From Phoenix dactylifera (lineage: Eukaryota; Streptophyta; Magnoliopsida; Arecales; Arecaceae): a DNA stretch of 64,000 nt. Below, in pieces: positions 1 through 64,000 of this stretch; within the stretch, counting starts at the first letter, position 1; every line of letters starts with the position of its first letter. Under the pieces are notes generated by a model. That model did not search any database. It worked only from the letters and a program-made list of their open reading frames with translations, and was not told where the DNA came from. The stretch lies in NCBI RefSeq assembly GCF_009389715.1, contig NC_052397.1:13960129-14024128 (forward strand). Reading direction: 5' to 3'. A program made the position numbers and the translations under genes.

Positions 1-1509
1 AACATAGGAAAGACACAAGGGAAATTTTATAGTAATAGATCAGGAGCGATTTCAACCAATGACTCCAATAGAGAGCAAGATATGGTATATTTAGGTGTGC
101 AGACTTCCTGGATTCACAATGGGCATCTAGCTTCCATTGTAAAATAGGATATATTTATTATTAGATAAATATAACGCCGTACAAGTGTACAACTTCTCCG
201 GTAGATTCCAATTTTCATGCAAATTATGAGAAGCGGTGCAGATATATATTTAACCCCCACATCAGTTATTCATCTAGAAAATCTCGGACCCTCAAGAAAT
301 CCAAATAACACGATTAGCTCTTTTGGATAAAATTCTCAAAGATTACAAATGATATCGAAGCAAACCTCACCTGTAACCCATGTGAATAGAGAATACGGCA
401 ACATAAATTCTTTTAGAACAGACCATGAGCCAGTTGTTGTTTTTGTAATTAGATTTTACTAGATTTGAACCCTAGCGTAGCGAGGATGCTAGGGATTAAA
501 ATAGAAGACGTGCATTTAATCCCCCGTCGATTATTTGCTGAAATTTTTTTTGAACTTTTATACAAAATTGAGGAATTCAAATAACACCTTCTGGCTAGAT
601 TTTTTCGATGAGATCCTCAATTATAATACAAAAAGTAAAAATTAAATTCAAATCCTCGAAGTAAATGTCAGAAATATGTTAATGTCATGAGCACCACTTT
701 CAAAATTTTTGGGAAAACCATGCATTTTGCTTTATTACACTCAAGTTCTGTTCACAGCCTTCACAAGCAATCCCCAAAATGCCTACAAATCTCCAAGATT
801 TCAACAAGTTGAGGAATAGATAGCTATTTGTTATTTGCAGTAAAATACTTCTTCAGCCAGAGCCGCTGAGTTGGAAACTGCTCCTTGGTCACTGGCCAAC
901 AAGCGTGCGGTTAGCAGGTATCCATCCTCCATAAGCATACATCAGCCACATCAATCAGAGGTTGTCATCTCCTCAATCCACAATAGACTCCTGAAGGTTC
1001 ATGAGTTTATTCAGGTTGTTAGTTGTGAGGAAAAAGAGAAACATAGAACCTTTCTCAACCTATGAAATGAATACTAATTTGAACATCATTATCATTATAG
1101 AAAACTTTCAAGCAAAATATGGAGCCATTAATATGAATTATTAAAGTAAAATACAAAATTCAAACTCGAAAATTAAGCTGGGGGATTAAGATTTGTGCTA
1201 AATCTGCTACGCTAATGACAAAATTGGAACTATCCAAAAAAACAAAAAAAAAACAGAGAATAAGACATGATCATACGAGTCACATGTGCACACCAATCAT
1301 GCAAATTAGTCTGATGCCAATCTGTGAATTGACTAAGTCCCTCAAATCCTCAAAATAATGTGTGCATGCATGCTTGGGAGAGCACTGCAAAATGAGCAGG
1401 ATGAGGGAATAATCATGGAAATAGTTCACATCAAACCTGTTAGCAATAACACTTATTATAACACTTCGTTCTTTTGAGGGAAAGGGGAGGAAAGCCACAT
1501 GGTAGAATT

Positions 1510-1610
1510 ACCTGGGTCCAATACTTGAGAAAACAACCCTGAATGCGGAACCTTGGAGGATGGGTGCAACCACTGGGCTATAGGCTGCCCAATTCAGGGT
1601 AGCACTTATG
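1510..1610 (-). repeat. tRNA-derived SINE-like fragment
   Basis: On the minus strand, bases 1580-1570 read TAGCCCAGTGG, a perfect fit to the RNA polymerase III A-box consensus. About 18 bases further on, a weaker B-box-like GGTTCCGCATTC follows (1552-1541). This suggests the head of a tRNA-derived SINE. I could not fix the 3' end or a target-site duplication, so the limits are approximate. Confidence 0.3.
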
Positions 1611-3439
1611 CATAGTACGGGACTAGGATCCATCCTGAACTTTAATCTCATAATCATAATCATAACCACTCTAGCCTTTTCTCAACTATTTGGTGTATTA
1701 GTATCACTTTAATCTGTAACAGAAAAATTTTGGTATCACTACCACTTTGATATGTACACAGGGATGGACATACATTTATATTTTGTTGATAATTCATAAT
1801 TACAGTGCCTCTTGATGCTGAAAGTGCTGATTGAGATATAAAAAATGCTAGTGAATGAATACTGATAACTTATTTACAAAAAAAGGTAATTAGCATAAAA
1901 GAAGAATCACAAAATCTAGCTTCTAGGGACATGATAGTGTATGTACTCAGATCCATCACTTTGACGCGAACTCTCTCCATGGTCTTTGCAACCTCCTCTA
2001 GGGATCAAGATTCATGGGTCAGTCCCAGACCCTCTAGTTGTTTCAGATCAGGTGTGAGGCATGCTATGGAACCAGAACAGACTGAACAGCAATAATAAGA
2101 AGTGTGATTCAGACTCAGTCAACTCAGACCCTTTAGTCTGTAAAGGATCATGGCCAAACCTAATCACGAATGTCCCTTTAACTTCAAAAAGTTGTACAAA
2201 GATTTGCAGTATAGATTACCACTGAATCTGACTCAACCACCTTGCTGTCCTAAAGAATACATCACACTAATATGGTGCCTTCTAGCATGCAATCTCACGA
2301 TCCCTTTAAGAGATTAACTACAAGACATTTTACTGAGCAATCTAGAACCCTCATCAGCACATGAATAGTCTCCTGGTATATGTGCTCAGGCTGGTAGTGG
2401 CTCCTGAACATTTTCAGTCATGACAAATGTGGTATTATTGCGTCAAGTCAAAATGCTGATATAGTTGCAACATTTTTCATTACAGCAGTAATTATCTCAA
2501 GCTGCTCCAAACAGCTGAGTACCACCTACCAATAAATGGTCATAAGATACTCCCGTTTAGTGTAAGGAACTTCCTGCTCCCAGTCCCAAATGACTTCAAC
2601 CTTCGTAACATTCACAAAACTAACTAATGATATCACCTGCTACCCCCAAAAAAAGATATCATCACCTCATTTAAATCAAATTCAACAGAATATATCTTTT
2701 TTTTTCATACATTTTTATGTAAAATAGTAATTATTCAGATGTCTTCAGTGCTGTCATTCCACATGATCTTTTATGAGCATTGCCTCCAGCTCCAGTACTT
2801 ATGTTCACTCGTGCCACTGCTGATTTGCAAATTGCCTTTCTGGCCAAAAAAGACTGACTGCTAAATCACATGTAAATATGTAACCAAAAACTTCTCAAGA
2901 CACCCTACACGAACTTTTGTTGCACTTCGCTGATCTTCTTTTGAACTATTTATTATTATAACTTAGATTTACATCATGCAGCATACAACATCTCTAGCTA
3001 TTGCAGAAACTAGATAATAAACTAAAAACATGTAAAATCATGATGGACATGTAGATCTTCAAAGAAGCTAGTTCTCAGAAGAGTCTTTGGTAGTTTTCAC
3101 ACCTGCTTTAACTCATTCCTGATAGACAAATCGATCAATAGAGGTTCGTCGTATATGGTAAAACCAGGCACAGGTTAGTCACATAATGCATGTGCCAGAA
3201 TGTCAATCGTGAGATGAGATCCAGTTCGGGCATTTCCATATCCTTTAAAAGCCATTTTCAAAATGTTCAAAACCTCTCCTAAGAAATGCAGGTTATGGAA
3301 AATGGAGAACACAATTGTGAGCAACAGAAAATAATGTAAATTAAACAATCTGGATATCCAATAGCAGATATCCTATTTCTGACTGATACTAGTAAAGGAA
3401 CCAACAACAAAAAAAAACAGCATGAAGTAAGAAAGCAAC

Positions 3440-3560
3440 AATGACGAACTGGGGCTTGTTCTGGTGTTAACACCCCTCTGCTTAGCAACCAGATGTTCTG
3501 GGTTCGATTCTTGGGTGGTGCATCCTCAATCTGGACTTGGATACTTATAGTGCAGGTGCT
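3440..3560 (+). repeat. tRNA-derived SINE-like fragment
   Basis: The segment carries CTGCTTAGCAACCAG followed by GGGTTCGATTC, an A-box-like then B-box-like pair at short spacing. The downstream piece TTGGGTGGTGCATCC matches, in reverse orientation, the three repeat units found in GH95 intron 3 (15806-16315). It is likely a member of the same SINE-like family. Its ends are not defined. Confidence 0.3.
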
Positions 3561-5392
3561 CCATAGACTGGCATGGAGAAAGTCTTCTGGTTGTTTAACT
3601 TTGAATTAGAGAGACAGAGAACCCATATTTCTATAAGAAGAATAACCCATAATTGTACTTTATTGACATCAGATAATATCAAATGACTCCCACTGAGACA
3701 TCTATCAGAAGATTCACATTCAGGCATCTATCAAAAAGTCAAAACGGTTGCTTTATTCTTTTTAGCAAATATTCTTTTTTCCCAGGAAGCAAATCCATTG
3801 TAATGTGGAAACATTATTTTATGCCAGAGTTATGTCTGACATCAATGATTCAATAAGAAAAAATACTCCATCGTCCATACATAGGAGATTTTTGTCCGGC
3901 ATCCATCAAAGGAAAAAAATATAGTTAGCTACTAGTCAAATACCAAGGGATCCCGAAAGAAATTATGCATATTTTTTGTCGAGCTCTTACTGTTTGAAAT
4001 AAGTGACAAATATTTTTGAAGATTATAGATGGTCCATGCCAGATTTTTCCAAGGTGAAGCAGAATTAATCTTTCGAGTTAAAACATCATTGCATACTGAT
4101 TGATACATAATGTTTACTGGCAGGGTAGATTCCCCTTGTATCTTGGATGCTCACTATTAATGGCTGGTATCCTGCTGCATCAATCAGTCAATGCATATTG
4201 CTCACTACTGTTGGAGAAGACACTGCACAGCAGGCTCAGATTGTACAAAACCAAACAAAACCAAGTTCCTACCCTTTTACAAGCAAAAAGCCTCTCTAAT
4301 GCTTTTGCAAATAACTTAAACTCTACTTGTTTTGGTATTGAGAAGGACTTGAATAGTCTGTGCAATCATATTCTTCTGGAATGCAGCAACCATAACCATA
4401 TTCAAAAAAAGCTTCTGTCTCTATTTAGAATGAAAAATAAGTAAACAATAAATTTATAATGTTTGTTTAGATTATGTAAAAAATTAACAGATGTTGTTTC
4501 ATGACAAATCTGCAAAATTCAAGTTAAGGGGAACCTCAAAGGGTTGCTTACTAATTGCATGAGCTTAAACATAATGAAGTATACGACTTTCCTCCCTGCT
4601 GACTAGCCTTCTAGTTACAATGGCCAGAAACTCAGAATGACAGATGGTTAATGTCACGCGGAAGGCCAAAAATAGAATATTCTCAAACTTTGGTGGATCA
4701 TTCCTTGATCCAAAAGGCAAACCTTAGGGATAAGGCTTGTTGCTTTAGGTATATGCATTCTTCACTGCTGCTTAGACTTCAGATAAATTCTTGATAAGAA
4801 GGTTAAGAACAATAAGTGGCCGGTGACTGGACCATTTCCAGTTTACAACTGCCATCCATGAATTCACATAACACAGGAATAGATATTTGAAAAGGTCATC
4901 CAGTCACAGTGTCATCTTTCTACTACCCTTCTTTTTTCTTTTCCTTTTTACAAAACTTTCTACTACACTTCTCAAGATGAACAAAGTTTTTTTTTTTTGG
5001 TAAAACAAAGTTCTTTTTTAAGGTTGCTAATGTGACTCTCCTTGAGTTAGTAAATATAAGTCCACTTAGTGAAGCTTAACCCCAGAATGTTTTGTAAAAA
5101 AAAAAAAATGGTGGATTAGTTTCCTATTTTTCAATAACCAAATAAGTCAAGAAAGAGATGTAATATATATGTTTGAGCTGATTAAAGAAATTAAGCCTTC
5201 TTTCAGAAAAGACTGCTGTTTTCAATTAAGCCCGTTTCAAAAGGGCCATACCATTATTGATTCAATGCTCGACATTTTCAAAAATTATGTAGGCAAGACT
5301 TTCTACATGAGCATGCAATGAACTTATCCAGAATAAAATCAGTACAAGTATATATTGAATTTTTTTCAGAAAGAAAATATTACAAATGTATA

Positions 5393-5960
5393 CATGGCCG
5401 ATTTTCAAAGAGATAAAGAGATTCCACTGATCGTTGTACAAAATTGTCCAAGTCAATAGAACTTGAGGACGATTTTAAGGATGAGCTCTTTTAAGAAGGG
5501 TGCTAATATTACTACATTTTACAAACTTGCTGATGGCCATTACGCATTTACAATGGACAAAGGATTTGAAAGCAAAAATTGCAATGAGAAAGCAAGAAGA
5601 TATCCGCTTTTCTAATGAGAGAGAAGGGATTTTCTCTTCCCAATAGACCTTCAGCTGGAATTTCCTGAACATGAGAATCTCTATTTTGTTATGCATCACT
5701 AACATGTTAGTAATTCATGTAGTACAGGGGAGATATGAGTCTAGCCACTTCACTGTTTTTTTATCACTATTATTATTTTTATTTGTCTGCATGTTTAGGA
5801 TTTTCAAGGACAACTTGCGTAATGGATCAAGGATTTTAGGTTGCAGAGGCCTATATAAATTCTCATGTTTGGTTTTCTAGAGCAGCTATCCATCGTTCAC
5901 CTAAAATTCTCTTGCTCCTTACTGTTGCTGTCCCTTAGCATCCAAAATTGCAGCACATAT
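5393..5960 (+). mobile_element. Ty3/gypsy-like 3' end and LTR remnant, unit 1
   Basis: The segment resembles the end of a gypsy-type polyprotein and the start of its LTR. It reads TTGAGGACGATTTTAAGGATG, then a purine-rich AAGAAGGGTGC, then a TG-initial stretch TGTTACTAC. Further on, GCCTATATAAATTC looks like an LTR TATA box. There is no intact coding frame. The left edge is also the left edge of the tandem duplication. The family assignment is inferred from layout only. Confidence 0.4.
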
Positions 5961-6374
5961 GGTTTTTGGAAAGAACAAGCACCAAAATAAAATCACGACG
6001 ATACGCCACTCCTTTATTTTTCAATATATTGTGGAAGAAAAAATCAATTTTGTTAACCCTCTTTACTGAGAATTGAATTATTGCATCCGCAGAACGTTAA
6101 CTTATACCTGCAAAATATTGGAATTTGTTGTGTACAATAAACTATATATTTGATGCAATCAAAATACGAGTTGATTGTATTTGAACCATGACTCCAATAA
6201 AACAGAAAATGCAAGAAAAATTCTTTATAGCTGAAAGAGCCGTTCGACACATTTTCCACTACACATCTCGTTAATGCTTCTACACAAACTATACCCAAAA
6301 ACTGAATCAAAACTAAGACTCAAGTAGCAGCAGTAAGAAATTAATACCTGTACGATTTGAGACGCTTATAGCTG

Positions 6375-7124
6375 TCAGAGTTTCGCAAGCATAAGCGCCA
6401 GCTGCTCATCAGACACCTCCACTTCCGTGAGCGCACCCACGGCTTCAGCAAGCCGAGCTGCTATTTGATGCTTGCACTACGAACAACATGGAGACAAATG
6501 AGTAACTGAAAAGGCCAAGAAGAAAAAACAACTGGTAAAACAAATTAGGAAGCATACACAGAGCTGTTCACCCCTGTTGACGATGTCATAGAAGAAAGAG
6601 TAGCAGGTGCAGTGGTGCTCGGGAAAGCAGATGTACTCCTCCTTCCTCTTCGATTCCCCTACCACCTGAAATCCCCATTTTCTCTATCACTCCGAGGTAT
6701 CAGCAAAGAAATTACTTGAAGTGGAAGTTGTTGGAAAATGCATCAAAAAGAAGGACCAGAAAGAGAGAACGGCCGCTGGGAGCCCCGGAGACCCTTCGGA
6801 CGCCGCCCTGGTCGACGATCCTCGTCGCGCGCTCCAAGTTCTTCCCGAATAAGAAGTGCAGGCTGGATCGGGTCAGGTCGTGTTCATTTAACGTGGAGGA
6901 AAGACTCGAGAGGGAGGAAGGAGTGGCGGGGATGAACGGTACTCACATGGATAGGTGGTCGTCGGACACTGTGTTCGTTTGTCATGGATAAAGAGAGGGT
7001 GAGAGAGAGGCCCCAAGGAAAGAGTATGGGGAGGGGAGAGAGGAAGGGTGAGACCTGAGCGAGAGGATTTGATCTGTTCCCAGGTAGCGTTTGCGACGGC
7101 GATGCTTGCAGATGGAGCTGCCAT
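6375..7124 (-). CDS. ZSWIM7: ZSWIM7/SWS1-like SWIM zinc-finger protein, copy 1
   Basis: This five-exon gene encodes 149 residues, about the length of human ZSWIM7. Exons on the minus strand are 7124-7055, 6968-6947, 6904-6757, 6665-6558 and 6476-6375; all introns are GT-AG and the sum is 450 bp including TGA. Exon 2 is a 22-bp microexon. The SWIM signature is seen as C99-x-C101, 15 residues, then C117-x-H119, preceded by a conserved LHFLFG segment and an APSGRSLF segment. SWS1 proteins partner a RAD51 paralogue-like subunit and help RAD51 loading in homologous recombination, in the nucleus. The intron 3 donor is GTCC, a weak site, so that boundary is the least certain. It lies head to head with the GH95 gene, about 5 kb away. 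The exon model is my inference from splice sites and family similarity. Confidence 0.85.
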
Positions 7125-7354
7125 TCCGCTCGCTTCTCCCTTTCGGCGATGGTGGGAAGGCGCACCGAAGGTGTTCGATAAAGGAACTTAGATGAACATT
7201 GTGTTCGAGGTGGAGGTGGAAATTGTGAAATTAAAGGGACCGGTCGAAAAACGCCCGCCCAGGTCAAATCCAGAGTGGGTTCGAATTGGCCCAGAAAAAA
7301 GGGGCAAGTTATGACGAAATCCATCAATCCAATTCGTAAATTGTTTTTTTGAAC

Positions 7355-7660
7355 AAATTTAAATTTGATATAAATAAATTTAAATTATACATGGTTAACC
7401 TATCCGAGTCTATTTATTAAATACATTGAATTCTGATTTAAATCTTCACTCATTTAACTTATTTTTAATCTATTTAATAATTAAATCTGATTATGATCTG
7501 CTTAAAATTTATTTAATCTGCTTAAACATGTTTAATCCATTTTTCTCTTATTTAATCTGACTCGCACTATTTAAATTTATTTAATTTATCTAAAAATTTA
7601 TTTAATTTATTTAACCTATTTAATCAATATTGATCTATTTAATAAACAAATTGTGTTTGG
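7355..7660. repeat. AT-rich degenerate TTTAAT repeat, unit 1
   Basis: The stretch is built from loosely repeated TTTAAT, TTTATTTAA and TAATCTG words with little other content. The same block occurs in unit 2 at about 37905-38165. It lies upstream of the ZSWIM7-like start and is probably an old repeat rather than a promoter. Confidence 0.55.
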
Positions 7661-8032
7661 ATTAACAACTTTTTGGCCCTCCGCATCCAATTTGATCTAT
7701 ATCAATCCGGCCTGAACCAATTGTCATCTCCCATCATCCAACTTGGATCCGTATGTAGACATTAAATAGCTATGGCCGGGATTCATGGCGGTTGGAGTCG
7801 GTCGGGTCTATGTGAGGGTCGGAGAGGGTTTTCTAGGCTATGCATGTGATGAGGGAGGGTGGATCCGAGGTATTTTTCCTCGGGATCCCATCCTCTCCTC
7901 CTCTTCCCCTCGTCAGTTGGCCACCGGCGGTGGCGACGGCGGCTGGGTGTCGTCGGTTGGGGGCCGAGCCACCATCACGGTGGCCTTTCCGTGGAAGAAA
8001 TGGAGGAAGGGGGAGGGGTCTGTGTCGGTTGG

Positions 8033-8150
8033 AAAGAAGAAGAAGGAGAAGAAGAAGAAGAAGAAGAAAAAGAAGGAGGGAAAATAAGAATATAATAATA
8101 ATAATAATAATAATAAGAGGAGAAGGAAAAGAAGAAGAAGAGGAAGAGAC
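8033..8150. repeat. Microsatellite cluster (GAA)n and (AAT)n
   Basis: Runs of GAA/AAG units are followed by about nine AAT units and then more GAA units. The long open frames predicted on both strands here come from this low-complexity DNA. Confidence 0.9.
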
Positions 8151-8987
8151 TTCTTCTTCTCTCTTTCTCTTGGCCGGCCACCATCGCCAGTGACTGCAGC
8201 AGGGGCGGCCGGCGATGGTTCGGCCAATGGTGGCTGAGGGTGGGGAAGGTGAGGGCACAGCCACCCCGGCTGTTGCCCTTGGACCAAAGAGGTGGAGGAA
8301 GAACCCTTCTCTATCATCCACCCTTCTTTTGGTCTTTTCATCGGGACCGGCCATCGTCGCCGGCGTGGCAGCGGCCACGGCTGGCGACGACATGGGCCGG
8401 TGGTACAAGGGTGGGAGTCGGGCCACCCCGACTGCCCTAGACTTGGAGAGATTGAGATGTTTGGGGATCTGGTTATGGACCCCATAGTAAATATCAATTA
8501 TGGTTTGGAATATTTAAATATTAAATGATTTAGTTTGTGATTTGTAATTGATGTTGTAGAGGAAGAGTCGGCAGAGCCAGGAGGTTTTGATCAGGGGACT
8601 CAGCACCCCAGCGCGTAGGTTGTGATTCGGACTGTGTTTGAGTCAATCTACAATTTCGGTAAGAATCCCTACATCTGAGCACTTCTATGCATATATTGAT
8701 TTATCGTTGGATTTATTTTACGGTTTTGTTGTTATTGCTTGTGAGTTGATATGACACATATGAGATGAATTTTTATCAACATTTTGTCATTATTATGTTG
8801 TTATTGTTTATGAGTTGATGCGGCACCTATGAGGCGTGCATGTTGTTTATAATGAATATATTGAGATAAATTCATTTGGGAAGAAATAACATATTTTGAA
8901 AATTTATGAAAATATGAGATGTGATGGGAATGTGATTGAACATGTAAAACTAGACATGTAATATGGGTTGGACTAACCTTGTCATGA

Positions 8988-9143
8988 GATAGCCTCTACG
9001 AGCTTATGCGTAGGATAGCTGCCACGAGCTGATGCGTGGGATAGCCTCCACGGGCTTACGCGTGGGATAGCCTCTACGAGTTTATGCGTAGGATAGCCTC
9101 CACGGGCTTACGCGTGGGATAGCTGCCACGAGCTTATGCGTGG
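8988..9143. repeat. 26-bp minisatellite, six units
   Basis: Six head-to-tail 26-bp units start at 8988, 9014, 9040, 9066, 9092 and 9118. Each begins GATAGC and ends GCGTAG or GCGTGG. Unit types alternate (CCTCTACGAG, CTGCCACGAG and CCTCCACGGG cores), and units 3 and 5 are identical. The array sits inside the LTR-like insertion and is absent from unit 2. Confidence 0.92.
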
Positions 9144-9735
9144 GATTTGTGCAGTCTTGGACTGGGACATGATCTTGGTTAGTCCAACGCCAGAAATGAA
9201 AGGTTTGAAAACTTTGGAATTTGAGTAATACGGGAATGGATCACATAATGTGAAAAAGGATTTGTGTATATGTACTGATTACATATATTTGTTGTTTGTT
9301 GAGCTTTTGAAATGATGAAATGATATATATATTTTGATACTTGATTATTTTATGATTTTATCGTGTGTGGCTGTTGGGATTCTTACTGGGCTGGAAAAGC
9401 TCATACTACACTTACATTTTTTTTTCAGAGGCACTGGATTCGTAGAATCTGTCAGATGGGACAAGAAGTGAGCTCGATCTGGAGTCAGACTGCTAGATAG
9501 TTAGAAGTGAATTTATCTTTTATTTATGGACATTTGAAATTATGTAATAAATCAGTACATTGTAGCTGGATTTGATTGAATTACATCAATCTTTGATTTT
9601 GGCATTTATGGAATTATTGGAATTATTGGAATTGTTGTTTATCTTAGGCCTTGCATGATCTTTAGGGCATTGCTCTAGGGCTCATGTAGCCGGTCGCGTG
9701 CCGGACCCGGGTGATGGGTTCGGGGTACGATCTCA

Positions 9736-11498
9736 ATGCTTCATGGTCTGCTTAATACATCGTGATTAATTTATTTTTATTACATTAATCATATCTTAAG
9801 AATTGCTATTAATAACCTAACTAACTTTCACCCTAAGCCCAAAAAAATTATAGATTGGATTGTTTGGGTTGAGGAGCCCAAGTTTAAGGTTGGGATAGAT
9901 TAGTTTTGGACAAAGATTTTAAGGTTCGGCCATCGTCGATGACCACCAAGCCTACCCTATTGGCGTGCTTTCTCTTTTGAATTTAAGGGCCATCAAGTAA
10001 TCAAGCAGTGAAAACATTACCTCCAGGGCAAGTCTAGCAAGAGAGTAGTATAGTTGTTTCTTACTTGGTTGAAATTAAACCTACACACACAATCAATAGA
10101 TTTATGATGTAGGAACAATGCTTTTAATATTTATAACCAAAGCAAAGGGGTGAACAAGAGTAAATCTAGTCAGATAAGGAAAGAGATTCAAAAACCTATC
10201 AAGTCTCAATTTCTCAATGCATATGTAAAGCACAGCAGGATGCAAAATTTGAAAAGATGGAGGTACTTGATATCTTTCTTTTTATTGAAAAAAAATAGAG
10301 ATCTCATTAATTGGAGCCACCCACATGGGACTGGACTTTAATCATTTTCCATTCTATATAGTTGAAATAGATTTTTATTTAATTTCACTACAAGGTGCTA
10401 ATCTATCAAACTATAAAAGCTCATAGGCAACGGGCTAGACAAACTAAAATTGCCTTGTCCAAAGTTTCTCCAACCCTTTGAATTTTGATGAAGGTAGATA
10501 TGAACCCAGATCTTATACAAAAAAAATTTGCCATGTGTGCAATTATATATTATTAAATAATACTGGTCGATTTATATTATATTAAATGCACAATTAATTA
10601 GATGTGCGGTTATATGTTATTGAATTAGATGTGCAATATTATATTTTCAAACGGATCCTCTTCTACTAATTTTAAGTATAAGAGTTAGGCAGTCCTAACC
10701 CGTTATATATTACTCAGTAAAATATATAATACAAAGATGTCTAAAAAGACACTTGATGTAAAATGGGATGTAAGGGAGGAAGAGGTATTAGCTCAAATTA
10801 CCGGGGCAAATGAAATCATTATCTATCATTTAGCAGTGTAACAATTAATCTTAATTCACTTGCCATTCCAAAAATTAAACGATATTTAAACTGTGCTCCT
10901 AGGCAAGGACATATTTAAACAGTAATTCTAATATCTAATAAAATGGTTGTGTATCAATAAAAAAATAGATAGATAGAGTAAATAAGAATCACTATAAAGA
11001 ACAAGTTTGGAATTTAAACATTCATTTAGAGATGGCGACCTACTCTGTCCTCATCATATGCCCGACCATACTAGATCCCAATGAAACCAATTTTACCTGA
11101 CCGGTAGCAGATATAGAATAGTGCGGATAATGATAAAATCTATTCTAAATCCGATCCGAATATATATAATTCTTCATAATTCTTTTTTTTTTTTTGCTCT
11201 AGTCACTCGGCTCCCGAGAAATATTAAACAAATAAAAATTTACATGCCATAATCTTTAATTATTCTATTTTTTAGTTGATGATATTTTTAATTTAAGAAT
11301 TATTTAACTTTTTAAATATAATATTTTTTTGTTATACTTTTATTATTATTAAAATTCCAGTTTGCTCTGTCCTATATTTTTGATTCATATTTGATTTAAT
11401 GTTACGTGAAGTACTATTATTTATTATTTATTATTTTATTTATTTGATTTATATGAAAAGTTTTAATTTTTACAGCTTTAGTTGATTCAATCTATCCA

Positions 11499-11538
<40 letters not shown>

Positions 11539-12090
11539 CGTATGTATACGCACACGACTTATGAGTTAGGAAAGCCACGTTCCCTATCATGGGCCACCCA
11601 TCTACTACAGTACGGCTATGAACCAATCACCGAGATAAAGGATTAGCCTTTGTCTTCTAGGCCGAATTATTAGTCCTTTTTTTAATCTTTTTAAAGGTAC
11701 TCCCAGCGCGCTACCAGACAACATAGATGCTGCTCGCGGCGCTTAAAAAACACCGACGAGCGACGGGAACGAAGGTCCCAAATCACCTCGGGATACAGCA
11801 GTAAAACCCCACCGTTATAGAGCGCACAGACACCCCCACTAGCAAACAGTGGACTTACACGTGGACCATTGAAATCAAACTTTACCTCATACAATGGAAC
11901 ACTCAACTCTAAAACTGGTGTTTCATGTACGGAGGAAAACTGCTAATCCTCACCTCGCAATCACCCCTAAGGACAGGACAATCAGGATTTACGCAGGGGA
12001 AAAAAAAAAAAAAAAGGCTCGAATACTTCTGGAAAGCTTAAGGCTAAACAGCTAATCCGGGGCTCTCCTACCCGTCTCTGCCGGCTCCGC
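9736..12090. other. Intergenic region upstream of GH95 copy 1
   Basis: No gene was recognised. A (TG)n run lies at 11501-11535. The part at about 10075-11355 has no counterpart in unit 2, where the flanking sequences adjoin near 38700. An ACACGTGG motif occurs near 11857 and again in unit 2 near 39350. Confidence 0.5.
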
Positions 12091-12094
12091 TCTT

Positions 12095-12100
12095 CACGTG
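12095..12100. promoter_or_regulatory. G-box (CACGTG) upstream of GH95 copy 1
   Basis: A perfect CACGTG lies 115 bp upstream of the GH95 start codon and is kept at the same relative place in unit 2 (39752-39757). bZIP and bHLH factors bind this hexamer in plants. A CT-rich stretch follows in copy 1 (about 12145-12167), probably in the 5' leader. No convincing TATA box was fixed. Confidence 0.35.
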
Positions 12101-12214
12101 AAGACCCCTTCTCCTCCCGCTCCCGTCAGTCTCCGTCGCTTTCCTCCTCTCTCTCTCTCTCTCTCTCCGCCCAATCTCTTTAGCATTTGGTTTTTGGACT
12201 CTGTTTCGCTCTCG

Positions 12215-15200
12215 ATGGAGGAGGGCGAGGAGTGGGTTTGGGTGCGACCTCCAACGGAGGCGGACGCGGAGTGGTGGACCGGCGGTGGAGGCGAAACGGA
12301 GGACGCGCGGCCGCTCAAGGTCCAGTTCTCGGAGCCGGCGAAGCACTGGACGGACGCCGCTCCCATCGGCAACGGCCGCCTCGGCGCCATGGTGTGGGGC
12401 GGCGTAGCCTCCGAGACGCTCCAACTCAACCGTAAACAACCACCATCCACCCCTTCCTTTCTCTTCTTTATTTTATCTAAATCCATCTCAAGAAGATAGA
12501 AGGTCGAAATACCACCATCCACCCCTTCCTTTCTCTTCTTTATTTTATCTAAATCCATCTCAAGAAGATAGAAGGTCGAAATGCACCTCTCCGAGATATT
12601 AGTTGTCATCGCCATGAATTCATCGTATATTAAATTTTTTGCTCTGCTTTATTATACTGATCGAAGAATATTTGCGAGACGGCAAACAGGTAATTAACTT
12701 GAGGTTGTTTCTTTTCAGACTTTAGATTGCTTTATCGGTAAATAGCACTTCCTCTTGACATGTTGAATAATGATTAATGAAATTTTGTATTTAAAGGTGT
12801 TCTCTTCTTGTTTTTATCTCGAGGATATCATACAATGTCGCCCGATATTGTCTGATCTCTTTCCACTTTATATATGTGCCGATATAGATCTCTACAAAGA
12901 AGCTTCATATTGCTTGATCCCCTGCCCCAAACTTATTTCTTTTTCTTTTTTTTTTGGCATCCAATAATAAAGTTCATGGTGTTCTTATGTGATTTCTCAT
13001 GTAGATGATACTTTATGGACTGGTGTACCTGGTAACTATACAGACCCAGATGCACCTGCTGTTCTTTCCAAAGTTAGGGAACTTGTTGACAATGGACAAT
13101 ATGCAGAAGCCACCTCAGCAGCTTTTGGCTTGTCTGATCATCCGACAGACGTATGTATGCTAATTTGCTTTCGCACAGCTAAATTTGTGGTTTTCTATGG
13201 AAATACACTTATTCTTGCTTGTAGGTCTTGCTTCCTTGTGTGCTGAAATGGTAGTAATAACTATTTGTAAGTCAGTTCCCCATGCAAGTGCTAGCCCTGT
13301 TCCCAGAATGAAGGACTTTTAACTACACAGAGGTTTAGAAGAATAGTATCATGCACATCAGCACATGTATGAGAAAGGGTACATTCTCCTAGAACTGGGA
13401 AGGGACTCTTGTTGGTCGTCTTTTAGAAATGATTTAAAAATAGTTAGGATTGATGACTACATAATGTTCATTCAAGCCAAGTTATCTATTGAACGGACTA
13501 GTATACATTTCTCCATGACAAAAAGGTTGCTGCATGGCACATTCTGCCTGCTTTCATGGATACACTTGATCCAGGAACTTTGAAATCATTGGGTTTATTG
13601 GATTGAGATCTCCATTGTTAGACAGGGAGTTATTAATTGCACCCCATGAGACAAATTTTTCCATATAGTCAAGCAAAGATTAAAATAATATGAGAAGTTA
13701 TATTTCTGTGGTACCATTAAGTAATAATTAAGTTAATCATTATTATAATAGAATGTCTGAAAAGAAACCCCTAAAATACCTCCGACCAATTTTTCCCTAA
13801 AAACCAGCCATACTGCAAGTAAAAGAAATTGAATAAATTTGTTCATATGTCCTTTCAACATCAAGGAATACCTCCTTGTGCCACGGTTTAGGATCTCATC
13901 TTGCAACAAAACAGTATACAGATTAAGTGGTTCTGTTTTACCAAGATTTCTTAAAATCCAACATCCAAACACCTTAATAAATTTAGAGATAACTATGCTT
14001 TATCTATCTTCTCGCTGCTTTTCTTCTCAGGATTGTGAGTTGTGTGTGTGGGAGTCACTTTTCGGGATTGTAGAATCATCTCCATTTTTCTTCATAGATG
14101 CGCTAATTCTAATAAAACTGGGAACTTTCATGATCTCTCCTGCTAAAACTGTGCATCTTGCCGCGCAGGAGCTTGTGTCCTAGATTAAACAGAATGGAAC
14201 TGCATTTTATTGATCTCAGTTCTTTAATATATATTTTACTCCGAGGAAATTGGCTTCTCTCTCTGTCATCTGTCCTGTTTACTTTTTGAAGCAGAACATG
14301 TGCCATATACCTGAATTGGTCCATGTTGATGGAATTGACCATCTTCCTGATATTACGGCTAAATTTGCGTTCTAATTTATGTTTGTCTGATCAACATTAT
14401 GATGCAATTTACATACTTTACATGTCTAGCGGAGTTTATAAAATATGTTTCTGTATTAGTGCTTCAGTTGAATGATGGTCAATAATCAACTTTAGACTAC
14501 TTGAAAGCTTGCATGATGTGCTAGATAAGGCACAGATTTCAACCTTTCTTGGCTATCATAATTCTCTGCTGAAGTTGTTTTCCTTATTATTTTTAAATGA
14601 AGGTATACCAACCTCTTGGCAATATCAATATAAACTTTGGTGACCCTGACGATGCATATATGGCTTATGAAAGAGAACTTGATCTCACTACTGCAACTGT
14701 AAATGTCAAGTATACTCTTGGCGACGTAGAATTCACAAGGGAACACTTCTCCTCAAGCCCACATCAAGTGCTTGTGACAAAGATTTCTGCAAACAAATCT
14801 GGCTGTTTATCCTTTATAGTATATTTAGACAGTAAATTACACCATCATTCTAGTGCAAATAGCGCGAATCAAATAATCATGGAAGGTAGCTGTCCTGGGA
14901 AAAGAATTCCACCAAAAGGAAACGAATCTGAAAATCCAAGTGGAATTAAGTTCTCTGCTATTCTGGAATTACAGATAGGCGGTGATGACGGTAAAGTACA
15001 GGTTTTAAATGATAGGAAGTTGAAAGTTGATGGTTCAGACTGGGCTGTATTACTTCTAGCAGCTTCTTCCTCGTTTGAAGGGCCATTCACAAAACCGTCA
15101 GATTCTAAGAAGGATCCTACATCAGCATGCTTAAACACATTGTCTTCGGTTAGGAATATGTCTTACTCTCAGCTACTTGCATATCATTTGGACGATTATC

Positions 15201-18200
15201 AAAATCTTTTTCATCGTGTCACCTTGCAATTGTCCAAGGTATCCAGTGATGCACTCAAAGAAAAAAGATCGGCCTTTTTAAATCAGATCACTGTTCAGAA
15301 TAGTCCTGCAGCTGATTGTGGTGTGTCAGGATTGGTAAAACTAAACTCATCAAAAGTTTATTCTTCAGCAAAATTAATGGATGGCACTTTCAAATCTACT
15401 GCAGAAAGGGTGAAATCTTTTAAAGATGACGAGGATCCATTATTGGTGGAACTTCTATTCCATTATGGCCGTTATTTGCTTATCTCTTGTTCAAGGCCTG
15501 GGACCCAGATTGCCAACTTACAAGGAATATGGAATAAGGACATTGAGCCGGCATGGGAGTATGCTCTTCCCTGATAATACTACCTCTATCTTATTTATAC
15601 TATTTTTTTTTTCCTAAATAATAGCTCAGTGATATATGATGTTGTGGTTTCTTGATACCTTCTCATGTCCATGATTGTTAGTTGATGAGAATTTAGATAT
15701 GCTAATGTTGTTATTGTTATTGTTACTATTACTACTACTACTTATTGTTATTGTTGTTATTGTTATTGTTATTATTATTATACTCATCATCATCATCATC
15801 ATTGAGAGAATAGGAGGGAGATCCTCTTGCACTAGAAGGCCCAAATACTTGTGAATGCACCACCCAAGGTTCAAACCCAGAATCTCTAGTTCCTAAGCAA
15901 AGGTCATGCCGCCACCGCAACCACCACTGTGAGAATGGAAGGGAGACCGACTTGCACTATAATTACTTGGTCCAAAATACTTAGAAATGCACATCCAAGA
16001 TTCGAACCCAAAACCCTTGGTTGCTAAGTAGAGAGGTGTGAAGCAGGTGTATGACCATGGGGATGAAGCCCACTTCATAGATATGTTGATGTTATTATAC
16101 CATCATTATCACAATCATGATCATGATCATGATCATCATCATCATCATCAGAGAGAGGGAGAGAGAGAGAGAGAATGGGAGGGAGACCTACCTATGCTAT
16201 AATTACCCAGGCCCAAATACTTAGGAATGCAACATCCAAGATTCGAGCACAGAACCTCTAGTTGAAGCAAAGGGATGTGACCATGGGGATAAACTACAAT
16301 TCACATATATGTTGATGTTATTATATCATTTTTTGGCTCTTTATAGAATGTGCTTAGATAGGCACATCTGTAATCTAAAATCAGAGCTACACATGTAACC
16401 ATTTAGGTTTCACCACTTTTCTAGAGACATTACAGAATTAAAGCAAATACAGAAAAGGTCACCACAAATTTAGTGAATTGCAAATCAACGTGCTATTGAC
16501 TAAGCTGGCCAATTGAAGCTTGGCTGCTCAAGCACTTCCATGGGCAATTTTGCTTGTATATTATCTTAAGCACTTACCACTCTAAGAAGCAGGACAGAAA
16601 CATTTATTACACAAACACCCCCAACTGGTTTAAAGGCTAGAAGCCTAAACCTTAGCTTAAACCCCACCGTCAGACCCTAACCCAAGTCGTGGCCCATGCT
16701 TGAAGCTAACCCTTGTACCATATCTCTAGCCAGACGATTAGCTTAAACCCTATCTCCTTTGGCATATGCCTATTTATAGTAAAACTAGCCTGAGTTGTAC
16801 GAGCCTTGGTCTATGTTATGTGGACACTTCATTATTAAAGTTTTTGAAAGTATTAACACTTTTGGATACTTGAACATAAGGTCTACTGTGTCGGTAGCAG
16901 GCACCGTACTGGTTGCCTAGTGGCACGAGTCGGTGCGGGCCATGCCGGGCTCGTACCGAGGGAGGAAACCTATCGGAGCCAAAGAAAGAGAAGAGAAAGA
17001 GAGAGTGAGTAGAGGAGGAAAGGAGAAGAAGCGGCGGCGGATGCCGGACCGCCCCCCGCGCCCTCCACTGGCGTCCTCCGCCGCTCCTCCCTCCCTCCCT
17101 CCCCCGCTCGCTCTCTCTTTCTCTTTTCCTTCTCCGGTGCTAGCAGCGAACCGTTCAAAGCCCGGTACGGCTCAAAACGGGCAGAACCATTTGGTTCGGG
17201 ACGGTTCCACATTCCTTGCTTGGACCTAGCTGGATAGGATGTGACATTGTTAGACACTCCGAATTTTCTTGCAGATGCCAGCAAAATGCGATGCCATATG
17301 GCACTTCTATCACCCATGTGGGACTTTTAAATTCAAGTGCAAAATGTTGCAAACAAAGTGACATAATGTTTAATAAGTATCATGGTAATGTGAACAGTTT
17401 AAGTGAAGTGTCAATAATTTTTATTGTTTTATCAATTTAAGGGTCTTAAGTCTTAACACACCTTATGTGTATGCACATGTGCCTATCTACGTACACACTT
17501 GTCTGTGTATAGTGTTTGGCACGTGCGTTGCACATACTTCAATCAAGAAGAGGGAGCAAATGTGTGATGGTGATCAACAATCTTCATAGAAGCATCAGGA
17601 CTCTAACATTGCTAGAAGCATTAGGACTTTAATATTGTAATAGAAAAGAATTATTGAAAGACCTCAGCTGGCAAGCAAGCTGGACTCTGATGCTTGCTCG
17701 ATGTATATAGAGAAGAAATGTATACACACTTTCACTAATATGTTTATATTTATATGTACATATGAACATATATGTACATATACCATATGTGTGTGTATAT
17801 TTATATATGTGTGTGCCTATATGTATGCGTGTCATGCCACCATTCCTGGATGTTTGGAGGATGTCATATATGACACTTGAGGATATGCCGAGTGTCTAGG
17901 CAGCACTACCTAGTCTAGACCTATGCATAACCTGAATGATTCATTAGGAAGGGAGGAAAGGGGGGAGAGAGAGAGAGGAGGAGGGTTGCTGTGGAAGTGA
18001 GGGGAGAGAGATATAGAGAGATGGAGAGAGAGACGGGGGAGAAGAGAAAATCCTTAATCGAATACTTGGAGAGGGAGGGGGAGAGATAGAGACCCTAACC
18101 TAAACCCTGGGTGGGAGGGGGAGGGAGGGGGGAGGGAGGAAGGAGCGGGAGGTAGAGAGAGGAGCGGGACTCACCCGTCGGGAGAGAAAGGAGCGGCCAG

Positions 18201-21200
18201 AGGAGGCTTCATGAGGATGTTGAGAGAGAGAAGCTACCGAAGGAGGCCTCTGAGGGCATTAGGAGAGAGAGGAGCAGCTGGAAAGGTTACATTGGGGCGT
18301 CTTGTGAGAGGAGCGATCCCACACATCGGGAGGGGGAGAGATGAGGCTCGCATATTCAGGAGGTGGACAGACAAGCCTTGACTTAACTTGTGGGCTTATA
18401 TCCTGAATGCCGATAATTGATCGATTTAGTTAGGTACACCCGAACCATCCTGTTCGGCATGGTTCGGCAATCCTTGGCTGTTCCTATTGGCCATGCTTAA
18501 ATCAAACTATAATGCTCCACCCTTCCGCTAATATAAAGGCCAATGTAGTCATGATGACACTTAGAATTTGCTAATAAGCCCTTCATTCATCTTACTTTAT
18601 GGGCCAACCTCATCAAGAACCAAGGTTTCTAGTGTTCTACATCGCCTGGTGCATGGCTTATCATACTAACCTTGTGCCGTACAGTACAGTATGAAGGCTT
18701 GATGTGGCACTGTACCAACTCATGATTTAGCTACTATGGTGACTCTAGCAACATACCATGTATCAATATAGGGGCATTATTTTACTGACCCAATCAATAC
18801 CATTAAGGTATTGGTATGGTCTCCGGTACTGAGATTTGAAAACCTTGTTGGAAACCATACCAAAAAGCTAGTAACATGCCAATAATACTAGCAGTTTGGT
18901 CTTTTCTCAGATCCACAAAATTAAATGACTTGGTTTTCACTCTATATATAAGCCACTTCCACACCAAACTCACCTCCTACAAGGTTCAGTTGCCTACACA
19001 AAACTCTTCATGTCTGAACCTACATTATCATCCTATACGGAAACAAAGCCATCGGCAAAACCTCATAACCAGATTATCTCACTGTATATAGTCCAACCAT
19101 TCCAAAATGCAAATTATAATCATTTCAATTTTCCATAACTAGGCAGGAGATTCCATTGGCCTGGTTCTAGGAAAAGTAAATGAGAGCTAGTTAGACCTCT
19201 ATTTTGGAAAATCAAGGATCTATGTATCTATATGTGCTGGTTCTTGTTTTAAGTAGATATTCTGCTTCATCAAGTAATTCCTATTGTGAAGTAATGGAAC
19301 AAAGATTACCAAGAAAATGAAGAGAGAGAAGAATTGACTTCTTTATAATTGAAACTACTTTGGAATTAAAATCAACTATAGTAAACCTGATGTCTTGATG
19401 GTTGACAGAGTTAGTTGGCCTTGTATGAAGATAATGATATGCACAACTAGAGCTGGAAAAAAAAATCTTCCCATGCAAAAATGGTTTACCAATAAAAAGG
19501 TTGTCACACTATAACAATAGGAGTTTGAGCAACTCACTTTCATGAAATATCATATACAAGAAAAAAGACCTCTGCAGCTATGTTCTACTATTATTTGTTG
19601 CCCTTGATTATTGATGAATATTGATCGCAAGACAAACAAATTACCCTTTATAATGGAGGGACATTTTGATATTTCTGCATATTATGGAATTCTTTAATTC
19701 CATTTTATCTTAAGAACTCATAGGTAACCTTTCATGAGTGTCCTCCCAAAGGATTCAATGTTGAGAAGTAAGAAAATTCTCTTGATACAATGAAATATAA
19801 CCGGGCGGTTCAGCTGGGTTCGGGTTAGTTTAGGCCAGTTCAGGCCCTGAAACAAGTTGACCCCTCGTTTCATGCCAATTCCAACATGGTACTGGCCCGG
19901 TTCGGGGCAGTACAGCAGATGCTGGTATAAGCTCAAATTACTCCCAAACAATAAAGGAACAGGTTTGGCTCATCTTGTGCTAAAATGACCACTGAGGCAC
20001 ATAGAGTAGGAATTTTAAGAAATTTTCAAAGGTCTACGTAAGTCTGTGACTAGTTTTTGTGCATTTGTATCAGAGTACCGTACTCCTTTACTTATTTATT
20101 TATTTTCTGTAATATCTTCATATCTATTGTATCTATATCCACTTTTTGGCATATGCTGCTAGGAAGTATGAGCCTATGACTCACTTAGTGAGCACCTCTT
20201 CTAATTTTAGATTGAACTTTTAGTGATGTATGATGCTTTGACCATAGAAGCATGGGTGTATAGTGAGAAACAAATGCACGTAATTTCTATGCATGGCATT
20301 GTGTTGTTTAAAATAGAAAAGCTGACTGTTGTTTTTCTTCTTCAGTGCAGCTCCTCACTTAAACATCAATCTGCAAATGAACTATTGGCCATCCCTTTCT
20401 TGCAACCTTAGCGAATGTCAGGAACCCTTATTTGATTTCCTTGTTCCTCTTGCAGTCAATGGGAGTAAAACTGCGAAAGTAAGATGTTGTTCATGCTTGA
20501 CTTATCTTCAAATAATGTATCTCCTAGTAAATTGTATGGACTCAAAATTCCCAGAAGTAGCAAAAAGTTTGTAGCAACAGGTATACACCAAAGAATTTTG
20601 CTGTGTGGAAAATTTCCACATCAGTTTACAACTTGGTAGTAAGTAAAGCATGGCAGAGTTTTGAGTATAATTAATGATTAGTGGTTAACCTACTACTCCA
20701 AAATAATTGCATGGACATTATTATTATTTAACGTTTTATATACATTATCTCTTGTTTAATGGTTGTTAATATATTGATTGTTAAATATCTTTCATAATGC
20801 TTACAGGTCAATTATGAAACAAGTGGTTGGGTGGCACATCACGTCTCAGACATATGGGCAAAAACATCACCGCACCGTGGTGACCCTGTGTGGGCTTTAT
20901 GGCCAATGGGTGGAGCTTGGCTTTGTACACATCTATGGGAACATTATAGTTTCACTTTGGATAAGGTATTTAATATAAACACATTCTTTTGTTATATTAT
21001 TGGACTGTTAGCATGCATTACCATTGTAGTATCTGATATTCCCAGCAAAATCTACTATTTGCAAGATCTAAAATCGCAATCATATGGTACTGCCGACCCC
21101 ATTTCATGAATTGTGCCATCCCATATCAACATGGGGCATCATCAGCTAGTTCCACAAACCATGTGTAACAACTTAGAATCTCATCCAAAAAGGCTAGCTA

Positions 21201-24200
21201 GAAGGTATTATTTGGGTTTCTTGGCCATGTGTAAGTACTGAAGATTATTCTAGTGCATAGCCGATGTAGGACTAAATACACACTTGCATGAGTCCTCACA
21301 TGCTCCTCTTATTTTTAAGCTCCGATGTCTTTGCCAGGCTAAGGATCTAAATCCATTCACGAAACCAAGATCAACTCATGGTTAACCTAAATGGGCTTAT
21401 GCTGCAGTGTTTCCTAGTCCATATAGGCATGGGCTGGGTCGGCTTAGATACTATTTGTAACAACCTAGGACTTCACCCAGAAAGGCTCCCTGAAAGGTGT
21501 TATTTGGGTTCTTTGGTTCTATATAAGTACCCAAGATCTACCCAATGCTTAGCCGATGTGGGACTAAATATATGTCCGCGTGGATGCTCACACGATGAGG
21601 AGATAGTGGAGGGGGGGTGTTGTATTGCATCTCATACTGAACTAGTACATGAACAATACGGGGTTGATGTGTGAGATTTCAAAACTTATTTTTTTGAACA
21701 TGTGTTTACTCTTGAAGTTTCAATTTCCTTTTCCAAGTAGGCAAAATTGGCTATAGAATGTGGACTTCATATCTAGAATCCTGGTGTGCTCTTCATTTCC
21801 CTTGATATTATAATACCTTTATTTCTTTCTTGTTTCTTTCTTTCTTTCACCACCAAATAATTTTAGTTAGACATCAAAGTTTGGCCATGTAAATACCTGA
21901 TAGGTCTATTTTGCATCAATGTCTTACAAAATTCACATCCTGAGCTACTGTTCGACAGAAAATATACAGTTCCCATAAATTATTTGATTAAAGTACAAGG
22001 ATGATGTTTTGGTGATTCGAATGCTTGTAATTGGAACAAATTGGTCCCGATTTTATTATTTTATTGTGATCTCTGGAACAATATGCAAAATCTAAAGCCG
22101 TTCTTATGTTGTGCATAGTTTCCTCCTAGATCTCAGCCATGACACAATCTACTAAACAATGTTAAAAAATGACATCATTTCTAATCCGATGATGTTTGAA
22201 TAAGTTCATTGCCATTTTTCATTATGTTTTTTTTTTTCCATGAGTCCCAATGCTTAAAGGAGGTTCAGTGGGTACATGCATGTCCTTTTTCCCTGGGAAA
22301 AGGACTGGAGAACTGGAAAAGACCGTCGTATCTTAGAGAATGCCTACAGTAACTAAAGTGAAAAGGCCAGGCCAATAAAATATTTTTCTTAGAGTTTCCT
22401 CGCCGATTTGATTGCTTTTCTTTTAATAGAAGATTAAAGAGGCTTACTAACTTTATTTTGTGTTTAGGGCTTTCTAGAGAATAAAGCATACCCTCTGTTG
22501 GTGGGATGTGCTTCCTTTCTGTTGGACTGGTTAATTGAAGGACATGGGGGATATTTGGAAACCAATCCTTCTACTTCTCCAGAACATTCTTTTATTGCTC
22601 CAGATGGGAAGACTGCAAGTGTCAGCTATTCATCGACTATGGATATGGCCATTATAAAAGAAGTATTTTCTGCAGTTATTTCATCTGCTGAGGTGACTTA
22701 AAGCTTAATCTTGGCTGGCTAGACATCTATATGCTTTGTTAACCTCCTTATTTATCAAATCAGATTCTTACTGCTTTTTTAAATATCTTATACAAGAAGT
22801 TATTCAAATTGTTTATGAATTTAGGTCTTGGGGAGATCCAATGGTGATTTTATCAAGCAGATCAAGAAGGCACTATCAAGGTTGCCCCCAACAAAAATAG
22901 CTAGAGATGGTTCGATCATGGAATGGGTGAGAGGATACTTTACTTCATTAGTTTTTGATTACTAATTCTTTTTACTCCGTGGCTCTTTACAATGTCCTAT
23001 TTTAGTTTTGTTGCCTGTTTTGTGGTAGCCTTAAAATTTTTATATATTTATATATACGGCAGGCACAAGATTTTGAGGATCCAGAGGTGCATCATCGACA
23101 TTTGTCACACTTATTTGGTCTTTTCCCAGGACATACAATAACAATTGAGAAAACAACTGATTTGTGCAAAGCTGCTGGCAACAGCCTTTACAAAAGAGGT
23201 TTGTGGAAGAAATATATAAGAAAGATTCGTTCAATTATGTGCATTTTGTATGATAAACACCTACAAAATTTTAGAATTATCTTTTGATGCTAAAATGGAC
23301 TAAATCTCTGATCAACCAAGACAGTTTTTTTTTTGATTGATCAATTATGTCTAAATTTGGTTACTTGCTATATAATCTGGCTGTAAGCAACGCTAAACAT
23401 GTTAATTATCTGTAGGATTTTCAGAACTCTATTTGCAAACTGATGCCTGGCCCACCATCACAGATGATATCTGCAATCTAAAGAATCCATAAACCACATT
23501 TTGAAAAGACTAGTGGTTCGGCCAGGGTAATGATTATATGCTGGTAATTAATTTGATGACTGCAGCGGAAGCAAAAAAAAAAAGGAAAACAAGAACTTAA
23601 TTAAAACACATTAATTCAGAAAGAGGGAAGAGACTAGGACCAGGGCCCCTTTTCCTTCACATGTGGAAATCCTAATGAAAATTTCTTTTTTATCGTGCAA
23701 ACTCTAAAAAATCATTAGTATGGTCCAAGGTTTGCTGTGTCTGTACTGGAGCCCGTATCGGTCGGTTGGCAGCATGATTCGATACGCCCCTGTGCTGGCC
23801 CGTACCGACATAGCAGGGAGGGGGAGGGAGACCAGGAGAGAGGAAAAGAGAGAGAAAGGGGGGAGGAAGGGAGAGGGTGAGGGAGGGGCGGCTGCCGGAG
23901 GGCAGGAGCAAGGGTTCCGCCAACGAAACAGGGGTCCGGAGGGCGGAGCCTTTGCTCCGGCCTTTTGGAGGCCTCCAGTGGCCCTCTCTCTCCCTTCCTC
24001 CCCCCCTCTCTCTCTTCCTCTCTTTCATTCTCCCTATCCCCCTCCTGCCGGTTTGCCATTTTGAATGCCGGAACCGTTCTGGTCCGCCGCCGGCACAGCT
24101 CGGTATACTCCGAATCGGGCGGTTCAGGACAGTTCCAGATTTCTTGGTACGGTCTCATGATTTATTGGCCAGCCAAAAGAGAGCCCTTGATGGACTCCAA

Positions 24201-26653
24201 GGAGAACCAAATGCATCTAGTCTTTAGGGAAACTACTAGAGATAAGGAGAGATATTGAGAGAATCCTCTTGCTAGGCTCTATTTGGTTTCTGAGGAATGG
24301 AAAGATGAACAATAAGTTTACTCTGGTTGAAAACACAAGAAAAATGGGGGTTTTCTATTATTTCGTTGCACTAAGAAAATCAAAGTGAAAGTTATAGACA
24401 AAAGCTTTTATCTTGTTTTGTTGGTTTTGGATTGACATTGTTGTTGCACTAAGAAAATCAAAGTGAAAGTTATAGAGAAAAGTGAAAGTATTTTTTCAAA
24501 ATTGCTACCTTTGGAAAAGGAAAAACTAATGGTTGTAAAAGAAAATTTTTGACCCTATAGACTCTCTTTCTGAAAGTTCTCTTGGCTACCAAACATTGGA
24601 AAACGATATTTCAATGTAATAAACTCTTCTCTTTATGGGCTGCTTTATAGGCCCAAATAGGGCCTCTGCTGGCCCATAAGACAACCTTTTTCACTTGTAG
24701 GGTGATCGCGACAACTGTATGACAGAACTGATGTATGAATAATAGTATATCGATATTCCAAAACCAAATTACTTCTTATTCTGATACACAATAGAGTTAC
24801 AGATTGTTCCTCAGTAATTTCTAAGTTTCTGCAGGCACTTCATCAATAAATTAGGATAAATCTCATCTAGGTTTCATAAAAGAGTAAAATGTTGCTGGGC
24901 AAAAAACAGATACAAGTTGCACAAACCAGGTCAACAAAACTATTGCAAGCCACTGTATCTCAGACTGATGATGGTATTGGTTGTGATTTCTAGCATCTTG
25001 TTACATTACTATCAACAATCGAGGTAACTTGATATTATTGGGCTTTCTCCTTTCTTGACATCACGTGCAAATGGCTTCACGTGGCCCCACAAACCAGCTC
25101 CCTGGTGTCCTACACCTTCCCACTTTATGTCACACATTGCTTTTAGGCTCTCTGCTTATAAAATATAGTGCATGCTCTCATTTTCCTACATTAGTCTCAC
25201 GTTTAAATTGTTTCTTTATTTGTCATATTTTGACAATTTTCTATTTGTCTGTGACTGGCTCCGAATTCACTAGCCACTGGCTGATTATGAGAATGTCTTC
25301 CTGCTGTCTGTTGGCTATGATAAAATGAAGATTTGGATGCTGCCAAGAGAAAATTAGACATCTTACTGCATTTTACTTCTGAGTTTTCTCCGAGGAATAG
25401 ATTAGCATGGAGGGTCTGATTCATTTATCATTTACTATTAAATGTTGTGTGAATTCTAATGAAAACACTGATTTTTGTTATGCACCCCAAGGAGAGGGAT
25501 GGGACTCTGAAACAACCCCAAACAAATGGTATCATTGTTAATAAAAACGTACAGACTTAAGACCACATACATGGATGATGGGTAAGAAAGATGAGTTTCT
25601 TAGCTAAGAATGAAGTGCGGCATGATCAATAAATGTCAAAGTACTAATATTTCCTGATGGTCTAAATACATGAAGACAATCATTTGGTCTATCTTAATAA
25701 AACTAATAAATAAGAAAATAACAAGCTTAAAAGATGCATTTGCACGGCATAGGATGTTGGCCTTTCCATGGTCTAGCTTGAGAGATGAAGGAAAATAAAC
25801 CTCACCACGTTTATTCAGCATGCCTTTTTAGGCCTCTATTTTACATAGTAGCACACCAAATTAAATGTAGTTCTCATTACTAGGATTCCTCATATTGATC
25901 ATGTTGGTAAGCCAGCCTGCAAAATTCTCAACAAGCCTAGCTTTCTAGGTATCTTGAGAGTGCAACTGAATGCAGACATCTAAATTTTCACTTAATGCCT
26001 GTTTTGACTAATGTTTCATTGGCTTTTCCAGGGGATGCCGGCCCAGCGTGGTCAACCACATGGAAGATGGCTTTGTGGGCTCGCCTTCACAACAGCGAAC
26101 ATGCATACAAACTGGTCAGGCAGTTGATCAACTTGGTAGATCCTGATCATGAAATTTCTTTTGAAGGAGGGTTGTATAGTAACTTGTTCACAGCACACCC
26201 TCCATTCCAGATTGATGGTAATTTCGGGTAAATCATGTGATTCCATACCAACTTTCAACATATTGATGAACTTTTTCAGCAGAAGGCCAAATTTTCATCC
26301 TTGCCAACTAGTTTTGATACTCTCTTTTCAGTTTCACTGCAGCAATTGCAGAAATGCTTGTCCAGAGCACGGAGCATGATCTCTATTTACTCCCAGCTCT
26401 CCCACGAGAAAAGTGGGCTGAAGGTTGTGCTAAGGGGTTGAAGGCCAGGGGCAATGTAACAGTTAATGTCTGCTGGAAGAAAGGGGAACTTCATGAAGCC
26501 TGCTTTTGGTCTAAGAACCAAAACAGTCTCAAAAGATTGCATTATAGGGGTACTGTCGCCACTGTTACATTATCCCATGGAAACATCTACAGATTCAATA
26601 AGCACCTAAAATGGGTGAAGACCTGCTCCTTGCAAGAAGGAACATTTCTTTGA
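12215..26653 (+). CDS. FUC95A: GH95 alpha-L-fucosidase, copy 1
   Basis: Ten exons encode 863 residues, close to Arabidopsis AXY8/FUC95A: 12215-12431, 13005-13150, 14603-15558, 20346-20478, 20807-20965, 22468-22692, 22825-22926, 23063-23198, 26032-26227 and 26332-26653. All introns are GT-AG and the phases add up with no internal stop. The enzyme removes alpha-1,2-linked fucose from xyloglucan and other cell-wall glycans in the apoplast. The start is the ATG giving MEEGEEW, matching plant homologues; no clear signal peptide is visible. By motif, the catalytic residues are Asn446 and Asn448 (HLNINLQMNYW), Glu576 (TSPEH) and Asp753 (FQIDGNFG), matching the spacing in Bifidobacterium AfcA. Residues unlike the family consensus are His507 (TSPHRG, usually Asp), Ala697 (GPAWS, usually Gly) and a Ser-for-Asp change just before FEGG (HEISFEGG). 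Intron 3 is 4.8 kb and full of repeats. Confidence 0.93.
12441..12584. repeat. 72-bp tandem duplication in GH95 intron 1, copy 1 only
   Basis: The 72-bp stretch starting CACCATCCACCCCTTCC and ending at GGTCGAAAT occurs twice head to tail (12441-12512 and 12513-12584), nearly identical. Unit 2 has a single, shortened version near 40074-40137, so this duplication arose in copy 1 after the split. It lies just inside the intron and does not touch the coding frame. Confidence 0.9.
15806..16315 (-). repeat. Three diverged SINE-like units in GH95 intron 3, copy 1
   Basis: Three related units of about 120-160 bp begin near 15806, 15931 and 16150, each opening with GAGAATNGNAGGGAGA and sharing CCAAATACTT and AAGNTTCGAACCCA. 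Read on the minus strand they give TTGCTTAGG then GGGTTCGAATCTTGG, an A-box-like and B-box-like pair. CAT/ATC and GA microsatellites separate them. Two units remain in unit 2 (about 43318-43600) with part of a third (to 43712). Confidence 0.5.
16877..17218. mobile_element. hAT-like MITE in intron 3, copy 1 only
   Basis: The element starts TAAGGTCTACTG (a CAAGG end with one change) and ends ATTCCTTG. It is flanked by CTTGAACA and CTTGGACC, an 8-bp target duplication matching at 6 of 8. Unit 2 has an uninterrupted site near 43939-43946 (CTTGGGCA), so it inserted after the duplication. The interior is rich in GTACCG words and holds purine-rich and pyrimidine-rich halves. Confidence 0.7.
17948..18476. 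mobile_element. Left-truncated hAT-like MITE in intron 3, copy 1
   Basis: This is the counterpart of the complete 645-bp element at 45312-45956. The right end GGTTCGGCAATCCTTG is kept, followed by GCTGTTCC (target duplication with one change). The left end and about 290 bp of flank are deleted, joining ATTAGGA directly to the purine-rich interior. Confidence 0.7.
18621..18847. mobile_element. Old hAT-like MITE in intron 3, copy 1
   Basis: A 227-bp segment begins CAAGGTTTCTAG and ends GAAAACCTTG, so its ends are inverted copies (CAAGGTTT). The interior has GTACAGTACAGTA and GGTATTGGTATGG words. Target duplications are too decayed to call (TCAAGAAC and TTGGAAAC). The same element is at 46101-46326 in unit 2, so it predates the duplication. 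Confidence 0.6.
21164..21592 (-). mobile_element. TRIM retrotransposon in GH95 intron 5, copy 1
   Basis: Two direct 137-bp LTRs (21164-21300 and 21456-21592) begin TGTAACAAC on the plus strand and end CTCACA. Read on the minus strand they run TGTGAG...TTGTTACA. Next to the right-hand (5') LTR, 21455-21441 reads AATAGTATCTAAGCC, a decayed initiator-Met tRNA primer-binding site; unit 2 keeps it as AGTATCAGAGCC. A purine-rich AAAATAAGAGGAGCATG precedes the 3' LTR. Flanks CCATG and CGATG are a 5-bp target duplication with one mismatch. The 155-bp interior encodes nothing, as expected for a TRIM. Confidence 0.85.
23726..24146. mobile_element. hAT-like MITE in GH95 intron 8, copy 1
   Basis: The 421-bp element starts CAAGGTTTGCTG and ends CAGATTTCTTG. 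It is flanked by GTATGGTC and GTACGGTC, an 8-bp target duplication with one change. The left half carries GA-rich and the right half CT-rich DNA, so it can fold back on itself. The same insertion is at 52257-52714 in unit 2, so it predates the duplication. Confidence 0.75.
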
Positions 26654-28700
26654 CTATCTGCTATTTTAGATGGGTCTACCAAAAAGCAGTAGTTTCTCAA
26701 GATCATCAACCAAGGAGCTTCCTTTTCTTACCTTCAATTTTAGTCAGCCAAATACTTTCGTCTTTGATATCAACTTTCCATCTTACATGTTTAATAGAAA
26801 CTGTTACGGAAGGAGCGGTAAAGAGATACCATTGGAGTCACTAGATTTTTCTTCTGGTAAGTTATAAAGGGACCTGACTAATGGAATCATGCAATTCCTC
26901 ATTAGAATGTGCTGGTATTTTGTTTATTTATTTTCTAACTGTTTTGAATGCAATAGGGAAGCAGAGCAGGAGAATCCTTAAACAATGAAGAGACTAGAAA
27001 AATGGGGTCATTACAGGCCCATCAGAAGCATGCTGCTAAGATTTGACAGGAATGGCATGTTAATTTAGATGTAAAATAAGTTTTTTTTTTTTTTTATAAA
27101 AAAAGTATGATGCCGAACACCTTGGTGGATAATCATCTCGTTGATATGATAGATGGGAAAACTTAAAAAGGATCTAGGATTTTTTTAAAATTTTTGCCGA
27201 TTTTTAAGATGGAGATATTGAACTTATGGCCGGTATGGTAAATTGGAGATTGGCAATTAGTTTTATTTGAGTAGTTCCGGTCGATTAAAGCAATAAAAAA
27301 TAAGCAAGAATTTTTTTAAATCATCATTGGTGAGGCAATCAATCTCTTTTTTTATGGTTGACCGGCAAAGCAAAGACTAGCAACCTGCGGCATTGCTCAT
27401 TGAGGAGTTCGTTATCAATTAGGTAATCAGAGAAAATCAAGATGAATGAGTGAACTAAATTTGATTGACCAAATTGAATAAATAATAGGCTGAGATCATA
27501 TTGTTCATTGGGAATTAAAGAGAGGAAAACGAGTAGGCACCGAATGAATAATTTTTGTTTCTTGTTATCGTGGAATTTGTTGTCACGATGGATCGCCTTT
27601 ATGAGGTCAACAAACCCGTACTATTATAAGAACCTTCCGTGAGCAAGCGAGCAAATTTGAAAATGAAAAAAAAGCTACCAAAAATTTTTGGTTGTTAATT
27701 ATTTATTTTAAAAATAGTTAACTTAGAAACTTATTTAAGAGAGTAAATTCACGTTTTAAAATGTATTGGCCAATATGTTTTTATAGGACTGGCTGATATC
27801 TTAAGCTTTACCAATTTATAGTAATGTAGTTAATAAGGGTCAAGATTTTCTATATGTTGCATCAATACAGGTTGAGATTTTGCCCAAGATAAAAGTATTG
27901 ATGCAAAACCAATTAAAAATTTTCTTTCAAGCTCCATAGCATTTGCTATAATCTATACCTAATACTAATAATACCTTTTGTACATGAGAAGTGTAACTAG
28001 CAGGGATTAGTGTAACATGAGAAGTGTGATAAGGGAGGTGGTTCGATGTCGAGTTGTCGAATCGGCGATAGATTGATTTTGGGGATTTTAAGGAACACCG
28101 ATACCTAAAGTATTTTTCCCGAAAAAAAATACTAGGGAAACCAAATTACTGAATCTTATCGGCAAGGTTTTTTCAAGAGCACTCAGTCTCCAGCATTTGA
28201 AAGAAAGAGAACATCCTCACCCCATTCGTAAAACCCTAATGCCTGAGTGCTTGGTGCAATGAATGCCAACTGTTTCGAAGCAACTACTTCAAACACAATA
28301 TTCCATAAATCATTATAGAGCTAGATGGTACCACTAATGAGTCAGGTCTGTGTTTCTGCTAGCCTAGTATTGAGCATGTTGGACTCCTTGGATTTACACA
28401 TTTAACCCAAATTTTATCCATCCAAGAATTGGTCACATTCAAGTTCGGGTTGGACTGAGTTAGGAAGGAGTTGGCTTTAGGTCCGACTTGGGACTACACC
28501 ATTTTTCTGAATGCTCGTCTCCTTCATGCCCTTTAAAGTAACTGTTCTTCAGTTTTCATTTTTTTTCAAAACTTAAAGTTTGTTTCTCCTTTTTTTGTTG
28601 AACACCAAAAATTTAAAACTCGTCTGGTGAATAAGGTTACAATGGTGGAGACGGTGGTGATGTTGGCAGGCAGCATTAGGTGGTGTTGGTTGGCAGGCAG
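26654..28700. other. 3' region of GH95 copy 1, no further gene
   Basis: Sequence after the stop codon at 26651-26653 likely holds the 3' untranslated region. No additional exon was recognised. The rest is AT-rich and aligns with 55244-57300 in unit 2 with small insertions and deletions. Confidence 0.6.
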
Positions 28701-29214
28701 CATTAGGTTGGGTGGTTCTATATACACCCCCCCTATTGCTCAGGACACCCCCCAAAAATTAAAAAAAAATTAAATACTCTCTACACCCCCCCATTTGCTA
28801 AGGACACCCCTAAAAAATTAAAAATACCTAAATTACCCCCCACCCTCCCCACCCCCTCACCTAAATTGCTCTCTACACCCCCCAAACCCCCCCCCCCCAC
28901 CCCGCTCTTCCCCTCCAAAACACCCGTAACCCTTCCGCCCAAAAAACCAGCCTCAAGCACCTCGCCGGCGGCCAAACCCCCTCCGTCTCCCCCTTCTCCC
29001 TCTCGTCGCCGGTCGGTGCAGTGCACCTCGCCAACGCCCAAAACCCCCCCGTTCCCCCTTCTCCCTCTCGTCGCCGGCATTCTCCCGATCTCCGACCACC
29101 TCGCCGGCTTCTCCCGGAACCACCTCCCCGGCCATCTCCCGAGCAACGAGCACCTCGCCGGCGCCTCCATCACCACCTCGAGGTAGCTCCCCCCCCCCCC
29201 CCCCGCCGCCTCCA

Positions 29215-29420
29215 GTGCTCCGTTCGGCACTAGATCGCCGAACAGAACCCTTCTGTTCGGCTGAACAGTGCCGAACAGAAGCCCTCTGTTCGGCAACCCG
29301 CAACCGAACAGAAGCCCTCTGTTCGGCAACCCGCAACCGAACAGAAGGCTTCTGTTCGGCTGCACGGTGCCGAACAGAAGGCTTCTGGTGCCAAATCGCG
29401 TGCCGTGCTGAATTTTGTGC
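29215..29420. repeat. Palindrome array in left MULE inverted repeat
   Basis: The array repeats a hairpin of the form CCGAACAGAAG-N-CTTCTGTTCGG, separated by short spacers such as CTGCACGGTG or CAACCCGCAA. Some units are degenerate (AGCCCTCTG centre). It ends at GGTGCCAAATCGCGTGCCG, which appears inverted at the start of the right array. Confidence 0.85.
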
Positions 29421-29491
29421 CGAATATTTATGTATGCAATTGAATTATTTTCTTTGATATAGCCTAACATTGAATTTCTATATTTTCAGAC

Positions 29492-29701
29492 ATGGATCCC
29501 CGTCCCGCCAGAGTTAGACCTACGGCGTCAGCTAGGAGACGTCGTGCTAGGATTGCTTCTCCCGAGCCTGCTCATATGCCATCGGACTCTCCTGAGTCAG
29601 AGCATGATGATATGCCCGCTAGGGGCGAAGACGATGAGTCCGTTGTAGATAGTCTTGATAGTCGTAACATTGAGGGCATCTCTTTCCTTCAATGTGGATA
29701 A
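29492..29701 (+). other. Open frame inside MULE, 69 residues
   Basis: An ATG follows directly after a splice-acceptor-like TATTTTCAGAC and opens a basic, then acidic, low-complexity frame (arginine-rich start, later GEDDESVVDS). Its position just inside the left inverted repeat suits the first coding exon of a former element gene. I do not recognise the product, and it overlaps the opposite-strand frame. Confidence 0.3.
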
Positions 29702-30070
29702 TATGTCCTTTGGACGAACCAAACTCTTCGACATATCCACTAACAATTCCGTCTCCTGCTCAGATAATCTCCCTGCATATGAGTGCCCCTCCAGATTCTC
29801 TGCAGCGGGATGATTGTGCACTCCACATACGACCAGTAATATCCAATCATCCGCAGTATCCAATTTCTTTCCTCTTAATGCAAAAGGGCATCCACACTTC
29901 TTTGTCCCACAGGCAGTCTTTATTCGCTTTTCTTTTTTGGTTCGGTACGTCCCACCCCTCTCACAACCTAACGTAATTCTGGGTTTCTTAGAAATGGTAC
30001 CTGCATCAGATGATTTGATTACAACAACAAAACCATTTCGCCTCCCAGCTTCACGACACCAATTACACAA
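29597..30070 (-). pseudogene. FAR1/MULE-transposase N-terminal zinc-finger fragment
   Basis: The 157-codon frame contains KRIKTACGTKKCGCPFALRG, then DDWILLVVCGVHNHPAAENL and EGHSYAGRLSEQE. This is the C-x-C...H-N-H arrangement of the FAR1 (WRKY-GCM1-related) DNA-binding domain that opens many MULE transposases. It continues to NVTTIKTIYN and stops soon after. The catalytic DDE region and the SWIM finger are missing. It is therefore a remnant of transposase coding sequence. Confidence 0.65.
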
Positions 30071-30299
30071 GTTCTCTCTACTCTTGAAGATCTATACATT
30101 AAACAATTTATGTAAGTACACAGTTGTAAAAATAGCTCGCTAAACTAATACAAAATTGCACAATACATTATAATACCTCGTAAGTTGTAAATTCGCTTGT
30201 GTAATCCAGTACAAATTCTGATCCAATTATACTCGATAAGGTTGTAGCATAGCCCTACATATAAAATAATTTATCACCAAGAATTAATGAATCAGAGGA

Positions 30300-30585
30300 T
30301 CTGTTCGGCACAAAATTCAGCACGGCACGCGATTTGGCACCAGAAGCCTTCTGTTCGGCTGCAGAGTGCCGAACAGAAGGCTTCTGTTCGGCTGCACAGA
30401 GCCGGACAAAACCCTTCTGTTCGGCACTGTGCAGCCGAACAGAAGGCTTCTGTTCGGCACCGTGCAGCCGAACAGAAGGCTTCTGTTCGGTTGAGGGTTG
30501 CCGAACAGAAGGCTTCTGTTCGGCACTGTTCAGCCGAACAGAAGCCTTTTGTTCGGCGATCCAGTGCCGAACGGAGCACGAACCG
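30300..30585. repeat. Palindrome array in right MULE inverted repeat
   Basis: Several CCGAACAGAAG-N-CTTCTGTTCGG hairpins lie in tandem, for example centred at about 30380. Their spacers are TGCACAG, ACTGTGCAG and ACCGTGCAG type. The array is the inverse of 29215-29420 but has more perfect units. It produces open frames of the SVRLHSAEQK type in many registers, which are artefacts. Confidence 0.88.
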
Positions 30586-30925
30586 TGAAAAAAAAAAATT
30601 CGAAACAAGGTGGAACACGTACCTTTGCGGCCGATTCTTCGTCCCAAATCACTAGTTGCTTGTCCATGCTTCGAATGGGGCTTAAATCTCCTTCAAAGAT
30701 CGCCTAAACGATGTAAATGGATCGAGGGGTTTAAGGGGGGTTTGAGGGGGGGTTTTTTTTTTTCTTTTCAAAACGAAACGGAGGAGGAGGAAGGGGGGGG
30801 GTATGAGAAAATTTCAAGGGCAATATGGTAATTACACTAAAGGTTAGTTTGGGTATTTTTTTTTTGGTTTTTGGGGGGTGTCCTGAGCAATAGGGGGGGT
30901 GTATATAGAACTACCCCATTAGGTT

Positions 30926-32390
30926 CCATGTTTTTGAAATAAAAACTGAAATATGAAACCATGCCAAACGTGTGTAAAACTATTCTCTAATATCATAGTC
31001 CCAAGGGACAACTAATAAACTTGATATAGGAAACATAGGGAGTATAAGGGTAAAACAAACATTATATACAAGGTAAACTTCATGGTTTGGATTCAGTTTA
31101 GACTTGGGCAAGGTTAACGCAAAATATGACCTGGTGAGATCAAGGAGGCATTTAGTCGAACCAAACCATAACCCAAAATGTCATATGAACTCATACCTAA
31201 CCAGTAGACCTACAAGTCAGATTGCGGTCGGAGTCGGTTATCATGCACCTACTTCTACAGCCATCTATAGCCTTAACCTTCTTGAAATCCCTTTTACTTT
31301 GAGCCTGAGCACAACAAGCCTCTACCACTCCTTCCCGACATCTAATATTAAATGATAAAATCCAAATATCTAACTTCTTTTCTTCTAGCTAACATAATTA
31401 CTGAACTCCAGCACTAATCCTTCATCCATGCACACTCTTGGCCTATCCTAATATCCAATGCACTCCAACATTTATAACATTTCACAGAATACAACTACAC
31501 TTTTAGAAATCCCTTCATAGTTCATAGCCTCTGTAGACGAATGTACATCATCTTCTTCGCCATCCTCACCCTTCATCCTAGAAGATACAATCCTACTCAT
31601 ACACCCATCATATCCTAATCCTCTTCTCCTAGTTAATTCTTCACACGGGGGATAAACCGAGTCTCAGAAAAGAGATCATTCTCTTCTTTCCTCCAGACTT
31701 TTTCACTCCGTTAAAATTCTTAGAGCCTTTTCCCCCTCCATTAAAAAAGGGAAGGAGAAAAAAAAAATTAAAAAGGAAACTTAGCACCATTACATATAAC
31801 ACGTATTTTCAGAACATGAGGTTCCCAACAACCTTTTCAAGAATCCTCTACTTTATCCTTACCCTAGTATCAAAGAAGAAAACTCCATTAGAAAAAGAAA
31901 ACAAAATCCACCCAGTTAGAGCCTGAGAGTAGGACTCTTTAGTTTAGGGGCTGAGCTTCTTTTCAAGCCTACCGAAAAAGATCTTCCTTAGTGTTGGCAA
32001 TGTATAAATGCAGTTATACCTTTGTGCTCTTCATCTTTTTCATTTTACTTGCCTTGCTTTCATGTTCTTTATTTCATGCTTTCTTTCCTGCTTGTGTCAA
32101 CTTATTTACTTTCTGGTGTTCCTAGGTTTACTAATCTCCTACTGAACAATCAATTGTGAGTACTAAGCAGATTCAAATTTACCTGTGATGATGTATAGTC
32201 ATGCTTGTATGAACATTGTTTACATTAATAGAAGCGGCACGATAACAACCAACCTGAAGAGCAATGCTTTTTTTTTTTGAATGTCATTCTAGGTTGGGGC
32301 ATGAACAATCCATTTTTGTCTCTCCAACACTAAGGGTACAATGAAATGTGCCTGCTACCTCGGTTGATTGAGAATTTTAATGAATATATA
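30926..32390. other. Intergenic region, unit 1
   Basis: The region aligns with 57590-59110 in unit 2. No complete gene is seen. A frame open on the minus strand in unit 2 (58258-58440) is disrupted here by a roughly 10-bp deletion near 31660. Confidence 0.5.
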
Positions 32391-32786
32391 CATTCTAAAA
32401 TCCAACACATATACAGTATTGTTGGAGAAACAGGCTGCTACTTTATCACCTTTTTGGTTCAAACACACTTCACAAAATTTCACTTCCCCACTGTAAGTCT
32501 TCACAGCCTTCCCCTTTCTTTCAGGGACCATATATGTACACATTGATCTAACTGAGCCAGGAAGTAAACACTCACCGTTTAGGCTAAATGCAACAGAATA
32601 TACAGGAAGCCTGACAAATCACAACATGTTGTTCATAAGAAAAAGTAAAGACATTACCCCAATTAAGCATATACAAATTTGTCATTCATCTTATGAGTTA
32701 CACTTCATTACCTGTGAGCATTCAAACTGTACAGAGGCCTTCCTAGTTCCGCATCCCATAACTTGATTTTTGAGTCAAAGGATGCA
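32391..32786 (-). pseudogene. HOS15: HOS15-like WD40 gene fragment, unit 1
   Basis: Two exons with WD40 sequence are visible on the minus strand. 32786-32712 reads ASFDSKIKLWDAELGRPLYS and 32610-32391 reads PVYSVAFS, then KAVKTYSG, then ACFSNNTVYVLDFRM. They match the end of HOS15/TBL1-type WD40 repressors, which act with histone deacetylases in the nucleus. Damage seen: the acceptor before the first exon is TTG instead of TAG, frameshifts lie around the IWSLKE segment, and the usual stop after DFRM is changed to TAT. Upstream exons were not found. It keeps an intron, so it is a gene fragment, not a retrocopy. Confidence 0.75.
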
Positions 32787-32959
32787 CAAGACAAAGGTTC
32801 GGTGATCCATAGCCATTTACAAAAGCTAGTGGTAAAGAAAACTGTAATTTGAATTCACATGCAACAAGGGGGAAATTAAAAAACATAAAACATACAACAT
32901 CCAAATTACACAACAAAAAGGTTATTTCAAATAATCTTCCATACATTCAAAAGTCCTAA

Positions 32960-34106
32960 ATTTGAGATTTAGAGTGTTTAAATAATATCATTGTTGATGA
33001 TTCCAGCTCACATAAAAACATAGAGAGAGAGAGACAAAAAGAGTGCGTGAACTTTTGTTTGACAGGTACTCTCCAAGTTTATCCATATATAAGATACCAT
33101 AACCATTATAACATGATTCACAGAATGACACATATTTAAAGTTAGGTCATATCCATTTTACATGACCTTCCTGTTTTCTCCCATCATCCCCCCTTTTCTC
33201 GTAAGAGTAAGACTGCCCCCCTCCAGCTATTTCCCATTGAAATGGTCATATACATCTTTGACATACCCAGACATCCAAACATTGCCTTTAAGGTCCCTTC
33301 AACAACTGTCTTTTTCTATTAGGTTTCCTAAAGGTTTATTTCAATGCTTATCCTTCACAATCCTTAAAGTTATCCTACATGGGAAAAGAACAGCAGTAGG
33401 ATGTCTACAGATATCCAATATTTGCTTAGCTAAATGAAATTATACATGGAAATTAATAGGTCATACAACTGGTTCCACTTCAAACTGATTAGACGAATGC
33501 AATAAACAAGTAAAACATTTGCTTCACTTTCAGAATGTTACATCTAATAAGATAATTAGCAAGTTGTTTGTGGGAAGATGAAAGTAAAGCTACCTCACTT
33601 CACAAGGGGCACCATCAATGAAGTTGGCACTCAAGTTTTGGGAGAATTGTTGAGACTTAGGGGCGATACATGCAAAGGAAATGTCTGAGTTCAAATAGTA
33701 GCTTTTCTTGACAACAGAAAGGTTGAGGTGCAATGGAGCGTGCAAAATCATGATAAAAGAGTAAGAAGGATTGCAGCCCAGAGCTTATATTAAGTAAGTA
33801 CTTTAGTTTGCTCCTCTGCTAGAAGCAATTAAAGGATTTCTCTTCTTACTAGTATACATGATAACCCAGCTTTTCACTTCCCAAAATATCCCTAACTGCT
33901 CTTTTGCTTAAACCATGGACCTTACCTTCCTCTACGGTCATCTATCATCACAAATGACTAAGTTGCTAGAGCCTCTGAATATTTGGAATTAAACATAAAA
34001 TCTGAAGAATTCCAACAACTAGCTCCATGCTATGTCCTCTTTCCCATTCTCTTAATTTTTTTTATGAGGAGCTAAGTGTTTAAAGTGGACTCTTTGTCCT
34101 GCTTAG
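32960..34106. other. End of unit 1, no recognised gene
   Basis: Nothing assignable was seen. A minus-strand open stretch around 33660-33600 ends at a possible donor (GAAGTGAG then GTAGC) and recurs in unit 2 near 60410-60345, so a lost exon is possible but its family is unknown. Confidence 0.4.
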
Positions 34107-34109
34107 CTC

Positions 34110-34655
34110 CATGGCCGATTTTCAAGGAGATAAGGAGATTCTACTGACTCATTGTACAAAATTGTCCAAGTCAATAGAGCTTGAGGACGATTTTAAGGAT
34201 GAGTTCTTTTAAGAAGGGTGCTAATGTTACTACATTTTACAAACTTGCTGATGGCCATTATGCATTTACAATGGACGAAGGCTTTGAAAGCAAAAATTGC
34301 AACGATAAAGCAAGAAGATTTCTGCTTTTCTAATGAGAGAGAAGGGATTTTCTATTCCTAATAGACCTTCAGCTGGAATTTCCTGAACATGAGAATCTCC
34401 ATTTTGTTATGCATCACTAACATGTTAGTAATTCATGTAGTACAGGGGAGCTATGAGTCTAGCCACTTCACTGTTTTTTTATCACTATTATTATTTTTTA
34501 TTTGTCTGCATGTTTAGGATTTTCAAGGACAACTTGCATAATGGATCCAGGATTTTGGGTTGCAGAGGCCTATATAAATTCTCATGTTTGGTTTTCTAGA
34601 GCAGCTATCCATTGTTCACCTAAAATTCTGAGCATCCAAAATTGCAGCGCATATG
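34110..34655 (+). mobile_element. Ty3/gypsy-like LTR remnant, unit 2
   Basis: This is the counterpart of 5393-5960. It has GCTTGAGGACGATTTTAAGG, the purine-rich AAGAAGGGTGC, the TG-initial TGTTACTAC and the GCCTATATAAATTC TATA-like site. The duplication junction falls at its left edge. Confidence 0.4.
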
Positions 34656-35073
34656 GTTTTTGGAAAGAACAAGCACCAAAATAAAATCACGAGGATACGC
34701 CACTCCTTTATTTTTCAATATATTGTGGAAAAAAAAATTCGACTTTGTTAACCCCCTTTACTGAGAATTGAATTATCGCATCGGCAGAACGTTCTATGTA
34801 ACTTATACCTGCAAAATATTGGAATTTGCTGCGTACAACAAACTATACATTTGATGTAATAAAATACGAGATAACTGCATTTGAACCATGACTCCAATAA
34901 ACAGAAAATGCAAGAAAAAATCTTTATAGCTGAAAGAACCATTCAACATATTTTCCACAACAGTTCTTGTTGATGCTTCTGCACAAACTATACCCAAAAA
35001 CTGAATCAAAACTAAGACTCAAGTAGCAGCAGTAAGAAATTAATACCTGTACGATTTGAGACGCTTATAGCTG

Positions 35074-35822
35074 TCAGAGTTTCGCAAGCATAAGCGCCAG
35101 CTGCTCATCAGACACCTCCACTTCCGTAAGCGCACCCACGGCTTCAGCAAGCCGAGCTGCTATTTGATGCTTGCACTCCGAACAAAATGGAGACAGGTGA
35201 GTAACTGAAAAGGCCAAGAAGAAAAAACAACTGGTAAAACAAATTAGGAAGCATACACAGAGCTGTTCACCCCAGTTGACGATGTCATAGAAGAAAGAGT
35301 AGCAGGTGCAGTGGTTCTCGGGAAAGCAGATGTACTCCTCCTTCCTCTTCGATTCCCCTACCACCTGAAATCCCCATTTCTCTATCACTCCGAGGTATCA
35401 GCAAAGAGATTACTTGAAGTGGAAGTTGTTGGAAAATGCATAAAAAAGAAGGACCAGAAAGAGAGAACGGCCGCTGGGAGCCCCGGAGACCCTTCGGACG
35501 CCGCCCTGGTCGACGATCCTCGTCGCGCGCTCCAAGTTCTTCCCGAATAAGAAGTGCAGGCTGGATCGGGTCAGGTCGTGTTCGTTTAACATGGAGGAAA
35601 GACTCGAGAGGGAGGAAGGAGTGGCGGGGATGAACGGTACTCACATGGATAGGTGGTCGTCGGACACTGTGTTCGTTTGTTATGGATAAAGAGAGGGTGA
35701 GAGAGAGGCTCCAAGGAAGGAGTACGGGGAGGGGAGAGAGGAAGGGTGAGACCTGAGCGAGAGGATTTGATCTGCTCCCAGGTAGCGTTTGCGACGGCGA
35801 TGCTTGCAGATGGAGCTGCCAT
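35074..35822 (-). CDS. ZSWIM7: ZSWIM7/SWS1-like SWIM zinc-finger protein, copy 2
   Basis: The gene has the same five-exon model as copy 1: 35822-35753, 35666-35645, 35602-35455, 35364-35257 and 35175-35074. It totals 450 bp and 149 residues, again with GT-AG introns and a 22-bp second exon. The SWIM ligands C99, C101, C117 and H119 are kept. Differences from copy 1 seen by eye are Asn97 for His (just before the first ligand pair) and Trp111 for Arg (inside the loop between the metal ligands). No stop or frameshift was found. The LINE insertion lies about 130 bp upstream of its ATG, so the promoter of this copy may be altered. Confidence 0.83.
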
Positions 35823-35950
35823 TCCGCTCGCTTCTCCCTTTCGGCGATGGTGGGAAGGCGCACCGAAGGTGTTCGATAAAGGAGCTTAGATGAACAGTGT
35901 TCGAGGTGGAGGGGGAATTGTGAAATTAAAGGGGTCGGTCAAAAAACGTC

Positions 35951-37812
35951 ATGACTCTACCCGAAGGTAGCACTATTCCTATGAAAGGTGGTCTGAGATC
36001 ATCTTCCAATGAGAGCAATTTTTAGTGGACGAGGATTGAGAATTTCCTCGGTATGTGGGGATTGTGGTGTGGACGAGACGGTGGACCACACCTTGTTTCA
36101 GTGCACATGGGCTACGGCGACCGGCGGGAATCCCGCAAAAGGTTCGTAGCTGGAGGGACCAGTTCCTACAAGCCATGCGCCGATGCTCGGAGTCCTCTCT
36201 GCTTCGCCAGAAGGTAATTCGGATGATTTGCACATCCTACCAGATTTGGTTGGCTAGAAACGTTCAAATCTTTGGCGAACGCAGTATGTTGCCGAGACTT
36301 GTAGTGAAGAGTGCCCATATGTAAGCGGGGAGCTTAGTCACATTATACCTGTCGAAGGGACCTTGACAGCTCCGGACATATGGGATTCCCAGGGGCGGCC
36401 CAATACATTTGGGGGCCTAAGGCAAATCCAATGAATGAGGCCTCTTTTTTTTAATAATAATTTTTTTTAATAAATATAAAATATTTAAAAAAATGATATA
36501 GAAATAGATAGCTATCAAGTGTACTATTTCAATAAAGATATATAAATTTAATAAAAATAGGTAAAATTTTTTTTTAATTTAATATAATTTTTAAATGAAA
36601 GTAAATAAAAGTAATTGCTCAAAAAGGAGGGCCATGAAACTGATTAATTAACTAAGATAATGCTTGACAATAGTGTTTACCATGTCAAGCAAAAGCCGAA
36701 TAGGAAATGGTTATCTCATGGCACTTCATTGTCAAGGTAATAAAAAAATTGAACCTCTCTATAAGAGAAAGTAGGGGCATTATGGGAAATTCACTCCATC
36801 CATAAATAAAAGTCCCATCCCACCGTCTCCCCTTCAAGTGAGTACCCAAGCAGCAACTGCAACATCACAGCACAGCAGCCATTCAACTCCCTCTAGCTCC
36901 TTTTCTCTCTCTACCACCCAAGAGGGGAGAAGAAACCGAGAGGAGAAAATTAAAAGAATCTCCACCCTCCAAGAAGTCCATCTCTGATCCCCCTATCTTT
37001 CTTCCCAATGGCCCGGCTGGATCAGGAGTAATGTGAGGGAAGGAAAACCAAGACCAAAACCAAAAAAGAGAAGGGATGAAAGATAAGAGTGGAAGACGAA
37101 GGGGGGAAGACGAGAATGGAAGGAATGAGTGTTTGTATAGCTGCAGCATCTTCCGGTGGGGGCCTTCCCTGGGCCGGGGGCCTTAGGCGACCGCCTCAGT
37201 CGCCTAAGGCTCGAGCCGGCACTGGGGATTCCTATTCTGCTTTGGCAGCATCCTGTACGGTGTTTTTCACCTGAGAGCCCCACTCCTGAGTTTCCTCAAG
37301 ATCAACTTCGATGGGTCTGTCTTGGACGGGGGTACGAAGGGCGGCGCGGATTTTGTTATTCGGGACCCGTCTGTTAGAGTCGTAGATGCAGAGGGCAGTC
37401 AACTCTTCAACATATCGGTCCCGAATGCGGAGCTGAGGGCCGCTTGGGCGGTCCTTAGTTACGCCCGATGTGTTTTACGGGCCAGTTTCATTATCGTGGA
37501 GGGGGATTCGGCCATGGTCATCAGTTCGGTCCGGGAGGCCTAGGGGTAATGGTAGTGCCCACCCTTTGCTTCGAGATATTTGGGCAATGGTGGGGGCTGG
37601 AGGGGCCTTATAAGCCAAGCACGTGTTTCGTGAAGCTAATGGGGCTGCGGACTGGGTGACTGCTTATGTAGCCAGTCACTCCGGTAGACCCTGTGGGCTG
37701 AAGATGGGAAGTTGCCATTGGCACTCGAAGGTATTTTGTTTTTCGATTTTATTGGGTGTCTCTATACTTGTCAGGTATGATCCACCCGCCTTAGCAAAAA
37801 AAAAAAAAAAAA
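35951..37812 (+). mobile_element. 5'-truncated LINE (L1-type), unit 2 only
   Basis: The insertion ends in a 17-A tail (37796-37812). AAAAAACGTC at 35941-35950 and AAAAAACCGTC after the tail suggest a target-site duplication of about 10 bp. Upstream coding traces match the zf-RVT region (GVDETVDHTLFQCTW). Downstream traces match the C-terminal RNase H domain of plant LINEs (KINFDGSV, then NAELRAAWAVL, then VEGDSAMVI). Frames are broken. An 835-bp hAT element is nested at 36390-37224. Unit 1 has the empty site near 7245. Confidence 0.85.
36390..37224. mobile_element. Non-autonomous hAT element nested in the LINE
   Basis: The element begins CAGGGGCGGCCCAA and ends CGAGCCGGCACTG, giving inverted CAG[G/T]G ends and inner GCCTAAGGC/GCCTTAGGC inverted words. 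It is flanked by a perfect 8-bp target duplication GGGATTCC (36382-36389 and 37225-37232). Joining the flanks restores continuous LINE sequence. There is no transposase frame. Confidence 0.88.
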
Positions 37813-37904
37813 CCGTCAGCCTAGGTTAAATCCATAGTGAGTTAGAATTGGCCTAGATAAAAGGGGCAATTTATGACAAAATCCGTCAATCCAATTCGTA
37901 AATT

Positions 37905-38165
37905 ATTTTTTTACTAAATACGTTGAATTCTGATTTAAATCTTTCACTCATTTAACCTATTTTTAATCTATGTAATAATTAAATCAAATTATGATCTAAC
38001 TTATTTAACTAGCTTAAAATTTATTTAATTTATTTAAAACCTACTTAATTCATTTTTATCTTATTTAATATGATCCGCACCGTTGAAATTTATTTAATTT
38101 ATTTAAAAATCTATTTAATCTATTTAACCCATTTAATTAATTTTGATCTATTTAATAAATAAATC
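37905..38165. repeat. AT-rich degenerate TTTAAT repeat, unit 2
   Basis: This is the counterpart of 7355-7660. It has the same loosely repeated TTTAAT and TTATTTAA words and is slightly shorter through small deletions. Confidence 0.55.
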
Positions 38166-38169
38166 GTGT

Positions 38170-39750
38170 TTGGATTAACAACTTTTTGGCTTGATCCGCA
38201 TCCAATCTGATCCATATCAATCCAATTTGAACCAATTGTCATCTCTCTTCATCCAACTCGAATCCATATGTAGACATTAAAAAGTTATAAAATATATTAC
38301 TATATTATATTTCTTAAAAAGTCTTAACTATTTTTGAGCTCAATATGTACAATTTCAATGCTTCCTGGTCTGCTTAATACGTCACGATTAATTTATTTTA
38401 ATTACATTAATTATATCTTAAGAATCGCTACTAATAACCTAACTAACTTTTACTCTAGGCCCAAAAAAAATTATAGATTGGATTGTTTGGGTTGAGGAGG
38501 CCAAGTTTAAGGTTGGTATGGATTGGCATTGGACAAAGATTTCAAGGTCTGGCTATCGTCCGACTTAAGTTGACCCCCAAGCCTATCCTCATAGACCTGT
38601 TTTTTCTCTTTAAATTTAAGAGCCATCAAGTAATTGAAAACATTATCTCCAGGGCAAGTCCAGCAAGAGAGTAGTATAGCTGTTTCTCACTTGGTTGAAA
38701 TTTAGTTTATCATGTTCTATATTTTTGACTTATATTTTGTTTAATATTATGAAAAGTACTACTAGTTATTTTTTATTTATTTAATTTATATGAAAAATTT
38801 TAATTTTTGTTGTTTTAGTTGATTCAATATATTTAATCCATACCATCTAACTTTACTAGATGTGTGATGCCTGGGGATGGGATGGACATTTTAAAAGAAA
38901 AGATGTTGAGCCTTTTTTTTTTTTTTTGTGTGTATCAATATATATATACGTACGCATGCACACGACTTATGACTCTGGAAAGCCATGTTCCCCATCATGG
39001 GCCACCCATCTACTACAGTACGGCTATGAGCCAATCACGGGCCGTTAGCATGGGGACCTCCAAATAAAACGACGTCGCCGACGTATCTTGTCCATGGATG
39101 CAAGCTGTTGGATACGATAATTACCGAGATAAAGGATTAACTTTGTCTTCTAGGCCTAATTATAGTCCTTTTTTTAATCTTTTTAAAGCTACTCCCAGCG
39201 TGCTACCGGACAACATAAATGCTGCTCGCCGCGTTTAAAAAACACCGACAAGAGACAGGGACAAAGGTCCCAAATCACCTCGGGATACAGCAGTAAAACC
39301 CCACCGTCATAGAACACACAGACACCTCCACTCCCAAATAATGGACTTACACGTGGATCTTTGAATCAAACTTTACCTCTTACTAGGGAACACTCAACAG
39401 TAAAACTGGTGTGTCATGTATGGAGGAAAACTGCTAATCCTCACCTCGCAATCACCCAGGACAATCACGATTTACGCAGGGATAAAAAAAAAGGCTCAAA
39501 TATTTCAGAAAAGCTCGAGCATAAACTTGTCCTACTCAAACAGCAACTTGTTTCATCAAATGACGTGCCTGAATTCAGTTCAATGCAGAATGGGACCCAC
39601 GACCTTTCCGAGAGACAAAACCAATTAGAATTTGCCATGTCATAGGTAACGGCAAAAGGCTGTCCAAGGCCGAACAGCTAATCCGGGCCTCTCCTACCCC
39701 TCCATCCACGCTTCCACTGAGTACTTACTGCGCTCTGCCGGCTTCGCCCT
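38170..39750. other. Intergenic region upstream of GH95 copy 2
   Basis: No gene was recognised. Segments align with 9736-10075 and with 11355-12090 of unit 1. About 150 bp at roughly 39505-39665 is found only here, between AAGCT and the GAACAGCTAATCC shared with unit 1. Confidence 0.5.
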
Positions 39751-39751
39751 T

Positions 39752-39757
39752 CACGTG
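39752..39757. promoter_or_regulatory. G-box (CACGTG) upstream of GH95 copy 2
   Basis: The CACGTG is conserved with unit 1 and lies 91 bp before the ATG here. The CT-rich leader stretch of copy 1 is missing, which explains the shorter distance. Confidence 0.35.
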
Positions 39758-39847
39758 AAGACCCCCCCCCCCTTCTCCTCCCTCTCCTGTCAGTCTCCAC
39801 ACCCCAATCTCTTTAGCATTTGGTTTTTGGACTCTGTTTCGCTCTCG

Positions 39848-42800
39848 ATGGAGGAGGGCGAGGAGTGGGTTTGGGTGCGGCCGCCAACGGAGGCCGATGC
39901 GGAGTGGTGGGCCGGCGGTGGAGGCGAAACGGAGGACGCGCGGCCGCTCAAGGTCCAGTTCTCGGCGCCGGCGAAGCACTGGACGGACGCCGCTCCCATC
40001 GGCAACGGCCGCCTCGGCGCCATGGTGTGGGGCGGCGTCAACTCCGAGACGCTCCAACTCAACCGTAAACAACCACCATCCACCCATTCCTTTCTCTTCT
40101 TTATGTTATCTAAATCCAAGAAGATAGAAGGTCGAAATGCACCTCTCTGAGATATTAGTTATCATCGCATGAATTCGTCGTATATTAAAAATTTTGTTCT
40201 GCTTTATTATAATGATCGAAGAATATTTGCGAGACGGCAAACAAGTAATTAACTAGAGGTTGTTTCTTTTCAGATTTTAGATTGCTCTATCGGTAAATAG
40301 CACTTGCTCTTGACATGTTGAATAATGATTAATGAAATTTTGTATATAAAGATGTTCTCTTCTTGTTTTTATCTCGAGGATATCATACAATGTCGCCCGA
40401 TTTTTTCTGATCTCTTTTCACTTTATATATGTGCTGATATAGATCTCTACAAACAATCTTCATATTTGCTTGATCCCCTGCCCCAAACCTAGTTCTTTTT
40501 CATTTTTTTTCTTGGCATCCAATAATAAAGTTCATGGTGTTCTTGTGTGATTTCTCATGTAGATGATACTTTATGGACTGGTGTACCTGGTAACTATACA
40601 GACCCAGATGCACCTGCTGTTCTTTCCAAAGTTAGGGAACTTGTTGACAATGGACAATATGCAGAAGCCACCTCAGCAGCTTTTGGCTTGTCCGATCATC
40701 CGTCAGATGTATGTATGCTAATTTGCTTTCGCACAGCTAAATTTGTGGTTTTCTATGGCAATACACTTATTCTTGCTTGTAGGTCTTGCTTCCTTGTATG
40801 CTGAAATGGTAGTAATAACTCTTGGTAAGTCAGTTCCCCATGCAAGTGCTAGGCCTGTTCCCAGAACGAAGGACTTTTAACTAAACGGAGGTTTAGAAGA
40901 ATAGTAAGTATCATGCACATGTATGAGAAAGGGTACATTCTCCTAGAACTGGGAAGGGACTCTTGTTGGTCACCTCTTAGAAATGATTTAAAAATAGATA
41001 GGATTGATGACTACATAATGTTCATTCAGGCCAAGTTATCTATTGAACGGACTAGTATACATTTCTCCGTGACAAAAAGGCTGCTGCATGGCACTTGATC
41101 CACGAACTTTGAAATCATTGAGTTTATTGGATTGAGATCTCCATTGTTAGAATGGGAGTTATTATTTGCACCCTATGAGAAAATTTTTTCCACATAGTCA
41201 AGCAAAGATTAAAATAATATAAGAAATTATATTTCTGTGGTACCATTAAGTAATAATTAGGTCAATCATTATTATAATAGAGTGTCTGAAAAGAAACCCC
41301 TAAAATATCTCCGACCAATTTTTCCCTAAAAACCGGCCATACTACAAGTAAAAGAAATTTAATAAATTTGTTCATATGTCCTTTCAACGTCAAGGAACGC
41401 CTCCTTGTTCCATGGTTTAGGATCTCATCTTGCTACTAAATAGTATATAGATTAAGTGGTTCTGCTTTACGAAGATTTCCTAAGATCCAACATCCAAACA
41501 CCTTAATAAATTTAGAGATAATTTTGCTTTGTCTATCTTCTTGCTACTTTTCTTCTCAGGATTGTGAGTTGTGTATGTGGGAGTCACTTTTGGGGATTGT
41601 AGAATCATCTCCATTTTTCTCCATTGATGCGCTAATCCTAATAAAACTGGGAACTTTCATGATCTCTCCTGCTAAAACCGTGCATCTTGCCGTCCAGGAG
41701 CTTGTGTCCTAGATTAAACAGAATGGAACTACATTTTTTTGATCTCAGTTCTTTTATATATATTTTCCTCTGAGGAAATTGGCTTCTCTCTCTGTCGTCT
41801 GTCCTGTTTACTGTTTGAAGCAGAACATGTGCCTTATACCTGAATTGGTCCATGTTGATGGAATTGACCATCTTCCTGATATTACGGCTAAATTTGCGTT
41901 CTAATTTATGTTTGTCTGATCAACATTATGATGCAATTTACGTACTTTACACGTCTAGCGGAGTTTATAAAATATGTTTCTGTATTAGTGCTTCAGTTGA
42001 ATCATGGTCAATAATCAACTTTAGATTACTTGAAAGCTTGCATGATGTGCTAGTTAAGGCACATATTTCAACCTTTCTTGGCTATCATAATTCTCTGCTG
42101 AAATTCTTTTTCTTATTATTTTTAAATGAAGGTATACCAACCTCTTGGCAATATCAATATAAACTTTGGTGACTCTGATGATGCATATATGGCTTATGAA
42201 AGAGAACTTGATCTGACTACTGCAACTGTAAATGTCAAGTATATTCTTGGTGATGTAGAATTCACAAGGGAACACTTCTCCTCAAGCCCACATCAAGTGC
42301 TTGTGACAAAGATTTCTGCAAACAAATCTGGCTGTTTATCCTTTATAGTATATTTAGACAGTAAATTACACCATCATTCTAGTGCAAATAGCGCGAATCA
42401 AATAATCATGGAAGGTAGCTGTCCTGGGAAAAGAATTCCACCAAAAGGAAACGAATCTGAAAATCCGAGTGGAATTAAGTTCTCTGCTATTCTGGAATTA
42501 CAGATAGGCGGTGATGACGGTAAAGTACAGGTTTTAAATGATAGGAAGTTGAAAGTTGTTGGTTCAGACTGGGCTGTATTACTTCTAGCAGCTTCTTCCT
42601 CGTTTGAAGGGCCATTCACAAAACCTTCAGATTCTAAGAAGGATCCTACATCGGCATGCTTGAACACATTGTCTTCGGTTAGGAATATGTCTTACTCTCA
42701 GCTACTTGCATATCATTTGGACGATTATCAAAATCTTTTTCATCGGGTCACCTTGCAATTGTCCAAGGTATCCAGTGATGCACTCGGAGAAAAAAGATCG

Positions 42801-45800
42801 GCCTTTTTAAATCAGATCACTGTTCAGAATAGTCCTGCAGATGATTGTGGTGTGTCAGGATTGGTAATACTAAACTCATCAAAAGTTTATTCTTCAGCAA
42901 AATTAATGGATGGCACTTTCAAATCTACTGCAGAAAGGGTGAAATCTTTTAAAGATGATGAGGATCCATTATTGGTGGAACTTCTATTCCATTATGGTCG
43001 TTATCTGCTTATCTCTTGTTCAAGGCCTGGGACCCAGATTGCCAACTTACAAGGAATTTGGAATAAGGACATTGAGCCGGCATGGGAGTATGCTCTTTCC
43101 CGATAATTCTACCTCTATATTATTTATACTATATTGTTTTCCCTAAATAATTAGCTCAGTGATATATGATGTTGTGGTTTCTTGATACCTTATCATGTCC
43201 CTGATTGTTAGTTGATGAGAATTTAGATATGCTAATGGTGTCATTTTTATCGTTACTATTACTACTACTTATTGTTGTTGTTGTTGTCATTGTTATTATT
43301 ATTATGCTCATCATCATTGAGAGAATGGAGGGAGATCCGCTTGCACTAGAAGGCCTAAATACTTGAGAATGCACCACCCAAGATTCAAACCCAGAATCTC
43401 TAGTTCCTAAGCAAAGGTCATGCCGCCACCGCCGCCCCCACCACCGAGAAAATGGAAGGGAGACCGACTTGCACTACAATTGCTTGGTCCAAAATACTTA
43501 GAAATGCATATCCAAGATTCGAACCCAGAACTTTTGGTTGCTAAGTAAAGGGGTGTGAAGTAGATGTATGACCATGGGGATGAAGCCCACTTCATAGATA
43601 TGTTGATGTTATTATTCCATCATCATCATCAAAATCATAGAGAGAGAGAGAGAGAGAGAATGGGAGGAAGACCTACCTATGCTATAATTACCTAGGCCCA
43701 AATACTTAGGAAGCCCAAACCTTAGCTTAAACCCCACTGTTAGACCCTAACCCAAGCCGTGGCCCATGCTTGAAGCTAACCCTTGTACCATATCTCTAGC
43801 CAGACGATTAGCTTGAACCCCATCTCCTTTGGCATATGCCTATTTATAGTAAAACTACCCCAAGTTGTACAAGCCTTGGTCTATGTTATGTGGACACTTC
43901 ATTATTAAAGTTTTTGAAGTATTAACACTTTTGGATACTTGGGCATGGCTGGATAGGATGTGACATTGTTGGACACTCTGAATTTTCTTGCTGATGCCAG
44001 CAAAATGTGATGCCATATGGCAGTTCTATCACGCACGTGGGACTTTTAAATTCAAGTGCAAAATGTTGCAAACAAAGTGACATTATGTTTAATAAGTATC
44101 ATGGTTATGTGAACACTTTAAGTGAAGTGTCAATATTTTTTATTGTTTTATCAATTTAAGGGTCTTAAGTCTTAACACATCTTATGTGTATGGACATGTG
44201 TCTATCTACGTACACACTTGTCTGTGTATAGTGTTTGGCACTTGCGTTGCACATACTTCAATCAAGAAGAGGGAGCAAATATATGATGGTGATAAACAGT
44301 CTTCATAGAAGCATCAGGACTCTAACATTACTAGAAGCATTAGGACCAAGGTCCGTCGTACCGGTACCGGTCGGCGTACCGGTGGCGGGCCGGACCGGTA
44401 CGTACCGGCCGGTATCGGTACAGTACCGGCCGGTACCACGAGCTAAAAACCACAGCGCCTCGCGCTGTGGTTCATAAAAAAAAAAAATTCGTACCGGTAC
44501 CAAGCGGTACCAGCCGGTACCGACCGGTACGGACTCCGTACCGGCCGGTTCGCACAAGAAAACCGGAGATACCGGTTTTCTTGTGGTTCCGGTACCGGTC
44601 TAGGACCGGACCGGTACGTACCGGCCCGTACCGACCGGTACGTACCGGCCCGTACCGGCCGGTACGGGCCGGTACGTCATTCCATGATTAGGACTCTAAT
44701 TTTGTAATCGAAAAGAATTATTGAAAGACCTCAGTTGGCAAGCAAGTTGGACTCTGATGCTTGCTCGATGTATATAGAGAAGAAATGTATACACACTTTC
44801 ACTAATATGTTTATATCTATATGTACATATGAACATATATATATATATATATATATATTACCATATATGTGTGTATATTTATGTATGTGTGTGCCTATAT
44901 GTATGTGTGTCATGCCACCATTCCTGGATGTTTGGAGGATGTCATATTTGACACTTGAGGATATGCCGAGTCTCTAGGCAACACTACCTAGTCCAGACCT
45001 ATGCATAGTCTGAATGATTCATTAGGACCAAACATCATACTGATCCCACTCCAAAACTTAGTAACACAAAACTTCTACTCAGGGTTGTATGTCCATTTTG
45101 AAAACTCCTCAAGAGCTTAAACTGGTACCCACTTGTTAGGTGCTTCCTTCATGTTTTTAAAATGTTTACCTCCCCACACCCATAGGGTACCTCTCCTAAG
45201 TTTGGCAAAACAAGATAAACAACTAAATATACATTTCCCCACCACAAGCCATAAAAATTTTACCATCGTAAAGATCCATATATATCTAGGTTATGGCACC
45301 AATGTTGTTCCCAAGGTTCGCCGAACCGATATCGGAGGCTGTATCGGCCAATGACCAGTTCAATACGATAGGGGTCTATGTTGTGCCATTTCTGGGTGAA
45401 CCAAAAATAGTGAGAGGGAGGGGGAGACGAAGGGAGAGGGAGGAAGTGGGAGGAAGGGAGGAAAGGGGGGAGAGAGGGAGCGGGGAGGAGGGTTGCCGTG
45501 GAAGTGGGGGGAGCGAGATATAAAGTGATGGAGAGAGAGAGAGGGGGGAGAGAGAGAAAATCCTAACTCGAATACTTGGATAGGGAGGGGGGAGGGAGGA
45601 AGAAGGAGAGGGAGGGAGAGAGAGGAGCGGGACTCACCCGTCGGGAGAGAAAGGAGCGGCCAGAGGAGGCTTCATGAGAGTGTTGAGAGAGAGAAGCTAC
45701 CGAAGGAGGCCTTTGAGGGCATTAGGAGAGAGAGGAGCAGTTGGAAAGGTTACACGGGGGCATCTGGTGAGAGGAGCGATTGCACACATTGGGATGGGGA

Positions 45801-48800
45801 GAGATGAGTCTCGCATATTTAAGAGGGGGAGAGACAAGCCTTGACTTAACTCATAGGCTTATATCCTGAATTGGTATGCTGAACCGTGCCGATAACTGAT
45901 CGGTTTAGTTAGGTACACCCCGAACCGGCCTGTTTGGCATGGTTCGGCAATCCTTGGTTGTTCCTATTGGCCACACTTAAATCAAACTATAATGCTCCAC
46001 CCTTCCGCTAATATAAAGGCCAACGTAGTCATGATCACACTTAGAATTTGCTAATAAGCCCTTCATTCATCTTACTTTATGGGCCAACCTCATCAAGAAC
46101 CAAGGTTCTAGTGTTCTATATCGCATGGTGCATGGCTTATCATACTAACCTTGTGTCGTACAGTACAGTATGAAGGCTCGATGCGGCACTGTACCAACCC
46201 ATGGGATAGCTACTATGCCATCTCTAGTAACATACTATGTATCAATACAGGGGCATTACTGTACTGACCCAATCAACACCATTAGGGTATTGGTATGGTC
46301 TCCGATACTGAGATTTGAAAACCTTGTTGGAAACCATACCAAAAAGTTAGTGACATGCCAATAATACTAGCAGTTGGTCTTTTCACAGATCCACTGAATT
46401 AAATGACTTGGTTTTCACTCTATATTTAAGCCACTTCCACACCAAACTCACCTCCTACAAGATTCAGTTGCCTACACAAAACTCTTCATGTCTGAACCTA
46501 CATTATCATCCTATACAGAATCATAGCCATCGGCAAAACCTCATAACCAGATTATCTCACTGTATATAGTCCAACCATTCCAAAATGCAAATTAGAATCA
46601 TTTCAATCTTCCATAACGAGGCAAGAGATTCCATTGGCCTGGTTCTAGGAAAAGTAAATGAGAGCTAGTTAGACCTCTATTTTGGAAAGTCAAGGATCTA
46701 TGTATCTATATGTGCTGGTTCTTGTTTTAGGTAGGTATTCTGCTTCATCAAGTAATTCCTATTGTGAAGTAATGGAACGAAGATTACCAAGAAAATGAAG
46801 AGAGAGAGAAGAATTGACTTCTTTATAATTGAAACTACTTTGGAATTAAAATCAACTATGGTAAACCTGATGTCTTGATGGTTGACGGAGTTAGTTGGCC
46901 TTGTATGAAAATAATGATATGCACAACTAGAGCTGGGAAAAAAATCTTCCTATGCAAAAACGGTTTACCAATAAAAAGGTTGTCACGCTATAATAATAGG
47001 AGTTTGAGCAACTCACTTTCATGAGCTGGGTTCGGGTTAGTTTAGGCCAGTTCTGGCCCTGAAACAAGTTGACCCCTCATTTCATGCCAATTCCAACATG
47101 GTACTGGCCCGGTTCAGGGCAGCATGGAAGATGCTGGTATAAGCTCAAATTACTCCCAAACAATCAAAGAACAGGTTTGGCTCATCTTTGTGCTAAAATG
47201 ACCACTGAGGCACATAGAGTAGGAATTTTAAGAAATTTTCAGAGGTCTATGTAAGTCTGTGACTAGTTTTTGTGCATTTGTATCAGAGTGTCGTACTCCT
47301 CTACTTATTTATTTATTTTCTCTAATATCTTCATATCTGTTGTATCTATATCCACTTTTTGGCATATTCTGCTAGGAAGTATGAGCTTATGACTCGCTTA
47401 ATGAGCACCTTTTCTAATTTTAGATTGAACTTTTAGTGATTTATAATGCTTTGACCATAGAAGCATGGGTGTATAGTGAGAAACAAATGCACGTAATTTC
47501 TATGCATGGCATTGTGTTGTTTAAAATAGAAAAGCTGACTGTTGTTTTTCTTCTTCAGTGCAGCTCCTCACTTAAACATCAATCTGCAAATGAACTATTG
47601 GCCATCCCTTTCTTGCAACCTTAGCGAATGTCAAGAACCCTTATTTGATTTCATTGCTTCTCTTGCAGTCAATGGGAGTAAAACTGCGAAAGTAAGATGT
47701 TTTTCATGCTTGACTTATCTTCAAATAATGTATCTCCTAGTAAATTGTGTGGATTCAAAATTCTCAGAAGTAGCAAAAAATTTTGTAGCAACAGGTATGC
47801 ACCAAAGAATTTTGCTGTGCGGAAAATTTCCACATCAGTTTGCAACTTGCAGCATGATAACTTGTACTTTGTTCAATTCCCTTTTCTAGAATGTGCTTAG
47901 TTGGTTATCATATCACACTGACTAAATTGATATTTATTTTAACACTGCAACTGGATTTTTTTTTTCATAATGTGACTTGTTTATGTTCTACGAGTTCAAT
48001 AGCAAATTACCAGATGTTATGTTGGATTGAGCAGTGGTTAGCGAGTGGTAAGTTAATTTTACAGTTATATAATAATGACATATTTCTTCTTGGTATGATG
48101 CAGAGTTATGCTTAATATTAGTTGGAGGGACATGAGATTGACCAGGCTATTGCAATAGATCATGGTTTATAATTTTGTTAATTTAATGATCTGCACTGAC
48201 AGGATTACCCCTCTAAATCCATGGTTGGATGTGAATTTAGAAATTGATTTTCGACAATGAGCTATGTCCACTTTTGAGAAGGATAAAGAAGATAATATTA
48301 ATGCTTGGCCTCAAGCCAACTAAAATTCCAGTTTGACTTGAACATCGGCATCACGACTTTTGGTACTAGAAATTGCCTGCATAAAGACAGTTTTTTTTTT
48401 TACATGATTGTATGTGGATTGTCTCACTGGTTGGATTTGAGCCATGGACAGTTTTTTTGCATCTGGTTTTAGTTCACCTGGCCCTGGACTTGCTTCTATT
48501 GCATGTGCAAGGAAAAAATGATCAATGATGATATTCAGAAAGGTACTATTTAAACATCCATGTTGAGAAGGGGCTAGTTGATTTTGCTTTCCAATGCACT
48601 GCTTCCTCGCGAGCATGGAATCAATGGAAGGAGGGAATGATACCCGGAAAAAGTGATATATGGATAAAGATTTTCCAAAGAAATCAGACATCTTGTTTAA
48701 ACTCAAGTAGCTGTAGCCTGCAAAGGGGAACCTTTGTTTTCTTGAACAATTTTAAGCCAAGTTACAATGAAATAGAAACACAACTAAACAGCTAATGTAC

Positions 48801-51800
48801 GATGTCAATGTTGAATAAGTTATAATGATATGCTTAGAAACAGCTAATAAATTTGAATAAGCTTATTAAGCACCTCAGTGCAAAGCTTTTTGTAGTGTAG
48901 AGCTAAATTCCATGAAGATCAGTTGCCAACTAGGATAAGAGTGTAGGACCAAAAAGTTATGATGATATAACTGTTATATGCAACATATTGAGGGTTTAAG
49001 GGTTGCAGATATCATGTTAAAGTCTTAATTTCAAAATTTTCTTAAAAGATGCTCATCATGAGTAGATATTGTAATGATTAGAAGATATTTCATGCACCAT
49101 CGCACGGACAGATTGTGCGCCTCTGTGTGTGTGAGACAAAGAGAGTAAAATTCCATGTAGATCTTTTGCCAACTAGGATGATTAGGATTCAAGAGTGTAG
49201 GACCCAACAAAAGTTATTATAGTACAGCTGTTATATGTGACATGTTGGAAGTTTCCCGGCTGATGGTAGCATGTCAAAGTTTCCACTTAATTTCTAATTT
49301 TTCTCAAGGGCTGCTAATCTTGAGTAGATCTTGTAATGACTAGAAGATGTTTCATGCATGTCCACACATAAAGAGTATATGTATGAGCACTATCATCCCA
49401 AATCTCGAGTTACATGTTGGTAGTAAGTAAAGCATGGCATAGTTTTGAGTATAATTAATGATTAGTGGCGAACCTACTTCTCCAAAATAACTGCATGGAC
49501 ATTATTATTATTTAACTTTTTATATACATTATCTCTTGTTTAATGGTTGTTAATATATCGATTGTTAAATATCCTTCATAATGCTTACAGGTCAATTATG
49601 AAACAAGTGGTTGGGTGGCACATCAGGTCTCAGACATATGGGCAAAAACATCACCAGACCGTGGTGACCCTTTGTGGGCTTTATGGCCAATGGGTGGAGC
49701 TTGGCTTTGTACACATCTATGGGAGCATTATAGTTTCACTTTGGATAAAGTATTTAATATAAACACATTCTTTTGTTATATTATTGGACTGTTAGCATGC
49801 ATTACTATTGTAGTATCTGATATTCCCTGCAAAATCTACTATTTTGCAAGATCTAAAATGGCAACCATCTGGTACTGTCGACCCCATTTCATGAATTGTG
49901 CCATCCCATATCAACATGGGGTATTATCAGCTAGTTCCACAAACTATGTGTAGCAACCTAAAATCTCATCCAAAAAGGCTAGATAGAAGGTATTATTTGG
50001 GTTCCTTGGCTATGTGTAAGTACCGAAGATCTTCCTAGTGCATAGCCGATGTGGGACTAAATACACACTTGCACGGGTTCTCATATACTCTCCTTATTTT
50101 TAAGCCCCGGCATTCTTGCCAGGCTAAGGATCCAAATCCATTCACAAACACCAAGTTCAACTCATGGTTAGCCTAAATGGGCTCGTGTTGTAGTATTCCC
50201 TAATCCACATAGGCATGGGCTGGGTTGGCTCTGATACTATTTGTAACAACCTAGGACCTTACCCTGAAAGGTGTTATTAGTTCATATCTAGAATCCTCGG
50301 TATGCTCTTCATTTCCCTTGATATTGTAATACCTTCATTTCTTTCTTGTTTCTTTCTTTCTTTCACCACCAAATAATTTTAGTTAGAGTGTTAGACATCA
50401 AATTTTGGCCATATAAATACCTGATAGGTCTATTTTGCATTAATGTCTTACAAAATTCACATCCTGAGCTATAATGTTTGACAGAAAATATACAGTTCCC
50501 AAAATATAAATTATATGATTAAAGTACAGGGACGATGTTTTGGTGATTTGAATGCTTGAAATTGAAACAAATTGGTCCCAATTTTATTATTTTATTATGA
50601 TCTCTGGAACAATATGCAAAATCTAAAGCCGTTCTTATGTTGTGCATAGTTTCCTCCTGGATCTCAGCCATGACACAATCTACTAAAAAATGTTAAAAAA
50701 TGACATCATTTCTAATCCGATGATGTTTGAATAAGTTCATTGCCATATTTCATTATGTTTTTTTTTCTTCCATGAGTCCCAATGCTTAAAGGAGGTTCAG
50801 TGGGTACATGCATGTCCTTTTTCCCTAAGGAAAAGGACTGGAGAACTGGAAAAGACCGCCGAATCTTAGAGAATGCCTAAAGTAACTAAAGTGAAATGGC
50901 CAGGCGAATAAAATATTTTTCTTAGAGTTTCCTGTCGGATTTGATTGCTTTTCTTTTTGTAGAAGATTAAAGAGGCTTACTAACTTTATTTTGTGTTTAG
51001 GGCTTTCTAGAGAATAAAGCATACCCTCTGTTGGCGGGATGTGCTTCCTTTCTGTTGGACTGGTTAATTGAAGGACCTGGGGGATATTTGGAAACCAATC
51101 CTTCTACCTCTCCAGAACATTCTTTTATTGCTCCAGATGGGAAGACTGCAAGTGTCAGCTATTCATCGACTATGGATATGGCCATTATAAAAGAAGTTTT
51201 TTCTGCAGTTATTTCATCTGCTGAGGTGACTTAAAGCTTAATCTTGGCTGGCTAGACATATATATGCTTTGTTAACCTCCTTATTTATCAAATCAGATTC
51301 TTACTGCTTTATACAAAATGTCTTATACAAGAAGTTATCCAAATTGTTTATAAACCTAGATCTTGGGGAGATCCGATAGTGATTTTATCAAGCAGATCAA
51401 CAAGGCACTATCAAGGTTGCCCCCAACAAAAATAGCTAGAGATGGTTCGATCATGGAATGGGTAAGAGGAGCCTTTACTTCATTAGTTTTTGATTACTAA
51501 TTCTCTTTACTCCGTGGCTGTTTACAATGTCCTATTTTAGTTTTGTTGCCTGTTCTGTGGTAGCCTTAAATTTTTTATATATTTATATATATGGCAGGCA
51601 CAAGATTTTGAGGATCCAGAGGTGCATCATCGACATTTGTCACCCTTATTTGGTCTTTTCCCAGGACATACAATAACAATTGAGAAAACACCTGATTTGT
51701 GCAAAGCTGCTGCCAACAGCCTTTACAAAAGAGGTTTGTGGAAGAAATATATAAGAAAGATTCGTTCAATTATGTGCATTTTGTATGATAAACACCTACA

Positions 51801-52557
51801 AAATTTTAGAATTATCTTTTGATGCTAAAATGGACTAAATCTCTGATCAACCAAGGCAGGATTTTTTTTGATTGATCAAATATGTCTAAATTTAGTTACT
51901 TGCTATATATTCTGGCTGTAAGCAACCTTAAATATGTTAATTATCTGTAGGATTTTCAGAACTCTATTTGCAAACTGATGCTTGGCCCACCATCACAGAT
52001 GATACCTGCAATCTAAAGAATCCATAAACCACATTTCGAAAAGACTGGTGGTTCAGCCAGGGTAATGATTAAATGCTGCTAATTAATTTGATGACTGAAT
52101 CGGAAGTCAAAAAAAAAAGAACACAAGAACTTAATTAAAGCACATTAATTAAGAAAGAGGTAAGAGATTAGGACCAGGCACTTTTCCTTCACATGTGGAA
52201 ATCCTAATGAAATTTTCTTTTTGTCATGCAAACTCTAAATAATCATTAGTACGGTCCAAGGTTCGCTGTGCCTGTACCGGAGCTCATACCAGTCGGCTGG
52301 CGGCATGGTTTGATACATCCCGTGCTGCTCTGTGTTGGGCCCGTACCAACACAACAGGGAGGGAGAGGGAGAGGGACGGGAGAGAAGAAAAGAGAGAGAG
52401 AGAGGGGAAGGAAGGGAGAGGGAGAGGGAGAGGGAGGGAGGGAGGGCCGTCGGAGGGTAGGAGCAAGGGCTCCGCCAATGAAACAGGGGTCTGAAAAGGG
52501 GAGCCTGTGCTCCGGCTCTCCGGAGGCCTCTCGCGGCCCTCTGTCCCTCTTCCTCCC

Positions 52558-52593
<36 letters not shown>

Positions 52594-55243
52594 TCATTCT
52601 CCCTCTCCTCTCCTGTCGGTTTGCCGTTTTGAATGTCGGAACTATTTCAGTCTGCCGCCGGCATGGCTCGGTATGCCCCGAGCTGGGCGGTTCGGGACGA
52701 TTCCACATTTCTTGGTACGATCTCATGATTTATTGGCCAGCCAAAAGAGAGCCCTTGATGGACTCGAAGATGAACCAAATGCATCTAGACTTCAAGGAAG
52801 CTACTAGAGATAAGGAAAGATATTGAGAGAATCCTGTTGCTTGGCTCTGTTTGGTTTCTGAGGAATGGAAAGATGAACAAGAAATTTCCTCTGGTTGAAA
52901 ACACAAGAAAATGGGGGTTTTCTATCATTTCGTTGCATTAAGAAAATCAAAGTGAAAGTTATAGACAGTCACAAAAGCTTTTATCTTGTTTTGTTGGTTT
53001 TGGATTGACATTGTTGTTGCACTAAGAAAATCAAAGTGAAAGTTATAGAGAATAGTGAAAGGCCTTTTTCAAAATTGCTACCTTTGGAAAAGGAAAAACT
53101 AATGGTTGTAAAAGAAAAATTTGGACCCTATATAGTATATTCTCTTGAAAATTTTCATTCTAAAAGTTCTCTTGGCTAGCAAACATTGGAAAACAATATT
53201 TCAATGTCATAAACTCTTCTCTTTATGGGCTGCTTTATAGGCCCAAATAGGGCCTTTGCTAGCCCATAAGACAACCTTTTTCGCTTGTAGGGTGATCGTG
53301 ATAACTATATGACAAAACTGATGTAAAAATAATAGTATATCAATATTCCAAAACCAAATTACTTCTTATTCTGATACACAATAGAGTTACAGATTGTTCC
53401 TCAGAAATTTCTAAGTTTCTGCAGGCACTTCATCAATAAATTAGGATAAATCTCGTCTAGGTTTCAGAAAAGAGTAAAATGTTGCTGGGCAAAAAACGGA
53501 TGCAAGTTGCACATACCAGGTCAACAAAACTATTGCAAGCCACCGTATCTCAGACTGATGATGGTATTCGTTGTTATTTCTAACATCTTGTTACATTACT
53601 ATCAACAATCGAGGTAACTTGATATTATTGGGCTTTCTCCTTTCTTGACATCATGTGCAAATGGCTTCATGTGGCCCACAAACCAGCTGCCTGGTGTCCT
53701 ACACCTTCCCACTTTATGTCCCACATTGCTTTTAGGCTCTCTGCTTATAAAATATAGTGCATGCTCTCATTTTCCTACATTAGTCTCACGTTTAAATTGT
53801 TTCTTTATTTGTCATATTTTGACAATTTTCTATTTGTCTGTGACTGGCTCCGAATTCACTAGCCACTGGCTGATTATGAGAATGTCTTCCTGCTGTCTGT
53901 TGGCTATGATAAAATGAAGATTTGGATGCTGCCAAGAGAAAATTAGACATCTTACTGCATTTTACTTCTGAGTTTTCTCCGAGGAATAGATTAGCATGGA
54001 GGGTCTGATTCATTTATCATTTACTATTAAATGTTGTGTGAATTCTAATGAAAACACTGATTTTTGTTATGCACCCCAAGGAGAGGGATGGGACTCTGAA
54101 ACAACCCCAAACAAATGGTATCATTGTTAATAAAAATGTACAGACTTAGAACCGCAGACATGGATGATGGGTAAGAAAGATGATTTTCTTAGCTAAGAAT
54201 GAAGTGCGGCATGATCAAGAAATGTCAAAGTACTAATACTTCCTCAAGGTCAAAATACATGAAGACAATCATTTGGTTTATCTTAATAAAACTCATAAAT
54301 AAGAAAAAGAACAAGCTTAAAAGATGCATTTGCACGGCATAGGATGTTGGCCTTTCCATGGTCTAGCTTGAGAGATGAAGGAAAATACACCTCACCACGT
54401 TTATTCAGCATACCTTTTTGGGCCTCTATTTTACATGGTAACACACCAAATTAAATGTAGTTCTCATTGCTAGGATTCCTCATATTGATCATGTTGGTAA
54501 GCCAGCCTGCAAAATTCTCAACAAGCCTAGATTTCTAGATATCTTGAGAGTGCAACTGAATGCGAACATCTAAATTTCCACGTAATGCCTATTTTGACTA
54601 ATGTTTCATTGGCTTTTCCAGGGGACGTCGGCCCAGGGTGGTCAACCACATGGAAGATGGCTTTGTGGGCCCGTCTTCACAACAGCGAACATGCATACAA
54701 ACTGGTCAGGCAGTTGATCAACTTGGTAGATCCTGATCATGAAAGTGATTTTGAAGGAGGGTTGTATAGTAACTTGTTCACAGCACACCCTCCATTCCAG
54801 ATTGATGGTAATTTCGGGTAAATCATGTGATTCCATACCAACTTTCAACATACCGATAAACTTTTTCAGCAGAAGGCCAAATTTTCATCCTTGCCAACTA
54901 GTTTTGATACTCTCTTTTCAGTTTCACTGCGGCAATTGCAGAAATGCTTGTCCAGAGCACGAAGCATGATCTCTATTTACTCCCAGCTCTCCCACGAGAA
55001 AAGTGGGCTGAAGGTTGTGTTAAGGGGTTGAAGGCCAGGGGCAATGTCACAGTTAATGTCTGCTGGAAGAAAGGGGAACTTCATGAAGCCTGCTTTTGGT
55101 CTAAGAACCAAAACAGTCTCAAGAGATTGCATTATAGGGGTACTGTCGCCACTGTTACATTATCCCATGGAAATATCTACAGATTCAATAAGCACCTAAA
55201 ATGCGTGAAGACCTGCTCCTTGAAAGAAGGAATATTTCTTTGA
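39848..55243 (+). CDS. FUC95A: GH95 alpha-L-fucosidase, copy 2
   Basis: Ten exons encode 863 residues: 39848-40064, 40563-40708, 42132-43087, 47559-47691, 49591-49749, 51001-51225, 51360-51461, 51598-51733, 54622-54817 and 54922-55243. Exon lengths equal copy 1 exactly and no stop or frameshift was found. The catalytic Asn446, Asn448, Glu576 and Asp753 motifs are kept. At most places where the copies differ this one is nearer the family consensus (SPDRG, EGPGGY, GPGWS, SDFEGG). The exception is Pro662, in HLSPLFGLFPG, where the family has His; that histidine is near the active site in GH95 enzymes. The intron 5 donor is AAA-GTATTT, weaker than in copy 1. Intron 4 is 1.9 kb instead of 0.33 kb. 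Activity of this copy is therefore uncertain. Confidence 0.92.
43318..43712 (-). repeat. SINE-like units in GH95 intron 3, copy 2
   Basis: Counterparts of the units at 15806-16315: two full units (from about 43318 and 43439) and a third cut off near 43712, where about 410 bp present in unit 1 is missing. GA and CAT microsatellites lie between them. Confidence 0.45.
44347..44686. mobile_element. hAT-like MITE in intron 3, copy 2 only
   Basis: The 340-bp element begins CAAGGTCCGTCGTACCGG and ends as the inverse of CATGGAATGACGTACCGG. A perfect 8-bp target duplication ATTAGGAC flanks it (44339-44346 and 44687-44694). Unit 1 carries one ATTAGGAC at 17620-17627 with nothing inserted. The interior is dominated by GTACCGG and CCGGTACG palindromes. 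Confidence 0.9.
44835..44859. repeat. (AT)n microsatellite
   Basis: About twelve AT units occur in intron 3 of copy 2. The matching place in unit 1 (near 17765) has only a short ATATATG stretch. Confidence 0.9.
45312..45956. mobile_element. Complete 645-bp hAT-like MITE in intron 3, copy 2
   Basis: Ends are CAAGGTTCGCCGAACCGA and the inverse of CAAGGATTGCCGAACCAT. It is flanked by a perfect 8-bp duplication GTTGTTCC (45304-45311 and 45957-45964). The interior is strongly purine-rich (GGGAGGAAGG, AGAGAGAG) with no coding frame. A left-truncated copy survives in unit 1 (17948-18476), so the insertion predates the duplication. Confidence 0.88.
46101..46326. mobile_element. Old hAT-like MITE in intron 3, copy 2
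   Basis: This is the counterpart of 18621-18847, from CAAGGTTCTAG to GAAAACCTTG, with the same GTACAGTACAGTA interior. Only a few substitutions separate the two copies. Confidence 0.6.
47845..49415. other. Extra 1.57 kb in GH95 intron 4, copy 2
   Basis: In unit 1 the sequence passes directly from ACAACTTG to GTAGTAAGTAAAGC; here about 1.57 kb lies between. It has no gene and no clear terminal repeats. It contains two diverged tandem copies of about 190 bp (see 48905-49345). Whether it is an insertion here or a loss in copy 1 cannot be settled from the window. Confidence 0.55.
48905..49345. repeat. Two diverged tandem copies in intron 4, copy 2
   Basis: Blocks starting near 48907 (AATTCCATGAAGATC) and 49150 (AATTCCATGTAGATC) share GCCAACTAGGAT, AGAGTGTAGGACC and CTGTTATATG in the same order. 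The second is slightly longer and carries ATTAGGATTC in addition. Confidence 0.7.
49949..50280 (-). mobile_element. TRIM remnant in GH95 intron 5, copy 2
   Basis: The left LTR (49949-50085, 137 bp) and the interior match the TRIM at 21164-21592. The primer-binding site is better kept: on the minus strand it reads AGTATCAGAGCCAACC. The right LTR starts at 50242 but is cut after about 40 bp (GTGTTATTAG) by a deletion of roughly 265 bp that also removed downstream flank. Confidence 0.8.
52257..52714. mobile_element. hAT-like MITE in GH95 intron 8, copy 2
   Basis: The element runs from CAAGGTTCGCTG to CACATTTCTTG, with flanks GTACGGTC and GTACGATC (8-bp duplication, one change). It has the same GA-rich left and CT-rich right halves as its unit 1 counterpart, with longer simple-sequence runs. 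Confidence 0.75.
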
Positions 55244-57300
55244 CTATTTGCTATTTTAGATGGGTCGACCAAAAAGCAGTAGTTTCTCAAGATCATCAAC
55301 CAAGGAGCTTCCTTTTCTTACCTTACAATTTAAGTCAGCCAAATACTTTCATCTTTGATATCAAGTTTCCATTCTACATATTTAGTAGAAACTGTAACGG
55401 AAGGAGCGGTAAAGAGATCCCATTGGAGTCGCGACATTTTTGTTCTGGTAAGTAATAAAGGGACCTGACTAATGGAATCATGCAATTCATCATTAGAATG
55501 TGCTGGTATTTTGTTTATTTATTTTCTTACTGTTTTGAATGCAATAGGGAATCAGAGCAGGAGAATCCTTAAACAAGGAAGAGACTAGAAAAATGGGGTC
55601 ATTACAGGCCCATCAGAAGCATGCTGCTTTCATTCGACAGGAATGGCATCTCAATTTGGATGTAAAATAAATGTTTCTTTTTAAAAAAACTATGCTGCTG
55701 AGCACCTTGGTGAATGTTCATCTCGTTGATATGATAGATGGGAAAACTTAAAAGGATCTAGGATTTTTTGAAATTTTTTCTGATATTTAAGATGGAGATA
55801 TTGAACTTATGGCCAGTATGATAAATTGGAGATTGGCAATTAGTTTTACTTTAGTACTTCCGGTCGATTAAAGCAATAAAAATTCAGCAAGAATTTTTTA
55901 AAATAATCATCAGTTTGGTGAGGCAATCAATCTCCTTTTTTATGGTCGACTGATAGAGCAAAGACTAGCGACCAGCGGCATTGCTCATTGAGGCTCCATT
56001 GGCTTATCAAAAGAGTTCCAGGCTTCAAAACCTCTTGGAACAAATAAACTAGTAACTTGTTTAAGCGTTTGTTATCAATTAGGTAATCAGTGAAAACATA
56101 AGATGAATGAGTGAACTAAATATGATTGACCAAATTGAAAAAATAATGGGTTAAGATCATATTGTTTATTTGGAATTGAAGAGAGGAGAATGAGTAGATA
56201 TCGAATGATTAATTTCTATTTTTTGTTATTGTGGAATCCGTCACTAAGATGGATTGCTCTTAAGCAGTCAACAAACTCGTCCTAATGCAAGAGCCTTTTG
56301 CGAGCAAATTTGGAAATGAAAGAAAGCTACTGAAAATTGTTGATACTGAATTATTTAACTATTGATTTTAAAATAGTTAACTTAGAAACTGATTCAAGGG
56401 AGTAAAATCACGTTTTAAATGTAATGGCCAATATGTTTTTATAGTACTGGCTGATATCTCAAGATTTACCGGTTTACATTAATGTAGTTAATAAGGGTCA
56501 AGATTTTCTATATCCTGCATCAATACAGGTTAAGATCTTGCCCAAGATAAAAGTATTGATGCAAAACCAATTAAAAAATTTCTTTAAAGCTCCATAGCAT
56601 TTGCTATAATCTATACCTGATACTAATAATACCTTTTGTATAGTATTTTGAATGCAGAGAGTGGTTCAACGGAGTTCAAGAGCACCCAGTCTCCAGCATT
56701 TGAAAGAAAGAGAACATCTTCACCCCATTCGTAAAACCTTAATGCCTGAGTGCTTGGTGCAATGAATGCCAACTGTTTCTAAGCAACTACTTCAAACACA
56801 ATATCCCATAAATCATTATAGAGCTAGATGGTACCATTAGCCTGCCCCATCATCTATAAAAAACTGGTACGTGGTAGATTCACACCTCTAATCACACATA
56901 AGGGTGCTATCATGTTGAGTCAGGTCTGTGTTTCTGCTAGCCTAGTATTGAGCATGTTGGACTCCTAGGATTTACACATTTAACCCAAATTTTATCCATC
57001 CAAGAATTGGTCAAATTCAAGTTCGCGTTGGACTGAGTCAGGAAGGAGTTGGCTTTAGGTTCAAGACCTGAGTTGGATTGGATCTGATTGGGACTATGCC
57101 ATTTTTCCGAATGTTCATTTCCTTCATGCCCTTTAAAGGAAAGGCAGGTGGTTACTGTTTTTCAGTTTTCTTTTTTTTTTTTTTCAAAAATTAAAGTCAG
57201 TTTTTCCTTTTCTGTTGAATACCAAAAATTTGAAACTCGTCAGGTGAATAAGGTTACAATGGTGGAGAAGGTGGTCATGTTGACAGGCAGCATTAGGTGG
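55244..57300. other. 3' region of GH95 copy 2, no further gene
   Basis: This aligns with 26654-28700. It is AT-rich with a probable 3' untranslated region at the start and no new exon recognised. Small extra blocks occur (for example near 55995-56070 and 56836-56920) compared with unit 1. Confidence 0.55.
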
Positions 57301-57317
57301 TGTTGGTTGGCAGGCAG

Positions 57318-57585
57318 CACTAATATCAGTGATGGTCACAGATGATGATGACCGGTAGAGGCGGTGTTGGGTGGTGGCGGTTAGCAACAGTGGCCAGCGA
57401 TGGCCACCGTGAGTGGTGGCGAGCGCTGGTAAATGGTTGCAGGAGGCAAAAGGTGGCTGGTGATGGCCGACAACATGCAAAGCTAGCAATCAGCACTGGC
57501 CAGTGGTGGGCAATGCTGGTGGTTGGTGGTGGCTATAATCTCTAGAAATTGGTCTCCAGTTTACTGAACACCTGTTTGACCTTGG
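57318..57585. other. GGTGG-rich stretch only in unit 2
   Basis: About 260 bp of GGTGG, GTGGTTG and GCGATGG words lie between GGCAGGCAGCA and CTTCCATGTTTTTG. In unit 1 these flanks adjoin except for the MULE, so unit 1 lost this block before the MULE inserted, or unit 2 gained it. No gene is seen. Confidence 0.5.
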
Positions 57586-58257
57586 CTTCCATGTTTTTGA
57601 AATAAAAAGTGAAATAGGAAACCATGCCAAAACGTGCGTAAAACTATTCTCAGATATCATGGTCCCAAAGGACAATTAATAAGCTTGATAGGAAACATGG
57701 GGAGTATAAAGGTAAAACCAACATTATATACAAGGTAAACTTCATGGTTTGGATTCAGTTCGGACTCGGGCAAGGTTAATGCAAGATATGACCCGGTGAG
57801 ATCAAGGTGGCATTTAGTCGAACCAAACCATAACCGAAAATGTCATATGAACTCATAGCTAACCAGTAGACCTACAAGTCAGATTGCGGTCGGCGTCAGT
57901 TATCATTCCGCAGATATTGGTAACAACCCTATAACTATCCTAAGAAAAATGTAATTCATGCACCTGCTTCTACAGCCATCTCTAGTCTTAACCCTCTTGA
58001 AATCCCTTTTACTTTGAGCCTGAGAACAGCAAGCCTCTACCACTCCTTCTCGACATCTTATATTAAATGATCAAATCCAAAGATCTTAACTGCTTTTCTT
58101 GTAGCTAACATAATTACTGGACTCCAGCACTAATCCTTCATCCATGCACACTCTTGGCCTATCCTAATATCCAATGCACAACATTTATAATCTTCTACAT
58201 TTCACAGAATACAACTACACTTTTAGAAGTCCCTTCATATTCCATAGCCTCTGTAGA

Positions 58258-58440
58258 CTAATGTACATCATCTTCTTCGCCATCCTCACCCTTCATCCTA
58301 GAAGATACAATCCTACTCATACACCCATCACATCCTAATCCTCTTCTCCTAGTTAATTCTTCGCACAGCTGATAAACTGAGTTTCTCTGAGACTCAGAAA
58401 AGAGATCATTCTCTTCTTTCCTCCAGACTTTTTCACTCAA
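58258..58440 (-). other. Possible C-terminal exon of unknown protein
   Basis: A minus-strand frame of 60 codons has a mixed, protein-like composition (KVWRKEENDLFSESQR, then an acidic GEDGEEDDVH end and a stop). The unit 1 counterpart (about 31540-31720) lacks about 10 bp and is out of frame. I do not recognise the family; it may be the end of a lost gene or chance. Confidence 0.2.
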
Positions 58441-59109
58441 AATCCTTGAGCCCTTTCTCCCTCCATTAAAGGAGGAAAGAAAACTTAGCGTGCTTACATA
58501 TAACCCATGTATTTTCAGAACCTTAGGTTCCCAACCAACTTTTCAAGAATCCTTTACCTTATCCTTACCCTAGTATCAAAGAAGAAAACTCCATTACAAA
58601 AAGAAGACAAAATCCACCCAGTTAGAGCTTGAGAGTAGTGACTCTTTAGTTTAGGGGCTGAGCTTCTTTTCAAGCCTACCGAAAAAGATCTTCCTTAGTG
58701 TTGGCAATGTATAAATGCGGCTATGCCTTTTTGCTCTTCATCTTTTTCATTTTACTTGCCTCGCTTGCTTTCATGTTCTTTATTTCATGTTTTCTTTCCT
58801 GCTTGTGTCAACTTATTTACCTTTTTCTTTTTCTTCCTTGTGTCCCTAGGTTTACTAATCTCCTACTGAACAATCAATTGTGAGTACTAAGCAGATTCAA
58901 ATTTACTATGATGATGTACAGTCATTCTTGTATGAACATTGTTTACATTAACAGAAGTGGCACGATAACAACCAACCTGAAGAACAATGCTTTTTTTTTT
59001 TAATGTCATTCTAGCTTGGGGCATGAACAATCCATTTTTGTCTCTCCAACACTAAGGGTACAACGAAATGAGCCTGCTACCTCAGTTGATTGAGAATTTT
59101 AATGAATAT

Positions 59110-59504
59110 CTACATTCTAAAATCCAACACATATACAGCATTGTTGGAGAAACAGGCTGCTAATTTATCACCTTTTTGGTTCCAACACACTTCACAAAAT
59201 TTCACTTCCCCACTGTAAGTCTTCACAGCCTTCCCCTTTCTTTCAGGGACCATATGTGTACACATTGATCTGAGCCAGGAAGTAAACACTCACCGTTTGG
59301 GCTAAATGCAACAGATTATACGGGAAGCCTGACAAATCACAATATGTTGTTCATAAGAAAAACTAAAGACATTACTCCAATTAAGCATATACAAATTTGT
59401 GATTCATCTTATGAGTTACACTTCATTACCTATGAGCATTCAAACTGTACAGAAGCCTTCCTAGTTCCGCATCCCATAACTTGATTTTTGAGTCAAACGA
59501 TGCA
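59110..59504 (-). pseudogene. HOS15: HOS15-like WD40 gene fragment, unit 2
   Basis: The exons are 59504-59430 (after an intact TAG acceptor; ASFDSKIKLWDAELGRLLYS) and 59328-59110. The second keeps CVHIWSLKE, the canonical CWNQKGDK and the VLDFRM end with its TAG stop at 59112-59110. It is closer to the functional gene than the unit 1 copy. It still has a TAA in place of the Tyr codon of PVYSV and a 2-bp frameshift in the KE-GKAVK segment. No upstream exons are present before the unit ends. Confidence 0.75.
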
Positions 59505-61718
59505 CTAGACAAAGTCAGGTTCGGTGATCAATAGCCATTTACAAAAGCTAGTGGTAAAAAAAACTATAATTTGAATTCACATGCAACAAGGGGGAAATTA
59601 AAAAACATACAAGACATACAACATCCAAATTACACAACAAAAAAGTTATTTCAAATAATCTTCCATACATTCAAAAGTTCTAAGTTTGAGATTTAGAGTG
59701 TTTAAATAATATCATTGTTGATGATTCCAGCTCACATAAAAACATATTTTGGTGCGAGAGAGAGAGAGAGAGACAAAAAGAGTGTGTGAACTTTTGTTTG
59801 ACAGGTACTCTCCAAGTTTATCCATACATAAGATACCATAACCATTATAACATGATTCATAGCATGACACATATTTAAAGCTACGTCATATCCATTTTAC
59901 ATGACCTTCCTGTTTTCTCCCATCATCCCCCCTTTTCTCGTAAGAGTAAGACTGCCCCCCTCCAGCTATTTCCCATTGAAATAGTCATATCCATCTTTGA
60001 CATACCCAGACATCCAAACATTGCCTTTAAGGTCCCTTCAACCTTGTCTTTTATTATTAGGTTCCCTATAGGTTTATTTCAATGCTTAACCTTCACAATC
60101 CTTGAAGTCATCCTACATAGGAAAAGATCAGTAGTAGGATGTCTACAGATATCCAACATGTGCTTAGCTAAATGAAATTATACACGGAAATTAATAGGTC
60201 ATACAACTGGTTCCACTTCAAACTGATTAGACGAATGCAATAAACAAGTAAAATATTGGCTTCACTTTCAGAATGTTACATCTAATAAGATAATTTAGCA
60301 AGTTGTTTGTGGGAAGATGAAAGTAAAGCTACCTCACTTCACAAGGGGCACCATGAATGAAGTTGGCACTCAAGTTTTGGGAGAATTGTTGAGACTTAGG
60401 GGTGATACATGCAAAGGAAATGTCTGGAGTTCAAATAGTAGCTTTTCTTGACAACAGAAAGGTTGAGGTGCAAAGGAGCGTGCAAAATCATGATAAAAGA
60501 GTAAGAAGGATTGCAACCCAGAGCTTATATTAAGTAAGTACTTTAGCTTGTTCCTCTGCTAGAAGCAATTAAAGGATTTCTTTTCTTACTAGTATACATG
60601 ATAACCCAGCTTTTCACTTCCCAAAATATCCCTAACTACTCTTTTGCTTAAACCATGGACCCTACCTTCATCTACGGTCATCTATCATCACAAATGACTA
60701 AGTTGCTAGAGCCTCTGAAAAATTTGGAATTAAACATAAAATCTGAAGGACTCCAACAACTAGCTCCATGCTACGTCCTCTTTCCCATTCTCTTAATTTT
60801 TGTACGAGGAGTTAAATGTTTAAAGTGGACTTCTTTGTCCTGCTTAGACTTTTTGATATTGCTCCAAATACCCTTAAAGATTTTAACATATCATACTTAA
60901 CCATAAAAACTCAAAAACTAGATTTTCTATCATAGTACATGCATCGAAGGAAAGCCTTGTTTCTTAAGGAACAAACAATAATCAATAACCAACATTAATA
61001 TTAAAATTATTTTGAAGTTATTTATTGTAAGATCTCCATACATGAATAATTATATTTCACGCACTTATTCATGTGGCTTACAGCTAGTACCAAGAAAAGT
61101 TGCTACATGTTTCAACTAAAAGGTCTACTTCATTGGAGACCCAGTCAAATAAGTTTTCTACTCCATCCAGGTCAATCTAAACCAGAGTCCAGACACAAAG
61201 GATTGCTAGAAAATTGAAGGGTTCTAGAGATTGGTGCCTGGAGTCAATAGTCTAAAAATATGTTGGTTAGCTTTTCACACTAGTTCCCAATCTAGGAATG
61301 AAAATCCAGATCTTTTGCTGTTTCATGGCCTTTTAGGTAGGTTTTTATTCTTCAACCTAGCAGGACCTGTAAAACATTCTACTTTTCAATGGAGCTATTA
61401 AAGGCACAGCTTGGTGATTAAGATTGGCTTTATAAAGTCTAATGATATAAATCATGCCCCAAATTTTTATTACTTTCTTATATTCATGAAAGCTCTAAAT
61501 AAATAGCACGATAAGATTGCAGAAAATAGAGTGATATTACAATGGTTAACCTGAGAAGCTTTGAGATTTTGGTGGACCTACCATGCTGGACTTGAATCCC
61601 ACACCCTCTAAATCCTTCTCTTTTTCTTCCCCATTGTTTCCTCTTTTTACCCTTCTTTTATATATCTTCTGGAAAATCTATATGCGTTATTTGAGGTTCG
61701 AACTTAAGCACTCTATAC

Positions 61719-61928
61719 CAAGGTCCGCCGTACCGGTACCGGTCAGCATACCGGTGGTGGCCCGGACCGGTACTGTACCGATCCTGTACGGTTCCGTACT
61801 GGTATGACAGTCGTACCGGCCGATTTTCCAATAAAAAGCTCCCGGTACCGGATCCCATGCTGATCCGGTACCGGTCCCAGCCCGGACAGGTTCGGACAGG
61901 CCCGGACCGGCCGGTACGGCATACCCTG
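61719..61928. mobile_element. 210-bp hAT-like MITE, right flank
   Basis: The ends are CAAGGTCCGCCGTACCGG and the inverse of CAGGGTATGCCGTACCGG, matching at 14 of 18 positions. Flanks are CTCTATAC and CTCTATAA (7 of 8). The GTACCGG-rich interior is closely similar to the start of the element at 44347. Confidence 0.85.
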
Positions 61929-63188
61929 CTCTATAATTTAGACCTTATTCTCTTGACTACAAGCAAGTGCTTTATCAGCTTAATTTTAGGTATGATTTTT
62001 CCTTTACCAAGTGCCTCTTGGTTAGCAACAGATAATAGGACAAAAAGATGATGAAATAATGGGAGAAATATGAGAATTCAATATACAAAAATTAAGGAAA
62101 ATAGGTACAACATACTAGGGAAATTTACGTATATGATTAAAAGAGAACAATGTTTTAACCAGAACACATAACTAAGGCTAAAGAAATTAAAGACATCGAT
62201 CTAAAAATAGTAAACTAACAAGTGGAATTTACACAATGTTGAACCAAATAAAGCCTGGATTGCATTTGTCAATATAATTGCAGCTAAAAGAAAACATACC
62301 TACAAGAAGAAATACTGATACCCATCTATTATATAAAGAAGAAAGACATTCTAAATGCAAGTAGAACCATAGTAACAATATTTGGCGAGTTTTTCAATAA
62401 TTTGTGAATTATTCATCATATGATAGTTAACCAAATTATTCTGACTTATCCACTGGTTTGCGAATGGATCATGATTAAATCGTAAATTTCATTGGTATCA
62501 TGAATAATCACAAGATTATTAATTGTTTTGACTTACTATGCAGGGGGAAAACAATGTGGACAAGACAAACAGAAAAAAAAGAAAAAGAAAAAGGCATCCG
62601 GGAAGAAACGGAAACAGATCGAAATAAAGGTCCATGGCTCCCATGCATGAATTTCCTCAAACAAGTAATTTGAGTTGATATCCATATCTCACCTTCACAT
62701 GAATTAAAATTTTTTTGGCTTCCTCCTTTATTTTGCTTCTCAATTTTTTTTAATATCAAGATATCTCCGGGACATATTCAATGGGAAGTAATAATAAATA
62801 TATTAAAAATTTTAGATTTTTATCAATTTTTATTATCTATGAGCATATATCTGAAGTTGTTGTTGTTGTTATTTTCTGAACCTTTTCCTTATTTTTTTCT
62901 GACTGTACCAAATTAGTTCCAAATTCTAAAGTTTCCAACTTCATTGAACTTGTGACTATGAGTATAGCAAAGAAAATGAAGGTAAGTAGCTAAGATAGAT
63001 GCAGTAATCACCAAGGACACCAACCCTTTTTGGGCAAGGAAATCATCCTGACTGGGCCCTCAAAGTTTTCAAAAACAAAAGAAGGGTGATATGAGAACGG
63101 AAGAGCCCAATTGTAGCCTAGACAGTGTCTATTAAGATTTAAAAAGTTTGTTTTTAGGATGATAGTATCTATCTTCAGCTGTTTTTAT

Positions 63189-63419
63189 CAAGGTTTTCTT
63201 CACCCAACCCATACTGCCTGGTATCGAGCAACATTGTATAGACCTGATAAGGTACTATTATGGTACAGGGACTCGATAAAATCTTGCACCGACATATGGT
63301 ACAACTGCTATCTCGCCTCCAGCAACATACTATGTCTTGCTATGGGGGTGTACCGTACCGGTTCAACCCATACCAGTAAGATACTAATACAGTGTCTAGT
63401 ACCAAGACTAAAAACCTTA
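63189..63419. mobile_element. 231-bp hAT-like MITE, right flank
   Basis: It begins CAAGGTTTTCTTC and ends CTAAAAACCTTA (last base changed from G), inside a perfect 8-bp duplication GTTTTTAT (63181-63188 and 63420-63427). The interior has GTACCGTACCGG and resembles the 18621-18847 type. Confidence 0.85.
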
Positions 63420-64000
63420 GTTTTTATGTTCTATGAGAACTTCTTCCTATTATATGAATTATGTCCAAGGTTGGATATAACAAGAACGATATTGCTTAAA
63501 AATAGTTTTTTCCCCTAAAACCTCTTCACCACTGCATTTTAGAAGATAGTATTTATCTAGATGTTTTCCTAAAGTTCTTCATGCATCTATCTCCTCTTCT
63601 TATGCTCAAAGATTTTGATAACAAAACTATGTCCTCATCTAGGAATTCATTTATGGATAGAGAAGGCAGTTTGTTTTAGAGTTTATCAATAATTCCTCTT
63701 TTTTTGGGCATAGGAGCTTGCTCTGGTACTACTATATAAAGTTTTCTAATTACATAACCATTTGACTGTCATGAAACCATATAAAGGTTAATGAAAGAAT
63801 CATTGAAAGGTTTTCAATAACCTTTTGACTGTTTTGACAAAGGTAGAGATATGTTAGGACCAACAAAGATAAAGAATAGAACTAGGGCAGTTAGTGCAAA
63901 AGAAAGGTGTCCTCCAAGGCCAGGGATGACTAGTGCTGGCTAGAGAACCTGTCATGTAATTATAATTCAGAGAGAAATATCAGGATTAAAATTCATCAGT

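Follow-up and report, generated by a model that had tools for sequence, protein, structure and literature searches.

GTACCGG-rich hAT miniature elements in the date palm genome and their coding parents

The stretch of date palm (Phoenix dactylifera) DNA analysed here, 64,000 nucleotides long and referred to as the window, contains a tandem duplication of about 28.6 kb and several short elements with hAT-like ends, all read on the forward strand. Empty sites for two of the insertions are preserved in the duplication. The first is a 340-bp MITE of subfamily A (44347..44686), which runs from CAAGG to CCATG, holds 21 copies of GTACCGG or CCGGTAC and has relatives elsewhere in the genome. Its 8-bp target-site duplication (TSD), ATTAGGAC, lies at 44339..44346 with the right copy at 44687-44694, and a single ATTAGGAC at 17620..17627 in unit 1 of the duplication marks the empty site, where the aligned blocks around the insertion overlap by exactly 8 bp. 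The second is a 342-bp MITE of another, more diverged subfamily (16877..17218; TAAGG...CCTTG) with a purine/pyrimidine foldback interior, which is missing from unit 2; the filled site is flanked by CTTGAACA and CTTGGACC, and the empty site reads CTTGGGCA (43938..43945). Both insertions are placed after the tandem gene duplication.

A MITE of 645 bp (45312..45956; CAAGG...CCTTG, purine-rich interior) is flanked by GTTGTTCC on both sides, and its copy in unit 1 (17946-18476) is without the 5' end. The MITEs at 23726..24146 (421 bp; GTATGGTC/GTACGGTC) and 52257..52714 (458 bp; GTACGGTC/GTACGATC) are one insertion present in units 1 and 2, respectively. A 210-bp MITE at 61719..61928 (CAAGG...CCCTG; CTCTATAC/CTCTATAA) carries nine copies of GTACCGG or CCGGTAC, and a 231-bp hAT-like MITE at 63189..63419, probably separate and old, lies between two copies of GTTTTTAT. 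More doubtful is a CAAGG...CCTTG stretch at 18621..18847, whose copy in unit 2 lies at 46101-46326. An earlier note on this DNA had reported 8-bp duplications at most of these insertions and perfect ones at 44347, 45312 and 63189; on reading the sequence the three perfect pairs were confirmed, the pairs at 61719, 23726 and 52257 agree at 7 of 8 bases and that at 16877 at 6 of 8, while no TSD was found at 18621-18847 (4 of 8 by eye) or at 46101-46326.

The window was scanned for CAAGG...CCTTG pairs with at most one mismatch, 150-700 bp apart, with a TSD of at least 7/8. This gave six places, exactly 44347, 45312, 63189, 61719, 23726 and 52257, three of them with perfect TSDs. Thirty first-order resamples yielded a mean of 0.57 places (maximum 5) and 0.10 perfect TSDs (maximum 1), so that the five independent insertions only equal the top resample and the three with perfect TSDs exceed every one. 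When 30 permutations of CAAGG, itself included, were applied to the true sequence, the next best gave three places, none perfect. The ends do not follow the proposed CAAGG...CCTTG signature throughout: MITEs of the 44347 type end in CCATG. The motif GTACCGG/CCGGTAC occurs 34 times in the 3,100 bp of nine listed stretches and not once in the remaining 60,900 bp, and the 21 copies in 44347 compare with a mean of 1.06 and a maximum of 6 in 500 dinucleotide shuffles. The arrays are confined in the window to 44347 and 61719, and the purine-rich members (16877, 23726/52257 and 45312) hold 0-1 copies each. The termini of 44347 pair at 14 of 24 bases as an imperfect inverted repeat. Rfam gave no match anywhere in the window.

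Relatives in the genome confirm the paired duplications. Among 39 fetched copies of the 44347 type, whose 5' ends were located by motif, 34 have a perfect 8-bp TSD and four agree at 7/8, against 14 of 190 at 7/8 or better in a shifted-flank control; one copy (L046) is without the usual 3' end. The 24-bp pattern of the 5' end occurs 538 times and the exact 3' end 360 times, with no occurrence of the reversed controls. Twenty stretches picked by the exact 3' end included 15 with a TSD and a sixteenth at 7/8 on a longer flank, and no duplication was found in the other four. The 16877 subfamily has 784 candidates, and 11 of 16 fetched copies have a TSD of at least 7/8, the other five giving none. 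Elements of the hAT superfamily related to Ac prefer target sites of the form nTnnnnAn, and the same preference is seen in 38 copies of the 44347 type: 30 of them have T as the second base of the target and 24 have A as the seventh. With an assumed frequency of 0.31 the binomial probabilities are 1.6e-9 and 4e-5; the sites include one shared-flank pair and two in TA repeats. Terminal inverted repeats of hAT elements are typically of the CA(A/G)GG type, and the short repeats found here, CAAGG/CATGG or CAAGG/CAAGG, follow it imperfectly.

An autonomous hAT transposase with the same ends, for which the earlier note had advised a search, was found by way of exact 3' ends that had no exact 5' partner. 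The parent element is 4,530 bp long (C9:8554178-8558707), is flanked on both sides by the perfect 8-bp TSD GTACAGGT, and has CAAGGTCCGCCG and CAAGGAATGCCG as its left and right ends, respectively; the end regions are 89% and 86% identical to bases 1-113 and 228-349 of subfamily A. Pfam domains were recognised above their cut-offs in two frames, which are assumed to be spliced into one transposase: zf-BED (PF02892, 1.3e-4) and DUF659 (PF04937, 1.5e-55) in a frame of 614 aa, and Dimer_Tnp_hAT (PF05699, 4.5e-12) in one of 368 aa. The 614-aa frame had no sequence match among solved structures and none in NCBIfam. Parents measure 4.4-4.8 kb, and their ends and 8-bp duplications are of the kind seen in the 44347-type MITEs. 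Of six further copies checked, four have a perfect TSD, and in the other two (C1:26184790 and C7:6402510) the right end was not located. In 20 of 150 scored places the 614-aa frame has no stop within the match. A second, diverged clade of transposases, 59-64% identical to the BED query, has right ends that differ from those of the first and perfect TSDs in three of three copies. The hAT-like reading of these elements is supported by the coding parent together with the TSDs of the genome copies. A search with PF05699 (1,658 candidates, 150 scored) gave no GTACCGG-rich end at the 30 loci listed or at 20 loci representing groups, for each of which 2.1-2.2 kb of 3' flank was read; the 660-aa group showed no shared ends on the 3' side inspected.

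The parent on C9 has ten GTACCGG motifs in its left 200 bp, eight in its right 200 bp and none in the 4,130 bp between (a stretch shifted by one base). A 1,715-bp element that retains the BED exon is intermediate between parent and MITE: bases 1-124 and 122-354 of subfamily A match its bases 1-130 and 1487-1715. MITEs of the 44347 type are therefore the two termini of longer elements joined through internal deletion. Their bodies are rich in GTACCGG because the dense arrays of the parent sit only in the terminal ~200 bp and the deletion leaves little else; most copies measure ~210-450 bp and are almost all array. The 44347 type is thus short, non-coding and of high copy number, has terminal inverted repeats and TSDs, and is a deletion derivative of an element with coding capacity. 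No such parent was found for the purine-rich members.

Taken together, 44347, 61719, 16877, 45312 and 23726/52257 very probably belong, as non-autonomous MITEs, to a GTACCGG-type hAT family of the date palm, whose transposases, as we infer, mobilise them. The finding is real and belongs to a known kind of element system. It is unlikely, though the most serious alternative, that we see several unrelated hAT MITE families which share only the CAAGG-like terminal bases of the superfamily, the purine-rich ones coming from other parents. Unrelated families are hard to reconcile with bases 6-20 of 44347, 61719, 16877, 45312 and 52257, whose likeness to the autonomous ends is matched, at either end, by no more than 0-2 of the 274 CAAGG/CATGG sites taken as background, or with the direct alignment of 44347 and 61719 (85% over 87 bp); they would fit the two transposase clades with their different right ends and the near-absence of GTACCGG from the purine-rich members. 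They would also fit the near-background match over the same bases that 63189 shows at its right end and 18621/46101 at both, and the mere 17 genome matches of 63189 (itself included, the others partial and 70-79% identical). The agreement of ends across differing interiors that the earlier note described thus holds for several members, and on the end comparison and genome matches its single family was drawn too wide: 63189 is probably a separate, old hAT-like MITE, and the membership of 18621/46101 is doubtful. The match to the autonomous clades is weakest for 23726 among the members: on the left it only draws level with the excluded 63189 (8 of 274 background sites are as good for each), a point against the limits of the family as drawn here. 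CpG decay as the cause of the interior differences was not supported in 38 aligned copies, 36 of them top-scoring matches, with C>T/G>A changes at 0.028-0.029 per CpG site against 0.043-0.057 elsewhere.

Growth of fold-back or simple-repeat DNA by slippage of the palindrome CCGGTACCGG, with CAAGG ends and duplications being incidental, is very improbable. Self-folding is strong (z -13.9 for 44347 and -7.3 for 16877), the GTACCGG arrays vary in length and the hairpin core is inverted between subfamilies A and B, points in favour of slippage; as a mode of spread it is contradicted by constant ends and 8-bp duplications at dozens of sites, by the empty sites and by the coding parent with the same ends, and as a source of internal array change it may have acted. 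Practically no weight is left for an origin outside hAT, from a superfamily whose duplications measure 8-10 bp (MULE or P elements, for example). Duplication length by itself could not exclude such a maker, which is already contradicted by the hAT-like target preference of the 8-bp duplications and by parents that encode hAT C-terminal and BED domains.

In the family model preferred here, the transposase of autonomous copies would bind the GTACCGG arrays, as putative binding sites, through its BED fingers, bring CAAGGTCCGCCG on the left together with CAAGGAATGCCG on the right and excise the MITE, which would then reinsert by an 8-bp staggered cut favouring targets with T as second and A as seventh base. 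Excision in hAT elements is of the cut-and-paste kind, with hairpinned flanks and footprints. To judge from the partial likeness of their ends, the purine-rich members would be moved by the same transposases, although they match the parents' ends at only 13-17 of 20 bases even in the better clade. Tentatively, the MITEs might keep multiplying putative sites by palindrome slippage until an element made almost entirely of sites wins the competition with its parent for transposase; the two clades with their own ends would then reflect an ongoing race between arrays and BED fingers. The hAT system of this monocot tree crop is nearly complete, from coding parents with well-defined termini through a deletion intermediate to miniatures in their hundreds; it explains the odd, near-pure GTACCGG bodies in ordinary terms and offers a dense, readable set of putative sites for studying end recognition by plant BED-finger transposases.

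Monocot hAT families with MITE derivatives have reportedly been described in Musa by Menzel et al. in 2014, a likeness by description only. No named family of this kind appeared among the literature matches listed, including those of a search aimed at Ac repeats. High-copy plant hAT MITEs with 8-bp TSDs also occur in Brassica nigra, but BniHAT-1 and BniHAT-2 are ~670 bp long and 70-75% AT, whereas the consensuses of subfamilies A and B are 354 and 312 bp long with 64% and 63% GC and depart from the AT-richness that is usual, though not strictly defining, for MITEs (PMC7385995). In Hermes, a hAT element of the housefly, the subterminal repeats STR1 and STR2 make up a quasi-palindrome, within left-end bases 11-27, to which the BED zinc fingers bind (PMC10368747). 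The palm left end has the palindrome GTACCGGTACCGG at the same place, from base 12, but in the palm parent the putative sites are arrayed, 8-10 of them in the 200 bp next to each end. In maize, the Ac transposase is bound by repeats in the outermost ~200 bp of the element, and Ac with Ds1, Ds2 and Ds-l4 resembles the palm system in its coding parent and short derivatives with shared termini and subterminal repeats, differing interiors and 8-bp TSDs (PMC3260210). Unlike Ac/Ds, the palm transposase exon has DUF659 and the 44347-type MITEs are nearly all array. The repeats differ as well, being AAACGG in Ac (PMC3260210) and GTACCGG in the palm: AAACGG is absent from the terminal 200 bp at each end of the C9 parent and from both subfamily consensuses, and occurs elsewhere twice in the middle of that parent and once in 16877.

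An autonomous hAT transposase with the same ends as the MITEs of the window, which the earlier note had proposed to search for, was found at C9:8554178-8558707 of the date palm assembly. This coding parent measures 4,530 bp, is flanked on both sides by GTACAGGT, has the ends CAAGGTCCGCCGTACCGG and CAAGAAAAGCCGTACCGG (the latter read from the opposite strand), and carries frames of 614 aa (zf-BED, DUF659) and 368 aa (Dimer_Tnp_hAT). A genome search with the BED frame gave 914 candidates, and 20 of the best 150, which were scored, have the 614-aa frame without a stop in the match. Six further parent copies were checked and four have a perfect duplication, namely those on C657 (4,443 bp) and C834 (4,463 bp), which have ACCAAAAC in common and may be a single insertion, and those on C14 (4,770 bp, ATTGTGAC) and C69 (4,544 bp, GTTTACAA); no right end was located in the other two. 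Copies of a second clade share 59-64% identity with the BED query. The three that were checked (62-63%) measure 4,690-4,767 bp, all have perfect duplications, and end in CAGGGTCTGCTGAACCG and CAAGGTTCGCGGTACCG (the latter read from the opposite strand). Among the scored places are several pairs of transposase copies in head-to-head orientation, spaced by about 1.7-2.3 kb, an arrangement that may be due to chance (C51:291566/293825, C13:664277/666030, C5:5013239/5015008, C500:55687/57650, C558:19254/21521 and C2:4705002/4706673, all in G000, the genome assembly).

The distribution of GTACCGG in the C9 parent offers an explanation for the odd bodies of the MITEs. The motif occurs ten times in the left and eight times in the right terminal 200 bp and is absent from the 4,130 bp between them (stretches counted one base off), so that a deletion joining the two ends would leave an element of almost nothing but GTACCGG. 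In the window, all 34 occurrences of GTACCGG/CCGGTAC fall within nine listed stretches, with none in the 60,900 bp outside. By analogy with AAACGG in Ac (available text of PMC3260210) and the palindromic STR1-STR2 of Hermes (available text of PMC10368747), the arrays are putative BED binding sites. Plant MITE bodies are usually AT-rich, according to the accessible part of PMC7385995, whereas the date palm body is GC-rich and a near-pure array. As a kind, hAT MITEs that have parents, subterminal repeats and interiors of variable sequence are already known. No description of a GTACCGG-type hAT family was found among the literature matches listed (e.g. the best 20 of 2,871), nor in the available text of DPTEdb (PMC4865326), which describes the use of MITE-Hunter on eight dioecious plants and names date palm among the species that it cites. 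The coding parents render the date palm system testable.

An intermediate form also exists. One unpaired 3' end adjoins a BED finger frame (zf-BED, 7.1e-6) in a 1,715-bp element at C3:12957937-12959651 with a 7/8 duplication. Its first 130 bases match positions 1-124 of subfamily A, the 44347-type MITEs, at 89%, and its last 229 bases match positions 122-354 at 92%, so that the MITE amounts to such an element less its middle. A 1,589-bp element (in the stretch C1:5451420-5453080) with the perfect duplication ATGGTACC shares interior sequence with it, and its left end is broken after base 12 by sequence of right-end type.

Copies with paired 8-bp duplications, which the earlier note had suggested collecting, are common. 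With 44347 as the query, 1,573 candidates were obtained; the best 40 were scored and 39 of these fetched, the fortieth being the window's own copy. Both ends are present in 38 of the 39, with 34 perfect duplications and four of 7/8; in controls with shifted flanks, 7/8 was attained in 14 of 190. This set includes two copies with common flanks (L020, L021), two within TA repeats (L038, L049) and one scored as a compound of two elements (L048). In the compound (L048:379-1044) two different family members adjoin and the target ATTTGGCC is present three times, as if one element had landed precisely in the duplication made by an earlier one. The more diverged subfamily of 16877, with a purine/pyrimidine interior, has duplications of at least 7/8 in 11 of 16 fetched copies (eight perfect). 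As both sets were picked by score, a less biased sample was drawn from C1-C3, namely 20 stretches around exact 3' ends that had no exact 5' partner, which include 21 of the 29 ends of that sort; 15 have a 5' end with a duplication of at least 7/8 (12 perfect), and a sixteenth showed 7/8 on a longer fetch. The genome contains 538 occurrences of the 24-bp 5' end pattern (with Y at two positions) and 360 of the exact 17-bp 3' end, and none of either pattern reversed. The first 100 places of each were listed; those that fall on C1-C3, 88 for the 5' end and 62 for the 3' end, form 34 exact-end pairs 117-565 bp apart and none 0.6 to 15 kb apart. About 125-150 bases into the fetched MITEs (L011-L049) lies a hairpin with the core AGCGCCTCGCGCT in subfamily A and, in some copies of the second subfamily, B (e.g. 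L028, L037, L045), precisely the reverse complement of that core, AGCGCGAGGCGCT, an inverted core within the same flanking frame.

The listed elements all stand at their claimed positions in the window. The 8-bp duplications claimed for most of them are perfect in three and 7/8 in three, but 16877 has only 6/8 and 18621/46101 none. A scan for the terminal pentamer with a duplication returned exactly the six places with at least 7/8, against a mean of 0.57 (maximum 5) in 30 resampled sequences; perfect duplications averaged 0.10 (maximum 1) there, so the window's three exceed every resample. With 23726 and 52257 counted as a single insertion, the scan yields five independent ones, a number only equal to the highest resample. 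Other permutations of the pentamer gave at most three places each in the window, none with a perfect duplication.

Shared ends were judged by comparing bases 6-20 with the autonomous ends against a background of 274 CAAGG/CATGG sites. For 44347, 61719, 16877, 45312 and 52257, only 0-2 of these match equally well at either end. The ends of 23726 are weaker (8 and 4 sites as good), yet it is the copy of 52257 in unit 1 of the window's tandem duplication. The proposed common ends did not extend to 63189, whose left end is level with that of 23726 (8 sites) but whose right end is background (111 sites), or to 18621/46101, with both ends near background (24-113 sites). The genome holds 17 matches to 63189 including itself, the others partial and 70-79% identical; given its perfect duplication, it is most aptly classed as a separate, old hAT-like MITE, though it may be a much-decayed relative. 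That 44347, 61719, 16877, 45312 and 23726/52257 are non-autonomous members of this one family is highly probable, though a degree short of near certainty, because the left end of 23726 is no better than that of 63189 and the assignment of the purine-rich members (16877, 23726/52257, 45312) is weakened. The same parity lends something to the alternative of several unrelated hAT MITE families with like terminal bases, the purine-rich ones coming from other parents, which is nonetheless unlikely. Fold-back or simple-repeat DNA enlarged by palindrome slippage is a most improbable origin.

Several of the listed elements can be ordered in time by a tandem duplication of about 28.6 kb in the window (G000:C6:13960129-14024128), with unit 1 at about 5393-34106 and unit 2 at about 34110-60847, 83-96% identical block by block. 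Both units contain glycosyl hydrolase 95 (GH95) domains, of probable alpha-L-fucosidase genes. Unit 1 lacks 44347-44686 and has a single ATTAGGAC as the empty site at 17620-17627, while unit 2 lacks 16877-17218, with the empty site CTTGGGCA at 43938-43945; both insertions thus most likely postdate the duplication. By contrast, 45312, 23726/52257 and 18621/46101 are carried by both units and are older. Further unit-specific insertions are not these MITEs (e.g. 16228-16639 and 47850-49409). A 2.2-kb stretch of unit 1 at 28706-30923, in place of which unit 2 has 264 bp of different sequence, may be a MULE-type element whose ends are repeated; it has 63-bp inverted arms (28710-28772 and 30854-30916), 33-bp repeats in inverted arrays and a minus-strand frame with a FAR1 DNA-binding domain at 29597-30091.
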